From the NCBI RefSeq assembly GCF_014207745.1, contig NZ_JACHJB010000003.1, forward strand, positions 1,054,001 through 1,118,000: a stretch of 64,000 nt of DNA, read 5' to 3'. The stretch comes from Nonomuraea muscovyensis. Lineage in GTDB: Bacteria > Actinomycetota > Actinomycetes > Streptosporangiales > Streptosporangiaceae. This document shows, in pieces, positions 1 through 64,000 of the stretch. Each line of letters starts with the position of its first letter. Position 1 is the first letter of the stretch. The notes under the pieces are model-generated. The model had not been told where the DNA came from, ran no database searches, and worked only from the letters and a program-made list of their open reading frames with translations. Position numbers and translations under genes: made by a program.

Positions 1-902
<902 letters not shown>

Positions 903-1032
903 TTCGGAACCTGAAGTGCTCACGCGACACGCAGTAGGTTCCTAAGAAGTTATCGCCCAATATGTTCCTTGATAAGTGAATCCGCATATCTTCCTATCGG
1001 CATCGAGAAGGCATAACGCCTGCTCAGATGCC
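903..1032 (+). promoter_or_regulatory. CRISPR leader
   Basis: This gap of 130 bases lies between cas2 and the first repeat. It is clearly richer in A and T than its surroundings (for example around 948-1020). The best-conserved repeats are on this side and the degenerate ones are at the far end, so this is the leader with the array promoter and the Cas1-Cas2 integration site. No specific promoter boxes are claimed. Confidence 0.8.
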
Positions 1033-3394
1033 GTGGCGGTCGCCCTCCGGGGCGACCGAGGATCGCAACTACGCCGGCGAAGTCGAGATCGACTTTGACC
1101 GGGGTGGCGGTCGCCCTCCGGGGCGACCGAGGATCGCAACTTCCAGATGGTCAACGGCTGGCTCGCGAGTAAGTGACGTGGCGGTCGCCCTCCGGGGCGA
1201 CCGAGGATCGCAACCGGCTCATGCCGCCTCGTGCATGGAGGCGCGCCGGTCGTGGCGGTCGCCCTCCGGGGCGACCGAGGATCGCAACCTCCACCACGTC
1301 CTCGACCGGCGTCCGCTGGCCCTGTGGCGGTCGCCCTCCGGGGCGACCGAGGATCGCAACGACGTCGGCGAGGACGTCAACGCCCCGGGCACCCGTGGCG
1401 GTCGCCCTCCGGGGCGACCGAGGATCGCAACATAGAGGGCTCCGGTCAGCGGGTAGGTAGCGGAAGTGGCGGTCGCCCTCCGGGGCGACCGAGGATCGCA
1501 ACCCCGACAAGACGTTCGAGGGCTACGCCCGCGCCATGGTGGCGGTCGCCCTCCGGGGCGACCGAGGATCGCAACGGCCTGGACGTGAGCGGCTGGCTCC
1601 TGGGCTGGGGTGGCGGTCGCCCTCCGGGGCGACCGAGGATCGCAACAGCTCAGGGTCTCCGGCCATGCGGCCTGTGAGGGTGTGGCGGTCGCCCTCCGGG
1701 GCGACCGAGGATCGCAACGCATCGCTCCACGTGCTGTCCGCCTCGGGCACCACGTGGCGGTCGCCCTCCGAGGCGACCGAGGATCGCAACGCATCGCTCC
1801 ACGTGCTGTCCGCCTCGGGCACCACGTGGCGGTCGCCCTCCGGGGCGACCGAGGATCGCAACTCGACAGTCAGCAGCTCGGCGGCATGGCCGACGAGGGT
1901 GGCGGTCGCCCTCCGGGGCGACCGAGGATCGCAACGCCGCGAGCGAGTCGAGATTGCTGATGGTGAGCGTCGTGGCGGTCGCCCTCCGGGGCGACCGAGG
2001 ATCGCAACCGCTCGGCGGAGGTGACTTGGTCGACCGGCTTGCCGTGGCGGTCGCCCTCCGGGGCGACCGAGGATCGCAACGGCGTCGGCAGCAATACCGC
2101 CCGGCATGTGATTAGTGATGTGGCGGTCGCCCTCCGGGGCGACCGAGGATCGCAACGCCGAGTGGGTAATGGGCCTCCCCTCCGGCCACCGTGGCGGTCG
2201 CCCTCCGGGGCGACCGAGGATCGCAACGAGTTCATCGCGATCGCCTGGGATCGTTTCGGCGGGGTGGCGGTCGCCCTCCGGGGCGACCGAGGATCGCAAC
2301 ACCCAAGCCGTCATCTCGCTGAACAGGCTCATCAGCGTGGCGGTCGCCCTCCGGGGCGACCGAGGATCGCAACGACCCGCGGGACCTGGCCCAGGAAGCG
2401 GCCCTGAGAAGTGGCGGTCGCCCTCCGGGGCGACCGAGGATCGCAACGGTCTGCTACGCGAAAGATCCGCGTGAACACGGACCTGTGGCGGTCGCCCTCC
2501 GGGGCGACCGAGGATCGCAACACTTTGGCCGGTACTTCGGCGGCGGAATGGCACCCCCGTGGCGGTCGCCCTCCGGGGCGACCGAGGATCGCAACACGTA
2601 CGTCCACGAGCGCGACCTGGGCGGCAACCTCGTGGCGGTCGCCCTCCGGGGCGACCGAGGATCGCAACGCGCTCGGTCTGGACCCGCTGATGACCGTCAC
2701 CAGTGGCGGTCGCCTTCCGGGGCGGCCGAGGATCGCAACCATCATGACGCAGACCACCAGCCGAGCCCACGCCGGTGGCGGTCGCCCTCCGGGGCGACCG
2801 AGGATCGCAACATCGAGGGCCTGCATCCCAACGACGCCGGCGGCGCCGTGGCGGTCGCCCTCCGGGGCGACCGAGGATCGCAACGTGCACGTCCTGAACA
2901 CGCACCCGGAGCTTGGGCAGTGGCGGTCGCCCTCCGGGGCGACCGAGGATCGCAACACCGGGACGCCCCCACAGGCTTGCGCCGGGGAGGTGGCGGTCGC
3001 CCTCCGGGGCGACCGAGGATCGCAACGCCACCCCTACGGTGTGCGAGCTCGTCCGAGACGCTGTGGCGGTCGCCCTCCGGGGCGACCGAGGATCGCAACC
3101 GCTTGGCCTTACGCAACCGCTTGGGCTCGAAGTTCGAGTGGCGGTCGCCCTCCGGGGTGACCAAGGATCGCAACAGGGACACCTCCGCGCCGGGCTGGCC
3201 TCGGAGCTGGAGTCGCGGTCGCCCTTCGGGGTGACCGAGGATCGCAACATCGTCTTCGGGGGTTGATGGGTCCGCCCGCCCCCGGTGGCGGTCGCCCTCT
3301 GGGGCGACCGAGGATCGCAACACCGAAGGGACACAGTCGTGACCATCACCGCCCCGCGTGGCGGTCGCCCTTCGGGGCGGCCGAGGATCGCAAC
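1033..3394 (+). CRISPR. CRISPR array, 33 repeats of 37 bp, 32 spacers
   Basis: Repeats start at 1033, 1104, 1178, 1252 and so on to 3358. The 37-bp repeat starts GTGGC, forms a hairpin with stem GGTCGCCC / GGGCGACC around TCCG, and ends GAGGATCGCAAC, so crRNAs read on the plus strand. Spacers are about 34-39 bp. Two consecutive spacers (1719-1753 and 1791-1825) are identical. Repeats at 1754 and 2703 carry point changes, and those at 3138, 3212, 3285 and 3358 are increasingly divergent, as expected at the trailer end. No spacer was seen to match another part of the window by eye; a database search of the spacers was not possible. Confidence 0.98.
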
Positions 3395-3430
3395 GGGCAG
3401 TGTGGTGCACCAACCCAAGAACTCCACGGG

Positions 3431-3536
3431 GTGACGGTCGCCCTTTCGGGCCCATCGAAGATCCGATCTCGGTCTTGTCGCCGTCCGTGAGGATGTAACT
3501 GATCCTTCGTGGTCGCCCTCCCGGACGGCGAAGACA
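3431..3536 (+). repeat. Decayed trailer-end CRISPR repeats
   Basis: At 3431 a badly degenerate repeat keeps GTGACGGTCGCCC and a GAAGATC end. About 39 bases beyond it, from 3509, a second relic keeps GTGGTCGCCCTCC. Both are in register with the array, so the original array was at least two units longer. The integrase gene ends only about 30 bases further on. Confidence 0.7.
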
Positions 3537-3564
3537 GAGTTCAAAACCGTGCCGGTGAGCCCGA

Positions 3565-4929
3565 TCAGGTCTTAAGGGCGGCCTCGATGCGGCGATTGAT
3601 CTGGCCGTCGCGTCCATCGAGACACTTGGCGTACCGCTTGAGCAGGACCTCCACGCTGTTGCCCGCACGCTCGGCTACCACCGTCGCATCCACCCCCGCA
3701 TTGAGCCAGGTGGATAGGGCGGCGTGACGCAAGTCGTAGGGCCTCCCGGCCAGGGGAGAGGCGACCTGTTGCGGAGCCAGGGCCAAGCGGCGGGCCTCCT
3801 CCCATGCCCGCGCATAGGTGGAAGCGCCGAGAATGCCACCGCGCTCGTTGCGGAAGAGCCGGCCGTCAGGGGCTACGCCGAACTCTTCGAGGTGGGCCCG
3901 CAGGATGCGGACCAGCTCCGGCGGGATCGGCACGGGCCGGACTTCTCGTTCCTCTCGCTGCTTGAGCCCCCGCTCGTCGTGCACGGTCCCGCTGTCGGTC
4001 CACTGCTTGCCGCTGCTCGGGCGAGTGACTTCAAGGGTGAGCATTCCCCATCCTTCCTTCGGTAGAGCGCAGTCGGTTTCTCGGAGCCCGATCGCCTCGG
4101 CTGGGCGAAGGCCCGCGAAGTAGAGCGTGGCGAAGAACGCCACAAGGCGGCGGCCTCGTCCGCGATGCCAACTGCCCACGTAGGAGAGGCTGACGAGGAG
4201 CTCGCGCGCTTGAGCGGGGTTGACCACGCATCGCCGGTCCACGGTGTTGTCCCTGGCCACCTTCTTCTGCTTGACGCGCTTGAGCGGGTTCTCAGTCAGC
4301 TCACCTAGGTCGATCGCGTATTCAAGCGCGGTGTTGAGGCCGCGGCGTCGGCGGGCTGTCGTGTCAGCTGCCGCGCGTTTGCCGTCGCGTGTGAGCGTGA
4401 GCTCCTCGCACACTTGGCGCGCAACTATGGGGTCTGCGAGGTCACTCACGTGGATGGTGCCCTTTTCGAGCAGGCGAACGGCGTAGTCGAGATCGGGCGG
4501 GGCCGCCTTGTCTTCCTGGCGGGGGATGAGGGCCCACTGCATAGCGGCCCTGATCTCCTTCTTGGATAGGCGGGCGGCGTCGTCAGTCAGCATGCCGAAC
4601 GTGGCGACCGTGAGACTGTCCACGATGCTTTCGCGAGTCTTGGCGGCAGCACCATTCCAGCGCATACGCACGTACTTGCGGCAGAAGCTGTACCAGCTCA
4701 GGGCGGTCTTCTCCTCCGTCGTCATGGAGGCGGGCAGGCCGGTGACCGTGTCGAAGAGTTCGCCCTTCTTCGCTGCCTTGAGCAGATCGGCCCGGAAGTT
4801 GTCGGCAAGTGCCTTGGTCAGGAATGTCTTGGACTTCGGCTCAGTGCCGACCTTCCATCGGAGCTGGTACGGCTTGGCGCGGTCCTTGCGGTTACGGATA
4901 CTCCAGATCATCACGTCGTGAGTCAGCAT
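3565..4929 (-). CDS. int: Tyrosine recombinase (AICE integrase)
   Basis: The 454-residue product is the site-specific integrase expected of an actinomycete integrative element. The catalytic domain shows AGLRPAEAIGL (first Arg), PYDLRHAALSTW (second Arg and His; a Tyr stands where many family members have the first His) and the nucleophile in LLKRYAKCL about 22 residues from the end. The N-terminal part (about residues 1-170) holds the arm- and core-binding regions. The ATG at 4929 follows GGAGGG at a good distance. It is preceded by the excisionase gene. Its 3' end lies almost against the CRISPR trailer; no repeated att core was found there. Confidence 0.95.
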   Translation of the reverse strand: MLTHDVMIWSIRNRKDRAKPYQLRWKVGTEPKSKTFLTKALADNFRADLLKAAKKGELFDTVTGLPASMTTEEKTALSWYSFCRKYVRMRWNGAAAKTRESIVDSLTVATFGMLTDDAARLSKKEIRAAMQWALIPRQEDKAAPPDLDYAVRLLEKGTIHVSDLADPIVARQVCEELTLTRDGKRAAADTTARRRRGLNTALEYAIDLGELTENPLKRVKQKKVARDNTVDRRCVVNPAQARELLVSLSYVGSWHRGRGRRLVAFFATLYFAGLRPAEAIGLRETDCALPKEGWGMLTLEVTRPSSGKQWTDSGTVHDERGLKQREEREVRPVPIPPELVRILRAHLEEFGVAPDGRLFRNERGGILGASTYARAWEEARRLALAPQQVASPLAGRPYDLRHAALSTWLNAGVDATVVAERAGNSVEVLLKRYAKCLDGRDGQINRRIEAALKT

Positions 4930-4938
4930 CTTGCCCTC

Positions 4939-5133
4939 CTAAGCTGCGGTCTGCTCGAAGGTGCTGAGCCAGGCGTCCAGGTCGCAGCGGCGGACCTTGC
5001 GCTTGCCGTTGGGGAGTTTCAGGGACCTCGGGCCGCGGCCGGTGTTCAGCCAGCGGTAGAAGGTGGACTTCGGGACATCGATCTCGTCGAGGACCTCGGC
5101 GATGGTGAGCATGGTCTTGGGGCGCGTTGGCAT
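4939..5133 (-). CDS. xis: Excisionase, MerR-like helix-turn-helix protein
   Basis: This small basic protein (about 64 residues) contains MLTIAEVLDEIDVPKSTFYR, a MerR/excisionase-type helix-turn-helix, followed by the wing KLPNGKRKVRRCDLDAWL. Such proteins steer the integrase toward excision. The gene sits directly upstream of int with only a few bases between, so the two are co-transcribed. A GTG at 5142 is an alternative start; ATG at 5133 has better spacing from the AAAGG upstream. Confidence 0.88.
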   Translation of the reverse strand: MPTRPKTMLTIAEVLDEIDVPKSTFYRWLNTGRGPRSLKLPNGKRKVRRCDLDAWLSTFEQTAA

Positions 5134-5178
5134 GATGGTCACTGCCTTTCAGGCATCGTGATCGGTGCGGGTGATGTC

Positions 5179-5211
5179 TCGGCGGTTGTGCTTGGCGGCT
5201 GGTCGCCGAGG
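5179..5211. repeat. Duplicated hairpin element, copy 1 (before xis)
   Basis: This 33-base segment has CTCGGCG and CGCCGAG arms around a loop of 19 bases. The same segment recurs without change at 7619-7652, and both copies lie a short way upstream of a leftward gene start (xis and prim-pol) next to a shared TGCCTTTC stretch. A regulatory role (attenuator or shared operator) is inferred. The remaining gap bases (5212-5307) show no gene. Confidence 0.6.
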
Positions 5212-5307
5212 GTGTTCACAGGTGGATATGGCGGGGGGAGCCGTCCCAGCCGTCCCAGGGTCATTTCCGCAGGTCAGGCGCGGGACGGCTTGATCGGGCG
5301 GGACGGG

Positions 5308-6485
5308 TCATGCCGTCCCGGCGATCGGAGCCGTCCCGCTCTGACCTGCGGTGACGAGGCTGGGACGGCTGGGACGGTTCTCCCTCTCGATCGGCACCAC
5401 ATCGGCCTCCGGGACGGGCCCCAGACTCGGGCAGTAGCGCGCCCAGGCGTCGGCGAAGTCGCCTCGCTGGTAGCCCTTGGCCTGCATGCCGTTGGGGAAG
5501 CGGATGTTGCCGGAACGGATGTCGTACTCGCGCAACATCGTGCCGAGCTTCATCGCGGTCAGTCCGGAAGGTCCGTGGTCGGCCCATTCACTCTCGGGGT
5601 CACTTCTGAGTCGCTCCAGCAAGACGGCGGTAGGCAATGCGGTGTCCGAACCGAACGCGGTGCGACAGGCGGTGAGCAGGCGCATCCGTATAGACGACTG
5701 TCCGCTGTCGTCAGCCTCAGCCGTGAGCGCCAATGCGGCTGTACGAGCGCGATCAGGCCAGCTCTCGCCTGCGCGGTCTGCGACGATGACCAGCGGTTCC
5801 CAGGTGTCGGCGGCGCGGTCCTCCACCGGCATGCAGGGTTCTGCCGCTTCCAAGGCCGGCAGGTCAGTGCGGAGCCACCGGTTCAGGTCGGTGGCCAGAT
5901 CGCGCAGTGGGGGCCGGTCGCGGCGGTGCCGGTATGGGGCGGCGGTCTCTCCCGGTGCGCGGCGGCGCATGCGGACGACGACGGCACGGTCTTCGATGGT
6001 GTCGGGCATCGCGCCGATTCCGGCGAGTGCCGCCATGGCGAACGTCGGGATGCTCTCCACTCGGTTGGTGGCGGCGTCGTAGCGTTTGGCCGGACGGTTG
6101 CGCTGGTGTCCGGCGTTCAGCAGGCCGCGCAGGTCCTCGTTGCCGTCCGCCTTCGGGCCGAAGATGGTGTCGGCCTCGTCCACGAGCATCGTCGGCGGGT
6201 CCTCCGTGATGGAGCGGTAGACGGCCGCGGAGCTGGAGTTGACGGTGATGAACGGGTTGTGGCAGGTGGCCTCGACCACGTCCAGGAGCCGGGACTTGCC
6301 ACAACGCTTCTCGGGTCCACGGATCACCAGGCGGGGAGCGTGCGCCCACGCGGGCTGGGCGTGGGTGGCGGCGATCCAGAGCGTGACGGCGTCGGTGGCC
6401 TCGGGGCTCGGCAGGATGACGTAGCGGGTGAGCGCGGCACGTAGCCGGTCGAGCAGGGCGGCGCCGTCAGGTGTGCGGTGGTTCA
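5308..6485 (-). CDS. DUF3631-family ATPase, AICE replication module
   Basis: The product of about 392 residues has a P-loop GPEKRCGKSRLLD near its start and a Walker B PTMLVDEADTIF, followed by a long DUF3631-like region with NRVESIPTFAMAALAGIG and RAVVVRMRRR. Such proteins accompany Prim-Pol proteins in AICEs and phages and probably act as the helicase-like partner. ATG at 6485 is preceded by AAGGAG at a good distance, so I prefer it to the longer start at 6513, which would overlap the prim-pol stop. No nuclease or primase motif is seen. Confidence 0.85.
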
Positions 6486-6509
6486 TGGGTGGTGCTCCTT
6501 GATCGGTGT

Positions 6510-7580
6510 TCATGCGGCCCTGCGACGGCGGGGCTGGGCTTTGATGCCTGCGGCCAGTCCTGAGTCGATGACGGCGGCGATCTCGCGGGGCGGGTTCGGG
6601 GCGCCTTCGGCGTTGGCGGCCTCGGCGGCGGACTGGAGAGCGGTGATGACCACCTCGGCGGGCAGCGCGCCACGTGCGACGAGCTGGCCGAGGTTGAAGG
6701 CGGCGGTGTTCAAGGTGTGGTTGCGGGTGCCGCGCTGAGCGGTGGCCACGCGTTCCACCTCGCCACGGAGCGCCGCCTGGCCGTACCGGCTGAGACGGTG
6801 GTCAGGCAGGCCGGCCAGCAGGTCGGCGGCGCTTGGCGGTGGCGGCGGTGTGGTGGGTCCGAGGGCCTCGGCGAGCCAGGCCGGAAGCGGCGCGGGTGGC
6901 ACGTCGAGGGTGATCTCGTAGCGGCCGGTGCCGTCCGGCTGGATGGCCTGGCTGCCGGGGCCGACGACGTAGCCGCCGCTGGCGCGGGTGTCGATCAGCC
7001 ACGCGAGGCCACCCTTGTGGCCTGCGCTGTTGCGCAGGTCCACGTCCTCCGGCGCGGTGAAGTAGAGATGGGTGCCGCCGCGCCGGGTGCGGACGGTGAA
7101 CGTGTCGGCCGGGTAGGGCTGTCCGCGCTCCGCGCAAAGCAGGCGGAAGACGTGCTCGCCGTCGTGCGGATGGTGCTCGGCGTAGCGGGCGGGTGGCTGG
7201 TCGCCGGGCTTGGGCTGGTCGAGGTCGATCACGACCAGGCGGGACGGGCCGCAGGCGATGCCGATGTTGTACGGCCCGCGCGACCAGAACGCGGCGACGC
7301 GGCCGGCGTCGGTGGTGGCGTGCCGTTCCCAGTCGGTGAATCCACGCAACGGCTTCTTGCCGCGCGGGGTGAGCGGGAAGACACGCCAGCCACGGGCGGC
7401 GGCCTCCAGGGCGTGGCGGGCCAGATCGCCTCTCCCATTGGACGCCCTCTTGGCTCCAGGAAGCCGGAGCCGATCGGCCTCGACGAGGTCCTGCTCGAGA
7501 GCGTCCAATGGGGCGATGGCAACGCCATCCCGAGTGCGTGGCGTTACGGGTGGTACGCGGTGAGTGCCGGTGGGTGTCAT
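6510..7580 (-). CDS. Bifunctional DNA primase/polymerase (Prim-Pol)
   Basis: The 356-residue protein matches the N-terminal Prim-Pol domain family. It has ALEAAARGWRVFPLTPRGKKP, then NIGIACGPSRLVVIDLD, where the acidic DLD is the metal-binding site, and GGTHLYF further on, the usual third motif. It would initiate replication of the excised element. Its stop overlaps the longer possible start of the DUF3631 gene, consistent with an operon. The C-terminal third carries no recognisable helicase; that job probably falls to the neighbour. Confidence 0.9.
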   Translation of the reverse strand: MTPTGTHRVPPVTPRTRDGVAIAPLDALEQDLVEADRLRLPGAKRASNGRGDLARHALEAAARGWRVFPLTPRGKKPLRGFTDWERHATTDAGRVAAFWSRGPYNIGIACGPSRLVVIDLDQPKPGDQPPARYAEHHPHDGEHVFRLLCAERGQPYPADTFTVRTRRGGTHLYFTAPEDVDLRNSAGHKGGLAWLIDTRASGGYVVGPGSQAIQPDGTGRYEITLDVPPAPLPAWLAEALGPTTPPPPPSAADLLAGLPDHRLSRYGQAALRGEVERVATAQRGTRNHTLNTAAFNLGQLVARGALPAEVVITALQSAAEAANAEGAPNPPREIAAVIDSGLAAGIKAQPRRRRAA

Positions 7581-7618
7581 GCTGGCAGTGCCTTTCCTCG
7601 TGATCGGGGTGGGGCGGC

Positions 7619-7652
7619 CTCGGCGGTTGTGCTTGGCGGCTGGTCGCCGAGG
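7619..7652. repeat. Duplicated hairpin element, copy 2 (before prim-pol)
   Basis: This is the second copy of the inverted-repeat element at 5179-5211, in the gap between ssb and prim-pol. The match extends with lower identity into the sequence before the gene start (TGCCTTTC and GTGATCGG). Its position suggests a cis-acting control or processing site shared by two genes of the element. Confidence 0.6.
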
Positions 7653-7679
7653 CCGTATCCCGTTGCTGTGCTGACGGCG

Positions 7680-8126
7680 TTAGAACGGCGGCTTGTCGTC
7701 CGCCGGAGCGGCGGGCGCCCACGGATCAGGTGCGCCGCCGTCATGGCTGCTCGGGACCTTGCGCGCCGCCCTCACGGGCTTGGCGGTGGCGAACCGCAGG
7801 GAAGGGCCGATCTCATCGACGGTCAGCTCGAAGACCGTGCGATGGTCGCCCTCGCTGGTCTCGTACGTACGCATCCGGAGCTGTCCTGAGGCGATGACGC
7901 GGATACCTCGGGTGAGCGACTCGCAGACGTGCTCGCCGAGGTCGCGCCAGGCCGAACAGCGCATGAACAGGGCCTCGCCGTCTTCCCACCGTTCGAGCTG
8001 CTTGTTGTAGACACGCGGGCTTGAGGCGATGGTGAAGGTGGCGACGGCCGTACCGGTCTGAGTGAAACGCAGTTCGGGGTCGTTGGTCAGGTTGCCGATG
8101 ATGGTGATGCTGGTCTCGCCGGACAT
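7680..8126 (-). CDS. ssb: Single-stranded DNA-binding protein of the element
   Basis: The 148-residue protein has the OB-fold sequence ITIIGNLTNDPELRFTQTG, with the typical GNLTxDPELR opening, and SPRVYNKQLERWEDGEALF. It ends in DDKPPF, the acidic-aromatic tail that recruits partner proteins. It probably protects single strands during replication or transfer of the element. GGAAGG precedes the ATG. It is shorter than the usual chromosomal actinobacterial SSB and has no long Gly-rich linker. Confidence 0.93.
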   Translation of the reverse strand: MSGETSITIIGNLTNDPELRFTQTGTAVATFTIASSPRVYNKQLERWEDGEALFMRCSAWRDLGEHVCESLTRGIRVIASGQLRMRTYETSEGDHRTVFELTVDEIGPSLRFATAKPVRAARKVPSSHDGGAPDPWAPAAPADDKPPF

Positions 8127-8153
8127 GCGGGGTTCCTTCCGTTCGAGCGGGGA

Positions 8154-8372
8154 TCAGTGGCTGCCGTCGCGGTACAGGCGGCGGGCGTAGACGTAGAGTT
8201 GCCAGCCGAGGCGTGGCCGCATGCCGGTGCCATTGCAGGCGCGGCAGGTGCGGTTCCGGCCGCCAGGGCGGCAGTGCAGGCAGGTGCCCCAGGGCGAAAC
8301 GAGGCAGAACAAGCCGTAACCGATAGTGACGGTTGGTAGGCAGACGACGAGAAGGGTGATGGCGGTAGCCAT
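8154..8372 (-). CDS. Small membrane protein with paired CxxC motifs
   Basis: The 72-residue protein starts with one hydrophobic segment (about residues 3-28), followed by CLHC and CRACNGTG, a short zinc-ribbon like a single DnaJ-type repeat. No enzyme family is recognised. Genes like this are common between ssb and the transfer gene of AICEs, so a minor transfer or maintenance role is possible. The gene reads in the operon direction. Confidence 0.65.
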   Translation of the reverse strand: MATAITLLVVCLPTVTIGYGLFCLVSPWGTCLHCRPGGRNRTCRACNGTGMRPRLGWQLYVYARRLYRDGSH

Positions 8373-8461
8373 GTGGGCCTCCAGGGCTGATTCCCGGGTT
8401 TTAGCAGGTGAGGGTCTAGGCGCTAGATCGCTGGTAGAGGGCCGTTTAAGGCTCTAGGCGA

Positions 8462-8501
8462 GCCTCTAGACCTAGAGGGATCTGCCTCTAGGTCTAGAGG
8501 C
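8462..8501. promoter_or_regulatory. Strong inverted repeat just after traB
   Basis: The arms CCTCTAGACCTAGAGG (8463-8478) and CCTCTAGGTCTAGAGG (8485-8500) are exact reverse complements around a 6-base loop, and each arm is itself nearly palindromic. Further CTAGG/CTAGA units lie at 8414-8460. The site starts 11 bases beyond the traB stop. It could be a terminator, or the clt-type locus that double-strand transfer ATPases bind; the clustered short CTAG units favour the second, as inference only. Confidence 0.65.
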
Positions 8502-8511
8502 GATCGGAGCC

Positions 8512-10743
8512 CTACGAAGCCCGCCCTCGATCACGCTGTGCGACTGCGGTGGTGATGTCGTCGCGGGCCACGCCGATGCGGTTTGCGCCCTTACCGCCGC
8601 CCTCGGACGTGCCCCACACCTGCATGGTCTTGATCCCGTACGGCTTGAGGGCGGTTGTGAGCTGGGCGGTCTTCGCGCCGCCTTCCAGCCCCGCCCACGC
8701 GCCGTAGACCTCGGGCCGCAATTCGGCCAGGCGATCGACGATGACCTCGTTCCACACCTTCGCCTCGGCCGGTGGGACCACGGCCAGGATGTCGGCCAGC
8801 AGGTCGAAGCTCGGCGTCACGTGCTCCGGTGTCTCTCCGAGCGGATGCCGGCCCAGCACTCCGACACTGGCTCGCAGGGCATGCGCGCGCTTGGCGATGT
8901 GCTCCGTGGCAGGCGTGTCCAGGTACGCAGTACGCACCACCTTCGGCATCGGAGTCGCGCCGAGCAGGTAGCCGATGCCGGCGTCCACCTTGGGCTGGAA
9001 CACTGTGGCTCGGATGCCGTTCTTATAGGCCGACGTACCGAGGATCATGTCGTTTTCGAGCTGGCCGGCCACCCGCAGGCAGAACCGGATGGTGACGTTC
9101 GCGCTGATGCCGGTGGGCAGGCTGTCCTTGTCCGGCCGCTGGGTGGCCAGCATCAGGACCACGCCCAGGGCGCGCCCCAACTTGATGATGAACTCGGCGT
9201 CCTCCCCTGCCTTCGCGCCGAAGTCGGGATGCGCGAACAGGTTCTGGCACTCGTCGAAGATGGCCACCAGCGGGTGCAGCCCCAGCGAACGCCGGTCGGC
9301 GATCTGCCGGGTGACCTTCTTGTCCGGGCACAGGTCTGCGGGCAGGGCCTTGAGAGCGGCGGCACGGCGCATGACCTCTTTGCGCAGCAGCGTGAGCGAG
9401 TCAGCGGCATAGGCGATGGCCTCATCCTCGATGCCAGAGACGTAGCGATGGCAGTTCTGTTCATGCGGGTCGAGGTCGCCGGTGCCCTTGAGCTCGTGAA
9501 TCCACAGCTCGGCGGACGGGTCGAGGGCCGCGCCGGAGGCCAGCACCCGCACCGAGGCGGTCTTGCCCTGCCCGGGCTGCGAGCCGATCAGGATGTTCTG
9601 TTCGATGACCGGCACTACGATGGCGCGGCCTCGCGGGTCACAGCCGAACGGGATGCCCTTGAACACGTCGTGCGAGCTGGCCTTGACCAGCGGGGACTTC
9701 ACGACGGTCTTGGACAGGTCTTTGTCTCCCACCCAAAGGATCAGTCGTCCCTCGTGAACGGAGCTGTCGCCCTCGGGCCAGATGCAGCCCAGCGGACGGC
9801 GCAGTGCCGAGGCCATCCGGTCGCGCTTGTCCATCACATCGGCCACGGTCACGCCGTACGGCAGATCGATGTCCGCGCGCCAGCCAGGGCCGTCCCGAGT
9901 GATCGGAGCGACGAACCGGATGGCGTCCTTGGGGTTCTTGGCCATCGCCTGATTGATGCCGCCGATGCCGAGCACGGTCAGGGCGCGGACGACGATGTCG
10001 CTGGTCAGCTTCTCCACCGTGGACGGCACCACCGCACGGTCGATCAGTGGCCGGTCGGCGGGCTTGCCGAGGATGCCGAGCGCGGCGATGGCGACCGCGA
10101 ACGCTGCCCACTGCATCGTGGTGGTCTGCTCGGCCATCATGAGACCCACGACCAGCAGCGTGACCAGGGCAGCGCTGGAAATCAGCACACGCAGCCGCAC
10201 GCGGGAGTCCCGTTGCCTGCTGAGCTTGAGGTATACCTCTGGGTCGGCCTTCTGCACGGCGGCCAGCCGTACCGGCTCGCCCTCCAGATCGAACGTCCAC
10301 TTGACGATGCCGCCGACCAGGTGGAGCAGGCCGCGAGGAGCGCGGGCGGTCAGTCGTCCGCCGTACAGCGGCAGGCGGACGACCTGGTACCCGGCCACGT
10401 GCAGGTAGTGGAGACTGACCCACTTGAGAGTCTGGATGGCCTCGGTTCGGGACCGCAGCCACAGCGGGACGATCGGCTGCCGGCTGCGTGCCTTCGCCTC
10501 CAGCGCGGTCCGCCAGTCGCCATCGGTCGGACCGGGTTGGTCGATGCGGACCACCTCGCCTTCAAGGACCGGTCCGTCCGCCGGGCGGTCGTCCGAGTCG
10601 CACCGGTCGGAACCGGGCGGCTGCGGCTGGCGTCCGGCGCGGGCGACGTCCAGGTGAACGATGTCCGCGTCCTTGCCCTCGGGAGCGGACAGGGTGGTCC
10701 CGTCCTCGTCCTCGTGGTTGGGGTCGTCCTGGTGATGGGTCAT
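8512..10743 (-). CDS. traB: FtsK/SpoIIIE-type conjugal transfer ATPase
   Basis: The protein of about 743 residues has two hydrophobic segments in VLISSAALVTLLVVGLMM and WAAFAVAIAALGILG, then the motor domain: Walker A LIGSQPGQGKTASVRV, Walker B LVAIFDECQNLF and LMLATQRPDKDSLP. The end (TTALKPYGIKTMQVWG) resembles the DNA-recognition winged helix of TraB. TraB-type proteins move double-stranded DNA between mycelia. The open frame extends to 11157, but ATG at 10743 overlaps the stop of the upstream gene (ATGA) and removes a low-complexity shadow stretch, so I place the start there. Confidence 0.92.
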   Translation of the reverse strand: MTHHQDDPNHEDEDGTTLSAPEGKDADIVHLDVARAGRQPQPPGSDRCDSDDRPADGPVLEGEVVRIDQPGPTDGDWRTALEAKARSRQPIVPLWLRSRTEAIQTLKWVSLHYLHVAGYQVVRLPLYGGRLTARAPRGLLHLVGGIVKWTFDLEGEPVRLAAVQKADPEVYLKLSRQRDSRVRLRVLISSAALVTLLVVGLMMAEQTTTMQWAAFAVAIAALGILGKPADRPLIDRAVVPSTVEKLTSDIVVRALTVLGIGGINQAMAKNPKDAIRFVAPITRDGPGWRADIDLPYGVTVADVMDKRDRMASALRRPLGCIWPEGDSSVHEGRLILWVGDKDLSKTVVKSPLVKASSHDVFKGIPFGCDPRGRAIVVPVIEQNILIGSQPGQGKTASVRVLASGAALDPSAELWIHELKGTGDLDPHEQNCHRYVSGIEDEAIAYAADSLTLLRKEVMRRAAALKALPADLCPDKKVTRQIADRRSLGLHPLVAIFDECQNLFAHPDFGAKAGEDAEFIIKLGRALGVVLMLATQRPDKDSLPTGISANVTIRFCLRVAGQLENDMILGTSAYKNGIRATVFQPKVDAGIGYLLGATPMPKVVRTAYLDTPATEHIAKRAHALRASVGVLGRHPLGETPEHVTPSFDLLADILAVVPPAEAKVWNEVIVDRLAELRPEVYGAWAGLEGGAKTAQLTTALKPYGIKTMQVWGTSEGGGKGANRIGVARDDITTAVAQRDRGRAS

Positions 10744-11144
10744 GATGTGTGCACCTCGTCTGACTTGCTGGTCACGGGGTCGTGGGACGCGGTCGTTGTC
10801 TTGGCGGATGAGGCCGCGTCCCATGTGGCGGTCAGGGACGATGCGCGGTCGGACCGCTGCTCGTCCGGTCGGTCTGCGGGCGTGCTGGCGGCGGTCGGGA
10901 TGTGCGGTCCGTCCGCCTCGGTGATGCCGAGTTCTGCGCGCCAGGTAGCGGCGAGCAGTTCTGTCCGGTCCTCGGGGAACGTGCGCTGGGCCAGAACCTC
11001 GACCAGCAGCATCGCCGTGATGGCCTGGTTGCGGTCGAAGGTTCGTCCGGGGTAGCCCGTGACGCTCCATCGGTCGCCGCGGAGTTCGGCCACGTTCAGG
11101 CATGCGTCGGACGTCATGCGCGTGTCGGTGATGTTCAGCGTCAT
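10740..11144 (-). CDS. Hypothetical protein of the transfer operon
   Basis: The 134-residue soluble protein has an ordered N-terminal half (VAELRGDRWSVTGYPGRTF, LLVEVLAQRTFPEDRTELLA) and a low-complexity Ser/Thr/Asp-rich tail. I do not recognise a family. It overlaps traB by four bases downstream and the DUF2637 gene upstream in the same way, so it is tightly coupled to both and probably assists transfer. Confidence 0.75.
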   Translation of the reverse strand: MTLNITDTRMTSDACLNVAELRGDRWSVTGYPGRTFDRNQAITAMLLVEVLAQRTFPEDRTELLAATWRAELGITEADGPHIPTAASTPADRPDEQRSDRASSLTATWDAASSAKTTTASHDPVTSKSDEVHTS

Positions 11145-12076
11145 CAGGCGGCCTCACCGTCCGGTACGGGCTCTGTCTTCAGATGCGCCAGAAGCGCTCC
11201 CGCCCGATCGGTCGAGATGCTCTGCCCGTGGCTGCGGATGGCGTCTCGTAGCCGGTCACGGGTCAGCGGCTCGCCCTGAGCTTCGAGGTCGGCGGCCACG
11301 CGCCGTCCCAGCGGTACGAGATCGCTCACGTTCAGCGGTGGCGTCTTCCTGGGTGCGCGAAGACTCAGACGCGGCTTGCGGGGCGCGGCCGGCAAGGCCG
11401 GCGGATCGTCGGGGACCGCCCGCACTTGCACTGCGACGTCTCCCGGCGTGAGTTCGCCGAGGCGGTACAACGCTCGTTCGCGGCGGGTGGCCTTCCAGTG
11501 CCAGAGGCGGCCGTACCGGTCCTGCAGCTCCGTCTTGGCCAAGACGCGTTCGCGTTCCCGTCCGAGAGCCTCCGGGTAGCTGCGGATCTCCCAGAGCACC
11601 ATGCGCCGCCACAACACGGCGGTCGCCAGCGGCGCCAGCAGCCAGCGGGAGCGGCGGATGCCGTCCATGTGATCGGGCCGGGCCAGTTCCGCGAGCTTCC
11701 TGACGACATGCGCGCCGACCTCGACGGCGATGACCCACAGCAACGGAAGCAGCGCGTGGGCGACGACGGCGAACCAGTCCGCACCGAGGTACGCGGCCAC
11801 ATTCAGGTAGACAGTCGCGCCGGTCAGCGCCCACGGGATGAACCGCAGCCAGCCCAGCCGCATGCAGAGACGGGCCAGCACGATGTCCAGGGCGGAGAAC
11901 GCGGCGATGCCCAGGTCGATGCCGAGCGGCACCGTCCAGGCGAACCACCCGAAGGACGGTTCGGCCGCGCCGGCCACCCTGTCGAAGCTGTTGACGAACC
12001 CGAGGACGCCGAGTGCTCCGGTGACGGAAGCCGTGATGGCGATCGCTGCCCGTTCTTCCCTGGTCAGAGCGTTCAT
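11144..12076 (-). CDS. DUF2637 membrane protein (spread-protein type)
   Basis: The 310-residue protein has about four membrane helices in residues 10-125 (for example ASVTGALGVLGFV, FAWTVPLGIDLGIAAFSALD and FAVVAHALLPLLWVIAVEV), with an Arg-rich cytoplasmic C-terminal half. DUF2637 proteins are a hallmark of AICEs and plasmids and are linked to spreading of the element between mycelial compartments. Both ends overlap the neighbours by four bases or fewer. Confidence 0.88.
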   Translation of the reverse strand: MNALTREERAAIAITASVTGALGVLGFVNSFDRVAGAAEPSFGWFAWTVPLGIDLGIAAFSALDIVLARLCMRLGWLRFIPWALTGATVYLNVAAYLGADWFAVVAHALLPLLWVIAVEVGAHVVRKLAELARPDHMDGIRRSRWLLAPLATAVLWRRMVLWEIRSYPEALGRERERVLAKTELQDRYGRLWHWKATRRERALYRLGELTPGDVAVQVRAVPDDPPALPAAPRKPRLSLRAPRKTPPLNVSDLVPLGRRVAADLEAQGEPLTRDRLRDAIRSHGQSISTDRAGALLAHLKTEPVPDGEAA

Positions 12077-12168
12077 GCGGCCACCTCCGCCGCACAGTCC
12101 AGGCGGATGCCGATGCGGTACTGGTCACCGGCCGGGCCACAGAAGCAGGCACGGATGCCGCTTACCAT
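12073..12168 (-). CDS. Very small operon protein (31 aa)
   Basis: A short frame starts with ATG at 12168 inside the WhiB-like stop and ends in a TGA that overlaps the DUF2637 start. The product contains FCGPAGDQYRIGIRLDC. Overlap at both ends is the main evidence that it is translated; the function is unknown. Confidence 0.5.
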   Translation of the reverse strand: MVSGIRACFCGPAGDQYRIGIRLDCAAEVAA

Positions 12169-12491
12169 CAGGCCACCTCCCGCTCTTCCACCACTTCGCC
12201 CGCGAGCTCGTCAGGCGTGCGGCCGGCCCAGATACCCGAGGTCGGGCGGGCCTCCAGCGCGTAGAGCGTGCAGGCGGGCAGGGCCGGACAGGAGGCGCAG
12301 ACCTCTCGGGCGACGGACTCCCGGGCAGCGCGTTCCTCGCTGGTCTCGATCGTTAGCCGCGGGCCGACATGCAGCTCGGGGTCGTACGTGCACTCGGGGA
12401 GCGGCGTTTCGCCGCCCACCTGCCAAGCCGCTTCGACCTCGGCGAGCGACATGCGGGCCGGGTGGAGCGGGCGGTTGATGTTGCGTGTCAT
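12168..12491 (-). CDS. WhiB-like iron-sulfur transcription factor
   Basis: The 107-residue protein carries the four-Cys pattern of Wbl proteins: one Cys in LPECTYDP, then CASCPALPAC (CxxC then Cys), which binds a 4Fe-4S cluster. GIWAGRTPDE matches the G[I/V]WGG turn that contacts the sigma factor. It probably tunes expression of the element. The long insertion before the CxxC cluster is somewhat unusual. It overlaps the 31-aa gene downstream. Confidence 0.85.
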   Translation of the reverse strand: MTRNINRPLHPARMSLAEVEAAWQVGGETPLPECTYDPELHVGPRLTIETSEERAARESVAREVCASCPALPACTLYALEARPTSGIWAGRTPDELAGEVVEEREVA

Positions 12492-12513
12492 CGGCAGATC
12501 TCTCTTCCTGCGG

Positions 12514-12681
12514 TCAGTTGCTCATGGTCTGGACGAACCGCGCGAACGACTCGGACGCGCTCATGAGCAGGTGCACAGCCGCCTTGACGACGGTTGCCGC
12601 TCCCTCCGGGTCCTTCATGGCGTAGAGGACGGCGCAGATGGTGAGGACGGTCGGGAGCACCTTGCGTGGGCGGACGAGCAT
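12514..12681 (-). CDS. Small hydrophobic protein (55 aa)
   Basis: The frame from ATG 12681 to the stop at 12514 gives a 55-residue product with a hydrophobic stretch (VLPTVLTICAVLYAM) and an amphipathic end. GAAAGGG lies before the start. It is the first gene of the leftward transfer operon, immediately after the palindrome at 12701. No function recognised. Confidence 0.55.
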   Translation of the reverse strand: MLVRPRKVLPTVLTICAVLYAMKDPEGAATVVKAAVHLLMSASESFARFVQTMSN

Positions 12682-12700
12682 GCTGAGCCCTTTCGGTTCG

Positions 12701-12720
12701 AGAACCTGCTAGCAGGTTCT
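12701..12720. promoter_or_regulatory. Perfect 20-bp palindrome, probable operator
   Basis: AGAACCTGCTAGCAGGTTCT is its own reverse complement. It lies about 20 bases upstream of the first gene of the leftward operon and about 285 bases upstream of the rightward HTH regulator. A TAGAACATGTACA stretch follows at 12729-12742. It is well placed as the operator of a dimeric repressor that keeps transfer genes off. Bases 12743-13005 show no further clear gene. Confidence 0.7.
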
Positions 12721-13005
12721 AGGAGACATAGAACATGTACAGTCACGGAGAGTCAAGTCACGGGCACCGAAGGTCTTGTGTCCTGCAGGGCTTGCCTCGC
12801 TCGTTCCTGCTGACTCAAGCCTTCCTCGTGTCACGCCCCGGCAACACTGTGCTCACCCCCGGGACTGAAAGCACAGGGGGTGCATATCGGGGGTGATTAC
12901 TTCCTTGACCTGGTGAAACACGGGGCGCAGAATCTGCGAAACGAGGCCCCCGCGACCCTCATCCGCGCCATGATTGCCGAGGCCGTGCTTTTCATGGAGG
13001 TGAGA

Positions 13006-14379
13006 ATGTCCCGTATGCCCAATGTGGCGCTCGCGCATGCTATGCGACGTGCCGATTGTTCAAATTCGGGGCTTGCCTCACGAGTGCGGCAGATTGCCAG
13101 CGAAGAAGGCGTAAGTCTGAGCTGCACGCATGTGGACGTCAAGCGATGGCTCGATGGCGTGAGACCACGCACCGCCACCGCGCGATTCATCGCAGAGGCG
13201 CTGAGCCGGAAAGCCGGCGCGACATTCACTCTCGACGACATCGGCCTGGCCGGCGTCGTCACCCCGGAGACTCTTGAGGCCGCTCTCGCACATGGCGGCG
13301 GGGTATCTGATGTCGGCAGCCGGCTTCTGAGCCTGACACGCCGAGACCTCGCCGATGATCCTGTGGCGATTCAATCCGTGGTCGTCCCAGACGCGTGGGG
13401 GGAAGCCCTCATTTCCTGGTTGCTCTCCCGCCCCGAACCGCTAAAGAGCAGACAGAACGCCAGGCCATCTGTGGGGCAGTGGGACGTACAGGCCATCCGC
13501 TCGACCACCGAGCTGTTCGCCAACATGGGCTTCCAATTCGGCGGCGGTCACGCGCGCTCCGCTCTTATCCAGTACTACAACCGCGAAGTCGTCCCGATGC
13601 TCGACGGCAAGTTCACCGAGCCAGTAGGGCGCGCGCTCTATGCGGCGGCTGCGGAAATCACCGAGCTGGTGGCCTGGACTGCCTATGACCTCGGGCGCCA
13701 CGGTCTGGCGCAGCGGTATTTTCTCCAAGGATTGCGCCTGGCACAGGAGTCGGGCGACCGCATGATCGGCGGTCTGCTACTCGCGGACATGAGCCATCAG
13801 GCCAACTATCTCGGACGCTACAACGAAGCGATCCGGCTTGCCCGCGCCGCGCAGGAGGGCTGCAAGGACGTGGCGACCGCTACCCCCATGGCGTTGTTCC
13901 ATGCGATGGAGGCACGAGCTCACGCCGGCAACGGGGATGAGGCGCAGTGCGCTCATGCACTGCTTGAGGCAGAGAAATTCTTCAGCAAGCGCATCGTCGA
14001 GGACGACCCTCCATGGTCGCGCTACTTCGACGCGGCCGAGTTGGCCAGCGAGGGCGCGCACTGCTACCGCGACCTCAGGGTCCCATCACAGGCGATGCAG
14101 TTCGTCGGTCAGGCAGTCGATCTCTGCGACCCCATGTACGTCCGCACTCTGGCCTTCGACCGCCTGGTGCAGGCGGCCAGCTACGTCCACATAGGCGAAC
14201 CCGCGAAGGCGGCCCTGGTCGCGATGGAAGCGGTCGATCTCGCCGGGCCCCTCAAGTCTGAGCGCTACCTGCGGTACATCCGAGACCTCAAAGCCGAGCT
14301 GGTGGGCTATGAATGCGAAGACTCGGTGCAGGCGTTCAACACCGTCATCGGTGAGAAGTATCCTGCACTGGGCACTTAG
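13006..14379 (+). CDS. HTH regulator with tetratricopeptide-like C-terminus
   Basis: Start: ATG at 13006 follows GGAGG by five bases, which beats the longer frame from 12880. The 457-residue product begins with a DNA-binding-like segment (NSGLASRVRQIASEEGVSL, then HVDVKRWLDGVRPR) and continues as helical repeats (for example YDLGRHGLAQRYFLQGLRLA and NYLGRYNEAIRLARAAQEG). This architecture is common for actinomycete regulators that sense a peptide or partner protein. It is read away from the transfer operon and shares its upstream region and palindrome, so it probably controls it. Confidence 0.75.
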   Translation: MSRMPNVALAHAMRRADCSNSGLASRVRQIASEEGVSLSCTHVDVKRWLDGVRPRTATARFIAEALSRKAGATFTLDDIGLAGVVTPETLEAALAHGGGVSDVGSRLLSLTRRDLADDPVAIQSVVVPDAWGEALISWLLSRPEPLKSRQNARPSVGQWDVQAIRSTTELFANMGFQFGGGHARSALIQYYNREVVPMLDGKFTEPVGRALYAAAAEITELVAWTAYDLGRHGLAQRYFLQGLRLAQESGDRMIGGLLLADMSHQANYLGRYNEAIRLARAAQEGCKDVATATPMALFHAMEARAHAGNGDEAQCAHALLEAEKFFSKRIVEDDPPWSRYFDAAELASEGAHCYRDLRVPSQAMQFVGQAVDLCDPMYVRTLAFDRLVQAASYVHIGEPAKAALVAMEAVDLAGPLKSERYLRYIRDLKAELVGYECEDSVQAFNTVIGEKYPALGT

Positions 14380-15284
14380 AAGGGCCGCCACCGCCGGGGC
14401 GCCTCCGGGTTCTGAAGACAGAAAAGGCGATTACGGAACTCTTGCGCGATGGTCTCGTTTTCGTTGACGTTCTGCATCAACCAGGTCGTCATCTTCAACT
14501 CGTTGATGTCTCTGAGCACGGGATAGCCTTCCCACGCCATGACATCGAAGCCGTACAGCTCAGCGAACCGATCATATTCGGCACGACTGCCCCAGCCCAG
14601 GGTGTGTTCGATGGCCGTGACGGCGAGGTCGGTTTCGGGAGGGCCGAAAGCGAAGCGCTCGAAGTCAATGAGAACCACCGTGCCGTCAACCGCCTTGATG
14701 AGGTTGTCGGAATGGGCGTCACCATGGACAGCACATGAGGCCAGAGGGAAGTTCAGAGTTGCGTAGCCCGCTTGCAACTGTTGATACCTCATCAGCAGGA
14801 ATTGACGTTCCTCATCCGAGAGGACGTCAGTCGCGGAGATGCGTTCCGATACGCGCCCGAGGACGTCGAATTCCGGTAGCGCCAGTTCTGTGGGAACCGG
14901 CATCTGATGGAGCGCGCGAAGAACTGCAGCCAGGTCGTTGAGGTTTGCTGGAGTTCCACGGCTTTCGATGAAGTGCCATAGTGTGACGGGCTTATCCCTC
15001 ACGACAAATGGTTGCTCATGAGCAGTCGTTCGCGCCGCCGGAAGGCTTGCTTCGTTTAACCAAGCCGACACAGCCACCTCCTTGCGAGCGTCGGCCAGCA
15101 CGTCCAGGCTGCGGGCAATTCTCACCACTACTCGCTCGGCCGGCAACACGTACAGAGCGTTCTCGCCGAGACGTATCAGCCGAGCGCCAGCGCTTGTCAG
15201 ACCGGCAACCTGGCATGCGTCTCGAAGGGTCGCCTGCGCTTCATCCGAGGTGAAAGGGATGATGGGCGACTGGGATACCGTCAA
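14376..15284 (-). CDS. Aminoglycoside-phosphotransferase-family kinase
   Basis: The protein (about 302 residues) has the APH/choline-kinase fold: GENALYVLPAERVVVRIA (nucleotide loop), catalytic loop AVHGDAHSDNLI and VVLIDFERFAFGP (metal-binding Asp). The substrate is unknown; family members act on small molecules or protein targets. I choose TTG at 15284: it forms a TTGA overlap with the stop of the GntR gene and is preceded by AAGGGG. The frame is open much further upstream but there it is only the shadow of the GntR gene. Coupled translation suggests a shared job. Confidence 0.8.
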   Translation of the reverse strand: MTVSQSPIIPFTSDEAQATLRDACQVAGLTSAGARLIRLGENALYVLPAERVVVRIARSLDVLADARKEVAVSAWLNEASLPAARTTAHEQPFVVRDKPVTLWHFIESRGTPANLNDLAAVLRALHQMPVPTELALPEFDVLGRVSERISATDVLSDEERQFLLMRYQQLQAGYATLNFPLASCAVHGDAHSDNLIKAVDGTVVLIDFERFAFGPPETDLAVTAIEHTLGWGSRAEYDRFAELYGFDVMAWEGYPVLRDINELKMTTWLMQNVNENETIAQEFRNRLFCLQNPEAPRRWRPF

Positions 15285-15973
15285 GAGAGGCCCCTTGGTT
15301 GCGACGTGACAACACGGCCTCTTCCGGCCCTCTTTTCGATGACCCCTTCGGTTTCCAGCAGTGCGAGAGCTCGCCGCACGGTGACACGGGCGACGCCTCG
15401 CTCCTGGGCGAGCACGTTCTCCCCGGGAAGCACAGCGCCTATGAAGAGCTGCCCACTGGCTATTTCCCGTCGTAGTGCATCGGCGACGTCGTCGGCGCGA
15501 GTCTGTGCATGATCCGGTCCCCCGACGAACCATCCTCTGCCATGAACAGCGGCGATCATCTGCTCGGAGGCCAGTAGCTGAAATGCCTGACGGACGGTCC
15601 CCTTCGACACACCGAACTCCTCCGCCATCGCCGCTTCACTGGGCAGTTGTTGGCCGGGAACGAGCTCGCCGCTCTCGATGCGCTTGCGCAGCCCCTCGGC
15701 GACTGTCTCGTACTGCGTGGAGGCTGCACGGCGGACACCCGGCGGGCCTTCCCCCACGACGCGACGTCCACGGCCGGCCTCGCTGGCCACCAGTCCCACA
15801 CGCTCCAGCTCGGCGACCGCCTGACGAACCGTTCCTCGCGCCACGCCGTATGTGCGAGCGAGGACGGCCTCGGAGGGCAGCAGCGCGCCGGCGGGAGGAT
15901 CCCCTTGGCGAATACGGCTACGGATGTCCTCTGCTATGCGTACGTAGGTGAGACCATCCTTGGCCTTGCTCAT
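15281..15973 (-). CDS. Protein of three tandem GntR winged-helix domains
   Basis: The product (about 230 residues) consists of three successive GntR DNA-binding domains and nothing else. Their recognition helices are in ARTYGVARGTVRQAVAELE, AEEFGVSKGTVRQAFQLL and AQERGVARVTVRRALALLE, each followed by a wing with GRGxxV. GntR regulators normally carry one such domain plus a ligand domain (FadR, UTRA and others). Here no effector domain is left, so regulation must come from the DNA, multimerisation or its coupled APH partner. ATG at 15973 follows GAGGGAG. Confidence 0.88.
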   Translation of the reverse strand: MSKAKDGLTYVRIAEDIRSRIRQGDPPAGALLPSEAVLARTYGVARGTVRQAVAELERVGLVASEAGRGRRVVGEGPPGVRRAASTQYETVAEGLRKRIESGELVPGQQLPSEAAMAEEFGVSKGTVRQAFQLLASEQMIAAVHGRGWFVGGPDHAQTRADDVADALRREIASGQLFIGAVLPGENVLAQERGVARVTVRRALALLETEGVIEKRAGRGRVVTSQPRGLS

Positions 15974-16159
15974 CGCGCTCCCTCGCCGAGGCACTCTGCC
16001 TCCAGAGTAGGACGGACGAGCCCGAACCTGCGAGGCATTGCTGCCTCACACTTCTCGCAGTCCTTCCCTCTGAGCAGGAGAAGGACGGCGCTTGTCTGTC
16101 GGCACCGTCGGTCTACATGAACGGACGCAGTGATCCTGCCGCAAGCCGGATAGGCCCGA

Positions 16160-16471
16160 CTACGCCGCCGGCTCGCTGCATGCTCTCCGGTGGCGGCTCC
16201 TGGGCTCGGCGGTGACGCGGCTCATGTGCTTGCGCCGATGTTCGTTCTCATGCTCGGCGATGAGGGCTTCCCAGACCAGACGTGCCTGCCTATAGAGCCC
16301 TCTACCGGTCTCCTCGAAGCCTTCAGGGTCTTTGGCCCGAAGGACGAGGAACTGCCCTCCCTGGCAGGCCCACTCGTATGCACCGCAGCATGAGGTCTGG
16401 GTGATCCGAATGCGATCTCGTGTGGGCCTTGCATACGGCTCCCACGTCGGGCCGGACGCATCAGGAGCCAC
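16160..16471 (-). CDS. Hypothetical protein (103 aa)
   Basis: GTG at 16471 lies seven bases after AAAGG and overlaps the stop of the preceding gene. The product has a beta-rich core (TSCCGAYEWACQGGQFLVLR) and a helix (RQARLVWEALIAEHENEH). Family not recognised. It ends a three-gene leftward unit behind an ATPase-like gene. The gap to the triple-GntR gene (15974-16159) holds no recognisable gene. Confidence 0.6.
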   Translation of the reverse strand: MAPDASGPTWEPYARPTRDRIRITQTSCCGAYEWACQGGQFLVLRAKDPEGFEETGRGLYRQARLVWEALIAEHENEHRRKHMSRVTAEPRSRHRRACSEPAA

Positions 16472-16781
16472 GACACGGCCTTTCGAAGGCGTACTCCTGC
16501 AGGTAGCGATGGACATTGCGGCGGCTGCGCTGCCGCGTGCACACGAAGGCGAGTTCCAGCGGCGTTTCGGCCGTCAGCTCTTGCCTGATGCCGAAGGCGA
16601 TCTCCTCGATGGTGGGCTTCGGCAGTGGTCTCGCGCGCCAGCCACCTTGAGCGTCGCGCCAGACGTAGAACCGTCTGAACGCGCCCCGCAGGTCATCGAG
16701 CAGGGCGTACGCGGTTGATCCTCCGGCGCCTACGCCCAGCTCCTGCCCCGCCCTGCTCTGATGGTCACTACCCGAGGTCAT
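16461..16781 (-). CDS. Hypothetical protein (106 aa)
   Basis: The start at 16781 is inside the end of the ATPase-like gene (14-base overlap), which points to coupled translation. The product contains FRRFYVWRDAQGGWRARPLP, KPTIEEIAFGIRQEL and a basic end. No known family; it may serve with its upstream neighbour as a small regulatory unit. Confidence 0.6.
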   Translation of the reverse strand: MTSGSDHQSRAGQELGVGAGGSTAYALLDDLRGAFRRFYVWRDAQGGWRARPLPKPTIEEIAFGIRQELTAETPLELAFVCTRQRSRRNVHRYLQEYAFERPCRGS

Positions 16782-17133
16782 GACGCGCCTCCCGGCGTTC
16801 ACGCAGGATGACCCACGTCCGATGCCCACTGTGATCGCCGGAAGCGCCGAAGGACGTCGTGACGCTGGACAGTTCGGCGGTCTCGAAGCCGCCGGCGTGG
16901 TCGCAACCGCCCGGATCGTGAACCTCGATGCGCAGGCTGTCGTGCGCCACATCGATTCGCGTGTAGATGAGTTCGCCACGTTTGGTCCGTCGGATAGCAG
17001 CGGACATCAGGGCACGGGTCACCCGCTCGGCGTCGCTTGCGAGATCCGGTCGTTCAGCCTGAGCGATGCCACGCGCCCAAACGGCCGCGCTTTCGATGCT
17101 GTCCGGGATGGGCGGTAGGGACTGCCGATACAT
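16768..17133 (-). CDS. HATPase-like (anti-sigma kinase type) protein
   Basis: The 121-residue protein resembles the compact HATPase_c_2 domain of Streptomyces-type serine kinases: RVTRALMSAAIRRTKRGE takes the place of the N-box helix, then LRIEVHDPGG corresponds to the G1 box (DxGG/DPGG). The N-box Asn and G2 box are weak, so it may bind rather than hydrolyse ATP. It is divergent from the GntR/UTRA gene, with shared operator-like repeats between them. Confidence 0.6.
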   Translation of the reverse strand: MYRQSLPPIPDSIESAAVWARGIAQAERPDLASDAERVTRALMSAAIRRTKRGELIYTRIDVAHDSLRIEVHDPGGCDHAGGFETAELSSVTTSFGASGDHSGHRTWVILRERREARHDLG

Positions 17134-17136
17134 CAA

Positions 17137-17213
17137 GCGCTAACCTTCTCGGGTAGGTTTAGCTGCGTCCCGATAAGCTTGAAGCTTCCCGGTAAGGCTG
17201 TCAAGCTACCCGC
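17137..17213. promoter_or_regulatory. Divergent promoter region with three similar 10-mers
   Basis: Three copies of a motif of the type AAsCTwCCCG occur here: AAGCTTCCCG, AAGCTACCCG and, on the other strand, AACCTACCCG. They sit between two divergent starts and right against the GTG of the GntR/UTRA gene, which has no ribosome-binding site and may be leaderless. They are the likely binding sites of that repressor. Confidence 0.6.
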
Positions 17214-18023
17214 GTGAACCGAGAAGACGAGCGCCACTTGTACCTGCGAGTCGCCGACCAACTGCGCGAACGCATCAGGTCAGGAGAGCTGCGGGAAGGA
17301 GATCGCCTGCCCTCCGTACCGGGGCTCGCGGCCGATCTCGGCATCTCACGCTCCACCGCGGCCGAGGCGCTGAAGGTGCTCATCTCCGAAGGTCTCGCCG
17401 TCGCACGATCCGGGGCCGGAACGTTCGTTCGACTCCCTCGCGAGCCGCAACGCCTCATCCGTGCGTGGTACAGAGCGACGCCGTACGGCTCGCCCTTCAT
17501 GCAGGACATGGACCGCCAGGGCCGCGAGGCCAGTTGGGCCTACGAGTCAGAGTCGCTCACGGCGCCAGCGGAGATCCGCGACCGTCTGAGCCTTGGGGAG
17601 CCTGCGGGCGATGAGGAAGATGCGGTTCGGACTCACTATGTCTTCTCGGCGGATGGGGAGCCGGTCATGCTCTCGACCAGCTGGGAACCGCTGTGGCTCA
17701 CGCGCGGGACGCCGATCGTGCTACCTGAGGACGGCATGCTGGCTGGCCGCGGCGTGGCTGAGCGCATGTTGAGCATCGGCATGCCCATTGACGACTGGGT
17801 GGAAGAAGTCGGGGCACGGCCTGGGACGACAGAAGAATGCGAACGGCTACGACACGCGCCCGGCGCGATCGTGGTGACGATCCAGCGCACGTACTACTCA
17901 GGGGAGACGCCGGTGGAGACAGCCAACATCGTGGTACCGGCCGACCGGTTCGCGCTGGTCTACAGCGGCAGGATGGGGCGCGTCTCCGGCACCAACAAGT
18001 CATCTGCAGAGGATGGTGCCTAG
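17214..18023 (+). CDS. GntR-family repressor with UTRA domain (KorSA-like)
   Basis: The 269-residue protein starts with a GntR wHTH (LYLRVADQLRERIRSGELRE, LGISRSTAAEALKVL) and continues with a UTRA effector domain (GREASWAYESESLTAP, RTHYVFSADGEPVML, RTYYSGETPVETA). In AICEs of the pSAM2 type such repressors silence transfer and activation genes. GTG at 17214 has no upstream ribosome-binding site. The repeats directly before it suggest autorepression and control of the divergent ATPase unit. Confidence 0.88.
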   Translation: MNREDERHLYLRVADQLRERIRSGELREGDRLPSVPGLAADLGISRSTAAEALKVLISEGLAVARSGAGTFVRLPREPQRLIRAWYRATPYGSPFMQDMDRQGREASWAYESESLTAPAEIRDRLSLGEPAGDEEDAVRTHYVFSADGEPVMLSTSWEPLWLTRGTPIVLPEDGMLAGRGVAERMLSIGMPIDDWVEEVGARPGTTEECERLRHAPGAIVVTIQRTYYSGETPVETANIVVPADRFALVYSGRMGRVSGTNKSSAEDGA

Positions 18024-18295
18024 CGTCGGCCTCCGCCCCTGGCTCCTCCGGGACCGGGCGGGAAGCTTCGGCATCCCCTTGCCGGTAGCGGCACACGGCC
18101 GGTGATTCGTGTTGTTGGGGTAGCCGGGCGCCTCGGCGTGGTTCAGGCGCCGCGGTACTTCTGCCTGATTGAGATGGCCTCTTCCTCTGTAACCTCGTTC
18201 GGCATGTAGCTCAGCGCCTGTCGAGCTCGTCCATGATTGCGTGCCCGGAGACGCGAGCTCAAGTGCCGAACTGGGTGAGCTAGTGGCGTGGCCGG

Positions 18296-18679
18296 TCAAG
18301 ACCTCTGAAGGTCGACCAAGCCATCTTGATGGTCGTCGCGGAAGATGGGTCCTTCGCTGCCAGGGCAAGGGCGAACCTCCCCGCCAACGAAGAGTTCCAG
18401 AGACCACGCCCAGAACGGCGCCCATGCGAGTAAGCGTCCGCCCACCTGGAACTCCTCGGCAAGCCATGCGATCAAGGGGCAAGCAGCAGCCTGTGCTCCA
18501 GTGAAGTGACCCAGCACCACGATGGCTTCACTGCGGGTGTGCACGATGCGGACACGGACCATGTGCCGCATCTTCCGTACCGCTGCGGTGAAGTGAGCGC
18601 CCACCACGACGGCATTCTCCGCTGGGAGGCTAGTGATCAGTGAGTTGGGCGGCAAAGTACAGGTCACACCCGATCCCAT
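18296..18679 (-). CDS. Possible hypothetical protein (127 aa)
   Basis: This frame codes for a product with well-mixed composition (LITSLPAENAVVVGAHFTAA, RIVHTRSEAIVVLGHFTGA) that does not look like a shadow. No ribosome-binding site or family is visible. The surrounding DNA (18024-18295 and 18680-18842) shows only short broken frames, so a gene remnant is equally possible. Confidence 0.35.
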   Translation of the reverse strand: MGSGVTCTLPPNSLITSLPAENAVVVGAHFTAAVRKMRHMVRVRIVHTRSEAIVVLGHFTGAQAAACPLIAWLAEEFQVGGRLLAWAPFWAWSLELFVGGEVRPCPGSEGPIFRDDHQDGLVDLQRS

Positions 18680-18842
18680 CTTGTCTTCGTCGCACAGACA
18701 TGATCATGAGCGGCTGCTCTCGTTGTGCCGGATTTCTGTCACAAGAGCGCATTGCTGCGCTCGCCGATGAAAAGAGGTCTATGTGATTCGGATCGGCTAA
18801 CCGAATCCCAAATTTCGAAGGCGTCGAAGCTGATGGGCGCAA

Positions 18843-19235
18843 TCATGTATGCGAGCCACCCGATACGCTCCGATGGCGAAACCAATTCCGAGAGGCGCGA
18901 CGCGAAAGATTGTATATAACTAGGACTGCAAGCAGAAGGTCAAGTATCGCTGCGACGTTCTTGGTGGCGACGAGTAATAGTGACCATATGCCAACGATGC
19001 CTTCAACGATAAAAGTGCTAATCCAGATCGCTTGGCTTGGTGACGAGAACCGCCATGCAAGTAGGGCAAGCAGCGCGATCGGTAAGACGGTGAAAGCCGA
19101 GAGTGGGATGATGTAGCGCACCCACAAGTCATCGATCTCTGTTGCGATGATCGTGAAATATAGCGCAAAGCTAAGAATGTGTATTCCGACTTGCGCCCAT
19201 ATGTTTGTCCTGGCGATCCGTACTGCGTCGGGCAT
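18843..19235 (-). CDS. Small four-helix membrane protein
   Basis: The 130-residue product has four hydrophobic segments (around VGIHILSFALYFTII, IIPLSAFTVLPIALLALLA, IWISTFIVEGIVGIWSLLLV and ILDLLLAVLVIYNL) and a basic tail. GAAGG precedes the ATG. The codon use is richer in A and T than the AICE backbone. It lies right behind the large secreted-protein gene in the same direction. A protective (immunity) role for the neighbour is possible but is inference. Confidence 0.65.
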   Translation of the reverse strand: MPDAVRIARTNIWAQVGIHILSFALYFTIIATEIDDLWVRYIIPLSAFTVLPIALLALLAWRFSSPSQAIWISTFIVEGIVGIWSLLLVATKNVAAILDLLLAVLVIYNLSRRASRNWFRHRSVSGGSHT

Positions 19236-19261
19236 CTTTACCTTCTTTCTGGACGATGGTT

Positions 19262-19289
19262 GGGGGCCGCTCGTGTTGAGCGACCCCCA
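19262..19289 (-). terminator. Hairpin between secreted-protein gene and membrane gene
   Basis: The arms GGGGGCCGCTC and GAGCGACCCCC pair with one mismatch around a five-base loop, 26 bases beyond the stop of the large gene. No U-run follows, which is usual in high-GC actinomycetes. It would partly separate the two transcripts. Confidence 0.5.
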
Positions 19290-19314
19290 CCGTGCGTTAC
19301 GTGCCTACTGGCTG

Positions 19315-22300
19315 CTAGATTTCCTTGGTAGTGGCATGACCCCACGGTGACCGAATGGTTAGAGGGTCACCTAGATCCCATCCGTCCTTTTTGAAATTGA
19401 CCTGAGCCTCTACAAGATGCCTCATGGCAGTGAATGAACATAGCGGGAGATCGCAGGTTGCTGGGAATGAGCGGATACGATCCGGTGGGGGAATCATCAC
19501 CTTTGCTGTCCCCGCGGATCCTGAGATCTCGAACGAGGCGGTGTCCTTGGTGGTGGAGAACCCACCTCCCGGCACTCCGCTCGCGTCTATCGAGAGAGTG
19601 CCTGACGTGAACATAAAGGCGGCGGTCGTCTTCGCCCTGATAGTAGCGTTTTTGATCAGAGCTTTATTCTTCTTATTCTTTTTGAAGCCTGAAGTGTAGC
19701 TGACAATGGCCCAGCCTCGGAGCTCTTCGATCTGCATCTCGGTCGGGCCGTTGACTAGCCAGTTTCGATACCCTCTGTATCGAAGAACGCCTCCTGCTGT
19801 CAGCTTCATACCGGATGTAGGTGAAATAGAACCGTGACTGTCGAATCGGCAGACGTAATTAGCGCATTTATGCGTTGCGCCACTGACTACGTTGCCGTCT
19901 GGACCGCGACTCCCGCCGGCATTCCCGTTAGCCTCGTCCTCGGATCCGTCGAGAATCCAATCCATGCCGCTCGTGTCGATCTCTGGGCTCACGGATACAT
20001 GGCGTACGGCTCCACAATCGGTGAACGAGAAGTCGTACTCCTCTGTCATCGTGGTTGGCTTGGGGAACTCTCCGCCATTTGTGTCCGTTAGCACATCGGT
20101 CCAGCTGCGCTCCAGCGTCCCCCGAAGTGTAACTGTGCCGTCTGGCGCATTGTATGGGAGAACATTAGTAAGAGAGACCGTTGTGTTCTCCCTCCTCGTC
20201 TTACTCCTCTTAAGCTCTTCGCTTTCGGCAACCACGGCTGGATTCGTAAGTGCAAGCTTAGCTGCAGCGGGGTTGAGCGGATCGAGTGCAGAGGCGGAGG
20301 CGGTTCGGTCCTTCGGAGAGATATTGGAGCTGTAGGTGCTGGCCCAGACGTTAGGGTAGCTCCCGTCTACAACGCCGGCCTGACGGTAGTAATACTCTTC
20401 GATCGTTACCGTAAGATTCTGCCTCGTCGGCGCCGTGCAGTTAGATGTCGGGGGAACTACAACGGCTTTGGGTGTCACTGCGGTTGATTCCCAATCACCG
20501 CGACCGAAACTTGTGCGGGCTGCAACACGAATCGTATACGCGGTGCCGTTGGTCAGCCCAGTTATTGTGGCCGAGGGCTCCGTGGTCTGTAATGTGCGGA
20601 CCGCATTTCCGCTGGGATCGACTGCTTCAACATCGTACCCATCGAGAAGTGACATGGACCCGTTACTCGCAGGCACTGCCCACGTGGCTACCGCGCCGCC
20701 ATCGCCTGCTTGGCTGCGCAGGTCCTGCACCTTGCTCGGAGGGCCTGGCGGTGCGTAGGTCACCATGAGGGAGGGCTGGGTCGGAGCCGTGCTTTCTCCG
20801 AGGGTAATGGGTGTAGCACTGTCCGATTTTAGCAGAAGCCACGTCTGCTCGTCGCCCGTAATATCCACTTTGGGTTGTTCTGCATCTATCGTGTACTTAG
20901 AGTCTGCATTTGCAGTTTCGACCAGATCGGTCGTTTTGGTCCCCGCTGCGACTTGTGAATCAAGTCGGGTGATTGTCACCTTCGCATCGGCTGGGCACGC
21001 CCCGCCTGAACACGTAGCAGAGCCCAAGTCGAGCAGAGACTCGACAGGAATCGCCCCATTGGGAATCTCGCCCGCATTGATCTTCAGCGCAGTGAGTTGG
21101 CTGTCGGTACCCTGACCGCCAACCTGGATAGCTGAACTGTCAGCCAACGTACACGCTGCGCCATCGCAGGCTGCGGGATCCGCTTTAGCTGTTTTGACAA
21201 CGAAGCTGTCCCGGCTGAGTATGACCTGGCGGACAGTGCCAACAGGATCTGGCGGCGGGGGAGTGCCAGGGGTGCTGAAACTGATGGGTGTGGTCTTGGA
21301 CGTACACACCTCGTTGACCGCGCTGACGGATACAGATCCGGTCTCGGTGGATGAGGGGAGGGCGGCGCAGGCCGTCATCTGCCACTTATAGGTAGTGCCT
21401 GGTTGGACCGTGTTCGCCGGGACCTGGAAGGAGGCCCGGACGCCACCACTGACGGTGCGGGTGCCGATGGGCGCAGATCCGACCGGTGCCCCCGTGTTGT
21501 CGTACAGGTAGTACTTTGCCAGGACTGGTCCCCCAGAAGGCCGGTTGACCACGCCCGACAGGATCGGCTGCATGGGTTCGGCCGTGCCGGTTTCGGTGTC
21601 GGTCGGCAGCATGGGGGCGTCGCTGGTGATTCGGTAGGCCGGGCTTTCATTGCAGGAGGGCGGGGTGACCCCGGAACGGCAGGCCTTGACAACGAACTTG
21701 AAGCTGGCCGGGTTGTCGAGGGCGAAGAGCTTGTCGAGCACTTGGCCGGAGGGGATGTTGTTGTGGGTTGTGGTACCGGGAACGCCGACCAGGGTGCGGA
21801 TTTCGTTTGCGGTCAGTGCCCGCTGATAGACGTGGACGTCGTCCACAGATCCGTTGAGGTTGTCAGCGAGGACACGAGCGCGGCCGATCTCAAACGCGCC
21901 TTGGGCGTTCCAGCCCACCGTGTGGTCGCGTTCGGAGGACAGTACTCCGTCCACGTAAAGGCGGATCTTGCCGGCGGTCTTGTCGTACTGCGCGGCCAGG
22001 TGCGTCCATTCGCCGATCTTGGCCAGGTCCTCGGACTGGACCACGGTCTCGTGGATGCTGCCGGTGACGTCGTCCCTGATCATGGACAGGATCCAGCGCT
22101 GATCGTATTCGGCAGCGTCGGACGTGTTGTAAGCCACGGTGAAGCCGGGCTGGTTGACGCCCATCTGGGACATGACGGTTTGCTCGATGGTGCTGCTGTT
22201 CAGCCGGACCCAGGTGGTAGCGGTGAAGCTGTCGTCGGTGTTGATGACTGGGCTGCTGGTGGCGGCATGGCCGCCCGTGAACGTCACTGCCTGGCCGAGC

Positions 22301-24087
22301 TGCCCCGGAATGCGGGTGTAGGCGCCGGTCAGGGTGGCGGGCTTGTTCTTGCCTGAGGAGTCGGCGGCGGTGGCACCGGAGGTCTCGTCCAGCTTCCAGT
22401 AGGCGTTCTCGCCCGCGGGTAGTTCGGTCGCCGGCGGGGGCATGGTGGAGTCGTTGACGGTGACGGTGTAGTCCAGCGGTTTCGCCTCAGGAACGCTGGA
22501 CTTGTAGGTCACCTTGACGTTGGTGCTGCGGGCGATCGCGTCGTTGCCGTCCATGGAGTCGATGGACTCCGCGGTGACGGTGGGGATCTCCGGCGGCAGG
22601 ACCCAGTCGACGCTGAGCTTGGGGACATTCTGTCCCCACAGCTGCGCCCAGAAGGAGAAGCTCTCGGCGAAGTTCGCAGGTATGGGCGATTCCTGGGTGA
22701 GCTGCAGCATCAGCCCGTGGTTGGGGGTGCCGGTGGCCCACAGCCGGGTCATCGTGGTCAGATCCCAGCTCCACACCGACCCGGTCGTCTTGGGCAGCGT
22801 ACAGGGGCTGACCGTGGAGCGTTCCTCTGCCGTGGTGGCCGGTTGGTTACCCCAGAACGTACTGTCGGCTACCCACGCCTGAGTGATGCGCAGCGCGGCG
22901 ATTCCTTGGAACTCGCTGCACGTGGTGACGTCGCTGCGCAACTGCAACTGCATGGTGGCCTGGACCACCTGGCGGTTCGCGATTGAGGAGGTGTCGAACG
23001 CCATCAGCGCCCGGCTGAACACCTCGGTGTAGACGGGCGTACAGCCTGGACCCGAGCATGAGCTCGTGGTGTATCGGCCGACCGATCCAGGAGAGCTCTG
23101 GTTGCGGGGTGAGCGGATTCCGACTTCCTGAGTCACTCCCAGGGTGGTGGTGGGATCCACGGTGACCGGGTACTTGGTGGCCGGATCTGCCAGCCACTTG
23201 GCGTCCGGTTTGAGCACCAGCACACCGGCGCCGTCGTCCTTAGCCTCCACCTTCGTCTCGACCGCCGCCTGGCGGCCCGGCTGACCAGCGGATGGAGTGG
23301 CGGCCGCCGCGTCCCACATCAGCGGTGTCGGCGCCGACAGCACAGTCTTGCCCTTGCCGTCGGTCAGCTTCAGCCCGTCCTTCTTGGTCAGGCTCAACTT
23401 GAGGTTGTCAGTGACCACCGGGATGCGGAACTCGACCGGACCCTTCGGGCGTTCGCGCAGGACCACGTCGTGCCGGAATCCGGTCGGGAGCGCTGTCACG
23501 ACGAGGTCCGCCGACGGTCCTGCGGCGCCCACATAGGTGGCCACGTTGCCCTTGATCTGCGGGCGAGGCAACGCCGTTGGCCACGACAGCCCGAACGAAC
23601 GTTCCTTGTCCAGGTTTATGGTCGCGAACGGGCCGGAGCCGCCCGCCGACACGCGCACGTCCGCTTTGGCCAGCTTGGGCCGCAGCACTCCGTTCTGATC
23701 GACGAGGGTTGGATCGATCCAAGCCCACGAGCCGTCGCCCTGCTTCAGTTGAGTTGGACCACCGTAAGATTCGGTGCCCAGATGCCCGTCCGGATACGCC
23801 CATGTACGGGAGGTCTCCGTATATGCGGCCTCCACTGCGACCGGCTTGTTCTGCTTTCTTGCCTCTGCGACTGCGGCCCGCAGTGGCGCGTCTGGATCTT
23901 TTGGACGCGGGAAGGTCGTCACCGTGGGGGCCGGAAGGTTGTTGGCGGCCCCCGGGTCAGGATTGGCCGCGGCCTCGGTGACGGAGCCCACGACCAGTAG
24001 CGATGCTGTCACCGTTAGCACCGTTGCTGTCGCGAGCCCTCGTCTGGGGTTCCGTCTGGAACCCGTTGAGCTATCTAACTCGTTCAC
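19315..24087 (-). CDS. Large secreted DNRLRE/LamG/fibronectin-III protein
   Basis: The product is about 1,590 residues. An N-terminal signal sequence (Arg-rich, then ATVLTVTASLLVVGSVTEAA) is followed by the region typical of actinomycete wall-associated proteins: a DNRLRE-like segment (ALMAFDTSSIANRQVVQA, then WGNQPATT), a LamG/concanavalin domain (YWKLDETSGATAADSSGKN, GSVDDVHVYQRAL), a second DNRLRE-like part and an FnIII domain (PSKVQDLRSQAGDGGAVATW). This is the front half of many Rhs/YD-repeat toxins, but no YD repeats follow; instead there is a unique C-terminal region of roughly 350 residues with lower GC. The frame is open to 24324; GTG at 24087 after AAGG is chosen because it puts the signal peptide at the N-terminus. 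Confidence 0.82.
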   Translation of the reverse strand: MNELDSSTGSRRNPRRGLATATVLTVTASLLVVGSVTEAAANPDPGAANNLPAPTVTTFPRPKDPDAPLRAAVAEARKQNKPVAVEAAYTETSRTWAYPDGHLGTESYGGPTQLKQGDGSWAWIDPTLVDQNGVLRPKLAKADVRVSAGGSGPFATINLDKERSFGLSWPTALPRPQIKGNVATYVGAAGPSADLVVTALPTGFRHDVVLRERPKGPVEFRIPVVTDNLKLSLTKKDGLKLTDGKGKTVLSAPTPLMWDAAAATPSAGQPGRQAAVETKVEAKDDGAGVLVLKPDAKWLADPATKYPVTVDPTTTLGVTQEVGIRSPRNQSSPGSVGRYTTSSCSGPGCTPVYTEVFSRALMAFDTSSIANRQVVQATMQLQLRSDVTTCSEFQGIAALRITQAWVADSTFWGNQPATTAEERSTVSPCTLPKTTGSVWSWDLTTMTRLWATGTPNHGLMLQLTQESPIPANFAESFSFWAQLWGQNVPKLSVDWVLPPEIPTVTAESIDSMDGNDAIARSTNVKVTYKSSVPEAKPLDYTVTVNDSTMPPPATELPAGENAYWKLDETSGATAADSSGKNKPATLTGAYTRIPGQLGQAVTFTGGHAATSSPVINTDDSFTATTWVRLNSSTIEQTVMSQMGVNQPGFTVAYNTSDAAEYDQRWILSMIRDDVTGSIHETVVQSEDLAKIGEWTHLAAQYDKTAGKIRLYVDGVLSSERDHTVGWNAQGAFEIGRARVLADNLNGSVDDVHVYQRALTANEIRTLVGVPGTTTHNNIPSGQVLDKLFALDNPASFKFVVKACRSGVTPPSCNESPAYRITSDAPMLPTDTETGTAEPMQPILSGVVNRPSGGPVLAKYYLYDNTGAPVGSAPIGTRTVSGGVRASFQVPANTVQPGTTYKWQMTACAALPSSTETGSVSVSAVNEVCTSKTTPISFSTPGTPPPPDPVGTVRQVILSRDSFVVKTAKADPAACDGAACTLADSSAIQVGGQGTDSQLTALKINAGEIPNGAIPVESLLDLGSATCSGGACPADAKVTITRLDSQVAAGTKTTDLVETANADSKYTIDAEQPKVDITGDEQTWLLLKSDSATPITLGESTAPTQPSLMVTYAPPGPPSKVQDLRSQAGDGGAVATWAVPASNGSMSLLDGYDVEAVDPSGNAVRTLQTTEPSATITGLTNGTAYTIRVAARTSFGRGDWESTAVTPKAVVVPPTSNCTAPTRQNLTVTIEEYYYRQAGVVDGSYPNVWASTYSSNISPKDRTASASALDPLNPAAAKLALTNPAVVAESEELKRSKTRRENTTVSLTNVLPYNAPDGTVTLRGTLERSWTDVLTDTNGGEFPKPTTMTEEYDFSFTDCGAVRHVSVSPEIDTSGMDWILDGSEDEANGNAGGSRGPDGNVVSGATHKCANYVCRFDSHGSISPTSGMKLTAGGVLRYRGYRNWLVNGPTEMQIEELRGWAIVSYTSGFKKNKKNKALIKNATIRAKTTAAFMFTSGTLSIDASGVPGGGFSTTKDTASFEISGSAGTAKVMIPPPDRIRSFPATCDLPLCSFTAMRHLVEAQVNFKKDGWDLGDPLTIRSPWGHATTKEI

Positions 24088-24245
24088 AAACACCTTCAAT
24101 CCCAGTGAGTTGGATTGTCGGTCTTGATCTTTAGGTGTTACTCCTACGTCGGCAATATGAGAAAGATCACCATGGATGGCACGATATGCACGTAACGTCC
24201 ACATAAGTAGAACCGATGCATTGTTCATCCGCTCCATATCGGTAA

Positions 24246-25240
24246 TTGGAATTACCGAATGATCTCTGGGCTGACGCATCAGCGTCCGCGACGTCCCTTG
24301 GCAGTTCGGTGCCGCTGGCGACACTGTGGCGGCTGACCCCCGACCTGCCGGAAGTCGAGCGTCGCACCCTGCTCGTCCTGCAGCTGTTGGTTTACGGCCT
24401 CGTCGTCACCTGCAGCTCGGCCGGCAAGGAGTGCTGTACCGTCTCGGCCTGCTCGGCGAGGAGTCCGCCGGCCGGGCAGCCTAACCGGTCGCCGAGGTCA
24501 TCCGAGCTGGGGGCAGCGTCACCGAACTGCTCAGCATGGCCGAGATCCCGGCCGGACTGGACGCCGCTCGTCTGATGGCCGTTGACGCCGCTCTCACCTT
24601 GTCCGGCATGGTCCGCGACCACCTCGCCACCGCCGCGGCCGCGCGCGCGAAGGCGTCACCCCGTCGGGCCGACCGCGCGCACCGTGGACGGACAAGCAGC
24701 TCACTAACCGTGCGTACGCCCGCACCGCCGAGATCGTGGCCGCCGGGCGCCGCGTCGTCGACCTGGCCGCCCGCCGACACCAGCAACCCAATCGGTGACC
24801 CGCTCGGCGACACCGCCGAAGCGCTCCTCGTGGGACCGCGTCCACCAGCCGCAGCCAGTAGTCGTCGCGGTGCACGGCCAGGTGCTAGACGTACCGGCCG
24901 AGCATGACCAGCGCCACCGTCTCCGCCGGCCCGGCCGACAGGTCGACGCCTTTCCACCTGTCGGCCGGGGCCTGATACACCGGTTGGTGTGCCCGTCGGC
25001 GTACCGACCAGGTAGGCGAAGCGGCGGCGGAGTCCGTCTCCGGCGGAGCGTCCTGGCAGGCCATCGCGTCGTCCATGCGCAGCACGTTGAGCAGAGCCGC
25101 CACCTGCAGAAGCTGGTCGGGCGGGATCAGGCGGTCCCGCGCGTCGATCATGTCGTTCGCTTTGGCCAACCCCAGCCGAGAACCCTTGAGCCCTGGCTTT
25201 GAGGTCAATCGTGGACCTGTCGTGGACCGGCGCGTTATCA
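24246..25240. pseudogene. Decayed coding sequence, several frames
   Basis: Plausible protein segments appear here but switch frame. On the plus strand PLATLWRLTPDLPEVERRTL, then MAEIPAGLDAARLMAVDAAL with a continuing helix, are broken by stops and shifts. On the minus strand NDMIDARDRLIPPDQLLQVA runs to TVALVMLGRYV, a stop, then HRDDYWLRLVDAVP. I do not recognise the families. This looks like degraded cargo at the right end of the integrated element. Confidence 0.45.
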
Positions 25241-25303
25241 AGGTCGGACTTCGCGTGTATCCGCCCAGGTCAAAGGCATCGGATGGACGTGTTCTGCAAC
25301 CCC

Positions 25304-25344
25304 CTCCGGAGCCGGGTGCGTAGGTTCGAATCCTACAGGGGGCA
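25304..25344 (+). tRNA. 3' half of tRNA-Arg(CCG), probable attachment site
   Basis: From 25304 the sequence reads as an anticodon loop CTCCGGA (anticodon CCG), stem strand GCCGG, variable GTGC, a T arm GTAGG-TTCGAAT-CCTAC and the acceptor strand AGGGGGC plus A. The five bases before the loop (ACCCC) cannot pair with GCCGG and no D arm or 5' acceptor strand precedes it, so only the 3' half is present. Tyrosine integrases that use tRNA genes cross over in the anticodon loop and leave exactly such halves. It is read as the right att site of the element; the intact copy is not in the window. Confidence 0.72.
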
Positions 25345-25347
25345 CAC

Positions 25348-26679
25348 TGTGATGTCTCAGGACATCGGAAACCCTCGAACCTACGGGTTCGGGGGTTTCG
25401 TCTTGTTGGGGTTTGCCTGGCGTTGGTAGTCGCGGGTGGGGTCGAGGATCAGCTCGCGCAGGAGTTCTCCGGTGACGGCGTTGGCGACGCGGACGTGCAG
25501 GTCGTCGATCAGGAGGATGACGTGGGTTCGGGCGTGGGTTCGTCCGATGCCGATGTGGTGCAGCCGGCTGTTCATGCGCAGGGTGACCACACCGGAGGGG
25601 TCGATGCGGTCGTGGCGGACGCGGGCGTGGGTGTCGGCGTCGCGGCTGCCGTCGGGCAGGGCCTTGGGCGAGGCGGCGTAGACGGCTGCCGGGGTGGCGC
25701 GGTGTGGCAGGGACCGGTGCGGGCGGTGGTGGTTGTAGGCGTCGCAGAAGCGGTCGAGCAGCGCTTGCAGGTCGGCCAGGGTGGCCGGCTGGCCGGGCTG
25801 AGCGCGTAGCCAGTTCTTCATCGTCTGCTGGAAGCGTTCGACCTTGCCGCAGGTGGTGGGGTGGTGGGGGGTGGAGTTCTTCTGCCGCACGTGCAGGCGG
25901 CGTAGCTCGTGTTCGAGGGCGTTGCGGCCGCCGCGACCACCGGCCAGCCGGGTGGTGAAGACCATCCCGTTATCGGTCAGTGTGGAGGCGGGCACGCCGT
26001 GGCCGGCGACAGCGGTGCGGAAGGTGTCGCGCACGATCGGGCCGGTGACGCGGGCGTGCGCGGTCACCGACAGGGCGTAGCGGGAGTGGTCGTCCAGCCA
26101 GGACAGGATCTCGGTGTCGGTGCCGTCGGCCAACCGGTAGTGGGTGAAGTCGGCCTGCCAGGTCTCGTTCGGCAGCGCTGCCTGGAAGCGGATGTAGGAC
26201 GAGCGGGGCCGCTTCTTGGGCTCGGGCACGACCAGGCCGCGGCGAGTGAGGTAGCGGCTGATCGTGGCCCGCGACACCGTCCGCCCGTGATGGTGGGCAA
26301 GGTGCCAGGCGATCGTGTCCGGGCCGGCGTCCAGTCCCTGCTCGGCGAGTTCCTTGCGGAGCCGGACGATCAGCTCGACAGTGTCGGCGTCGATCGCGCT
26401 CGGTGAGATGTGCGGTCGTCGTGATCGGGGCTCGAACGCCGCCTCGCCCTCGGACCGGTAGCGCGCGACGAGCTTGGACACCCAGCCCTTCGACACCCCG
26501 TAGGCGCGGGCGACCTCCGCCTGGGAGCGGCCCTCGACGACAACGGCGGTGATGACAACTCTGGCCTTGGACACACCGCCCACGCTGTTGACCGCGGCAG
26601 TTGCCTATGTCCCGAGACACACTCTGTTGAAGTTTCCTATGTCCTGCGACATGGGTTTCCTATGTCCTGAACCAGCACA
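25348..26679 (-). mobile_element. Complete IS481-family insertion sequence
   Basis: The element is 1,332 bp. Its ends are imperfect inverted repeats: both begin TGTG and share a block CAGGACAT followed by GGAAAC. A 15-bp direct repeat, CTACAGGGGGCACAC, flanks it at 25333-25347 and 26680-26694; it is a target duplication and consists of the tRNA-Arg 3' end. Extra copies of TTTCCTATGTCCTG near the right end are probably transposase sites. Everything appears intact, so a recent insertion is likely. Confidence 0.93.
25381..26583 (-). CDS. IS481-family DDE transposase
   Basis: The 400-residue protein starts with helix-turn-helix domains (GRSQAEVARAYGVSKGWVSK, and ATISRYLTRRG) and carries a retroviral-type integrase core with the catalytic triad in WQADFTHY (Asp), LTDNGMVF (Asp) and GKVERFQQT (Glu). 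The C-terminus (HARVRHDRIDPSGVVTLR) is typical for the family. GTG at 26583 is the start used here; GTG four codons on is an alternative. It fills almost the whole element. Confidence 0.95.
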   Translation of the reverse strand: MGGVSKARVVITAVVVEGRSQAEVARAYGVSKGWVSKLVARYRSEGEAAFEPRSRRPHISPSAIDADTVELIVRLRKELAEQGLDAGPDTIAWHLAHHHGRTVSRATISRYLTRRGLVVPEPKKRPRSSYIRFQAALPNETWQADFTHYRLADGTDTEILSWLDDHSRYALSVTAHARVTGPIVRDTFRTAVAGHGVPASTLTDNGMVFTTRLAGGRGGRNALEHELRRLHVRQKNSTPHHPTTCGKVERFQQTMKNWLRAQPGQPATLADLQALLDRFCDAYNHHRPHRSLPHRATPAAVYAASPKALPDGSRDADTHARVRHDRIDPSGVVTLRMNSRLHHIGIGRTHARTHVILLIDDLHVRVANAVTGELLRELILDPTRDYQRQANPNKTKPPNP

Positions 26680-26700
26680 CTACAGGGGGCACACGATCTT

Positions 26701-26724
26701 GGTCAGCGGTTCCGGCCGCTGACC
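26701..26724 (+). terminator. Hairpin after the tRNA-Arg 3' end
   Basis: GGTCAGCGG and CCGCTGACC form a nine-base perfect stem around TTCCGG. Without the IS481 element it would lie just after the tRNA gene, so it is the likely tRNA terminator. Confidence 0.6.
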
Positions 26725-26779
26725 AGGGCGAACGACGTAAGAACGGGCGGGTCTCCAGTCTCACGGAGTCCCGCCCGTT
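26724..26779 (+). repeat. Dispersed hairpin repeat, copy 1
   Basis: The stem AACGGGCGGG / CCCGCCCGTT (26742-26751, 26770-26779) encloses CCAGTCTCA with an inner CTCC/GGAG pairing. The same unit with matching upstream bases (CAGGG, GAACGAC) recurs at 45358-45413. It could act as a terminator; its repetition suggests a small dispersed element. GTGGGCCA units follow at 26811-26828, resembling arm-type integrase sites of another element. Confidence 0.65.
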
Positions 26780-26893
26780 CTCTTTGAAGCTCGCGGGTTG
26801 TGGGCCAAGTGTGGGCCAGGATAGAGCTTCTGACCAAGCCTCGAACGGCGAGGCGGCGCCATGCCACCTGTGCTTTCCCCGCATGCCGCACTA

Positions 26894-27153
26894 CCTCAAT
26901 GAAGAGCGACGTGGGAGAGGGCCGCGACTGGCGTACTGGTTCATGGTGACGGACCACTGCTCGATGCCGTCCTCGATGAAGGGCGACGCTGGAGAGCGAC
27001 GCGACTGGCCTTGCGTACCGACTCGCGGCTGATGCCGTACTCGCTTCGATGAAGGGCGGCGCTCAAGAGCGCCGCGACGACAGACGACATGCTCAACGGC
27101 ATTCGAGATGCGATCGAGCCTCGATGAAGGGCGGCGCCGACGGCGGCAGGTAT
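26894..27153 (+). CRISPR. Short decayed second CRISPR array
   Basis: Four related 35-bp units start at 26894, 26971, 27044 and 27119 (the last incomplete), separated by unique stretches of 42, 38 and 40 bases. The best copy (27044-27078) starts CTTCGATGAAGG, has a perfect nine-base stem GCGGCGCTC / GAGCGCCGC and ends CGCGAC. The repeat is unrelated to that of the first array and no cas genes are near. Sequence drift between units indicates decay. Bases 27154-27325 show no gene. Confidence 0.72.
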
Positions 27154-27325
27154 CGTTTGTGCTGCAACGCTTTCGACGGCAGGGTTTATGGCCGCAGATC
27201 TCAGCCACGCAATGAACGAGAGTAATGGTTACGGTGTGAACTTTAGGTGCATTGCATATAATTACAGGCCCAGCAATGTCTGCGACTTCTGGGCTGCGCA
27301 TCCAGACGCTTAATAGGTGTATCCA

Positions 27326-27532
27326 ATGAGCAGATTGCGGTTCGCGTTCTACGTTCTGTGGGGTCTTGGTGTACTTGTGGCGCTCGCTTCCTTCTACCTC
27401 ATAGAAAGCGATGATCCTGGCGCGGTTCAGATCGGCTACTATCTCGTGCCGCTAGCAGGAATGGTATGGGTGATAGGAGGGGTGTGCTGTTTAGTTGATG
27501 AGTGGCAGCGAAAGAATCAGGAGGGCCGATAA
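27326..27532 (+). CDS. Small two-helix membrane protein
   Basis: The 68-residue protein has two hydrophobic segments (AFYVLWGLGVLVALASFYLI and YYLVPLAGMVWVIGGVCCLV) with a charged DEWQRKNQ end. ATG at 27326 is used; a GTG nine bases earlier is possible. Its codons are less GC-biased than those of the AICE. No family recognised. Confidence 0.5.
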   Translation: MSRLRFAFYVLWGLGVLVALASFYLIESDDPGAVQIGYYLVPLAGMVWVIGGVCCLVDEWQRKNQEGR

Positions 27533-27639
27533 AGGGTCCGCTGTTACCGCCGACTGTGTGATTGACATCTCGTCTCCGGTGCCACACAGGTTGAATTCGT
27601 AGAGCCGGTCATGTTTTCAAGGGATGTTCGATCGTGAGG

Positions 27640-27966
27640 CCGGCCTGGGGCCAGGCAGCCGTCGATCAGGTGCGGCCGGTACTGGATCTTCTGAGCTTGC
27701 GCTTGATGATCCGGACGAGCCCTGGCAGGTTGGCGACGACGAAGTTGCCCATGGCCCGCTTGAGCAACGACCAGACGCCCTCGTCGGGGTTCAGTTCAGG
27801 GGCGTAGGCAGGCATCTGGTAGATGCGCAGCCAGTCGGCGTTGGCCTCGGCGAACGTGGTCAGCTAGGCGATCAGATGCACGTTGAGGTTGTCCCAGCAC
27901 CAGAGCAGGGGCGTGCCCAGCGTGTGGTGGGTGGCCACGATCAGGTCGCGGTAGTCGGGGCGTTCC
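27640..27966 (-). pseudogene. IS630-type transposase, C-terminal fragment
   Basis: The minus strand encodes the catalytic end of an IS630 transposase: DYRDLIVATHHTLG, WCWDNLNVH (second Asp), and YAPELNPDEGVWSLLKRAM (Glu). There is an in-frame TAG after LNVHLIA, where Gln is usual, and a one-base loss near the end (the family ending IQYRPHLIDGCLA is in another frame). The N-terminal half is missing, cut off at the left end of the following IS3 element. Confidence 0.85.
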
Positions 27967-28017
27967 CCCTTGAACGTGGACGCCTTGGAGACCGGATCTT
28001 GAGGTCCAGGGGAAGAG

Positions 28018-28365
28018 ATGTCCCTGATGGTGATGAAGAACTACCCGCCCGAGTTCAAGGCCGACGCGGTGGCGTTGGTGCTGTCGAGGCCGGACCGGAC
28101 GATCACGTCGATCGCGCGGGATCTGGGAGTCAGCCGCGAGACGCTACGGGTGTGGGTGCGGACCGCGCGGGCTCGGAGTGAGGGCAGGCAAGGTGCGGCC
28201 GGCGGTGCCGCTGCCGGTCAGGGCGCGTCGGTCGGGCACGTACCTTCGGGTGACGTGCTGGAAGAGGAGAACAAGCAGCTCAAGGCGCGGATCCGGGAGC
28301 TGGAGCAAGAGCGGGACATCCTGCGTAAGGCGGCCAAACTTTTCGCGGGCGAGACGAACTGGTGA
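28018..28365 (+). CDS. IS3-family transposase OrfA
   Basis: The 115-residue product has the helix-turn-helix YPPEFKADAVALVLS with TSIARDLGVSRETLRVWV, followed by a leucine-zipper-like helix (EEENKQLKARIRELEQERD) that pairs with OrfB. The orfB frame begins at 28362, overlapping by four bases, where programmed frameshifting would normally give OrfAB. Confidence 0.9.
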   Translation: MSLMVMKNYPPEFKADAVALVLSRPDRTITSIARDLGVSRETLRVWVRTARARSEGRQGAAGGAAAGQGASVGHVPSGDVLEEENKQLKARIRELEQERDILRKAAKLFAGETNW

Positions 28366-29256
28366 ACCGCTTCCAGTCCGTTGAGGATCACAAGGCGCTC
28401 TACGGGGTGAAGCGGTTGTGCCGGGTGCTGCAGGTGTCACGCTCGGGCTTCTACCGATGGCTGAAGGGCGCCGCGGCGCGGCTGGCCCGCCACCAGGCCG
28501 ATGAGCAGTCGGCCGAGCAGGTACGGCGGATCCATGCCGAGCATGACGGCACCTACGGCTCGCCCCGGATGACGGCGAGCTGCGCGCGGCCGGAATCGTG
28601 GTCAACCACAAGCGGGTGGAGCGAGTGATGCGCGAGCACGGCATCGCCGGGCTGCGGCTGCGGCTGCGTAAGAAGGTCCGCACCACGATTCCGGAGCCGG
28701 ACGCGGCGCCGGTGCCGGACCTGATCCAGCGCGACTTCACCGCCGAACTCCCGAACACCCGCTATGCCGGCGACATCACTACCTGCCCGTGGGTGACGGT
28801 TGGTTCCTCTACCTGGCCATGGTCGTGGATTTGTGCTCGCGCCGACTGGCGGGCTGGTCGATCGCCGATCACATGCGCACCGAGCTCGTCGTCGACGCGC
28901 TGCAGGCCGCGGCGCATACCCAGGGCGGCCGCCTGAACGGCGCGGTGTTTCACAGTGACAACGGGGCGCAATACTGCTCGCGGGAGTTCGCGCGGGCCTG
29001 TCGCCGGCTCGGCGTCACCCGCTCGCGCGGCGCGGTCGGCACCAGCGCCGACAACGCGCTGGCGGAGTCGTTCAACGCGACCCTCAAGCGGGAGACGCTG
29101 CAGGGCGCGCCCCGCTGGCCCGACGCCCGCACCGCCCGCCTGGCCGTGTCCCGCTGGATCACCCGCTACAACACGGTCCGGCGGCATTCCCGACTCGGCC
29201 ATCTCAGCCCGATCGCCTACGAGAAAACGGCAGATAACCTGAGATCTGCCGCCTGA
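28362..29256 (+). pseudogene. IS3-family transposase OrfB, two frameshifts
   Basis: The integrase core is present but in three frames. The N-terminal part (LYGVKRLCRVLQVSRSGFYR) is in the first, RVMREHGIAGLRLRLRKKV in the second, and LYLAMVVDLCSRRLAGWS, FHSDNGAQYCSREF and ADNALAESFNATLK (Asp, Asp and Glu) in the third. One base each appears to be missing near 28575 and near 28783. The catalytic residues are otherwise intact, so sequencing error is an alternative to real decay. Confidence 0.9.
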
Positions 29257-29414
29257 AATCGGTGTCCGCATTCAAAGGGGAAGCCCCGTTGACAGTCCCG
29301 TCACAGTTCGCCTTGTCGAGCGCAATCCAACCTTGCGACTAGGCGTGCCTGTGTGATGATGCGGATACCAGCTCAGTGCAAGGCCGCCGATTTGGTGGCT
29401 GGAGGAGGTGGACC

Positions 29415-29777
29415 GTGGAAGTTCTAGCGGTACTGGTGTTGATCGGTTTGGTCATCTGGGCGTTGGACGGCTCCGGCGGCAGTTCCAGCAACAGCAACAG
29501 CAACGTGTACAACACCAGGAGCTTGAGGCGGTATCAGCGGAAGCGCGCGCGGGAAATTGACAACCTTGTGAGGAAGTACCGCCAGTCCGAGGGTGGCGCC
29601 GGCTACGGCGGGGCCGGGGCGATGGAGGCTTCGGTGGAGATGGTGGCGACGGCGGCGACTAACCACCCTTCAGCAGCCCGACTGTCAACGGTCATCGAGA
29701 TGCCCAGGCGGGCGGTCGTTGGTTGTCCATGCTGGTGGCCATCAGAAATCCATGCCTGCGGCCAGTGGTGTTCCTGA
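29415..29777 (+). CDS. Hypothetical membrane-anchored protein
   Basis: GTG at 29415 follows GGAGGAGG. The product (120 residues) has one N-terminal membrane helix (VLAVLVLIGLVIWALD), a Ser/Asn linker, and a basic helix (RRYQRKRAREIDNLVRKYRQ). The end is odd: in another frame the DNA from about 29620 would give a Gly-Asp-rich tail (GGFGGDGGDGGD) with a stop at 29660, so the last part of this frame may follow a frameshift. Confidence 0.5.
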   Translation: MEVLAVLVLIGLVIWALDGSGGSSSNSNSNVYNTRSLRRYQRKRAREIDNLVRKYRQSEGGAGYGGAGAMEASVEMVATAATNHPSAARLSTVIEMPRRAVVGCPCWWPSEIHACGQWCS

Positions 29778-29786
29778 GGGGTTGGG

Positions 29787-30055
29787 GCTGTCAGTGCAAG
29801 GGAACCACGCCTTTGCCGGCGAGGCGGTGGGAGTCGCCAGTGGTGGTCACGAGGCGAGCGTGGTGCATGAGGCGATCAGTCCTGGCTCCGGTGAGGGTCT
29901 TGGGCGTGATCGTGTCGAAGCCTGAGGGGTGGATGTTGCTGGTCACCGCGATGGAGCATCGTTCGTAGGCGGCGTCGATGATGCGGTACAACGCCTCGGC
30001 GGCGTCCTCGCCGACAGGCAGCAGGCCGATGTCGTCGATGACGATGAGGTCCGGT
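29787..30055 (-). pseudogene. IS21 helper ATPase IstB, C-terminal fragment
   Basis: The minus strand gives DLIVIDDIGLLPVGEDAAEA (Walker B and following), YERCSIAVTSNIHPSGFD and TDRLMHHARLVTTTGDSHRL, the IstB C-terminal pattern. The Walker A half is missing and replaced by foreign sequence at the 30056 junction. Confidence 0.88.
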
Positions 30056-30059
30056 GTTC

Positions 30060-30245
30060 CCGATGCTCTGGGCTCTGACTCCTTATGGGGACACGGTCTT
30101 CAACCAGCGGCAGGTGCCGCTGTTGCTGGCGGAACTCGACCGGCTTCCCGCGCCTGTGGTGGTGATTGGGTCGGGCAGACCCGCGAGTTGTGCCGGGTCG
30201 TCGAGCGGGGAAACGCACCTGTATCTGTGGTTCGTCAGCGACTGA
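30060..30245 (+). pseudogene. Fragment of a small hypothetical protein gene
   Basis: WALTPYGDTVFNQRQVPLLL and, after a frame change, HLYLWFVSD resemble the two ends of a widespread actinomycete hypothetical protein (about 80-100 residues). The middle is out of frame. The piece lies between the two IS21 fragments, in opposite orientation. Confidence 0.55.
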
Positions 30246-30279
30246 CCGCGCCCGGTCTCTGTCGCCTTGTGGGGACTCG

Positions 30280-30560
30280 TTACTGGCCCAGGGCCTGCCA
30301 GCCGATGGTGCCGCTCTGGACGGAGTGGGTCTCATCCGCACGGACGACCTCGCCTGCGGGCTGGCTCGCCGCGATGTGTTCCAGGATCGAGAGCAGGTCG
30401 TCGTCGGCGAAGCGTCCGGCCGCGGCCGCCAGGCCCCAGAGCCTGGTCGACCTTGTCGCTGCCCAGGACGGTGGCCAACTCGACCGCGCGTGCCGGGTCG
30501 AGTCGCGGTGCACGATGTTGCGACCCCTCGTAGGGGCGATGAGGACACGTGCTGCTCACC
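30280..30560 (-). pseudogene. IS21 transposase IstA, C-terminal fragment
   Basis: In the minus strand, PRLDPARAVELATVLGSDKV and, after a shift, AAAAGRFADDDLLSILEHIA resemble the C-terminal region of IstA. Order and strand relative to the IstB fragment match an IS21 element (istA before istB). Confidence 0.7.
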
Positions 30561-30680
30561 ACGCCCCACGCCTACCAGGAGTTGCGTGTATTGACCACGA
30601 GCGTTGTCAACGGAAAGGCTTGATCAAGAGAGAAGCCTCCGATGTGGTGAAGGTGTCGAATCTGCACCGCACGGAGGCTT

Positions 30681-30800
30681 CATGTCCCACCATGACGCCC
30701 GGCTGACCTTCCAGGGCCGGCGATTGCTGGTTGATCGCGTGCCGGCCGGTCGCGCACATGGCCGCCGAGAGGGGCATCTCCCAGCTGTGACGTGCCACGG
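30681..30800 (+). pseudogene. IS481-type transposase, N-terminal fragment
   Basis: MSHHDARLTFQGRRLLVDRV is the start of an IS481-type transposase; the next part (VAHMAAERGIS in another frame) is shifted and then stops. The preceding 60 bases probably are its left end. The rest of the element is gone. It differs from the intact IS481 element at 25348. Confidence 0.7.
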
Positions 30801-30859
30801 TTGATGTCGCTGTTTCTGCCGTGCTCTTGTCGTGCTGGTTCGGTGGGTGGTTGATGGAC

Positions 30860-31150
30860 TTCCGACGATCACGTTGATGGTGCGCAACTCAGTGCCGCGG
30901 GACTGGTCGAGTGCCACGTGTCGCCCACCGGCGCCCGCGCGATGGTTGTGGGCCTCGCCGAGAAGGGGCGCGCGACGATCTCCAGGCTCCGTGAGCTCGG
31001 CACCTCGCTCGCCGGCGTATCGCCGTGGGCCTGTCGGCGATGTCACCGCAGGCCTGATCGACCTGCTTGGCGGCCTGGAGCAGGCATCGCGCCACTCGCC
31101 GTCGAGCGCCCGTTGGAGGTCCCTCAGCCGGACACCCGGACGTGCGGCCA
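30860..31150 (+). pseudogene. MarR-type regulator remnant
   Basis: GLVECHVSPTGARAMVVGLA and EKGRATISRLRELGTSLA match the wing and following helix of MarR regulators; IDLLGGLEQASR in another frame fits the last helix. The N-terminal half is missing and frames change at least once. No ribosome-binding site is seen. Confidence 0.55.
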
Positions 31151-31251
31151 CGGACATCACGGGAATACAGCTCGACAAGCCGTCCCCGCGTCTCAGATAG
31201 ACAGTCCGCGAAACTGTCCGGTGATGGGGGGCTGAGCGATAAGATCCCCCA

Positions 31252-31846
31252 GTGGGAGGGGTCATCGGCTACGCCAGATGCTCAACCATCCTGCAAGATC
31301 TCACCGCCCAACGCGAGATCCTTCGTACTCCCGGCGTCCCCGCCGACCGGATCTATCTCGACAAGGGCCTGACCGGAACCAACCGCACCCGCCCCGGCCT
31401 TGACCAGGCTCTGGCTGCCGTACGGCGACACTTTGGTCGTCCCCAAGCTCGACCACCTCGCTCGCGCGGTCCCCGATGCCCGCGACATCGGCGACACCCT
31501 GGTTGCCCGGGGCATCCGCCGGTCGCTTGGCGGCAGCATCTACGACCCGCCGACCCGATGTCGAAGATGTTCTTCAACATGCTCACCGTGTTCGAAGCCG
31601 ACATGCTGAAGATGCGCACCCGGGAGGGCATGGCGATCGCCCGCTCCCGGGGCATGCTCATGGGGCGCCAGCCCAAGCTTCACCGGCCGCCGGCAAGCCG
31701 AACTGGTGCGGATGCACCCCACCGGCGAGTACACCATCGCTGACCTGATGGAAGTGATCTCCATCGGCCGCGCCACCGTCTACCGCGTTCTGGACCGCGC
31801 CCCGGTCGGCTCGACAAAAGCTCGAAGATTCGAAACCGAGGGAGGC
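31252..31846 (+). pseudogene. Serine recombinase (resolvase type), frameshifted
   Basis: IGYARCSTILQDLTAQREIL contains the catalytic Ser context; LVVPKLDHLARAVPDARDIG is in a second frame and FFNMLTVFEADMLKMRTREG with the HTH IADLMEVISIGRATVYRVL in others. All parts of a small resolvase are present but at least three frame changes break it. The last frame runs into the kinase gene without a stop. Confidence 0.88.
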
Positions 31847-31852
31847 GTGACA

Positions 31853-33571
31853 GTGCGAGACCAGCTCCTTGGGGGCCGTTACCGGTTGGTGCGGCAGCTC
31901 GGCGAGGGTGGAATGGGGCACGTGTGGGAGGCACAGGACGAGACACTGGGCCGGCCCGTCGCAGTCAAGGTGATCTCCCTGCTCGCCGGCGGCGGAAGCC
32001 GCGGCGACGATGCACGCGCCAGGTTCCTGCGTGAGGCACGGATCACCGCCCGGCTGCAGCACCCCAACATCGTGACCATCCACGACCTCGGGGAGACCGG
32101 CGCAGGGGACAACAGGGTCCCGTTCCTGGTGATGGAGCTGGTCCGAGGCGAGGGCCTGGACGCGATGCTGCGCGGAGGGGCCATCACCTTGCCGGACGTG
32201 GCCCGATGGGGGGCGCAGATATGTGACGTACTTGCCGACGCGCACGACGCGGGCATCATGCACCGGGACATCAAGCCCTCTAACGTCCTCATCACGCCTT
32301 CCGGCATGGTGAAGGTTCTCGATTTCGGCGTCGCGCGGGCGGCCGACCCCTACGCGACTGCGGACCGGCTCACCCGGACCGGCTTCATCGTGGGCACGCC
32401 CCCCTACATGGCCCCTGAACAGGCACGCGGATTCCCGGAACCACGCAGCGACCTGTACGCGCTCGGCTGCCTGCTCTTCGAGCTGATCACAGGCCGGTTG
32501 CCCTTCCACGCCCTCGACACCGTGGGCTACCTGTCGGCGCACCTCACCCAGGAGCCCCCCACGCCCAGCTCGGTGGCCCAGGGCATCCCACCCGCCTGGG
32601 ACGACCTCGTGCTGACCCTGCTCCGCAAGGACCCCAGCCAGCGGTACCCGAACGCTGCCGGCCTCGCCAAGGTATTACGACAACTCGACCACGGACCCGC
32701 GTCGGCAGTGAACGCGTCCACCTTGCTTTACACCGAGCCCGACATCCCTGTAGCGCTCGAGCCAGGGAAGTACGTCGTCGTCACCAGCGTCAACGGGGAC
32801 GGAACTCTGCGGTTGTGGGACCCGGCCACCGGCCGCCCTGTCTGTCAGCCTCTGACCGGCCACACCGGCACCGTGTTCCGTATGGCGTTCTCTCCCGACG
32901 GCCGGCTTCTCGCCACCGGCAGCACGGACACAACGGCGCGGTTGTGGGACACCGCCACCGGCCAGCCCGTCGGCGAACCTCTGACCGGCCACACCGAGTG
33001 CGTGGCGGGAGTGGCGTTCTCTCCCGACGGTCGCCTTCTCGCCACCGGCAGCTTGGACAGGACGGTGCGGTTGTGGGACACCGCCACCGGCCAGCTCGTC
33101 GGTGAACCCCTGACCGGCCACACCGGCCACGTGCTGAGGATTGCGTTCTCTTTCGACGGTCGCATCCTCGCCACCGGCAGTAGGGACTGGACGGCGCGGC
33201 TGTGGGACGCCGCCACCGGCCAGCCCATCGGCCAGCCCTTGTCCGGCCACACGAACACCGTCTGGGACGTGGGCTTCTCCCTCGACGGCTCCTTGCTGGC
33301 CACCAATAGCGAGGACAACACGGTATTGCTGTGGGACATCGCCACCGGTCGGCTCGTCGGTCAGCCCCTGACCGCCCCCACCAACGGTCACGTCGGCGCG
33401 GTGTGCTCCCCCGACGGACTCCTGGTGGCCGCCAGCATCGAGGAGGACGGAACAGTGCAGTTGTGGGACCTCGCCACCAGGCAGCCTTTCGGTCAGCCGC
33501 TGACTACCCGCGCTGCTCTGCAGGTGTACATGGCGCTCTCCCCGCGCATCAGACACCGTACGTGGTCTTAG
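31853..33571 (+). CDS. Ser/Thr protein kinase with WD40 repeats
   Basis: The product (about 572 residues) has a bacterial Hanks-type kinase domain at about 5-270: GEGGMGHVWEA (P-loop), VAVKVI (Lys), IMHRDIKPSNVLI (catalytic loop), VLDFGVARA (DFG) and PPYMAPEQARG. The C-terminal part (about 300-560) has six WD40-like blades, each with a GH...F(S)PDG...LATGS...RLWD pattern. No transmembrane segment separates them, unlike the PknB type. GTG at 31853 is seven bases after GGAGG; the longer in-frame region belongs to the broken resolvase. The last blade ends in unrelated residues (PRIRHRTWS), suggesting a late frameshift or truncation. Confidence 0.9.
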   Translation: MRDQLLGGRYRLVRQLGEGGMGHVWEAQDETLGRPVAVKVISLLAGGGSRGDDARARFLREARITARLQHPNIVTIHDLGETGAGDNRVPFLVMELVRGEGLDAMLRGGAITLPDVARWGAQICDVLADAHDAGIMHRDIKPSNVLITPSGMVKVLDFGVARAADPYATADRLTRTGFIVGTPPYMAPEQARGFPEPRSDLYALGCLLFELITGRLPFHALDTVGYLSAHLTQEPPTPSSVAQGIPPAWDDLVLTLLRKDPSQRYPNAAGLAKVLRQLDHGPASAVNASTLLYTEPDIPVALEPGKYVVVTSVNGDGTLRLWDPATGRPVCQPLTGHTGTVFRMAFSPDGRLLATGSTDTTARLWDTATGQPVGEPLTGHTECVAGVAFSPDGRLLATGSLDRTVRLWDTATGQLVGEPLTGHTGHVLRIAFSFDGRILATGSRDWTARLWDAATGQPIGQPLSGHTNTVWDVGFSLDGSLLATNSEDNTVLLWDIATGRLVGQPLTAPTNGHVGAVCSPDGLLVAASIEEDGTVQLWDLATRQPFGQPLTTRAALQVYMALSPRIRHRTWS

Positions 33572-33719
33572 CGGGGTGCAACTGAACCGTTCCGATGCGG
33601 GGGTATCACCCTAGGGTTACAAGCTCTCCGTTGCCGATCGCGGTCAAAATCCGCAGGTCCCGCTGTTTGGAGGTTGTCGTAAACCGTCACCTTCACGGGT
33701 GCGGTGGGCATCGGTTACG

Positions 33720-34365
33720 GAGACGGACGATGGCAGGGTGAGTACTGTCGGCGCGGCCACCCAAGGGCTTCTTTGCTATTCAAAGTATATAAGGGAGGCG
33801 AGTCGTAAATGCGGAATCGATGAGAAAGTCCTGACGGCCGTTCTGGTATATGAAAGGGTCGCAGGGAATAGGCGGCGCAGGCTGCTGGGTGATTTGGTAT
33901 CGTTCGTCGTGAATAAATTCACGGAGGAACATGGGGTGCTTCGATCGGAATCGCCTAGCTGGAGGCTTATAAAGCGAGAGTGATGCTAATCAAGGAATAT
34001 GGCGACAAGTATGCCGATAAGAAGAAATGTAGTGCTTCGGCCATGGCCAATATGCTGATTAATCCTCGTTTTGCTATCGATGTGGTTCGGCAAAGAAGAG
34101 GAAGAAGCATTACCCGGACGATCGCGAAGCCGCTGTTACCTATTGTGACTGCTCGGGGGTTACGGTAGGCCTCAAAGAGTATCTAAGGGATCCAGATGCA
34201 TTGGTGTTCAGAAAATATCGCACCTGGATGGCAGGCGGTCCGCTGATTACGACGAATTCGATGGTTGCCGTAGGGCGAGCTGCGTATCTGGCGGCGGCCT
34301 GGGAGCCCGGAGGCGTGGCTGACGAGTACCGGGCATGCGTGAGAGCGGGACGGGCCTTTAGTTGA
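33720..34365 (+). pseudogene. Broken gene of unknown family
   Basis: Three consecutive pieces in different frames form one coherent protein: YSKYIREASRKCGIDEKVLT with AVLVYERVAGNRR, then KEYGDKYADKKKCSASAMAN with MLINPRFAIDVV, then KKHYPDDREAAVTYCDCSG to YRACVRAGRAFS. The opening suggests a lysozyme/transglycosylase-like fold, but this is weak. GC is clearly lower than in flanking genes, which suggests recent transfer. Confidence 0.5.
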
Positions 34366-34382
34366 GCGGTGCTTGGAGAATG

Positions 34383-34859
34383 ATGCGTACCAAAGAAAAG
34401 GGCGTTGGCCGTACGGGGTGCAGGGGGCTGGCGGTCGTCCTCCTTGGTGCTAGCCTAATCCTCTCAGGGTGCGTCTCCAATAGGCACCAGGTTGATCCGG
34501 CCGTCCTCAAGGACGTGCGTAGCATCGGCAAGGTCATTGCAGAGGCCACAAGTGAGGGCGTTGTGGACCGAGGAGTCGATGTTGTGAACACGGTGGTAGT
34601 CGATATCGGAGCCAAGAAGGAAGGTGATGCGCTTAATGAAGCCGTGAGGATTCTAGAGCGCCATGGGTGGAGGATCTCTGCGGACAACCGGCCGACCCTC
34701 GTGTCGATGGACTCATCGAAATGGGTGAATGCCTATTTGGCTGTTCGTCCGTACAATCCTGCTTACTTCGAGTATGTCCCCAAAGCCTTGGAGCGGATAA
34801 AACAGTCGTCTACCAAAGAGGAGTCAGTGGTCAGTGTAGAGGCTGCCGCGAGCAATTGA
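34383..34859 (+). CDS. Putative lipoprotein
   Basis: The 158-residue product has an N-terminal signal with lipobox LILSGC (Cys near residue 27), then a soluble domain (VLKDVRSIGKVIAEATSEGV, ALNEAVRILERHGWRISADN, YLAVRPYNPAYFEYV). ATG at 34383 follows GGAG. No family recognised. It directly follows the broken gene, shares its lower GC and probably came with it. Confidence 0.72.
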   Translation: MRTKEKGVGRTGCRGLAVVLLGASLILSGCVSNRHQVDPAVLKDVRSIGKVIAEATSEGVVDRGVDVVNTVVVDIGAKKEGDALNEAVRILERHGWRISADNRPTLVSMDSSKWVNAYLAVRPYNPAYFEYVPKALERIKQSSTKEESVVSVEAAASN

Positions 34860-34958
34860 GGTTGAAAGGTAGGAGTGACAGTCGTTCGGGGGTAGTTACG
34901 GTGGCGGCTGGCTGGGTTATGTCGCTCAGGGAGCGTCGCCGGCGGAGGCGGCCCGGCG

Positions 34959-35130
34959 GCACACGGCTGGGACAACGAGGATCAGCGCTGGACGTTGGCG
35001 CGGGTGGCCGATCTGATCGCCACCTTGTTCCACATCCGCTACACCTCGCGCGGGGTGTCGTATCTGCTGCATCGCATCGGGTGGAGTCCCCAGGTGCCGG
35101 CGCATCGGGCTGTCGAGCGCGATCTCCCCG
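34959..35130 (+). pseudogene. IS630-type transposase, internal fragment
   Basis: AHGWDNEDQRWTLARVADLI and FHIRYTSRGVSYLLHRIGWS match the winged-helix region of IS630 transposases. Both ends are cut. It could come from the same IS630 type as 27640-27966, with which it does not overlap in the protein. Confidence 0.75.
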
Positions 35131-35298
35131 CAACCGATGCCCATCAGACCCGTGAAGGCCACGGTTTACGACTACCTCGCCACGCCGGGGAACTGCGGAT
35201 GTTGACCGCGGACGCACCGACGAACGATCTCACCAGCAGGCTCAGACCTGACCCAACGAGCGGTCACCCGTGGGCCGGGTCGGGAGAGACGGGGCCTG

Positions 35299-37455
35299 TC
35301 AGCGGGAGTGACCGCTCGCCTTGGTGGCGGCGAGATGATCTTGTAGTTCGGCGTGGCGGAACTGGTAGAAGGGTCCCACGGTCCGCAGGACGCCCAGGTG
35401 GTGCAGATCGTGCAGGAAGCGCATCAAGCGAAACGGCAGCCGGCCCGATGGCCCGAGGTGTACCAGGGCGATGGTGGACATCAGCCACATGTGCTGGCGC
35501 TTGTTCACCAGGCCGAATGCCATGCCGAAGATGATGCCCATCCCCGCGTCCACGGCCGCGGACGGGTGAGGCGGCACGATGGACGCCTCGTTCATGAAAT
35601 CGACAGCGAAGCCGACGATGGCCCCCAGGAGCAGTGCGTTCATCAAGTGCAGACCCACGAGGCTTCGGTTGACCCGCCAGGTGGATTGCGGGGTGACGGC
35701 GGCGGTGAACGGGGGGAGCCGATTCTCGTCTGCTTCGGTGGGCTTCTTGTCCTGCAGCCGCGAGACCCGCAGGCTCACCCAGCCGACCCCGAGCGCTGAG
35801 ATCAGGCTGGCCAGGCCCATCTTCCAGCCGTGCACCAACGCGTTGTAGCCCGCCGCCGGCAGTCCGACGCCGACCGGCAGGATGAGGAAGATCATCCGTA
35901 CGTCGGACAAGAGACCGCGGGTGAAGTCCTGCAGCCGTTGCCGTACGCGCAGCGGAGCGAAGTCGGGAGTGCGGGCGGCCTGCATCGCGGACAGGCCGAA
36001 GAAGGTGCCGAAGGCCGCGCCGAAGACCGGCCCATAGGTCAGCATGGCGGTCAACGCGGCGGGGAGTGCGAACACCAGACCGCTCAAGGCGCCGATCCAG
36101 GTACGGGCGAGCGCACGCCGCGTTCGGGAGGCGGACAGCGCCTGGTCGGTCAGCCGCCACCAGGCCAGGTCATGACCGCCGGATTCGGCCTGCAGACGTG
36201 CCAGACGGTTCGTCCATTCGGTGATGCTGGCCGGATCCCATACTGTTGGCCGGATCGTGGTGCGTGCGTTCAGCAACGCACCAAGGACATGGTCGAGCAG
36301 GTGAGCTCGCAGGGCCCGCGCGTCGTCGGCGTACTCGGTCGCCAGCGGAGCCGGGTCGGCGTCCGGCTGGTCGATGTAGACCGCCCGGACCAGCCACAGG
36401 CCCAAGGCGGTGGAGGTGACATCGGCCAGAGCCGGCGCGTCGCCCTCCCTGAGGGCGCGCAGGACCTTGGTCCACGCCGAGGCCGAGGAAAGCGCGGGCA
36501 AAGCGGCGCTCAGGTAGTCCGCCACGATGTCGGGGGTCAGCGCTTTCGGCGCGATGACGGCGGCGGCCTTGAGCGGGCGCCGCGCGGCGGTGACCGCGTT
36601 GCCGTACTCGGTGGTACGCGACGTGATGATCACCTGATCGCGTTCCATGAGCGTGTTGGACAATTTCTCGATCACCTTGGCGCGGGCGGGCTCTGGCAGC
36701 TCGTCGAAACCGTCGAGAATGGCCAGAATCGAGCCACGGGCCGCCAGAATGTCGGCGCCGTCTTGCTGGTTGCCCGGCGTGCGCAAAGCGGCGTAGTCGG
36801 TGCGCACCCGCTCGGCCACCCAGTCCTGAAACCGAGGATGGGCCTCGATGTCCCAGTCGGCGACGGGCAGGAGCACCGGGACCGGGTCGTCGTCAGCACG
36901 CGTGCGGATCAGTTCCAGCATCAATTGGATGGCCAGCGTGGTCTTGCCTGTGCCCCGACCTCCGGTGATGACCAGGCGGCGACGGCGCAGCGAGCGGAAG
37001 GCGACGGCGAGCGCGGCAATGTCGTCCGATCGGCCCGACACCGCCGGCTCACGGTCGGCGATCAGGTGCGGGTGATCCATGAGCTTGGTTCGGCGGGTCA
37101 TGTGCCAGGAGACCGGGATGGGCGGATCGCCCAGAGAACGCGTCACCACCTCATCGCTCCAGCGCTCGTGGACCAACTGGGCGAGCTCCCGCATGGTCTC
37201 GGTGACGGTCCCGGCGGCGGGGGCGAGCACGCGCCCCGCCCGTTCGACGATCAGCCCGGCCAACACCGCCGCCACGATGGTGCCGGCGAGCCAAGAGCCG
37301 CTCCACACACCGTCGTTGAGCACTTGGTTGGCGGCCACCGACACCACGACCGGCGCGAGCACCATGGACAGCCATAACAGCCGGGCCCGCCACTTCCGCT
37401 CGCCACCCACCATGGCGGCCATCGTAGTGATCGTGACATGCGGGCGACCTTCCAT
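35299..37455 (-). CDS. Membrane-bound NACHT-type NTPase
   Basis: The product (about 718 residues) has two N-terminal hydrophobic helices (LLWLSMVLAPVVVSVAA and WLAGTIVAAVLAGLIV), a NACHT NTPase domain with Walker A TGGRGTGKTTLAIQL, Walker B ILAILDGFDELPEPAR and a sensor ITSRTTEYGNAV, then a C-terminal bundle of about six membrane helices (from WIGALSGLVFALPAALTAML on) and the ending YQFRHAELQDHLA. Such membrane NACHT proteins are common in actinomycetes, and some NACHT proteins defend against phages; the role here is open. The start is uncertain (37500 and 37455 are both possible). Confidence 0.85.
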   Translation of the reverse strand: MEGRPHVTITTMAAMVGGERKWRARLLWLSMVLAPVVVSVAANQVLNDGVWSGSWLAGTIVAAVLAGLIVERAGRVLAPAAGTVTETMRELAQLVHERWSDEVVTRSLGDPPIPVSWHMTRRTKLMDHPHLIADREPAVSGRSDDIAALAVAFRSLRRRRLVITGGRGTGKTTLAIQLMLELIRTRADDDPVPVLLPVADWDIEAHPRFQDWVAERVRTDYAALRTPGNQQDGADILAARGSILAILDGFDELPEPARAKVIEKLSNTLMERDQVIITSRTTEYGNAVTAARRPLKAAAVIAPKALTPDIVADYLSAALPALSSASAWTKVLRALREGDAPALADVTSTALGLWLVRAVYIDQPDADPAPLATEYADDARALRAHLLDHVLGALLNARTTIRPTVWDPASITEWTNRLARLQAESGGHDLAWWRLTDQALSASRTRRALARTWIGALSGLVFALPAALTAMLTYGPVFGAAFGTFFGLSAMQAARTPDFAPLRVRQRLQDFTRGLLSDVRMIFLILPVGVGLPAAGYNALVHGWKMGLASLISALGVGWVSLRVSRLQDKKPTEADENRLPPFTAAVTPQSTWRVNRSLVGLHLMNALLLGAIVGFAVDFMNEASIVPPHPSAAVDAGMGIIFGMAFGLVNKRQHMWLMSTIALVHLGPSGRLPFRLMRFLHDLHHLGVLRTVGPFYQFRHAELQDHLAATKASGHSR

Positions 37456-37585
37456 CGCGGTAAAGGGGGTGAAAGTCTCCAGGGACCATCTGAAACACAA
37501 CTCACTGCACCGCTTTCGGCATGTCGGCCAGCCATGTCTCGTCGCCGGTTGTGGGTCTTTGACCGGTAACGGCAGGGGGTAGCGA

Positions 37586-38276
37586 GTGGCTCTGCTGCGC
37601 GGCGCGACCGCGGAGGAGGCCGCCGAGGCCGAGGCATTGACCGGTGAGCCCGTGGACCTGCCGTCGTTCGTGGCGACCCTCGCCGAACTGGGCTTCGTCG
37701 ATGACCGGGCCGGACGTGGAACGCCGGGCCGTGCGCACCGCGCCGATCCAGATGCGGCGCTGGATGGCGGGGGTGAACCGGCGCGTGGCCCGTCCCTTCT
37801 TCGGGCCGGTGGCCTGGGCCTGGTACGCCGTCCTCGCGCTGTTCTGCCTGGCCGTCTTCGCCGCCTCGCCGTCCCTGTTCCCGAGCCCGGCCCAGGACGC
37901 GTTCCTGCTCGACGACGTCGGGCTGAGCGCGCTGCTGCTCATGCCGTTCGTCCTGGTCTCGACGGCTCTGCACGAGTGCGGGCACTGGCTCGCCGCTCGG
38001 CGATCGGCGTCGAGTCCCGGTTCGGGTTGACCGGCGGATGATGCTGCTGGTCCTCGAGACAGACTTCTCCCAGATCTGGACGGTGCCGCGCGGCCGCCGC
38101 TACGGGCTGCTCTGCGGGATGGCGGTGGACGTGGTCCTGCTCAGCCTGCCGCTGTGCGCCCGTCTGCTGATCCGGCAAGGAGCGCGGTCGCCGGGTCCTC
38201 TGGTGGACGCGACGCCTCGACATGGGCGTTCGTCAAGCCGGCGGGCCTGCTGTGGCAGTGCATGGTCTTCCTGCGT
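37586..38276 (+). pseudogene. M50-like zinc metalloprotease, frameshifted and truncated
   Basis: The parts read: a PqqD-like start (TAEEAAEAEALTGEPVDLPS, LAELGFVDD), then membrane helices and the zinc motif STALHECGHWLAAR in a second frame, then LLVLETDFSQIWTVPRGRRY and SLPLCARLLIRQG in a third. At least three single-base shifts occur. Intact relatives are large membrane peptidases of peptide-maturation loci. The rest is lost at the 38276 junction. Confidence 0.7.
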
Positions 38277-38659
38277 ACTTCTCCGCCGACCCCGCCGACG
38301 GCTTCCCGCCGGGTACTCCGAAGGGCCCTCCGACCGCGATGAGCTGGCACGCAGCGGTGCACTTGCTGGTCGCCGGAATCGCCTTTCTCGCGCTCGTCGC
38401 CGCATGCTTCGTCTTCGCCCGGCGGTTCGCCGCGGCCCGCCGTACCGGTTGGGCGGCCTTCAGCGGCGTGACCGGCGCGGCTTTCCTCGCCACCTGGAGC
38501 TTGATCTTCGCCCTGCAGGGATCCCGCCCGGCCAACGTCGCCTTCGCCGTCGCGATCGCCCTCGCACTGGCATGGGCGTCGCTCCTCGCCGCGCATCATC
38601 GGCCGCCAACCGGCGACAGAGTGAAACCGAGCGAAACCACCGGCGCGCAGCGCCGGTGA
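38277..38659 (+). pseudogene. DUF998 membrane protein, C-terminal half only
   Basis: From YFSADPADGFPPGTP the frame matches the second half of DUF998 proteins: MSWHAAVHLLVAGIAFLALV with further helices (GAAFLATWSLIFAL, VAFAVAIALALAWASLLAA). The N-terminal half is missing and the preceding bases belong to the metalloprotease. An ATG at 38340 could still start a shorter product. Confidence 0.7.
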
Positions 38660-38767
38660 GCGCGCCGACGCGGTACGTTCGACCCACCGGCGAACGGCGG
38701 ACCTACGTGGGCGAACACCGGATGGCACCCGCTGCGCGAGCGACTCGGATGATGGCAGGAGGCTGAG

Positions 38768-39457
38768 GTGACGGAGACGACCGTAGCCGAGGTGATGGCC
38801 GAACTGGCCGCGCTCGAGGACCCGAAGGCACGCGAGGTGAACAAGAGGCACGGTGACGATCACGGTGTGAACCTCAGCAAGCTGCGCGCGCTCGCGAAGC
38901 GGCTGAAGACGCAGCCCGAACTCGCGCGCCGGCTCTGGAAGACGGCTGACACCGCGGCGAGGCTGCTGGCGATCCTGATCTGCCGCCCGAAGGCGTTCGA
39001 GCGAGACGAGTTGGACGTCATGGTGCGCGAGGCGCGTACCCCCAAGGTGCACGACTGGCTCGTGAACTACGTGGTCAAGAAGAACCCGCACGCAGAAGAG
39101 CTGCGCCTGGCCTGGTCCGCCGATCCGGATCCAGTGGTCGCGAGTGCCGGCTGGGCGTTGACCACCGAACGCGTGGCCAAGAAGCCCGAGGGCCTCGACC
39201 TCGCAGGACTGCTCGACGTCATCGAGGCGGAGATGAAAGACGCCCCGGATCGCCTGCAGTGGGCGATGAACCACTGTTTGGCGCAAATCGGGATCGAGCA
39301 CGCCGAGCACCGTGCCCGTGCCATCGACATCGGTGAGCGGCTGGAGGTGCTCAAGGACTACCCGACTCCCCCGAACTGCACGTCTCCGTTCGCGCCCATC
39401 TGGATCACCGAGATGGTGCGCCGAGCGTCCACCGCGGCCTCGACTGCGGTTGGGTGA
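38768..39457 (+). CDS. DNA alkylation repair-like HEAT-repeat protein
   Basis: The 229-residue product has the AlkD-like all-helical repeat pattern (VNLSKLRALAKRLKTQPELA, RLLAILICRPKAFERDELDV, VKKNPHAEELRLAWSADPDP, ASAGWALTTERVAKKP). AlkD proteins remove bulky alkylated bases; whether this one has glycosylase activity cannot be told from sequence alone. GTG at 38768 lies five bases after GGAGG. It stands alone between broken genes and the ECF42 gene. Confidence 0.82.
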   Translation: MTETTVAEVMAELAALEDPKAREVNKRHGDDHGVNLSKLRALAKRLKTQPELARRLWKTADTAARLLAILICRPKAFERDELDVMVREARTPKVHDWLVNYVVKKNPHAEELRLAWSADPDPVVASAGWALTTERVAKKPEGLDLAGLLDVIEAEMKDAPDRLQWAMNHCLAQIGIEHAEHRARAIDIGERLEVLKDYPTPPNCTSPFAPIWITEMVRRASTAASTAVG

Positions 39458-39784
39458 TCAGGCGGGCGACGTTTCCGATGGCCTCGACCAGATCACGATC
39501 GGAGGCGAACAGGGCGTCGATCTCGGCTGTCGTGCTCGTGGGCCCATTGCGGGCCGCAGTCGACACCGATGATGTACGGCCCTTAACTACCTCGCAATGC
39601 TTGAAGTCCTGACACGATCTGCTGAATGGATGTTGATCAGCGCCACGATGCGCCGACCGTGGGCAGGCCTCTTCCCGTGTTCGCCGGGCTCCCGCCGTCC
39701 GCATTCGGGGATTCGGCCGTCGGGGCCGATGCGGTCGACGGCCTCGGGGCCGCGCTTGACTCCCGGCTGGCCGAGCTGGAGAAG
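39458..39784. other. Gap without a supported gene
   Basis: Short frames on both strands here show no family resemblance. One minus-strand stretch (AEIDALFASDRDLVEAIGNV) looks protein-like but is cut on both sides, so it is probably a gene remnant. Confidence 0.4.
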
Positions 39785-40999
39785 TCAGCTCAGCATGGCC
39801 GCCTTGCGCAGCAGCACTGAGCGTTCGCGCTGGTTGGCGCACAGCCGGGCCGCCAGCTCCAACTCGGCGCGCGCTTCCGCTCGCCGTCCGAGTCGGGCCA
39901 GCAGCTCACCGCGTACGGTCGGGATCAGATGCGAACCGGGGAGCCGGTCCGAGGCGATCAGCTCGTCCACGATGGCCAGGGCTTGCGCCGGGTCCGAGGC
40001 CATGGCAACGGCGACGGCCCGGTTGAGCTCGACCACCGGCGAGGGTGCGACCCGGCCGAGTGCCTCGTAGAGCACCACGATTCGGTCCCAGTCGGTCGCC
40101 TCGACCGAGGGCGCCGACGCGTGGGTGGCGGCGATCGCGGCCTGCAGGCCGTAGGGGCCGAGGCCGCGCGTCGATGCCTTGGCCAGCGCGGCCAGCCCGC
40201 GGCGGATCGCCGAGAAGTCCCACCGCCGCCGGTCCTGCTCGTCGAGCAGGACCGGCGAACCGTCCGGGCCGGTCCGGGCCGGGAAACGCGCGGCTGTCAG
40301 CTCGCACAAAGCCAGCAGGCCGTGCACCTCCGGCTCGTCCGGCTGCAGCGCGGCCAGCGTGCGGGCCAGCCGGATCGCCTCGTACGCCACGTCGGGGCGC
40401 AGCAGCCGGTCGCCCGACGTGGCCGTCGACCCCTCGGTGAAGATCACGTAGAGGACGCTGAGCACGCCGCCCAGCCGCTCCCGGCGCTCGGCTGCCGGCG
40501 GCAGCTCGAACGGCACCCCGGCCGCCGCGATCGTCTTCTTGCCCCGGGTGATGCGGGCCTGCACGGTCGGCACGGGTACGAGGAACGCGCGGGCGATCTC
40601 CTCGCTGGACAGCCCGCCGACCACGCGCAGGGTCAGCGCCACCCGGGCCTCGGGGGAGAGCACCGGGTGGCAGCTGATGAACATCAGCGCCAGCACGTCA
40701 TCATCGATCTTGTCGGGATCGATTTCCTCGTCAACCGCCAAGTCGGCCGCCAGCAGGGCGTATCGGTCCTGGAGGGCGGTCCGGCGGCGGATCGCGTCGA
40801 TCGCCCGCCGCCGGGCCGTGGCCATCAGCCAGCCGGCCGGATTCGCCGGAGAGGCGAGCGGCCACGACACCAGCGCCTCGGCCACCGCGTCCTGGGCCGC
40901 GTCCTCGGCCAGCCCGAAATCGCCGGTGAACCGGGTCAGCGCGGCGACGATCCGCGCCGACTCGATCCGCCAGACGGCCTCGACATCGGCCGTACCCAT
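39785..40999 (-). CDS. ECF42-type sigma factor with TPR-like C-terminus
   Basis: The 404-residue protein has sigma region 2 (DFGLAEDAAQDAVAEALVSW), region 4 (VVGGLSSEEIARAFLVPVPT) and a long C-terminal extension (GLLALCELTAARFPA, VVELNRAVAVAMASDPAQAL) found in the ECF42 group. That group needs its extension for activity and is almost always beside DGPF-domain genes, as here (41043-41414). The gap between the two is short, so they form one unit. Confidence 0.92.
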   Translation of the reverse strand: MGTADVEAVWRIESARIVAALTRFTGDFGLAEDAAQDAVAEALVSWPLASPANPAGWLMATARRRAIDAIRRRTALQDRYALLAADLAVDEEIDPDKIDDDVLALMFISCHPVLSPEARVALTLRVVGGLSSEEIARAFLVPVPTVQARITRGKKTIAAAGVPFELPPAAERRERLGGVLSVLYVIFTEGSTATSGDRLLRPDVAYEAIRLARTLAALQPDEPEVHGLLALCELTAARFPARTGPDGSPVLLDEQDRRRWDFSAIRRGLAALAKASTRGLGPYGLQAAIAATHASAPSVEATDWDRIVVLYEALGRVAPSPVVELNRAVAVAMASDPAQALAIVDELIASDRLPGSHLIPTVRGELLARLGRRAEARAELELAARLCANQRERSVLLRKAAMLS

Positions 41000-41042
41000 C
41001 AGATCTGGCCGTTGCTCTCGCGACCGGCCCAGTCCTTGATGA

Positions 41043-41414
41043 TCACTTGTCGACCTGCGGGACCTCGTCGCTTCCGGGCACCCGCCGGACCTCGATCTTG
41101 GACCCCGGGGCCGCCGGGACCCGCTTGGCCCACTCGACCGCCTCCTGTTTCGAGGCGACGTCGAGCAGGAAGAAGCCCCCGAACAGTTCCTTGGTCTCGC
41201 CGTACGGCCCGTCCGTGACCACCGGGGCCTCGCCGCTGAAGTCGACCACGACGCCCTGGCCCGGATCGTCCAGCCCTTCCGCCGCGAGGAGAACGCCGGC
41301 CTTGACCATCTCCTCGATGTACTGGCGGGTCGTGGCCATCATCTCGTCGATGTTGGCCATCATGGCCGCGTTCGACTCGTCGGTGCCCCGCATGATCAGC
41401 AGGTACTTCGGCAT
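41043..41414 (-). CDS. DGPF/YciI-related protein
   Basis: The 123-residue protein begins MPKYLLIMRGTDESNAAMM and carries VVTDGPYGETKELFGGFFLL, the DGPF-type motif with DGPY. It is the usual partner and presumed target of the ECF42 sigma factor downstream. Biochemical role unknown; YciI-type folds bind small molecules. Confidence 0.88.
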   Translation of the reverse strand: MPKYLLIMRGTDESNAAMMANIDEMMATTRQYIEEMVKAGVLLAAEGLDDPGQGVVVDFSGEAPVVTDGPYGETKELFGGFFLLDVASKQEAVEWAKRVPAAPGSKIEVRRVPGSDEVPQVDK

Positions 41415-41769
41415 CGCGTTCTCCTCGTCCGGCGGGGCCGCCTCTCGGCCCTCGCACCCACACGTCGAACGAGCGGCGCGCGGATCGACACGGCCCCGGA
41501 GAAATCTCTCGCCGCGACGCGGCCGATCCCTCCGGCCTGCGTTTCGCTCGTCAGAGCGGCCCCTGAGTGATGGCTGACGCGGACGCCCTGCTGATCGGAA
41601 AGTTTATCGTCGCATCTTTGGAAGGCGGCGACGCTCACACAGATCTGGGGAAAAGCATTTGGGACGCGCTCAAGTGAGGTGATCTCAGCGAAATAGTTCG
41701 GGCGATGGGGATTTCTTGGACGCCGCCCGTGGCGTTCCGGAACTTTCGGAAGAAGTCGCCGAAGGCCGG

Positions 41770-42093
41770 AAACGCTCTCGACCGTGCCCAGGTCGAGGGG
41801 CTGGCGTACGTGATCCTCGACGGCACCCTGATCCCGATCGGTCGCCGCGCTGAGCAGACCGGCACTGGCACGTACCGTACGCTTACCGATCTTGATGGCT
41901 CCCTGTCCTGCATGGGGTGGTGGGGCGCAGGCGTTGCGGTGCTGTCGATGAGATTGCTCGTGGGGGCCGACGAGGACCGCGTGTGAGGCGGCAGGTCGTG
42001 CGGCAGGAAGTTCCCCACCGGCAGTCGGTCCGGCCCTGATACAGGGTCGCGTTGACGATCTCCCGCATGTCGTAACCGCCCTGGTGGCCGCTG
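41770..42093. pseudogene. IS5-type transposase fragments on both strands
   Basis: On the plus strand, VEGLAYVILDGTLIPI (41770-41850) carries the first Asp of an IS5-type DDE domain. On the minus strand, GYDMREIVNATLYQGRTDCR, with FLPHDLPPHT in another frame (41985-42093), matches an IS5-type N-terminus. They face each other, so at least two pieces were rearranged. The rest of 41415-42130 shows no gene. Confidence 0.65.
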
Positions 42094-42130
42094 ACCGACG
42101 GGGATATCTCTCCGTGGCCCGCGTTCGGCA

Positions 42131-43030
42131 TCAGGGGGACGCCAGGCCGTTGTCGGGGGTGAGGCCGCTGAGCTTGTCGGGGTTGACCTGGAAGCGCAGG
42201 TTGTGGATGTGGCCGTCGACGAGGTCGAACGACAGGGCGCCGACGGTGTGGCCGTCGAGGGTGGCCAGGATACCGAGCTCGCCGTTGATGGCGGCGGGCT
42301 CCATGGTCAGGGCGGCCAGCTCGGGCTTGGCCAGGAAGCCGAGGAGCCAGCGCGCGACGTGGTCGGTGCCGTGGAGGGGGCGGCGAGCGGCGGTGACCTT
42401 GCCGCCGCCGTCGGACCAGGCGGTGACGTCGGGGGCGAGCAGTTCCATCACGGCGTTCAGGTCGCCGCCCGCGCAAGCCTCCATGAACTGGGCGGTGACC
42501 TTCCGGCGCTGGGCCTGGTCGGTGTCGAAGCGGGGGCGGCGGGCCTGGACGTGCTCGCGGGCGCGGTGGGCGATCTGGCGGACCGTCGGCTCGGGGCGTT
42601 CGAGGGCCTCGGCGATCTCGGCGTGCGAGTAGCCGAAGACCTCGCGGAGCAGGAAGACGGCGCGTTCGACGGGGCTGAGGGTTTCCAGGACCACCATCAT
42701 CGCGATGGAGACGGTTTCGGCCAACTCGGTCTCCGCGGCGATGTCGGGGGAGGTCAGGAGCGGTTCGGGGAGCCACGGGCCGACGTATGTCTCGCGGGTG
42801 GCCTGCGCGGAGGTGAGCCGGTTCAGCGACAGGTTGGTGACCGTTCGCACCAGGTAGGCCTTGGGGTGGTGGATCGCGTCGCGGTCGGCGGTGCTCCAGG
42901 ATAGCCAGGCGTCCTGGAGGACGTCCTCGGCGTCGGTGACGCTGCCCAGCATGCGGTAGGCGGTGGCGAACAGCAGCCGCCGGTGTTCGAGGTACGGGTC
43001 CTGCTCGGCCCTGTCGTCGATCACGACCAT
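42131..43030 (-). CDS. ECF41-type sigma factor (SigJ-like)
   Basis: The product (about 299 residues) has region 2 (YRMLGSVTDAEDVLQDAWL), region 4 (EVFGYSHAEIAEALERPEPT) and a SnoaL/NTF2-like C-terminal domain (FMEACAGGDLNAVMELLAPD) that serves as a built-in regulator in ECF41. ECF41 genes are next to oxidoreductase or carboxymuconolactone-decarboxylase genes; here an oxidoreductase lies directly upstream in the same direction. The start at 43030 is preferred over 43078. Confidence 0.92.
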   Translation of the reverse strand: MVVIDDRAEQDPYLEHRRLLFATAYRMLGSVTDAEDVLQDAWLSWSTADRDAIHHPKAYLVRTVTNLSLNRLTSAQATRETYVGPWLPEPLLTSPDIAAETELAETVSIAMMVVLETLSPVERAVFLLREVFGYSHAEIAEALERPEPTVRQIAHRAREHVQARRPRFDTDQAQRRKVTAQFMEACAGGDLNAVMELLAPDVTAWSDGGGKVTAARRPLHGTDHVARWLLGFLAKPELAALTMEPAAINGELGILATLDGHTVGALSFDLVDGHIHNLRFQVNPDKLSGLTPDNGLASP

Positions 43031-43099
43031 CGGCTCATGTTCCCAGCGCCGGGACCTGGGCGGCAAGGCCGAGATCACGGCGCTGGGAGTCGGTGCCCG

Positions 43100-44278
43100 T
43101 CATGCCGCGAGCTTGCGGGTGGCTCGGCCGCCCTTGGAGACGATGGTGGTGACGTTCAGGTGCTTGCTGAGCCGGTAGGTCTTGAGGGGGCTGCCGCTGA
43201 CCATCTCCTTGTACGCGACGGCGGCCCGTCCGGTGAGGTACCAGCGGCCAGGGGTGTCGTCGGCCCTGGTGAACTGGATGACCGCGTCGCGGCGGCCGAG
43301 GCTGACCGGCTGGTGGAAATAGCCGAAGCGGAACGGCTTGACGGCCTTGCCACGCAGCAGCCGCGCGATGGTGTCGGCGGTGTATTGGGCGGTGGGCAGG
43401 CCGCTCTGGCAGGTGCCGTGAATCTGCCCCCAGGACAGGCGGACGGCGGCGGCGTCGCCGACGGCGTGGATCTCCGGGTGGGAGACAGACCGCAGCGTGG
43501 CGTCGACCAGGATGAGGCCGCGGTCGTCGGTGGCGATCCCGGCGTCGGCGGCGAGCGGCGACACCTTGACGCCGGTGGTCCACAGGCAGGCGTCGGAGTG
43601 GACGAGTCGGCCGTCGGCCAGCTCGACGGCGTCGGACAGCACCTTGGTGACGCGGGCGCCGGTCTCCAGGGTGACGCCGAGGTGGTCCAGCGCGCGGTAG
43701 AGGTAGGCGCGGGCCTTGGCGCCCATCATGCCGCCGGGCTCGTCCAAGCTGATCAGCGTGACGTTCAGGCTCGGGTGGCTCTCGGCGATCTCGGTGGCCG
43801 CCTCGATGCCGGTCAGGCCGCCGCCGCAGACGCTGACGGTGCCGCCGACCTTGGCGATCTCGGTGAGCTGCTCGGCGAACCGGCCGGCGATCTCCGGGTT
43901 GTTGAGGGTGAACGTGTGGATGTCGGCCCCGGGGACCTTGCTGGTGTCGGTCGAGCTGCCCAGCGCGTAGACGAGCGTGTCGTACTCGAGGGTCTCGGCA
44001 CCGTCGACGGTGATCTGCCGAGCCTCGGGGTCGATGGCGGTGGCGGCGCCCTGGACGAACGTGACGCCGGTCCCGGCGAGCAGGCCGGGGATCTGGTGGT
44101 CGGCCAGCTCCTGCCCGGCTGCGATCTGGTGCGTCCGCAGCCGCTCGACGAACCGGCTCGAAGGATTGACCAGCGTGATCTTCACGCCGGTCCGGCGGGT
44201 GCGGTGGGCCAGCCGGATGGCGCTGAACATGCCCGTGTAGCCGGCGCCGAGGACGACGATGCGGTGGCCGTTGTTCAT
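43100..44278 (-). CDS. FAD/NAD(P)-dependent oxidoreductase (Ndh-2-like)
   Basis: The product (392 residues) has the FAD-binding start RIVVLGAGYTGMFSAIRLA, an NAD-binding GGTVSVCGGGLTGIEAATEI and the second FAD motif HAVGDAAAVRL. The fold is that of type II NADH dehydrogenases and related disulfide-type oxidoreductases; no redox-active CxxC is seen and no membrane anchor is obvious. GGGAGAAC stands before ATG 44278. It is the presumed ECF41 target. Confidence 0.88.
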   Translation of the reverse strand: MNNGHRIVVLGAGYTGMFSAIRLAHRTRRTGVKITLVNPSSRFVERLRTHQIAAGQELADHQIPGLLAGTGVTFVQGAATAIDPEARQITVDGAETLEYDTLVYALGSSTDTSKVPGADIHTFTLNNPEIAGRFAEQLTEIAKVGGTVSVCGGGLTGIEAATEIAESHPSLNVTLISLDEPGGMMGAKARAYLYRALDHLGVTLETGARVTKVLSDAVELADGRLVHSDACLWTTGVKVSPLAADAGIATDDRGLILVDATLRSVSHPEIHAVGDAAAVRLSWGQIHGTCQSGLPTAQYTADTIARLLRGKAVKPFRFGYFHQPVSLGRRDAVIQFTRADDTPGRWYLTGRAAVAYKEMVSGSPLKTYRLSKHLNVTTIVSKGGRATRKLAA

Positions 44279-44327
44279 CTCGTTCTCCCGAGGTCGGGCA
44301 CCGGTTTCGGTGCGGTGACGCCCATGG

Positions 44328-44354
44328 GACAAACAACCCGCACCAGACGTGACA
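44328..44354 (-). promoter_or_regulatory. Probable ECF41-dependent promoter
   Basis: On the minus strand TGTCACG (44354-44348) is followed after 16-17 bases by TGTC (44331-44328), close to the TGTCACA / CGTC promoter known for the ECF41 group. The oxidoreductase start is about 50 bases downstream. The rest of 44279-44741 holds no supported gene, only a minus-strand remnant (ARAGLGIELVADLTTWSP). Confidence 0.5.
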
Positions 44355-44741
44355 GGTCGCCGATGTGAACCACATCACATGACGCGCCACCCTCGGTGCC
44401 CCGTCACATCGGTCGACCGAGGAGGCCCCGTCGGCTACCCGCCGGGGCGGCGTCGATCTCGAAGAGCCAGATCGCGACCTTCGAGCGGTCTGGTCACGCG
44501 GGTACGCGACCTCGCCGGTCCGGACCCACTGCTGGGCGTCCCGAAATCGCGTCGGTGCGCGCAGGATGATCAGGCGGCGCGTTCGGTTGCTGCGCCGGCC
44601 GGTGACCAGGTGGTGAGGTCGGCGACCAGCTCGATCCCAAGACCGGCCCGCGCGCCCGGTGAGCAGCGCAGCGGGGCGCCCTTGACGTTGCGAAGACAAG
44701 TCGCATTCGACCATGAGCCGAGGCCTGTCAGGCTGTTGGGC

Positions 44742-45251
44742 ATGGCCGTGACGCAGCAGATGGCCCGGATTCCTGGGCAGTTGTTGGACTCCTGCCGGAC
44801 GTCGGTCGATGAGCTGGACCGGTTGTGCTCCTTCGAGATGGCTCCTCCAGAGGATCACCTTGATCTGGACTGGACGCCCGGGCCGTTGCTGCGCATTGGC
44901 GAGCTGGTCTGTGCCGGCCCTGGCGTCGTGGCCGCGTTCCGGCGTGCGCTGGCCGGGGATGGCGAGGTGAATCCGGCGTACCGGAACCACCCCCAGACCG
45001 TGTGGGAGCATCCGGTCGCAGCTCTGGACCCCGATGCCGTCGCGGTGGTGGCGCCGCTGCTGCATCGGATGGGGTCGGTGATGCCGGCCGCCCTCGCATC
45101 GTCCGACGGGGAGATCACGGCCGTGCTCCGCGAGCTGTTTCCGGATGTGGACCTCTCTCGGGAGTACATGGTCCGGCACCTCACCGCGTTGCTCGGCTTC
45201 TACGACGGGGCCGCGGAGCGCGGGCTGGCCGTCGTCCTGTGGTGGGACTGA
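44742..45251 (+). CDS. DUF1877 family protein
   Basis: The 169-residue protein resembles DUF1877/YfbM: LDLDWTPGPLLRIGELV replaces the usual DIDKAWHGIHYLL, and ALDPDAVAVVAPLLHRM, REYMVRHLTALLGFYDGAAE with GLAVVLWWD at the end match the family course. ATG at 44742 is used; the frame is open upstream but there loses protein character. Function unknown. Confidence 0.8.
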   Translation: MAVTQQMARIPGQLLDSCRTSVDELDRLCSFEMAPPEDHLDLDWTPGPLLRIGELVCAGPGVVAAFRRALAGDGEVNPAYRNHPQTVWEHPVAALDPDAVAVVAPLLHRMGSVMPAALASSDGEITAVLRELFPDVDLSREYMVRHLTALLGFYDGAAERGLAVVLWWD

Positions 45252-45357
45252 TCGCATTCCTCGGATGAGGAGCACTCGGTCGCCGGGATGAGACTCCTCA
45301 CGGGACGAGCACCGGGAGCAGGGCGAATCTCCCCTCGGTGAGCATGGGCTGCGAGCC

Positions 45358-45413
45358 CAGGGTGAACGACACAGGAACGGGCGGGTATCCAGTCTCAGGA
45401 GGTCCCGCCCGTT
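45358..45413 (+). repeat. Dispersed hairpin repeat, copy 2
   Basis: Stem AACGGGCGGG / CCCGCCCGTT (45376-45385, 45404-45413) with the inner CCAGTCTCA matches the unit at 26724-26779, as do the bases to its left. It lies between the DUF1877 gene and the next gene and could act as a terminator. Confidence 0.65.
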
Positions 45414-45484
45414 GTCGTCGGTGCTCGCTGCTTGCGGGCCGGTGTGATGCTCGTTGTGTCGGTCGGCGCTGCGAACATGGCGCA

Positions 45485-46075
45485 ATGTTCCCGACCCCTG
45501 ACACGTACGCCTGGCTTTCCGACGCGGCGGACGGCGGCTGTTTCACCTACGTCCGCGGCCTGACGCCCGAGGAGGTGGTGGTCCGGCTCGGTGGCCGTCC
45601 GGCGGACTTCACCCCGATGACGTACCGCGAACTTGACCGCATGTCCTCCGATGAGCCCGGCGCGTTCCTCGGCGTCACGGCCATCGGCGACTGGGCGTTC
45701 GTCGTCGAGCCCGACTGGCACTGCATCTCCGAAGAACTGATCATGCCGCTGTCGGCGGGCACCCGCGTCGTCTCCCACTACGTCCTCAGCATCAAGGGCC
45801 TGGACCACTTCTTCTGGGTCGAGGACCGCAAACTTCGGTTCTGCTTCATCGCCCAGGAGGGGTACGCGGAGGAGATCCCGGACGAGCTCGTGGAGACCAT
45901 GAATCTGATCGACTCCACCTACCCTCCTTTCACCGATCCCAGCAAAGGGCCGATGTTCCTCCTGACCGAGCGTCTCACCGGGATCACGCTGACGCCGCGC
46001 TTGCTGGAGGAGTCCACCTACCTGTGGGGCACCGTTCCCGAGCCCAAGTCCTGGATGTTTCCCACCCCGTGGTGA
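45485..46075 (+). CDS. Hypothetical protein, DUF6461-like
   Basis: The 196-residue protein contains GGCFTYVRGLTPEEVVVRLG, WAFVVEPDWHCISEELIMPL and LSIKGLDHFFWVEDRKLRFC, a pattern seen in actinomycete DUF6461 proteins, whose function is unknown. The ATG at 45485 lies about 70 bases after the hairpin repeat; no strong ribosome-binding site is visible. Confidence 0.75.
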   Translation: MFPTPDTYAWLSDAADGGCFTYVRGLTPEEVVVRLGGRPADFTPMTYRELDRMSSDEPGAFLGVTAIGDWAFVVEPDWHCISEELIMPLSAGTRVVSHYVLSIKGLDHFFWVEDRKLRFCFIAQEGYAEEIPDELVETMNLIDSTYPPFTDPSKGPMFLLTERLTGITLTPRLLEESTYLWGTVPEPKSWMFPTPW

Positions 46076-46147
46076 GCCGGATCCGCCGTTCCCCGCCAGG
46101 CATCAGAACCCGGCCCCACCGCCACCGGCCTGCTCCTGGACGGTGAG

Positions 46148-46265
46148 ATGACGAGGCCGCGGCTCGGCACGCGGGCCGGCATCGCCGACGTCGTGGCCTT
46201 CCTCGTCTCCCCGGCCGGCCACTGGGTCGACGGCCAGGTCGTCGGCTGTCAGGGGCCGGCCGGCC
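46148..46265 (+). pseudogene. Short-chain dehydrogenase, C-terminal remnant
   Basis: RAGIADVVAFLVSPAGHWVD with GQVVGCQG is the usual C-terminal part of SDR enzymes. The Rossmann start and catalytic Tyr-Lys are missing. Confidence 0.6.
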
Positions 46266-46491
46266 AGATCTTCGACCCGCCCCGGTCGTCGATCGTCGTG
46301 ATCGTGCGCAGCCTGCGATCCGCGTCCGCGCGCAACGCGAACCAGCGGTGCCCGAGCCCTGCCACCGGGACGAGCGTCACCTCGCTGCAGCTCCCGTCCC
46401 GCCAGGTGTAGACGATGCGCCGGATGTCCGGGGTGACGCGGCCGAGGACCACCCGGGAGGGGTGCGGGTCCTTCGGCAGGTCGTAGGCCAC
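46249..46491 (-). CDS. Short hypothetical protein or fragment (80 aa)
   Basis: The product (YDLPKDPHPSRVVLGRVTPD, IRRIVYTWRDGSCSEVTLVP, WFALRADADRR) looks like the end of a secreted or regulatory beta-rich protein. GTG at 46491 has no clear ribosome-binding site, so it may be a fragment with a lost N-terminus. Confidence 0.4.
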   Translation of the reverse strand: MAYDLPKDPHPSRVVLGRVTPDIRRIVYTWRDGSCSEVTLVPVAGLGHRWFALRADADRRLRTITTIDDRGGSKIWPAGP

Positions 46492-46622
46492 GAACGTCCC
46501 CGTGGGGCCTGATACGCGATCTACTCACCGCGACCTCGCCCATGACCGGGTCGGGGCCCTAATCCGGCTCAGAACGGCGATACCCCCTGGGAGGAGCTCC
46601 AGCGCCAGGGGTGTGCGAGGTG

Positions 46623-47492
46623 ATGACCATGACAGGGCCGATCGTCGTCGGGTTCGACGGATCAGAGTCCTCGCTGCGGGCCGTGGGCTGGGCCGGGCAG
46701 GAGGCCGCGCTCCGTGGCGCCCCGCTGCGCATCGTGCATGCCATGGCACGGTGGACGCCTGACGCGCTGCTCGTGCCCGAGCCGGCCGGCTGGGAGGTCG
46801 AGGCGGAGGCCGCCGCCCGCGAGCAGCTTGAGCAGGTGGCGAGCCAGGCGCGGACCGACAGGCCTGGGGTGCCGGTCACCACGGAGGTCGTGCCCAGCGG
46901 GGCGGCGGAAGGGCTCCTCCAGGCAGCAGAGGGGGCTCAGCTGCTCGTGGTCGGCAACCGGGGGCACGGCGGATTCGCCGAACTGCTGCTCGGCTCGGTG
47001 AGCCGCCGTGTCGCCGCCAGGGCGACCTGCCCGGTGGCCGTCGTCCGGCAGCCCCTCGGCGCCGACCTCGGCGTGGTCGTCGTGGGCGTGACCGGGCTGC
47101 CCGGCCAGGAAGCCCTCCTGGACTTCGCCTTCCGCGAGGCGGCGCTACGGGATGTCGTCCTTCGGGCCGTGCACGCCTGGACGCACCCCGGCACCGTGAC
47201 GCCCTGGGTGGTGGAGCCGGTGGTCCACGACGTCGAGGCCGTGGGGCAGGACGAAGCGCTGCTGCTGGCACAGGCCCTCGCCGGGTGGCGGGAGAAGTTC
47301 CCCGACGTCGAGGTCGTCCAGCGGGTGGTGCACAAGCAGCCGGCCGAGGCCCTGGTCGACGCGTCGGAGGAGGCCGACCTCGTCGTCGTGGGAGCCTCGC
47401 ACCGCATGGCACGCGCGTTGCCCGGGTTGGGCGGGACGGCTCATGCCGTTCTCCACCATGCGCGAGCGCCCGTCATCGTGGTCCGCCGCTGA
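46623..47492 (+). CDS. Universal stress protein, two UspA domains
   Basis: The product (289 residues) has two tandem UspA domains. The first starts IVVGFDGSESSLRAVGWAG and ends VVGNRGHGGFAELLLGSVS, the ATP-binding GxxGx9G(S/T) motif. In the second, VVVGASHRMARALPGLGG is similar but less exact. Tandem UspA proteins accumulate under hypoxia or stationary phase. ATG at 46623 (or 46629) starts it. Confidence 0.92.
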   Translation: MTMTGPIVVGFDGSESSLRAVGWAGQEAALRGAPLRIVHAMARWTPDALLVPEPAGWEVEAEAAAREQLEQVASQARTDRPGVPVTTEVVPSGAAEGLLQAAEGAQLLVVGNRGHGGFAELLLGSVSRRVAARATCPVAVVRQPLGADLGVVVVGVTGLPGQEALLDFAFREAALRDVVLRAVHAWTHPGTVTPWVVEPVVHDVEAVGQDEALLLAQALAGWREKFPDVEVVQRVVHKQPAEALVDASEEADLVVVGASHRMARALPGLGGTAHAVLHHARAPVIVVRR

Positions 47493-47511
47493 CCGTCGGC
47501 CACGGGGTCGG

Positions 47512-48063
47512 CTACCGCAACGCCGCCGCGCCGAACGAGACGCTGAAGCGCTTGCACCAGATCGTCACGCTGGTCAGCGTGCCGAGGTCGGCGTCGGCCG
47601 GGATGGCGTAGTTGGCGTTGCCCCTGTTGCCCTTCAGGTGGCCGAGTTCGAGGTGGCGTCCGTCGTCGAGGTTGAACCAGCTCTTCGTGACCGGCTGGTC
47701 GCTCAGCCAGACCCGCAGGTCGGGACCGTCCGACGTCTTCAGGTTCTCCACGCGGAGCACGCGGGTCCCGTCCGGGAGCTTCAGCACCCTCGCCGTGCCC
47801 GTGGTCGCGTGCTCGTGCGTGACGAACGCCCCCGTGGCGAGTTCCTCCACCCCCTGGGAGGACGCGCTCGCCGATGGCGCGGGCGGGGTGGCCGTGCCGG
47901 CTCGCGGCCGAACGTCCGGAGCCGACGAGACCGTGGGCAACGCCTCGTCCACTGTCACGGTCGTGAACAGCCGCCAGGGCTGGAACAGGTACATCGCGAC
48001 GGCGAACGCCAACGCGGCCAAGCCGGCGGCGGTCAACACGACGGGGTGCCTGAGAAACTTCAT
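47512..48063 (-). CDS. Membrane-anchored DM13-domain protein
   Basis: The 183-residue protein has an N-terminal membrane helix (VVLTAAGLAALAFAVAMYLF), a Pro/Ser/Ala linker and an extracytoplasmic DM13 domain (RVLRVENLKTSDGPDLRVWL, GNRGNANYAIPADADL, VTIWCKRFSVSFGAAAL) with its conserved single Cys. DM13 domains are proposed to take part in electron transfer or redox. It converges with the UspA gene. Confidence 0.88.
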   Translation of the reverse strand: MKFLRHPVVLTAAGLAALAFAVAMYLFQPWRLFTTVTVDEALPTVSSAPDVRPRAGTATPPAPSASASSQGVEELATGAFVTHEHATTGTARVLKLPDGTRVLRVENLKTSDGPDLRVWLSDQPVTKSWFNLDDGRHLELGHLKGNRGNANYAIPADADLGTLTSVTIWCKRFSVSFGAAALR

Positions 48064-48259
48064 GCCTCAAGGCGACCACAGAAACCGGTGGCCGGACCTT
48101 ACACAGCGGTTACGGCGTCGGCGGGAAGACGCGCGCCACCGGCGGCGATTTCCCGTTCCTGTTGGGCGCGGCGTTGTGGGGCAGAAATGAGGGTGACCCC
48201 CGTGGCCTGCCGGACGGACCGGGCAGGGCCGGACGAACTGTTCGGGAAGGAGGCTCGTG

Positions 48260-48913
48260 ATGGGCCTGGGGAAGCTGCTGCACGACCACGCCCGGCAGGG
48301 GCACGCCGAGGGCACGATCAACCACCCCCGCGCCTACGACGTCCTCGCGTCGATCGGGTTCGCCGGGCGGCGGCGGGAGGTGTTCACGCGGCTGGCCGCG
48401 CTGTCCGGGGCACGGCCGGGGGACAGGGCGCTCGACGTGGGCTGCGGCACCGGCTACCTGACCCGCGTGCTCGCCCCGCTCATCGGCTCGGCCGGGCGGG
48501 TGGTGGGCGTCGACCCGTCTCCGTCGATGGTCGAGTACGCCCGCCGGCGGGCACCGGAGAACTGCTCGTACGTCGTCGGGGAGGGGCAGGCGCTGGACCT
48601 GCCCGACCGGTCGTTCGACGTGGTGGTGACGAGCCTGGCCGTGCACCACATGCCCGAGGCGGAGCGCGGGGCCGCCGTGCGGGAGATGTTCCGCGTCCTG
48701 CGCCCCGGCGGCCGGTTGCTGGTCGCGGAGTTCCGGCGGCCCGCCAACCGCCTGCTCGCCGGGCTGCTGAGCCTGGTGGGCGGCGCCGCCCACCGGCACA
48801 GCCCGCGTGACCTGCTCGGCGAGCTGATCCCGCGGGCCGGGTTCCATGTCGAGGGCGAGGGCGACCTGCCGCCTCTGCTGTTCTACGTACGCGCCGTCCG
48901 GCCCCGCGCGTGA
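48260..48913 (+). CDS. SAM-dependent methyltransferase (class I)
   Basis: The 217-residue product has motif I ALDVGCGTGYLTRVLAP, motif II VVGVDPSPSMVEYARRRAP and motif III LRPGGRLLVAEFRRP, an UbiE/Methyltransf_11 pattern. The substrate is unknown. GGAGG stands before ATG 48260. Confidence 0.9.
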   Translation: MGLGKLLHDHARQGHAEGTINHPRAYDVLASIGFAGRRREVFTRLAALSGARPGDRALDVGCGTGYLTRVLAPLIGSAGRVVGVDPSPSMVEYARRRAPENCSYVVGEGQALDLPDRSFDVVVTSLAVHHMPEAERGAAVREMFRVLRPGGRLLVAEFRRPANRLLAGLLSLVGGAAHRHSPRDLLGELIPRAGFHVEGEGDLPPLLFYVRAVRPRA

Positions 48914-48999
48914 CGGCCCCGGACGGCCGGCGGGGTGTGAAAGGGCGCGGTGGTGGTAGCCCTCCACGTGGAGCGCACAGCGAACCCCAGGGGGAGATC

Positions 49000-49302
49000 A
49001 TGGCCGAGCGCCTCGCGGACGCCGACGTCGACACCGCACTGGAGGCTCTGGAAGCGTGGAGCAGGGAGGGTGACGCGCTGGTCAAGAACGTGCGCATCAC
49101 CCGCGACAGCTACGGCTGGCTGAGCGAGGCGGTGATGAACGAGGCGAACGCGCTCGACCACCATCCCGAGATCGAGCGCACCGGCGACGGCATCAGGTTC
49201 CGGCTGACCACGCACAGCGCGGGCGGGGTGACGGCCAAGGACGTCGAGCTGGCCGCCCGTATCGACCGCGTCCTCAGCGGCGCTGCCCGCGACCGAGGCT
49301 GA
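49000..49302 (+). CDS. Pterin-4a-carbinolamine dehydratase-like protein
   Basis: The 100-residue protein has the PCD/DCoH fold signature: VRITRDSYGWLSEAVMNEAN, then ALDHHPEIERTGDGIRFRLT with the active-site His pair, and THSAGGVTAKDVELAARID. PCD recycles the pterin cofactor of aromatic hydroxylases. ATG at 49000 follows GGGGGAGA; the longer frame from 48910 is not needed. Confidence 0.9.
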   Translation: MAERLADADVDTALEALEAWSREGDALVKNVRITRDSYGWLSEAVMNEANALDHHPEIERTGDGIRFRLTTHSAGGVTAKDVELAARIDRVLSGAARDRG

Positions 49303-49335
49303 CCGGGCAGCCGGCCGGCTGCCGCGGATCGGCGG

Positions 49336-49671
49336 TTACGGGCGGTCGGCCGGGACCTCAAGCTCGCCGAGCAGCGACCAGTCCTGCTGCGGCACGCTCG
49401 CGTTCACGATGCGCGGCGTCTCCGCCAGGTACGGCGGGAGCGTCCGCTGAGCCTGGCGGAAGTGCTCGGACCGGACGTGGGCGGCCCCCGCCTCGTCGTC
49501 GCGGAACGCCTCCACCAGCACGTACTCGGTCGGGTCGGCCAGGCTGCGCGACCAGTCGAACCACAGGCAGCCGGGCTCGGCGCGGGTCGCGGCGGTGAAC
49601 TCCTCGGAGATCTCGGGCCAGCGGTCGGCGTGCTCGGGCAGGACGCGGAACTTCGCGGCAATGAAGATCAT
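49336..49671 (-). CDS. Antibiotic biosynthesis monooxygenase-domain protein
   Basis: The 111-residue product shows the ABM ferredoxin-like fold: FIAAKFRVLPEHADRWPEIS, TRAEPGCLWFDWSRSLADPT, YVLVEAFRDDEAGAAHVRSE. Such small proteins handle quinones or act as heme-degrading or quinol monooxygenases. The start at 49671 is chosen since the longer frame has no family features. Confidence 0.88.
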   Translation of the reverse strand: MIFIAAKFRVLPEHADRWPEISEEFTAATRAEPGCLWFDWSRSLADPTEYVLVEAFRDDEAGAAHVRSEHFRQAQRTLPPYLAETPRIVNASVPQQDWSLLGELEVPADRP

Positions 49672-49748
49672 CGGTGTCGGTGCTCCTCGGCGGGCGTGCA
49701 GGACGGGCGGCCAGTCCGAGGCTAACGCAGGCGCCGTGCCGGACGTGG

Positions 49749-50567
49749 TCAGGCGGGCCGGTCGAGGCAGCCGGCGGCCGGGCCGCACAGGCAGCACCGC
49801 TCGAAGTCGAACCGCTCAGCCGAGGCCCGCGCCCAGACGCGGGCGCTCGTGACGTTGGACGACGGATCCACCAGCCTGGCCACCACCAGCGCCACCACGG
49901 CCCGCGCGCCCGCTCGGAACAGGGCGGAGGCGGCGCTCTGCACCCGCGCGCCGGAGACGAACAGGTCGTCCACCAGCAGCACGCGCGCGCCGCCGACCCC
50001 GCCGATGACGTGGAAGGCCCGATCGTCGGACTCCCGCCCGGCCAGGCGGGCCAGGGCGCTCTCGCTGTCGCCGGGCAGCAGGACGGGCCGGTGCAGGCGC
50101 ATCAGGTCGCGCACCATGCCGACGACGCGGAGCATGGGGTGGAACGCCTCGACGGGCCGGTCCGTCCGGGTGACGGGAACCGTGGTGACCAGCGTGAACT
50201 CGCCTCCGGCAGCCCGCGTCAGGCAGGCGCGGTGGGCGCGGTGGAACCGGGCGAGCGTGGCGGCGAGGAACGTGGACCGGTCCGGGCCGCCCGACGGGGA
50301 CACCGGGCCCCGGTGACGGGCGACGATGTCGTACAGCTGGGTGCCGTCGCCCCGCCGCGCGCACAGCGAGACCGGCACCACGTGCGGCGTGTGCCGGAAG
50401 ACCCCGCCCGTGGTGCGGCGGCAGCTCGCGCACATCTCGTACGGCGCCTTGAGCGCGCGGCGTTCGTTCGGCCCCGAGTGGCAGACGCGGCAGACGCCGG
50501 GACCCGCCGCCGGAACGTTCCGGAACACGGGAAGGTACGGCTGGGTGACCGCGGATGCGTCACCCAT
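49749..50567 (-). CDS. Phosphoribosyltransferase-domain protein, ComF-like
   Basis: The 272-residue protein has an N-terminal zinc-ribbon (CRVCH and CASCRRTT) and a PRPP-binding motif RVLLVDDLFVSGARVQSAAS. A C-terminal CCLCGPAAGC adds more Cys. This architecture resembles ComF-type phosphoribosyltransferases, which are linked to DNA uptake in other bacteria; the actual substrate is unknown. Confidence 0.82.
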   Translation of the reverse strand: MGDASAVTQPYLPVFRNVPAAGPGVCRVCHSGPNERRALKAPYEMCASCRRTTGGVFRHTPHVVPVSLCARRGDGTQLYDIVARHRGPVSPSGGPDRSTFLAATLARFHRAHRACLTRAAGGEFTLVTTVPVTRTDRPVEAFHPMLRVVGMVRDLMRLHRPVLLPGDSESALARLAGRESDDRAFHVIGGVGGARVLLVDDLFVSGARVQSAASALFRAGARAVVALVVARLVDPSSNVTSARVWARASAERFDFERCCLCGPAAGCLDRPA

Positions 50568-50771
50568 GGTCAGAAGGTGGTCGGTTGCCGGGTCACATCT
50601 AACAGATTGACAGCCGTGCCCGACAGGTCGTCAATATCCTGAACGACAGTGACCCCTCCCCGGAGGGGCCGGCCGGCGTAGCCGTCCGGCCGCCCGCAGC
50701 GCCACAGGACGCCGCGTGCGAGGCTGCCCGTGCACGGTGATCGGCCGCCGGTGCCCGCGGCGACCGGAGGA

Positions 50772-51386
50772 TCAGTCGCCGGCGGGCTGCCGCAGACCGT
50801 CGAAGGCGATCTTGCAGACGGCGTCCGCGAGGGCGTCGGCGCCCATGCCGCCACGCGGCCGGTACCACTCCGTCAGGGAGTTGACCAGCCCGAACAGCAG
50901 CCGGGCGGTCACCGCCGGGTCCACGTCGGGGCGGATGTCGCCCTCGGCCTCCGCCTGCAGCACCAGCTCCGTCACCAGGCGGTCGAACTCGCGGCGCCTG
51001 GCCAGGGCCGCCCGCTCGGCCTTGGTGTTGCCGCGCACGCGCAGCAGCAGCGTGACGAACGGCAGCCGGTCGACCAGCACGTGCACGCTGCGCCGGACCA
51101 GGAACTCCAGCCGGTCGATGGCTTTGCCGCTCATGACGGTCGTCTCGGCGGCCGCCTCGAACAGCCCGTCGAGCGCCCGGTCCACCGCGATGCGCAGCAA
51201 CTCGTCCTTGCTCGCCACGTGGTGGTAGATCGCCGACTTGGTGATGCCGAGCTTGCGGGAGAGGTCCTCCATGCTGGTGGCCTCGTAGCCACGCTCGTTG
51301 AACACCTTGACCGCGACGGACAGCAGCGACTCGAGGTCGTAGCCGGGGCGCCCGCGCCGGGCGGGAGTGGTTCGGGTGGGTGGCAC
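50772..51386 (-). CDS. paaR: TetR-type repressor of phenylacetate genes
   Basis: The 204-residue product starts with a TetR HTH (VAVKVFNERGYEATSMEDLS, LGITKSAIYHHVASKDELL) and a helical ligand domain. It is divergent from the paaF gene, with an inverted operator between them and a second one before paaA. Actinobacterial PaaR proteins bind phenylacetyl-CoA and release the DNA. GTG at 51386 is chosen; the frame continues upstream without support. Confidence 0.88.
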   Translation of the reverse strand: MPPTRTTPARRGRPGYDLESLLSVAVKVFNERGYEATSMEDLSRKLGITKSAIYHHVASKDELLRIAVDRALDGLFEAAAETTVMSGKAIDRLEFLVRRSVHVLVDRLPFVTLLLRVRGNTKAERAALARRREFDRLVTELVLQAEAEGDIRPDVDPAVTARLLFGLVNSLTEWYRPRGGMGADALADAVCKIAFDGLRQPAGD

Positions 51387-51433
51387 GCTACGAGTATCCC
51401 AGCGGACCTCAGAGGCCGGTACCGGCCTTGAAA

Positions 51434-51455
51434 ACTGACCGAATGGACGGTTAAT
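51434..51455. promoter_or_regulatory. PaaR operator 1
   Basis: ACTGACCGAATGGACGGT is centred on ACCG-N6-CGGT, the inverted pattern bound by TetR-type PaaR in other actinobacteria. It lies about 15 bases before the paaF start and 50 bases before the paaR start, so it can control both. Confidence 0.8.
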
Positions 51456-51465
51456 AATAGGAGGG

Positions 51466-52209
51466 ATGAGCGAGTTCGAGACGCTGCTCGTGGACGAGCG
51501 GCCGGACCGGTTGGCCGTGACTCTCAACCGTCCGCAGGCGCGCAACGCGATCAATCTGGCCATGGTCCGCGAGCTGCACGAGGTGTGCGGGGCGCTCGAA
51601 CGGCGGCCCCGCCTCCTGCTGCTCACCGGCGCTGACGGCGTCTTCGCCGCCGGGGCCGACATCGCCGAGCTGCTCGACCGCGGGCGCGACGAGGCGCTGC
51701 AGGGCATCAACAGCCGGCTGTTCGACCGGATCGCCCGGCTGCCGCTGCCGACCGTGGCGGCCGTGGACGGCTACGCGCTCGGCGGCGGCGCGGAGCTGGC
51801 CTACGCCTGCGACATCCGGCTGGCGACCCCCGAGGCCGTCTTCGGCAACCCCGAGCCGGCGCTCGGCATCATGGCGGCGGCCGGCGCCTGCTGGCGGCTC
51901 GCCGAGCTGGTGGGCGGGTCGGTCGCCAAGCAGGTGCTGCTCGGCGGCCGCAGGCTGACGGCCGCCGAGGCCGAGCGGTTCGGGCTGGTCGCCGAGGTGG
52001 TCCCCGGCCCGGAGCTGGCCGCGCACGCCCATGCCCTGCTCGACCGGATGGCGAAGTCCTCGCCGGCCGCGCTCCGGCTGACCAAGCTCGTGCTCGGCGC
52101 CCCGGGGGCGCACCCGGTGGCCGACGACCTGGCGCAGGCCGTGCTCCTGGAGAGCGCGGACAAGCGCGAGCGGATGACCGCGTTCCTGGAGCGGAGGAGG
52201 TCCTCGTGA
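51466..52209 (+). CDS. paaF: Enoyl-CoA hydratase/isomerase (PaaF-like)
   Basis: The 247-residue crotonase-fold protein has an oxyanion hole in AAGADIAELL and AVDGYALGGGAELAYACDIR, and the catalytic Glu context FGNPEPALGIM. In the pathway it hydrates 2,3-dehydroadipyl-CoA. Assignment as PaaF rather than PaaG rests on length and position; the isomerase PaaG is not seen elsewhere in the window. GGAGG precedes the ATG, and the stop overlaps paaH. Confidence 0.85.
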   Translation: MSEFETLLVDERPDRLAVTLNRPQARNAINLAMVRELHEVCGALERRPRLLLLTGADGVFAAGADIAELLDRGRDEALQGINSRLFDRIARLPLPTVAAVDGYALGGGAELAYACDIRLATPEAVFGNPEPALGIMAAAGACWRLAELVGGSVAKQVLLGGRRLTAAEAERFGLVAEVVPGPELAAHAHALLDRMAKSSPAALRLTKLVLGAPGAHPVADDLAQAVLLESADKRERMTAFLERRRSS

Positions 52210-53048
52210 CGGTGGCAGGGGTCATCGGCGGCGGCCGGATGGGGGCCGGCATCGCGCAGGTGCTCGCCGCGGCCGGAGCGGTCGTGACGGTGGTGGAGAG
52301 CGACGCGGACGCCGCCGGGCGCGCCCGCGAGCGCGTGGCGGCCGGCCTGCGCAAGGCGGCCGAACGCGGCGGGCTCGCCGACGACCCCGCCAAGGTGCTC
52401 GACCGGATCTCCTTCGTCACCCGCGTCGCCGGACTGCCCGCGGACGCCGAGCTGGTCGTGGAGGCCGTGCCCGAGACGGCCGGGCTGAAGGCCCGGGTGC
52501 TCGCGGCGGCCGAGGACGTCGTGGCCGGCACGGCCGTGCTGGCCAGCAACACCAGTTCCCTGCCGATCGGTGAGCTGGGCTCGGCGCTGCGCGTGCCCGG
52601 CCGGTTCGTCGGCATGCACTTTTTCAACCCTGTCCCCGCCTCCCTGCTGGTCGAGATCGTCGTCGGCCCCGAGACGTCCGAGGCGACCCGCGAGCGCGCG
52701 CTCGGCTGGGTCGCCCGGCTGGCCAAGACCCCGGTGGTGGTCAAGGACTCGCCCGGGTTCGCCACCAGCCGCCTCGGCGTGCTGCTCGGCCTGGAGGCGA
52801 TCCGCATGCTGGAGGAGGGGGTAGCCGACGCCGAGTCGATCGACCGGGCGATGGAGCTCGGCTACCGGCACCCGATGGGGCCGCTGCGCTCCACCGACCT
52901 GGTCGGCCTCGACGTGCGGCTGGCGATCGCCGAGCACCTGCACCGCACGCTCGGCGAGCGCTTCGCCCCGCCGCGGCTGCTGCGCGACAAGGTGGCCCGC
53001 GGCGAGCTGGGCCGCAAGAGCGGCCAGGGCTTCTACACCTGGCCCTGA
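52206..53048 (+). CDS. paaH: 3-hydroxyacyl-CoA dehydrogenase (PaaH-like)
   Basis: The 280-residue protein has an NAD-binding start VAGVIGGGRMGAGIAQVLA and the catalytic His context GMHFFNPVPASLLVEIV, with the C-terminal domain RLGVLLGLEAIRMLEEGVAD. It oxidises 3-hydroxyadipyl-CoA. It is the short, single-domain form. GTG at 52206 overlaps the paaF stop. Confidence 0.88.
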   Translation: MTVAGVIGGGRMGAGIAQVLAAAGAVVTVVESDADAAGRARERVAAGLRKAAERGGLADDPAKVLDRISFVTRVAGLPADAELVVEAVPETAGLKARVLAAAEDVVAGTAVLASNTSSLPIGELGSALRVPGRFVGMHFFNPVPASLLVEIVVGPETSEATRERALGWVARLAKTPVVVKDSPGFATSRLGVLLGLEAIRMLEEGVADAESIDRAMELGYRHPMGPLRSTDLVGLDVRLAIAEHLHRTLGERFAPPRLLRDKVARGELGRKSGQGFYTWP

Positions 53049-53086
53049 CCCGCTCGTTCCGAACCGAACCGACATGGAGGTCTGTC

Positions 53087-55120
53087 ATGGCACCGCTGCG
53101 GAGTTATGTGGCCGGCTCGTGGCACGTCCCGCGGGACGAGGGCGCGCCGCTGCTGGACGCGGTCACGGGGCAGGAGGTCGCCCGGATCTCCTCGGCCGGC
53201 GTCGACTTCGGGGCCGCCCTCGCGTACGGCCGGGGCGTCGGCGGTCCCGCGCTGCGGGAGCTGACCTTCCACCAGCGCGCCGCCCTGCTCAAGGCGCTCG
53301 CCTCGCACCTGCGCGAGCACCGCGAGGAGCTGTACGAGCTGTCGGCCCGGACGGGAGCCACGCTCGGCGACTCGAAGTTCGACGTGGACGGCGGCATCGG
53401 CGTGCTGTTCTCCTACTCCAGCAAGGGGCGGCGTGAGCTGCCCAACGCGACGGTCCACCTCGACGGCGCCGTCGAGCCGCTGGGCAAGGGCGGCTCGTTC
53501 GCCGGCCTGCACCTCTACACGCCGCTGCGGGGCGTGGCCGTCCAGATCAACGCGTTCAACTTCCCGGTGTGGGGGCCGCTGGAGAAGTTCGCCCCGGCCT
53601 TCGTGGCGGGGGTGCCGTCGCTGGTCAAGCCCGCGAGCCAGACCGCCTACCTGACCGCGCGGCTGGTCGAGCTGATCGTCGAGTCGGGCATCCTGCCGGA
53701 GGGAGCGCTCCAGCTCGCCTGCGGCGCCCCGGGTGACCTGCTCGACCACCTCACCGAACAGGATCTGGTGGCCTTCACCGGTTCGGCGGCCACGGCGCAG
53801 AAGCTGCGCACCCACCCGTCGATCACCGGTCGCTCGGTGCGCTTCAACGCCGAGGCCGACTCGCTCAACTGCTCCGTCCTCGGCCCCGACGCCACGCCGG
53901 ACGGCGAGGTGTTCGAGCTGTTCGTCAAGCAGCTCGTCACCGAGATGACGGTCAAGGCGGGACAGAAGTGCACCGCGATCCGCCGCGCCTTCGTCCCCGC
54001 CCACCTCATGGACGCCGTCGCCGAGGCGGCCGCCGCCCGCCTGGCACGGGTGAAGGTGGGCAACCCCGCCAACCCCGAGGTGCGCATGGGCGCGCTGGCC
54101 AGCCTCGGGCAGCGCGAGGAGGTCCGGCGCTCGCTCAAGGCGCTCATGCAGGCGGGCACGACCGTGTACGGCGACGCCGAACGGGTCGAGGTGGTGGACG
54201 CCGACCCCGAGCGGGGCGCGTTCGTGTCGCCGGTGCTGCTGCGGGTGGACGACGCCGGGCTGGCCGAGCCGCACGAGGTGGAGGCGTTCGGGCCGGTCAG
54301 CTCGCTGCTGCCGTACGGCTCCGCCGCCGAGGTGGTCGAGCTGGCCGCTCGCGGCCAGGGCAGCCTGGTCGGCTCGGTGGTGACCGGCGACCCGGACTTC
54401 GCCCGCGAGGTGGTGCTCGGCGCCGCCCCGTGGCACGGCCGCCTGCTCGTGCTCGACCCCGAGGCCGCCAAGGAGTCGACGGGACACGGCTCGCCGCTGC
54501 CGATGCTCGTGCACGGCGGTCCCGGCCGGGCCGGCGGGGGAGAGGAGATGGGCGGCGTCAGGGGCGTGCTGCACCACATGCAGCGCACCGCCGTCCAGGG
54601 CAGCCCCGACATGCTGGCGCGGGTGACCGGGCGGTGGGTGCCGGGAGCGGGCAGGTCCGTCACGGACGAGCACCCGTTCCGCAAGCACCTGGAGGACCTG
54701 CGGCCCGGCGACACCGTGGTCGGCGGGCCGCGCCCGGTCAGCCTGGCCGACGTGGAGCACTTCGCGGAGTTCACCGGCGACACCTTCTACGCCCACATGG
54801 ACGAGGAGGCGGCGCGGGCCAACCCGTTCTTCGACGGCCGGGTGGCCCACGGCTACCTCATCGTGTCGCTGGCGGCCGGCCTGTTCGTGCATCCCGACCC
54901 GGGGCCGGTGCTCGCCAACTACGGCCTGGAGAACCTCCGCTTCCTCACCCCGGTCTACCCCGGCGACGAGCTGACCGTCACGCTCACCGCCAAGCAGATC
55001 GACCCGCGCGAGGACGCGGCGTACGGCGAGGTCCGCTGGGACGCCGACGTGACCAAGCAGGACGGCTCCTCGGTGGCCAGGTACGACGTGCTGACGCTCG
55101 TCGCCAAGCGCGTCCCGTAG
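53087..55120 (+). CDS. paaZ: PaaZ: oxepin-CoA hydrolase/aldehyde dehydrogenase
   Basis: The 677-residue bifunctional protein has an N-terminal aldehyde dehydrogenase (AINAFNFPVWGPLEKFAPA-type cofactor region, nucleophile in VKAGQKCTAIRRAFVP) and a C-terminal MaoC-type hydratase (AEFTGDTFYAHMDEEAA, FDGRVAHGYLIVSLAAGLF). It opens the oxepin ring and oxidises the resulting aldehyde. The length equals that of characterised PaaZ. GGAGG lies before the ATG. Confidence 0.95.
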   Translation: MAPLRSYVAGSWHVPRDEGAPLLDAVTGQEVARISSAGVDFGAALAYGRGVGGPALRELTFHQRAALLKALASHLREHREELYELSARTGATLGDSKFDVDGGIGVLFSYSSKGRRELPNATVHLDGAVEPLGKGGSFAGLHLYTPLRGVAVQINAFNFPVWGPLEKFAPAFVAGVPSLVKPASQTAYLTARLVELIVESGILPEGALQLACGAPGDLLDHLTEQDLVAFTGSAATAQKLRTHPSITGRSVRFNAEADSLNCSVLGPDATPDGEVFELFVKQLVTEMTVKAGQKCTAIRRAFVPAHLMDAVAEAAAARLARVKVGNPANPEVRMGALASLGQREEVRRSLKALMQAGTTVYGDAERVEVVDADPERGAFVSPVLLRVDDAGLAEPHEVEAFGPVSSLLPYGSAAEVVELAARGQGSLVGSVVTGDPDFAREVVLGAAPWHGRLLVLDPEAAKESTGHGSPLPMLVHGGPGRAGGGEEMGGVRGVLHHMQRTAVQGSPDMLARVTGRWVPGAGRSVTDEHPFRKHLEDLRPGDTVVGGPRPVSLADVEHFAEFTGDTFYAHMDEEAARANPFFDGRVAHGYLIVSLAAGLFVHPDPGPVLANYGLENLRFLTPVYPGDELTVTLTAKQIDPREDAAYGEVRWDADVTKQDGSSVARYDVLTLVAKRVP

Positions 55121-55126
55121 CGGCCG

Positions 55127-55157
55127 GCGCCCGCCCGGGACTTGCCTGGGCGGGCGC
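55127..55157 (+). terminator. Hairpin terminator after paaZ
   Basis: GCGCCCGCCC and GGGCGGGCGC form a perfect ten-base stem around an 11-base loop, seven bases beyond the paaZ stop. It separates the paaFHZ unit from paaABCDE. Confidence 0.75.
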
Positions 55158-55174
55158 TGTCGGCGCACACTAAT

Positions 55175-55193
55175 ACTGAACGAATGGTCGGTA
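55175..55193. promoter_or_regulatory. PaaR operator 2
   Basis: ACTGAACGAATGGTCGGTA agrees with operator 1 in 15 of the first 18 positions (one half-site is ACCG there, AACG here). It lies about 55 bases upstream of paaA, so the paaABCDE unit probably has its own PaaR-controlled promoter. Confidence 0.78.
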
Positions 55194-55238
55194 GGGAAGC
55201 CAGTAGGGAAGCCAGTAGGTAAGCCGGTAGGGGAAACG
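55191..55238 (+). repeat. Four 12-bp tandem repeats before paaA
   Basis: Units of the type GTAGGGAAGCCA run from 55191 in four copies, the last two with changes. They start inside the operator and fill the presumed 5' leader up to the paaA start. Confidence 0.8.
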
Positions 55239-55248
55239 GTGATGTCAG

Positions 55249-56208
55249 GTGAGTGCGGCCGAGGAGACCAGCCGGCTGGAGGAGCACTTCGACCGGACCA
55301 TAGCCCGGGAGCAGCGGATCGAGCCGCGTGACTGGATGCCCGACGGCTACCGCAGGACGCTGGTCCGCCAGATCTCCCAGCACGCCCACTCGGAGATCAT
55401 CGGGATGCAGCCCGAAGGCGAGTGGATCACCCGGGCGCCGTCCCTGCGGCGCAAGGCGATCCTGCTGGCGAAGGTCCAGGACGAGGCCGGGCACGGCCTC
55501 TACCTGTACTCCGCGGCGGAGACCCTCGGCGCCGACCGCGACGAGCTGACGGCGATGCTCATCGACGGCAGGCAGAAGTACTCCTCGATCTTCAACTACC
55601 CGACGCTGAGCTTCGCCGACGTGGGCGTGATCGGCTGGCTCGTGGACGGCGCGGCGATCTGCAACCAGGTGCCGCTGTGCCGCAGCTCGTACGGCCCGTA
55701 CGCGCGGGCGATGATCCGCATCTGCAAGGAGGAGTCGTTCCACCAGCGGCAGGGCTACGAGCTGTTGATGACGATGATGCGGGGCACGCCCGAGCAGCGG
55801 ACCATGGTGCAGGACGCGGTGGACCGCTGGTGGTGGCCGTCGCTGATGATGTTCGGCCCGCCCGACCACGACTCGCCCAACAGCGCCCGGTCCATGGCGT
55901 GGAAGGTCAAGCGGCACAGCAACGACGAGCTGCGCCAGCGGTTCGTGGACATGACCGTGCCCCAGGCCGAGGCCCTCGGCGTCCGGCTGCCGGACCCCGA
56001 CCTGCGCTGGAACGACGAGCGCGGCCACCACGACTTCGGCGAGCTCGACTGGGCCGAGTTCAAACGGGTGATCAGCGGCGACGGCCCGTGCAACGCCCAG
56101 CGGATCGCGGTCCGGCGGGCGGCGCACGACGACGGCGCCTGGGTGCGGGAGGCCGCCGTGGCGCACGCCGCCAAGCAGGCGGACCGGGCGAGGGGAGCGG
56201 TGGCATGA
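55249..56208 (+). CDS. paaA: Phenylacetyl-CoA epoxidase subunit PaaA (catalytic)
   Basis: The 319-residue protein is the diiron monooxygenase subunit that epoxidises the aromatic ring of phenylacetyl-CoA. Ligand motifs are [17 protein letters not shown] (ExxH) and [16 protein letters not shown] (ExxxH). Length is as in E. coli PaaA. Start GTG 55249 lacks a strong ribosome-binding site. It overlaps paaB by four bases. Confidence 0.97.
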
Positions 56209-56513
56209 GCGGCGGAGTGAGCGGCGGGGTGCGGGCGTCGTGGCCGCTGTACGAGGTGTTCGTCCGTGGCAAGCGCGGGCTCAACCACGTGCACGTCGGC
56301 TCGCTGCGGGCCCCCGACGACGAGACGGCGCTGCGCCACGCCCGCGACCTCTACACCCGCCGCAACGAGGGCGTGAGCATCTGGGTGGTGCGCTCCGACC
56401 ACATCGCCGCCTCCAGCCCCGACGAGAAGGACCCGTTCTTCGCGCCGAGCGGCGACAAGGTCTACCGCCACCCCACCTTCTACGAGATCCCCGACGACGT
56501 CCCGCACATGTGA
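56205..56513 (+). CDS. paaB: Phenylacetyl-CoA epoxidase subunit PaaB
   Basis: The 102-residue product has [20 protein letters not shown] and [20 protein letters not shown], as in PaaB, which links PaaA-PaaC units. It starts at ATG 56205 within the paaA end. The first ten residues (Gly/Ser-rich) are extra compared with E. coli. Confidence 0.96.
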
Positions 56514-56521
56514 GGCCCGAG

Positions 56522-57430
56522 ATGTCCGACGACAACCCCTACGAGGCGCTCGGCGGCGAGGGCGACGCCCGGTGGGCGTTCGGCACCGGGTTCACCGATC
56601 CGCTGGCCGGCGTCGACACGACCGTGCCCGCCGGGGTGGACGGCGGCGACCTGGCCGCGTACTGCCTCATGCTCGGCGACGACGCGCTGGTCATGTCGCA
56701 CCGGCTGCAGGAGTGGTGCACGCGCGCGCCCGAGCTGGAGGAGGAGGTGGCGCTCGCCAACATCGCCCTCGACCTGCTCGGCCAGGCGCGGCTGCTGCTC
56801 GCCCGCGCGGGGCAGGCGGACGGCGGCGGGGGGAGCGAGGACGACCTCGCGTTCCTCCGCGACGCGCCGGACTTCCGCAACGTCCGGCTCGCCGAGGCGG
56901 CGGGCGGCGACTTCGCCCGGTCCATGGCCAGGCTGCTCGTCTTCGCCGCGTGGCGGCTCGCCCTGCTCGACCGGCTGACCGGGTCGCGTGACCCGGTGCT
57001 GGCGGCGGTGGCGGCCAAGGGGGTCAAGGAGGTGACCTACCACCGCGACTACGCGGCCGGTTGGGTGGTGCGGCTCGGCGACGGCACGGCCTACTCGCGG
57101 TCCCGGATGGAGGAGGGGCTGGCGGCGGTCTGGCCGCTCGTGGCCGAGCTGTTCACGCCGCACGAGGTGGAGCTGCGCCTGGCGCGGGCCGGGGTGGCGG
57201 TCGATCCGTCGGAACTGCGCGCGGAGTTCGACGCCGTCCTGGACCAGGTGCTCGACGCCGCCGGCCTCACCCGCCCGGCCGCCGTGCCGGTCGAGGGGAG
57301 ACAGGCCGCCCAGGAGGCCGGAGAGGCCCCGGAGGCGGGCGGCCGGGACGGGCGGCACGGTGCGGAGCTGGACGAGGTGCTGGCCGTGATGCAGAGCGTG
57401 GCACGGGCCCTGCCGGGAGCGACATGGTGA
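56522..57430 (+). CDS. paaC: Phenylacetyl-CoA epoxidase subunit PaaC (structural)
   Basis: The 302-residue protein has ALVMSHRLQEWCTRAPELEE, LANIALDLLGQARLLLARAG and AKGVKEVTYHRDYAAGWVVR, the pattern of the catalytically silent partner of PaaA. It is longer than E. coli PaaC; a Glu/Gly/Ala-rich insertion near residues 255-280 explains much of this. The end overlaps paaD. Confidence 0.95.
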   Translation: MSDDNPYEALGGEGDARWAFGTGFTDPLAGVDTTVPAGVDGGDLAAYCLMLGDDALVMSHRLQEWCTRAPELEEEVALANIALDLLGQARLLLARAGQADGGGGSEDDLAFLRDAPDFRNVRLAEAAGGDFARSMARLLVFAAWRLALLDRLTGSRDPVLAAVAAKGVKEVTYHRDYAAGWVVRLGDGTAYSRSRMEEGLAAVWPLVAELFTPHEVELRLARAGVAVDPSELRAEFDAVLDQVLDAAGLTRPAAVPVEGRQAAQEAGEAPEAGGRDGRHGAELDEVLAVMQSVARALPGATW

Positions 57431-57927
57431 CGACCCGGGACACCGCGCGCGAGGTCGCCGCGAACGTGGCCGACCCCGAGCTGCCCCTGCTGACCCTGGC
57501 CGACCTCGGCATCCTGCGCGAGGTCGAGGTGGACGACGGCCGGGTGGTCGTCACGATCACGCCCACCTACAGCGGGTGCCCGGCGATGGCGGCCATCCGG
57601 GCCGACCTCACGGCGAGCCTGCGCGAGGCGGGCTACGCCGAGGTGGAGGTCCGTACGCGCCTGTCACCGCCGTGGACGACCGACTGGATCACCGAGGCCG
57701 GGCGCCGCAAGCTGGCCCAGGCCGGCATCGCGCCACCCGGCCCCGTACCGGCCCGTGCGACCGGGCCCGTGCCGCTCACCCTCGGCCCGCCGCGCCGCCG
57801 GGTGCGCTGCCCGCGCTGCGGCTCGGCCGAGACGGAGGAGCTGTCCCGGTTCGGCGCGACGGCCTGCAAGGCGCTGTGGCGCTGCCGGGCCTGCGCCGAG
57901 CCGTTCGAGCACGTCAAGGAGATCTGA
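57424..57927 (+). CDS. paaD: PaaD, iron-sulfur maturation protein of the epoxidase
   Basis: The 167-residue protein has a MIP18/DUF59 domain (VADPELPLLTLADLGILREV, TPTYSGCPAMAAIRADLTAS) and a zinc-ribbon tail (VRCPRCGSAETEEL, CKALWRCRACAEPF). It matures metal sites of the complex. The start overlaps the end of paaC by seven bases. Confidence 0.95.
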   Translation: MVTTRDTAREVAANVADPELPLLTLADLGILREVEVDDGRVVVTITPTYSGCPAMAAIRADLTASLREAGYAEVEVRTRLSPPWTTDWITEAGRRKLAQAGIAPPGPVPARATGPVPLTLGPPRRRVRCPRCGSAETEELSRFGATACKALWRCRACAEPFEHVKEI

Positions 57928-57929
57928 CC

Positions 57930-59006
57930 GTGACCATCGCCCAGCAGGAGGACCACGCCCGCGCGGGCTTCGCGCGGCTGCGGGTGGCCGGGGTCGACAG
58001 GCTCTGCGACGACGCCGCGGCCATCACCTTCGACGTCCCCGCCGAGCTGGCGGGCCGCTACGCCTTCCGCCCCGGTCAGTGGCTCACGCTGCGCCGGGTG
58101 GTGGACGGGCGGGAGGAGCGCCGGTCGTACTCCATCTGCGCCCCGGCGGGCGCCCGCCCGCGGATCGGCGTGCGGGAGATCCCGGACGGGCTGTTCTCCA
58201 CCTGGCTGGTGCGCGAGCTGGCGGCGGGTGACGAGGTGGAGGTGCTGCCGCCCGCCGGCGCGTTCACCCCCGACCTGAGCCGGCCGGGCCACCACGTGCT
58301 GGTCGCCGCCGGGTCCGGCATCACGCCGGTCATGTCCATCGCGGCGTCGGCCCTGGACGACCCGGGGAGCCGGGTGACGCTCCTGTACGGCAACCGCACG
58401 GCCGGCAGCGTGATGTTCGCCGACGAGCTGGCCGACCTGAAGGACGCGCATCCGGCGCGGTTCGAGCTGTTCCACGTGCTGTCGCGGGAGCCACGCGAGG
58501 CCGAGCTCTTCACCGGCCGGCTGGACGGCGAGCGGCTGCGCCTCCTGCTCCCCGCGCTCACGCCCGTCGCCGAGGTGGACCACTGGTGGCTGTGCGGCCC
58601 GTTCGGCATGGTCACCGCCGCCCGGCAGGTGCTGGCCGAGCTGGGCGTGCCGGCCGGCCGGGTGCACCACGAGCTCTTCTACGTGGACGAGCCGCCGCCC
58701 GCCCCTGTGCGCCGGACCGGCCCGGTCACCGGCAGCGAGGTGACCGTGATGCTCGACGGGCGGGTCACGACGGCGAAGGTGCCCGAGGGCGTGTCCGTGC
58801 TGGAGGGGGCGCAGCGGGTACGGCCCGACCTGCCGTTCGCGTGCAAGGGCGGCGTGTGCGGGACGTGCCGCGCCCACGTGGTGGACGGCAAGGTGGAGAT
58901 GCGGCGCAACTTCGCGCTCGAACCGGCCGAGGTGGCCGCCGGGTTCGTCCTCACCTGCCAGTCCTATCCGGTCTCCGAGGCCGTCACGGTGGACTACGAC
59001 GTCTGA
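57930..59006 (+). CDS. paaE: PaaE, reductase subunit of phenylacetyl-CoA epoxidase
   Basis: The 358-residue protein has an FAD domain (FRPGQWLTLRRVVDGREERR and SYSICA), an NAD(P) domain (VLVAAGSGITPVMSIAASAL) and a C-terminal plant-type 2Fe-2S domain (FACKGGVCGTCRAHVVDGKV, with the fourth Cys in VLTCQSYP). It passes electrons from NADPH to PaaA. GTG 57930 is two bases beyond the paaD stop. Confidence 0.96.
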   Translation: MTIAQQEDHARAGFARLRVAGVDRLCDDAAAITFDVPAELAGRYAFRPGQWLTLRRVVDGREERRSYSICAPAGARPRIGVREIPDGLFSTWLVRELAAGDEVEVLPPAGAFTPDLSRPGHHVLVAAGSGITPVMSIAASALDDPGSRVTLLYGNRTAGSVMFADELADLKDAHPARFELFHVLSREPREAELFTGRLDGERLRLLLPALTPVAEVDHWWLCGPFGMVTAARQVLAELGVPAGRVHHELFYVDEPPPAPVRRTGPVTGSEVTVMLDGRVTTAKVPEGVSVLEGAQRVRPDLPFACKGGVCGTCRAHVVDGKVEMRRNFALEPAEVAAGFVLTCQSYPVSEAVTVDYDV

Positions 59007-59048
59007 CCAGGGCGGGGGTGTCGGCGGGAGCCGCTACGGTGTGGGGCC

Positions 59049-60410
59049 ATGTCGACAAGATCACGATTATGGTGGGCGGTAGCACTCGCCGTCTCCGGCG
59101 TCGGGGTGGGATACGCGCTGTCCCTGGAGGAGCGCTCGTTCATGATGTTCTGGGCGAACGCCTTCTGCCCAGGGCGTGAGGCGGCTTTGGAGGCCACCCT
59201 CCTGCTGTGGGGGGCCGGCCGATGGGTGCCGCCGCTCTGGTACGGCGGGGCGCCGCTGGTGGTGCTGGCCTTCGTCGGGCACTGGCTGGCGACCCGGCGG
59301 GGACGGCCGCGCGCCGGGCGGATCGCGGGCCGGGTCACCGCCGGCGCGCTCCTGCTGCTGCACGGGCTCGGCCCGGCGGGGTTCGCGGTGGACCTGGCCC
59401 TGGACCGGGCCTGTCTGGAGAGCTGGGGCGGCTGGGAGGGCGTGTGGTTCCTCCTCGACACCGACGTCGCGCCCACGGTGGCCGCGTTCTGCGTGCTGGC
59501 GGCGGTGCGGATCCCCCGGCATCGAGTGCGCCGGCTGCTGCGTTCCCGGCCGTTCCGGCGCTGGGCGGCAGGGGTGGCCGCGTTCGGGCTGCTGGTGCAG
59601 ATCCCGGTGGCGGACCTGGCCGCCGGCCCGATCACGCCGCTGGACCGCTGCGGAGACCGCTACCGGCCGGGGGAACAGGCCGGACGCCTGGCCTTCCTGT
59701 GCGGGCTGCGCGGGCAGGGCCGGTTCACCGCCGTCGGCGACCACCTCGCGCTCGCCTACGGCCGGGCCCGGTGCGCGGCCTACCGGTCGTACGGCGGCGA
59801 CAGCCATCTGCTCGCCCCGATCTGCCCCGCCGCCGCGGCCGTGGCCCGGCGGGAGACGGAGCGGGAGGAGGCCGAGTGGCGGGCGGAGGAGGCCGCCGCC
59901 CAGCGGATCTGCGACCGTTCCCGGCACCGCCCGCTGGTCAGGCCGCTGCGCGTCGTCCGGGAGCGTACGTCGACCGACTACGGCGTGCTGGAGTCGATCG
60001 AAGGCGACCCCGCGGAGCCGAACTACGACCCCTACGGCGGCGGCCTGCTGCAGAGGGCCCAGGCCAACGAGCTGGTGGCGGCCCGCCCCGGGCACCTGAT
60101 CGTGCTCAGCCACTCCGACTTCGACATCTGCCTGACCGGCGAGACATACCGCCGCCGGCCGCCGGTGGAGGTGAAAGGCTGGGATCACGTGGTCGAGGTG
60201 GGCTACGAAAGCACGTCGGGGTCGATCGAGCTGATGGACCCGATGGCCGGTGCGGGCCTGCCGAACCTGGCCTTCCGCGGCAAGGGGCACTACCGGGTCC
60301 GGGTGCACTACCGCGAGCCCGACTACGACGCCTGGACCCCACAGCACCTGCTGATCATGATCTTTCCGGGCCGGGGCGAGAAGGTCGTCGAGCACCGGGA
60401 GAAGCGCTAG
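59049..60410 (+). CDS. Hypothetical membrane protein (453 aa)
   Basis: The N-terminal 200 residues hold about four to five membrane helices (WWAVALAVSGVGVGYALSL, GAPLVVLAFVGHWLA, VTAGALLLLHGLGPAGFAV, VAAFCVLAAVRI). The remaining 250 are soluble, with Cys in DRCGDRY and ICPAAAA, a Glu/Ala-rich helix and a beta-rich end (VVEVGYESTSGSIELMDPM). No family recognised. It begins 42 bases after paaE but has no obvious link with the pathway. Confidence 0.75.
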   Translation: MSTRSRLWWAVALAVSGVGVGYALSLEERSFMMFWANAFCPGREAALEATLLLWGAGRWVPPLWYGGAPLVVLAFVGHWLATRRGRPRAGRIAGRVTAGALLLLHGLGPAGFAVDLALDRACLESWGGWEGVWFLLDTDVAPTVAAFCVLAAVRIPRHRVRRLLRSRPFRRWAAGVAAFGLLVQIPVADLAAGPITPLDRCGDRYRPGEQAGRLAFLCGLRGQGRFTAVGDHLALAYGRARCAAYRSYGGDSHLLAPICPAAAAVARRETEREEAEWRAEEAAAQRICDRSRHRPLVRPLRVVRERTSTDYGVLESIEGDPAEPNYDPYGGGLLQRAQANELVAARPGHLIVLSHSDFDICLTGETYRRRPPVEVKGWDHVVEVGYESTSGSIELMDPMAGAGLPNLAFRGKGHYRVRVHYREPDYDAWTPQHLLIMIFPGRGEKVVEHREKR

Positions 60411-60528
60411 GAGTCCTGGCGGCGGCGTCCCGGAATGCAGCGGGCACGCTTGACGGGAGGGCGGGGGCGAGCGATGCTGAAATTATTCAACAAGCGATGA
60501 AAAATAGGCGATGAAGAGGGTGGGGCCG

Positions 60529-61776
60529 ATGACCGGACACACGACGTGCGCCGTCGTGGGCGGCGGGCCCGCGGGGATGGTGCTGGGCCTGCTGCTGGCA
60601 CGCGCCGGCGTCGAGGTGACCGTGCTGGAGAAGCACGGCGACTTCCTGCGCGACTTCCGCGGCGACACCGTCCACCCGTCCACGCTGCTCCTGCTCGACC
60701 AGCTCGGCCTGGGGGAGAGGTTCGCCGCGCTCCCGCAGAGCCGGCTCTACGAGGCCGCCTTCCCCGCCGCGGACGGCGGCCGGGTCGTGGTGGCCGACTT
60801 CCGCAGGCTGCGCACCGCGCACCCGTACATCGCGATGGTCCCCCAGTGGGACCTGCTCAACCTGCTCGCCGAGGCCGGCCGCGCCGAGCCGCGCTTCCAC
60901 CTCCGGATGGACACCGAGGTCACCGGCCTGGTGGGCGAGTCCGGGCGGGTGGCCGGGGTCCGCTACCGAACCCCCGACGGCACGACCGGCGAGCTGCGCG
61001 CGGACCTGGTCGTCGGCTGCGACGGCCGCTGGTCGGTCGTCCGCCGGCGGGCGGGCCTGCGCCCCCGGGAGTACCCGGTGCCCATGGACGCCTGGTGGTT
61101 CCGGCTGCCCCGCGCACGCGACGAGCAGGCCGGGGCCCTGATGCCCGGCATGAGCAGGGGCCACTTCGCGGCCGTCATCCCGCGGCGGGACTTCTTCCAG
61201 ATCGCCTACCTGGCGCCCAAGGGCCTCGACGCGCGGCTGCGGGCCGAAGGGGTGGAGGCGTTCCGCGAGCGGATCAGGGCGGTGCTGCCGCGCTTCGCCG
61301 ACCGGCTCGGCGAGATCGGGTCGATGGACGACGTCAAGCACCTCGACGTCCGGCTCAACCTGCTGCGGCGCTGGCACGTCCCCGGCGCGCTGTGCATCGG
61401 CGACGCCGCCCACGCCATGTCGCCGATCGGCGGAGTCGGGATCAACCTCGCCGTGCAGGACGCCGTCGCCACCGCGCGGCTGCTCGCCGGGCCGCTGCTG
61501 CGCGGGCGCGTCACGTCCGCCGACCTGGCCAGGGTGCGCCGCAGGCGGCTGCTGCCGACCATGCTGGTGCAGGCCATCCAGCGCGTGATGCACCGGACGC
61601 TGGTCCGGCCGACGATCGAGGGCCGGCGCGGCGGGCCGCCCAGGGCCGCCGCGGTCCTCACCCAGCGGGTGCCCGGCATCCGGTCGGTCACGGCCTACCT
61701 GATCGGCATCGGGTTCCTGCCGGAGCAGGCGCCCGGCTTCGCCCGACGGCCCGGCAGGGCGGCCGTCCGCGCGTGA
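60529..61776 (+). CDS. FAD-dependent aromatic-type monooxygenase
   Basis: The product (415 residues) has the FAD-binding start AVVGGGPAGMVLGLLLARAG, the DG motif DLVVGCDGRWSVVRRRAG and the GD motif ALCIGDAAHAMSPIGGVGIN of group A flavin monooxygenases. Substrate unknown. ATG at 60529 follows GGTGGGG; ATG at 60511 is possible. The DNA before it (60411-60528) shows only an AT-rich promoter-like stretch (AAATTATTCAA). Confidence 0.88.
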   Translation: MTGHTTCAVVGGGPAGMVLGLLLARAGVEVTVLEKHGDFLRDFRGDTVHPSTLLLLDQLGLGERFAALPQSRLYEAAFPAADGGRVVVADFRRLRTAHPYIAMVPQWDLLNLLAEAGRAEPRFHLRMDTEVTGLVGESGRVAGVRYRTPDGTTGELRADLVVGCDGRWSVVRRRAGLRPREYPVPMDAWWFRLPRARDEQAGALMPGMSRGHFAAVIPRRDFFQIAYLAPKGLDARLRAEGVEAFRERIRAVLPRFADRLGEIGSMDDVKHLDVRLNLLRRWHVPGALCIGDAAHAMSPIGGVGINLAVQDAVATARLLAGPLLRGRVTSADLARVRRRRLLPTMLVQAIQRVMHRTLVRPTIEGRRGGPPRAAAVLTQRVPGIRSVTAYLIGIGFLPEQAPGFARRPGRAAVRA

Positions 61777-61797
61777 CGAGGCGACGGCCCGCGCCGC

Positions 61798-63141
61798 TCA
61801 CAGGCGTTCGAAGCCGCGCATCCGCTCCCAGTCGGTGACCGCCGTCTCGAACGCCTCCAGCTCGGCCCGCGCCGCCTGCGCGTAGTGCCGCACCACCGCG
61901 TCGCCGAACACCTTGGCCGCCAGCTCGCCGCCCTCCCACAGCCGCAGCGCCTCGGCCAGCGTCGCCGGCAGCCGGGGCACCGACGGGTCGGCCAGGGCGT
62001 TGGCCTCGTGCGGGGCGGGCAGCGGCAGCCGGTTCTCGATCCCGTACAGGCCGGCGGCGACCATGGCGGCCAGAGCCAGGTAGGGGTTGGCGTCCCCGCC
62101 CGGCACCCGGTGCTCGATGCGCAGCGACGCGCCCGAGCCGACCACGCGGATCGGGCAGGTGCGGTTGTCCCTGCCCCAGGTGATGCCGGTCGGGGCGAAC
62201 GCACCGGGCCGCAGGCGCTTGTAGGAGTTGACGTTCGGGGCCATCAGCAGCGTCAGCTCGGGCAGGCAGGCGAGCTGGCCCGCCACGAAGTGCCGCATGA
62301 GCTCCGCCATGCCGTCGCCGGCCGCCTCGTCGGCGAACACCGCCGTGCCGTCCGTGCCGCGCAGCGACAGGTGGACGTGGCAGGAGTTGCCCTCGCCCTC
62401 GTCGAACTTCGGCATGAACGTCAGCGCCACGCCCTCCTGGGCGGCGATCTGCTTGGCGCCGTTCTTGAACAGGACGTGCTTGTCGCAGGTGGCCATCGCC
62501 TCGTCGTAGCGGAAGACGATCTCGTACTGGCCGGCGTGGCACTCCCCGCGGGCCGTCTCCATCGGCAGCCCGGCCCGCACCATCTCGCGGCGGATCCGGC
62601 GCACGACGGGCTCGATCTCGGCCAGCCCCTGCAGCGAGTAGTCCACGTTGTAGCGGGTGGCGGTCTCCAGGCCGTGGTAGCGGCGCTCCCAGGCGTCCCG
62701 GTAGGTGTCACGGAAGACCAGGAACTCCAGCTCGGTGCCGGCGAACGCGGTCAGCCCGCGTTCGGCGAGCCGGTCGAGCTGCGTGCGCAGGATGCGGCGC
62801 GGGGCCACCTCGACCGGCTCGCCGCCGGGCCAGACGGCGTCGGCGAGGACGAGCGCGGTGCCCGGGTCCCAGGGGAGCGGGCGCAGCGTGGCCGGGTCGG
62901 GCCGCAGCACGAAGTCGCCGAAGCCGGAGTTCCAGGCGTCGATGGCGTACCCGGGGCCGGTGCCCATCTCCACGTCGGACGCCAGCAGGTAGACGCACGC
63001 GCCGAAGCCCTGCCGCGCCACCTCCTCCAGGAAGTACGGCACCGACAGGCGGCTGCCCTGCAGGCGGCCCTGCAGGTCGGGGACGCTGACGATGACCTCC
63101 TCCGCCCGGTGGCGCAGCTCCTCGTAGGTGAGCGCCGTCAT
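61798..63141 (-). CDS. Glutamine-synthetase-like gamma-glutamyl ligase
   Basis: The 447-residue protein has the GS catalytic domain: FAGTELEFLVFRDTYRD (metal Glu), ETARGECHAGQYEIVFRYDE (second Glu and His/Gln), EGNSCHVHLSL (His), LLMAPNVNSYKRLRPGAFAP and RIEHRVPGGDANPYLALAAM. It is closer to the GlnA3-type group that glutamylates polyamines or amines than to GlnA1. ATG 63141 follows GGAGG and overlaps the upstream siderophore-synthetase stop, which suggests joint function. Confidence 0.88.
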   Translation of the reverse strand: MTALTYEELRHRAEEVIVSVPDLQGRLQGSRLSVPYFLEEVARQGFGACVYLLASDVEMGTGPGYAIDAWNSGFGDFVLRPDPATLRPLPWDPGTALVLADAVWPGGEPVEVAPRRILRTQLDRLAERGLTAFAGTELEFLVFRDTYRDAWERRYHGLETATRYNVDYSLQGLAEIEPVVRRIRREMVRAGLPMETARGECHAGQYEIVFRYDEAMATCDKHVLFKNGAKQIAAQEGVALTFMPKFDEGEGNSCHVHLSLRGTDGTAVFADEAAGDGMAELMRHFVAGQLACLPELTLLMAPNVNSYKRLRPGAFAPTGITWGRDNRTCPIRVVGSGASLRIEHRVPGGDANPYLALAAMVAAGLYGIENRLPLPAPHEANALADPSVPRLPATLAEALRLWEGGELAAKVFGDAVVRHYAQAARAELEAFETAVTDWERMRGFERL

Positions 63142-64000
63142 CGGACCTCCTCCTTCCGCGCGACGGGCTTCTGCCGGACGACTGGATCGGCGAGTGGATC
63201 GGCGAGTGGATTCGCGACGGTGCCGTGGACCACGTCGAAGCCCTCGTCCCGCTCGGCCCGGTCGTGGAAACCGCCGCCGAGCAGCTGTTCCCGGTTCAGC
63301 GCCACCCGGTCGAAGCGGGGCGCGAGCAGGCCGAACGCCTCCGACCGGCCGGCCAGGTCGGGGAACCGGGCGTGGTACCGGTCGATCTCGGCGCGCACCA
63401 GCCCCCAGAACTCCGCCTCCGGCACGCCGAGATGCCGCTCGGCCAGCGGCGCGAAGAACCGGAAGTGGCCCGCGAAGACCGCGCTGAGCAGCGAGTGCGC
63501 CAGGTCCCCGGCCGGCCAGCGCAGCAGCACCCCGCGGGCCCGCGCCGACAGGCTCGCGTACTCGGGCAGGTCGTCGGGCAGCAGGTTGACGTCCTCGGCG
63601 AAGTCCTTGAGCGCGATGCCGACGGGGACCTCGGCGGCGTCGTAGAGGATCACGGTGTTCTCGCCGTGCGGGCAGTACGCCACGCCGTACCGGTAGAGGT
63701 AGTGCAGCAGCCCCGGCAGCAACGCCGACAGGAACCGGGCCAGCCAGGCGCGCGGCGCGAGCCCGGAGCGCCCGACCAGCTCGGCCACCAGGGCGCGGCC
63801 GTCCGACCCGATCTTGAGCAGGGCGGCCATGGTGCGCGCCCGCTCGCCCTCGCCGAGCAGCGCCGCCACCGGTTCGCGCCACACCGCGCCGAGCAGCTCG
63901 TGATAGCGGTACGGCGCGTCGCGCACGCCGTCGTAGAGCGGGTGGCGCACGGCGACGGCGGCCACCTCGCCGAGCGGATGGAAGCGCAGCTCGTCGCGCA
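63138..64000 (-). CDS. IucA/IucC-family siderophore synthetase, C-terminal part
   Basis: The frame runs off the right edge, so about 287 C-terminal residues are seen. VAYCPHGENTVILYDAAEVP with IALKDFAEDVNLLPDDL is the family catalytic region, and the remaining part resembles the FhuF-like end. NIS synthetases join carboxylates (for example citrate) to amines or alcohols. The stop overlaps the start of the glutamine-synthetase-like gene (ATGA). A Pro/Asp-rich repeat (NPLADPLADPV) near the end is unusual. Confidence 0.88.
   Translation of the reverse strand, partial: RDELRFHPLGEVAAVAVRHPLYDGVRDAPYRYHELLGAVWREPVAALLGEGERARTMAALLKIGSDGRALVAELVGRSGLAPRAWLARFLSALLPGLLHYLYRYGVAYCPHGENTVILYDAAEVPVGIALKDFAEDVNLLPDDLPEYASLSARARGVLLRWPAGDLAHSLLSAVFAGHFRFFAPLAERHLGVPEAEFWGLVRAEIDRYHARFPDLAGRSEAFGLLAPRFDRVALNREQLLGGGFHDRAERDEGFDVVHGTVANPLADPLADPVVRQKPVARKEEVR

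Follow-up and report, generated by a model that had tools for sequence, protein, structure and literature searches.

A predicted effector-less tandem-GntR repressor and an overlapping APH-fold kinase gene in a Nonomuraea AICE

The element and its overlapping gene pair

We analyzed a window of 64,000 nucleotides of Nonomuraea muscovyensis DNA (the whole stretch under study). Its reverse strand encodes an integrase-like protein (3565..4929; PF00589 at E 1e-4 and 22.6 bits, where the cut-off is 27.1), an excisionase-like HTH_17 protein (4939..5142; Pfam PF12728), a DUF3631 protein (5308..6513; Pfam PF12307), a Prim-Pol replication protein (6510..7580; Pfam PF09250), a single-strand binding protein (7680..8126; Pfam PF00436), an FtsK/TraB-like DNA translocase (8512..10824; 31-94% identity in 14 of 20 loci, with an EccC-type match below cut-off), a 134-aa protein that has no Pfam match and is kept in related elements (10740..11144), a DUF2637 membrane protein (11144..12076; Pfam PF10935), which we take to be Spd-like, and a WhiB-like protein (12168..12491; Pfam PF02467). 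The integrase (below the Pfam cut-off), excisionase, replication protein, FtsK-type translocase and Spd-like protein make up the gene set of an AICE. No att-like pair was found among direct repeats of at least 18 nt in 1500-20500.

On the forward strand lies the gene of an NsdA-family TPR-like regulator (12880..14379; NCBIfam NF053720, E 2.5e-115; alternative ATG start at 13006), convergent with a reverse-strand APH-fold kinase gene (14376..15284), which is preceded by a gene for a three-domain GntR protein on the same strand (15281..15973). A single-domain GntR regulator with a UTRA domain, the KorSA-like architecture, is encoded separately on the forward strand (17214..18023; Pfam GntR and UTRA). 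The ORFs scanned between 12.2 and 18.0 kb gave WhiB, NsdA-like, APH, GntR and GntR-UTRA proteins, together with small proteins lacking a Pfam match, and no HD-Nudix-XRE set; none of the window ORFs searched gave a NUDIX match in Pfam.

The GntR protein is 230 aa long, and Pfam GntR (PF00392) matched three stretches of it (E 1.3e-51). Seventeen other Pfam families were listed, mostly helix-turn-helix models with their best stretches inside the same winged helix-turn-helix (wHTH) regions; UTRA, FCD and other effector-domain families were absent from the matches. AlphaFold2 (pLDDT 83.8, pTM 0.43) placed wHTH units at residues 9-72 (D1, about 15755-15946), 87-150 (D2, about 15524-15715) and 159-222 (D3, about 15299-15490). 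In this model the three units fill residues 9-222, and Pfam listed no C-terminal effector or oligomerisation domain of the HutC, FadR or MocR types. The first-pass annotation, which had the coordinates, strand and reading frames of the gene pair right, described three complete GntR winged-helix domains without an effector domain, and both Pfam and AlphaFold2 bear this out. It had also allowed for a sequencing merge of separate GntR genes, which we ruled out because the three-domain ORF is present in 14 of 54 Nonomuraea genomes, in 4 further genomes of the family and in Plantactinospora. The protein was compared in a 12-sequence alignment, and mean pN/pS over 7 loci was well below 1 throughout (GntR protein 0.25; its domains 0.20, 0.23 and 0.30; kinase 0.22). 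In a domain tree calculated without support values, D1 of the three-domain protein clusters with D1 of the two-domain APH-type proteins, and no clear relation was seen for D2 and D3. A gene caller based on codon usage overlooked the GntR gene and truncated the kinase, and homology was used in its place.

The kinase (302 aa) starts, as the first-pass annotation had proposed, at a TTG overlapping the GntR stop: in the shared TTGA the TTG begins at 15284 and the stop TGA occupies 15283-15281, with AAGGGG 6 nt upstream. Membership in the APH/CHK superfamily (PF01636) is indicated by the Pfam APH match (E 2.8e-20) and by the HxDxxxxN...D residues; H187-G-D189-x4-N194 and D207 do not vary in two alignments, one of 29 and one of 39 sequences, the larger of which contains most of the smaller. 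The AlphaFold2 model (pLDDT 93.7) found its best structural matches in AmiN and other APH-type kinases, with at most 23% identity among the matches listed. Profile and fold searches found matches where phmmer against the PDB gave no match; likewise, kinase relatives in genome contigs were recovered with an alignment as query and not with a single sequence. The sole resistance model that NCBIfam listed, APH_3p, scored 23 bits against a cut-off of 205, so that no resistance-family cut-off was reached. The kinase family is labelled aminoglycoside phosphotransferase in plasmid records.

Genomic partners of the kinase and of the tandem GntR

The kinase lies 3' of the tandem GntR gene in 22 of 23 close two- and three-domain relatives from Nonomuraea; in two of the 22 the kinase gene is broken. 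The comparison supports the pair as a conserved, closely spaced unit within an AICE. A tandem GntR was found upstream of the kinase in only 18 of 80 kinase loci, and none was seen in the other 62. Among the 12 listed kinase loci without a tandem GntR, no common upstream gene was apparent by size and place. What most kinase loci do share is a convergent NsdA-like gene at most 100 nt from the kinase (68/80). The relatives of the kinase do not always have unrelated neighbours. In two loci, L085 and L075, the NsdA-like gene and the kinase instead overlap by 4 nt on one strand. The NsdA-kinase linkage extends to Streptomyces, Saccharothrix, Actinoplanes, Pseudonocardia and others, and the usual partner of the kinase is an NsdA-family regulator encoded convergently.

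The tandem GntR gene also occurs with other partners. In 15 of 19 more distant loci with two or three GntR domains, an HD phosphohydrolase gene, not a kinase, lies downstream, and the three GntR-HD elements read carry NUDIX and XRE genes on the opposite strand. In two Nonomuraea genomes (G272 and G301) the kinase gene is broken beside an intact three-domain gene. The proposal that the kinase replaces a lost ligand domain of the GntR protein is not supported by these distributions: most kinase loci show no tandem GntR and most have a convergent NsdA-like gene, the GntR gene is intact beside a broken kinase, and an HD gene can take the kinase's place. We found no account of such a GntR-kinase pair in the open-licence papers searched, in agreement with the first-pass annotation.

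An operator-like array ahead of the transfer operon

The NsdA-like gene is separated from the transfer operon by a region with an operator-like array (12701..12740), the first gene downstream of which is a reverse-strand 55-aa ORF (12514..12681); a similar small ORF occupies the same place in three two-domain elements read. Half-sites R1 (12701-12710) and R2 (12711-12720) together form a perfect 20-bp palindrome, and a third, R3, reads TAGAACATGTAC (12729-12740). A -35-like TTGACT on the reverse strand (12751..12756) presumably belongs to the transfer-operon promoter. As read by eye, all 22 loci shown have TTGAC ahead of the array; a consensus promoter scan did not list it. For the eight two-domain loci the distance from it to a TATACC inside the array is 18 nt in six and 17 nt in two. 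The three-domain promoter has non-canonical spacing and went uncalled by the consensus scan. The core of the two-domain array, GGTATAGAAC, is HutC-like and resembles the DasR site A(G/C)TGGTCTAGACCA(G/C)T (PMC4398421). The spacing of the half-sites is not the same in two- and three-domain elements, the difference being 10 bp.

Loci were scored for the motif [TC][AG]GAACA[TG]G at most 450 nt upstream of the NsdA-like gene, a rule set after both array types had been seen; 13 rows with no tandem GntR seen and 4 of the 8 two-domain loci were fetched later as a test. The motif was present in 14 of 14 non-redundant three-domain loci scored and in 8 of 8 two-domain loci (7 genomes), and in none of 73 rows (60 + 13) with an NsdA-like gene and no tandem GntR seen; because array and GntR gene are linked and the loci related, this co-occurrence is not independent proof and its Fisher values are not probabilities. 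The 73 rows are the 82 rows classed as "none" minus 9 duplicates (L087, L089, L091, L092, L095, L097, L098, L100, L164); they count one contig twice (L078 and L103), and in 5 of them (L078, L084, L103, L107, L120) the record reaches under 450 nt beyond the kinase on its upstream side, too little for a tandem GntR there to be seen. The initial tally, duplicates included, held 22 three-domain and 5 two-domain rows. A first half-site rule, stricter than this one, had picked up the motif in just 1 of 5 two-domain rows. Loci whose upstream region was missing, or whose NsdA-like gene was incomplete or absent, were left unscored (L093/L177, L096/L176, L099, L111/L172, L141, L161, L192, L203, L207, L072).

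Scans of 54 whole genomes of the genus gave a single three-domain array site in each of 11 genomes, every one of which belongs to the 14 that have the three-domain protein, and the two-domain 21-mer at nine sites in 8 genomes, on the same contigs as their nine two-domain GntR-kinase loci; control patterns had no match. In G298 the array, identified by pattern, lies on a different contig from the three-domain gene. Three of the 14 genomes lack the array: in G289 the three-domain gene is an orphan, neither a kinase gene nor an NsdA-like gene lying less than 9 kb away, in G301 the contig ends 2.7 kb beyond the broken kinase without reaching the NsdA-like gene, and in G308 the NsdA-like gene is truncated. 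G272, with its broken kinase, retains the array. HutC-like cores were absent from three GntR-HD loci, and GntR-HD elements showed only scattered AGAAC-type words, no array. By sequence comparison the operator-like array tracks the tandem-GntR protein. A degenerate pattern of the whole palindrome performed no better than shuffles.

Single-domain GntR proteins and WhiB were considered as array binders and argued against: L067-L070 (18-19.5 kb each) all carry the array and no single-domain GntR was found in them, L101, L106, L165, L188, L189 and L191 have a single-domain GntR and no array, and L078 and L081 have WhiB-like matches and no array. GntR proteins often autoregulate. Autoregulation through the same motif was rejected for now, since for 11 of 12 loci a half-site matrix gave nothing clear ahead of the GntR gene; L067 alone stood out (1/200 shuffles, against 12/200 for L066 and 22/200 for L063). 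A palindrome just upstream of the GntR start, CCTCGnCGAGG, proved unspecific, with 29 matches at up to one mismatch in the window.

Proposed control of transfer and its alternatives

The domains, the coupling, the conservation, the array and its tracking of the tandem GntR are seen in the sequence; from them we infer DNA binding, repression and a direction of control, and a kinase activity with its substrate. We consider it probable that one gene of the pair encodes a tandem-GntR repressor of conjugation that lacks an effector domain and the other a regulatory kinase translated together with it, the two being part of an AICE control region in which the kinase works first with the NsdA-like regulator. 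The three-domain protein would be a dedicated repressor of the element's transfer operon, binding the half-site array that overlaps the promoter of the 55-aa, whiB, DUF2637 and ftsK genes and so keeping conjugation off; its three covalently linked winged helices would do the job that other GntR proteins do as dimers. The kinase, although made beside the GntR protein, would phosphorylate a small molecule, or with lower probability a regulator, and thereby set the state of the NsdA-like protein.

A different binder would be the NsdA-like regulator itself, divergent from the transfer operon, with the tandem GntR acting elsewhere. The position of the array between the NsdA-like gene and that operon, the lack of a clear array site at the GntR gene's own promoter, and the three array-less genomes, in which the NsdA-like gene was not seen, truncated or absent, would all fit. 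The motif is nevertheless missing from all 73 rows with an NsdA-like gene and no tandem GntR seen, at similar NsdA divergence: the NsdA-like proteins of two-domain loci share 44-46% identity with that of the window, and those of loci lacking the array share 39-47%. In a midpoint-rooted tree, two-domain NsdA proteins stand beside ones without a tandem GntR (node support not read; the 28-member clade with the window and L073 has support 0.58). Together with the HutC-like core of the two-domain array, this makes binding by the NsdA-like protein improbable, and the comparison indicates that this protein does not explain the array distribution. Equally doubtful is the model of one GntR-kinase switch, with the kinase present in fixed ratio and governing DNA binding of the GntR by phosphorylating it or by producing its ligand, given the 62 of 80 kinase loci without a tandem GntR seen, the broken kinases of G272 and G301 beside intact GntR genes (G272 with its array), and the HD hydrolases that mostly accompany the more distant tandem GntR genes.

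A role as antibiotic-resistance cargo, placed behind an AICE regulator by chance, would agree with the APH fold of the kinase and with one study that names "aminoglycoside phosphotransferase" among AICE resistance cargo (PMC9513070). The low APH_3p score, the identity of at most 23% to solved structures among the rows listed, and the linkage to NsdA-like genes from Streptomyces to Pseudonocardia make it very unlikely. The slot after the tandem GntR, whether filled by kinase or HD gene, might instead make or destroy one shared nucleotide-like signal for transfer immunity. HD does replace APH after two-domain GntR genes, NUDIX and XRE genes accompany the HD elements read, and an mdp-nud-xre cluster is described in AICEs, with the Nudix protein Pif of pSAM2 acting in transfer immunity (PMC3218068). 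Yet APH adds a phosphate where HD removes one, and the window ORFs tested include no NUDIX match; we regard a shared signal as somewhat unlikely.

In a more far-reaching view, domain number might be matched to the operator. It is possible that two-domain proteins read a compact array (CAGGT, 1 nt, TAGAAC). We tentatively suggest that three-domain proteins read half-sites 10 bp, one helical turn, further apart, the covalent chain of domains serving as a ruler on the DNA, with neither dimerisation nor a ligand domain needed. De-repression could conceivably be left to the NsdA-like and APH pair, swappable for the HD/NUDIX set.

AICE control as such is known, and an effector-less tandem GntR with a co-translated kinase would be a new form of it. 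For a group of AICEs, the locus offers concrete candidates for the operator and the repressor that control transfer. The two- and three-domain proteins form a natural series for asking how winged helices joined in tandem recognise DNA when ligand and dimer domains are both lacking. DasR has a single wHTH plus an effector domain. Its dre site, a palindrome of 16 bp, shares a GGTnTAGAnC-type core with the two-domain array and differs from the array found here in form (PMC4398421). KorSA and SCO3932 are AICE-encoded regulators of the GntR-HutC type; for them, as for the protein here, control of element genes via nearby sites is proposed. SCO3932 combines one wHTH with a ligand domain, UTRA, and binds the promoter of its own gene (PMC8584621), whereas the protein here consists of three wHTH units, lacks UTRA and shows no clear site ahead of its gene. 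The GntR-UTRA architecture belongs instead to the separate gene at 17214-18023. The mdp-nud-xre cluster, too, has a small phospho-enzyme gene beside AICE regulators (PMC3218068), and in the three HD elements read here the HD gene follows a two-domain GntR. At our locus the places of HD, NUDIX and XRE are taken by an NsdA-like regulator and an APH kinase. NsdA-like AICE regulators are described in the same paper, whose consulted part mentions no kinase partner, and the convergent neighbour found here matches NCBIfam NsdA_fam_reg. The kinase family, annotated as aminoglycoside phosphotransferase, may be a regulator's companion and not resistance cargo. Compared with the amicoumacin kinase AmiN and the APH(2'') enzymes, the kinase reaches no resistance cut-off and is linked to a regulator gene.

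Gene pair and the element that carries it

The GntR protein of the window (15281-15973, minus strand, 230 aa) matches Pfam PF00392 in three stretches and is followed by an APH-family phosphotransferase assigned by Pfam (14376-15284, minus strand, 302 aa; hereafter the kinase), whose TTG start overlaps the TGA stop of the GntR gene, with AAGGGG six bases 5' of the TTG. Seventeen further Pfam families on the 230-aa protein, mostly helix-turn-helix models, fall in the same regions as the GntR stretches, and no effector domain was found among the Pfam families listed. AlphaFold2 gave a chain of three wHTH units for the GntR protein (pLDDT 83.8, pTM 0.43), their mutual placement not being fixed because the pTM is low, and a confident model for the kinase (pLDDT 93.7, pTM 0.88), whose catalytic residues H187, D189, N194 and D207 show no variation across alignments of 29 and 39 sequences. 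Mean pN/pS over seven loci was 0.25 for the three-domain GntR protein (0.20, 0.23 and 0.30 for its domains) and 0.22 for the kinase; the NsdA-like regulator gene convergent with the kinase (12880-14379, plus strand; NCBIfam NsdA_fam_reg, E 2.5e-115) gave 0.15 over six loci.

The window belongs to contig 3 of a 9.23-Mb genome. The element carrying the pair is a Prim-Pol-type AICE, with genes for integrase-like, small HTH_17, DUF3631, Prim-Pol, SSB, DUF2637 membrane, WhiB-like and FtsK-like translocase proteins as neighbors; no att sites of the element were identified. A separate GntR-UTRA gene, assigned by Pfam, lies at 17214-18023 (plus strand). A CRISPR-like array (1033-3394; 33 copies of a 37-nt repeat at up to three mismatches, spacers of about 33-39 nt) stops about 170 bases from the integrase-like gene of the element, the repeats closest to that gene being the most degenerate. 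A 34-nt sequence with inverted repeats at its ends occurs in two identical copies in the excision/replication region (5178-5211 and 7619-7652).

A profile built from twelve three-domain proteins identified, at E ≤1e-40 in 54 genomes of the genus, the full three-domain protein in 14 genomes, nine two-domain loci in eight genomes, and one one-domain locus without kinase (genome G297). These counts leave out more distant tandem GntR genes of the genus that fall under the cut-off, HD-type loci among them. The GntR-kinase unit proposed in the first-pass annotation proved real and conserved, the kinase being downstream in 13 of the 14 three-domain loci (broken in two, in genomes G272 and G301) and in all nine two-domain loci. 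The three-domain gene of genome G289 is an orphan among chromosomal genes, with the kinase absent. Outside the genus, the three-domain gene and the kinase occur together in four further genomes of the family, and both are present in Plantactinospora. Spacing between the two genes varies from a 4-nt overlap up to tens of bases, the overlap being typical only of the closest relatives. At loci L071 (G272), L111 and L172 (both G301), the kinase gene is divided between two reading frames, with the three-domain GntR gene intact.

Genomic company of the kinase and of other tandem GntR genes

Among 80 named loci with a kinase relative (the best 80 of 176 confirmed), an NsdA-like gene is convergent within 100 nt of the kinase in 68, further off in seven, cut off by a contig end in two and absent in three. 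Upstream of the kinase, 15 loci have a three-domain GntR gene and three a two-domain one; no tandem GntR was seen in 62, in three of which (L103, L107 and L120) the contig begins less than 450 nt from the kinase. It follows from these counts that the NsdA-like regulator is the primary partner of the kinase, and the earlier suggestion that the kinase replaces a lost ligand domain of the GntR protein is not supported, a tandem GntR gene accompanying 18 of the 80 kinases. In a Streptomyces plasmid and in locus L075, an NsdA-like gene overlaps a same-strand gene of this kinase family; the element region of L075 (5063-7008, 9224-12214) has two such kinases, of which one follows a two-domain GntR gene and the other takes part in this overlap.

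A domain scan gave 19 other loci with two or three GntR domains. Fifteen (L047-L052, L054-L061, L082) have an HD-domain gene (183-225 aa) downstream, and the kinase and the HD gene thus occupy the same slot; the other four (L053, L083, L085, L086) have neither directly downstream of the tandem GntR gene. In the three HD elements examined in more detail, the HD and NUDIX genes are convergent, with an XRE gene beside the NUDIX gene; an mdp-nud-xre cluster is known from AICEs (PMC3218068). L053 encodes an additional three-domain GntR protein (1054-1968), which does not belong to the kinase group.

Operator-like array upstream of the transfer operon

The interval between NsdA-like gene and transfer operon contains an operator-like array, AGAACCTGCTAGCAGGTTCTAGGAGACATAGAACATGTAC (12701-12740). 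A 55-aa ORF, which stands ahead of the whiB/DUF2637/ftsK genes, begins 19 bases downstream of the array. Elements of Acrocarpospora, Planobispora and Planomonospora share a conserved array core, and two-domain elements have CCTGTTCTATACCTGTACAGG at the corresponding place. We defined the motif as [TC][AG]GAACA[TG]G located no more than 450 nt ahead of the NsdA-like gene, a rule fixed after both array types had been seen; an earlier, stricter rule had matched in only one of five two-domain rows. The motif is present in 14/14 distinct three-domain and 8/8 two-domain loci, and in none of 73 rows (60 + 13) with an NsdA-like gene but no tandem GntR seen; as a test of the rule, the 13 rows and four two-domain loci among the eight were collected after it was set.

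When whole genomes were scanned, the three-domain pattern (at most one mismatch) had a single occurrence in each of 11 of the 54, and every one of these 11 belongs to the 14 that encode the three-domain protein; genomes G289, G301 and G308 have the protein with the array missing. The two-domain 21-mer, with up to two mismatches allowed, gave nine exact sites in exactly the eight genomes with the two-domain protein, and reversed control patterns had no match in the 54 genomes. Because all parts are linked on one element, Fisher values of the co-occurrence are not readable as probabilities. The array is kept in G272 despite the split kinase gene.

CAGGT and TAGAAC are separated by 11 nt in three-domain elements and by 1 nt in two-domain ones. 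The two spacings differ by one helical turn, which fits a chain of wHTH domains that would span the longer operator. Domain number and site number do not correspond strictly, since the third half-site (12701-12710) is absent from some three-domain loci (L067, L094).

Candidate binder of the array

The simplest putative binder is the tandem GntR protein. For the NsdA-like protein, identity to that of the window is 44-46% in two-domain loci versus 39-47% in loci without the array, which is about equally distant, and two- and three-domain loci do not form a group of their own in the NsdA-like tree. For a single-domain GntR protein, none was found in L067-L070, where the array is kept, and other loci have one with the array absent; likewise, L078 and L081 have WhiB-like matches and no array. 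The two-domain core GGTATAGAAC resembles the consensus site given for DasR, A(G/C)TGGTCTAGACCA(G/C)T (PMC4398421). A TTGAC element lies ahead of the array on the transfer strand in 22/22 loci. In the eight loci of the two-domain type, a TATACC within the array follows this element at a distance of 18 nt (six loci) or 17 nt (two loci), the arrangement that a repressor site would be expected to show; the promoter of three-domain elements is less canonical, and a consensus scan missed it. Counting against the GntR protein as binder, no clear site was found at the promoter of its own gene, and three genomes encode the protein but lack the array, their NsdA-like gene being missing or damaged; the linkage of all parts on one element is a further point against it. 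With the tandem GntR protein as the candidate binder, the comparative evidence points to a role as transfer-operon repressor, and the kinase would be shared with the NsdA-like regulator. Descriptions of tandem GntR proteins of this kind, lacking an effector domain, or of their pairing with this kinase did not turn up in the open-licence literature searched.

A different conserved element lies upstream of the NsdA-like gene in nine Streptomyces and Streptantibioticus loci without tandem GntR (L104, L110, L113, L116, L123, L135, L139, L142 and L159). It contains GTTCAC-type repeats and an inverted repeat like GGGGGTTCA...TGAACCCCC, and may be the NsdA-like protein's own site.
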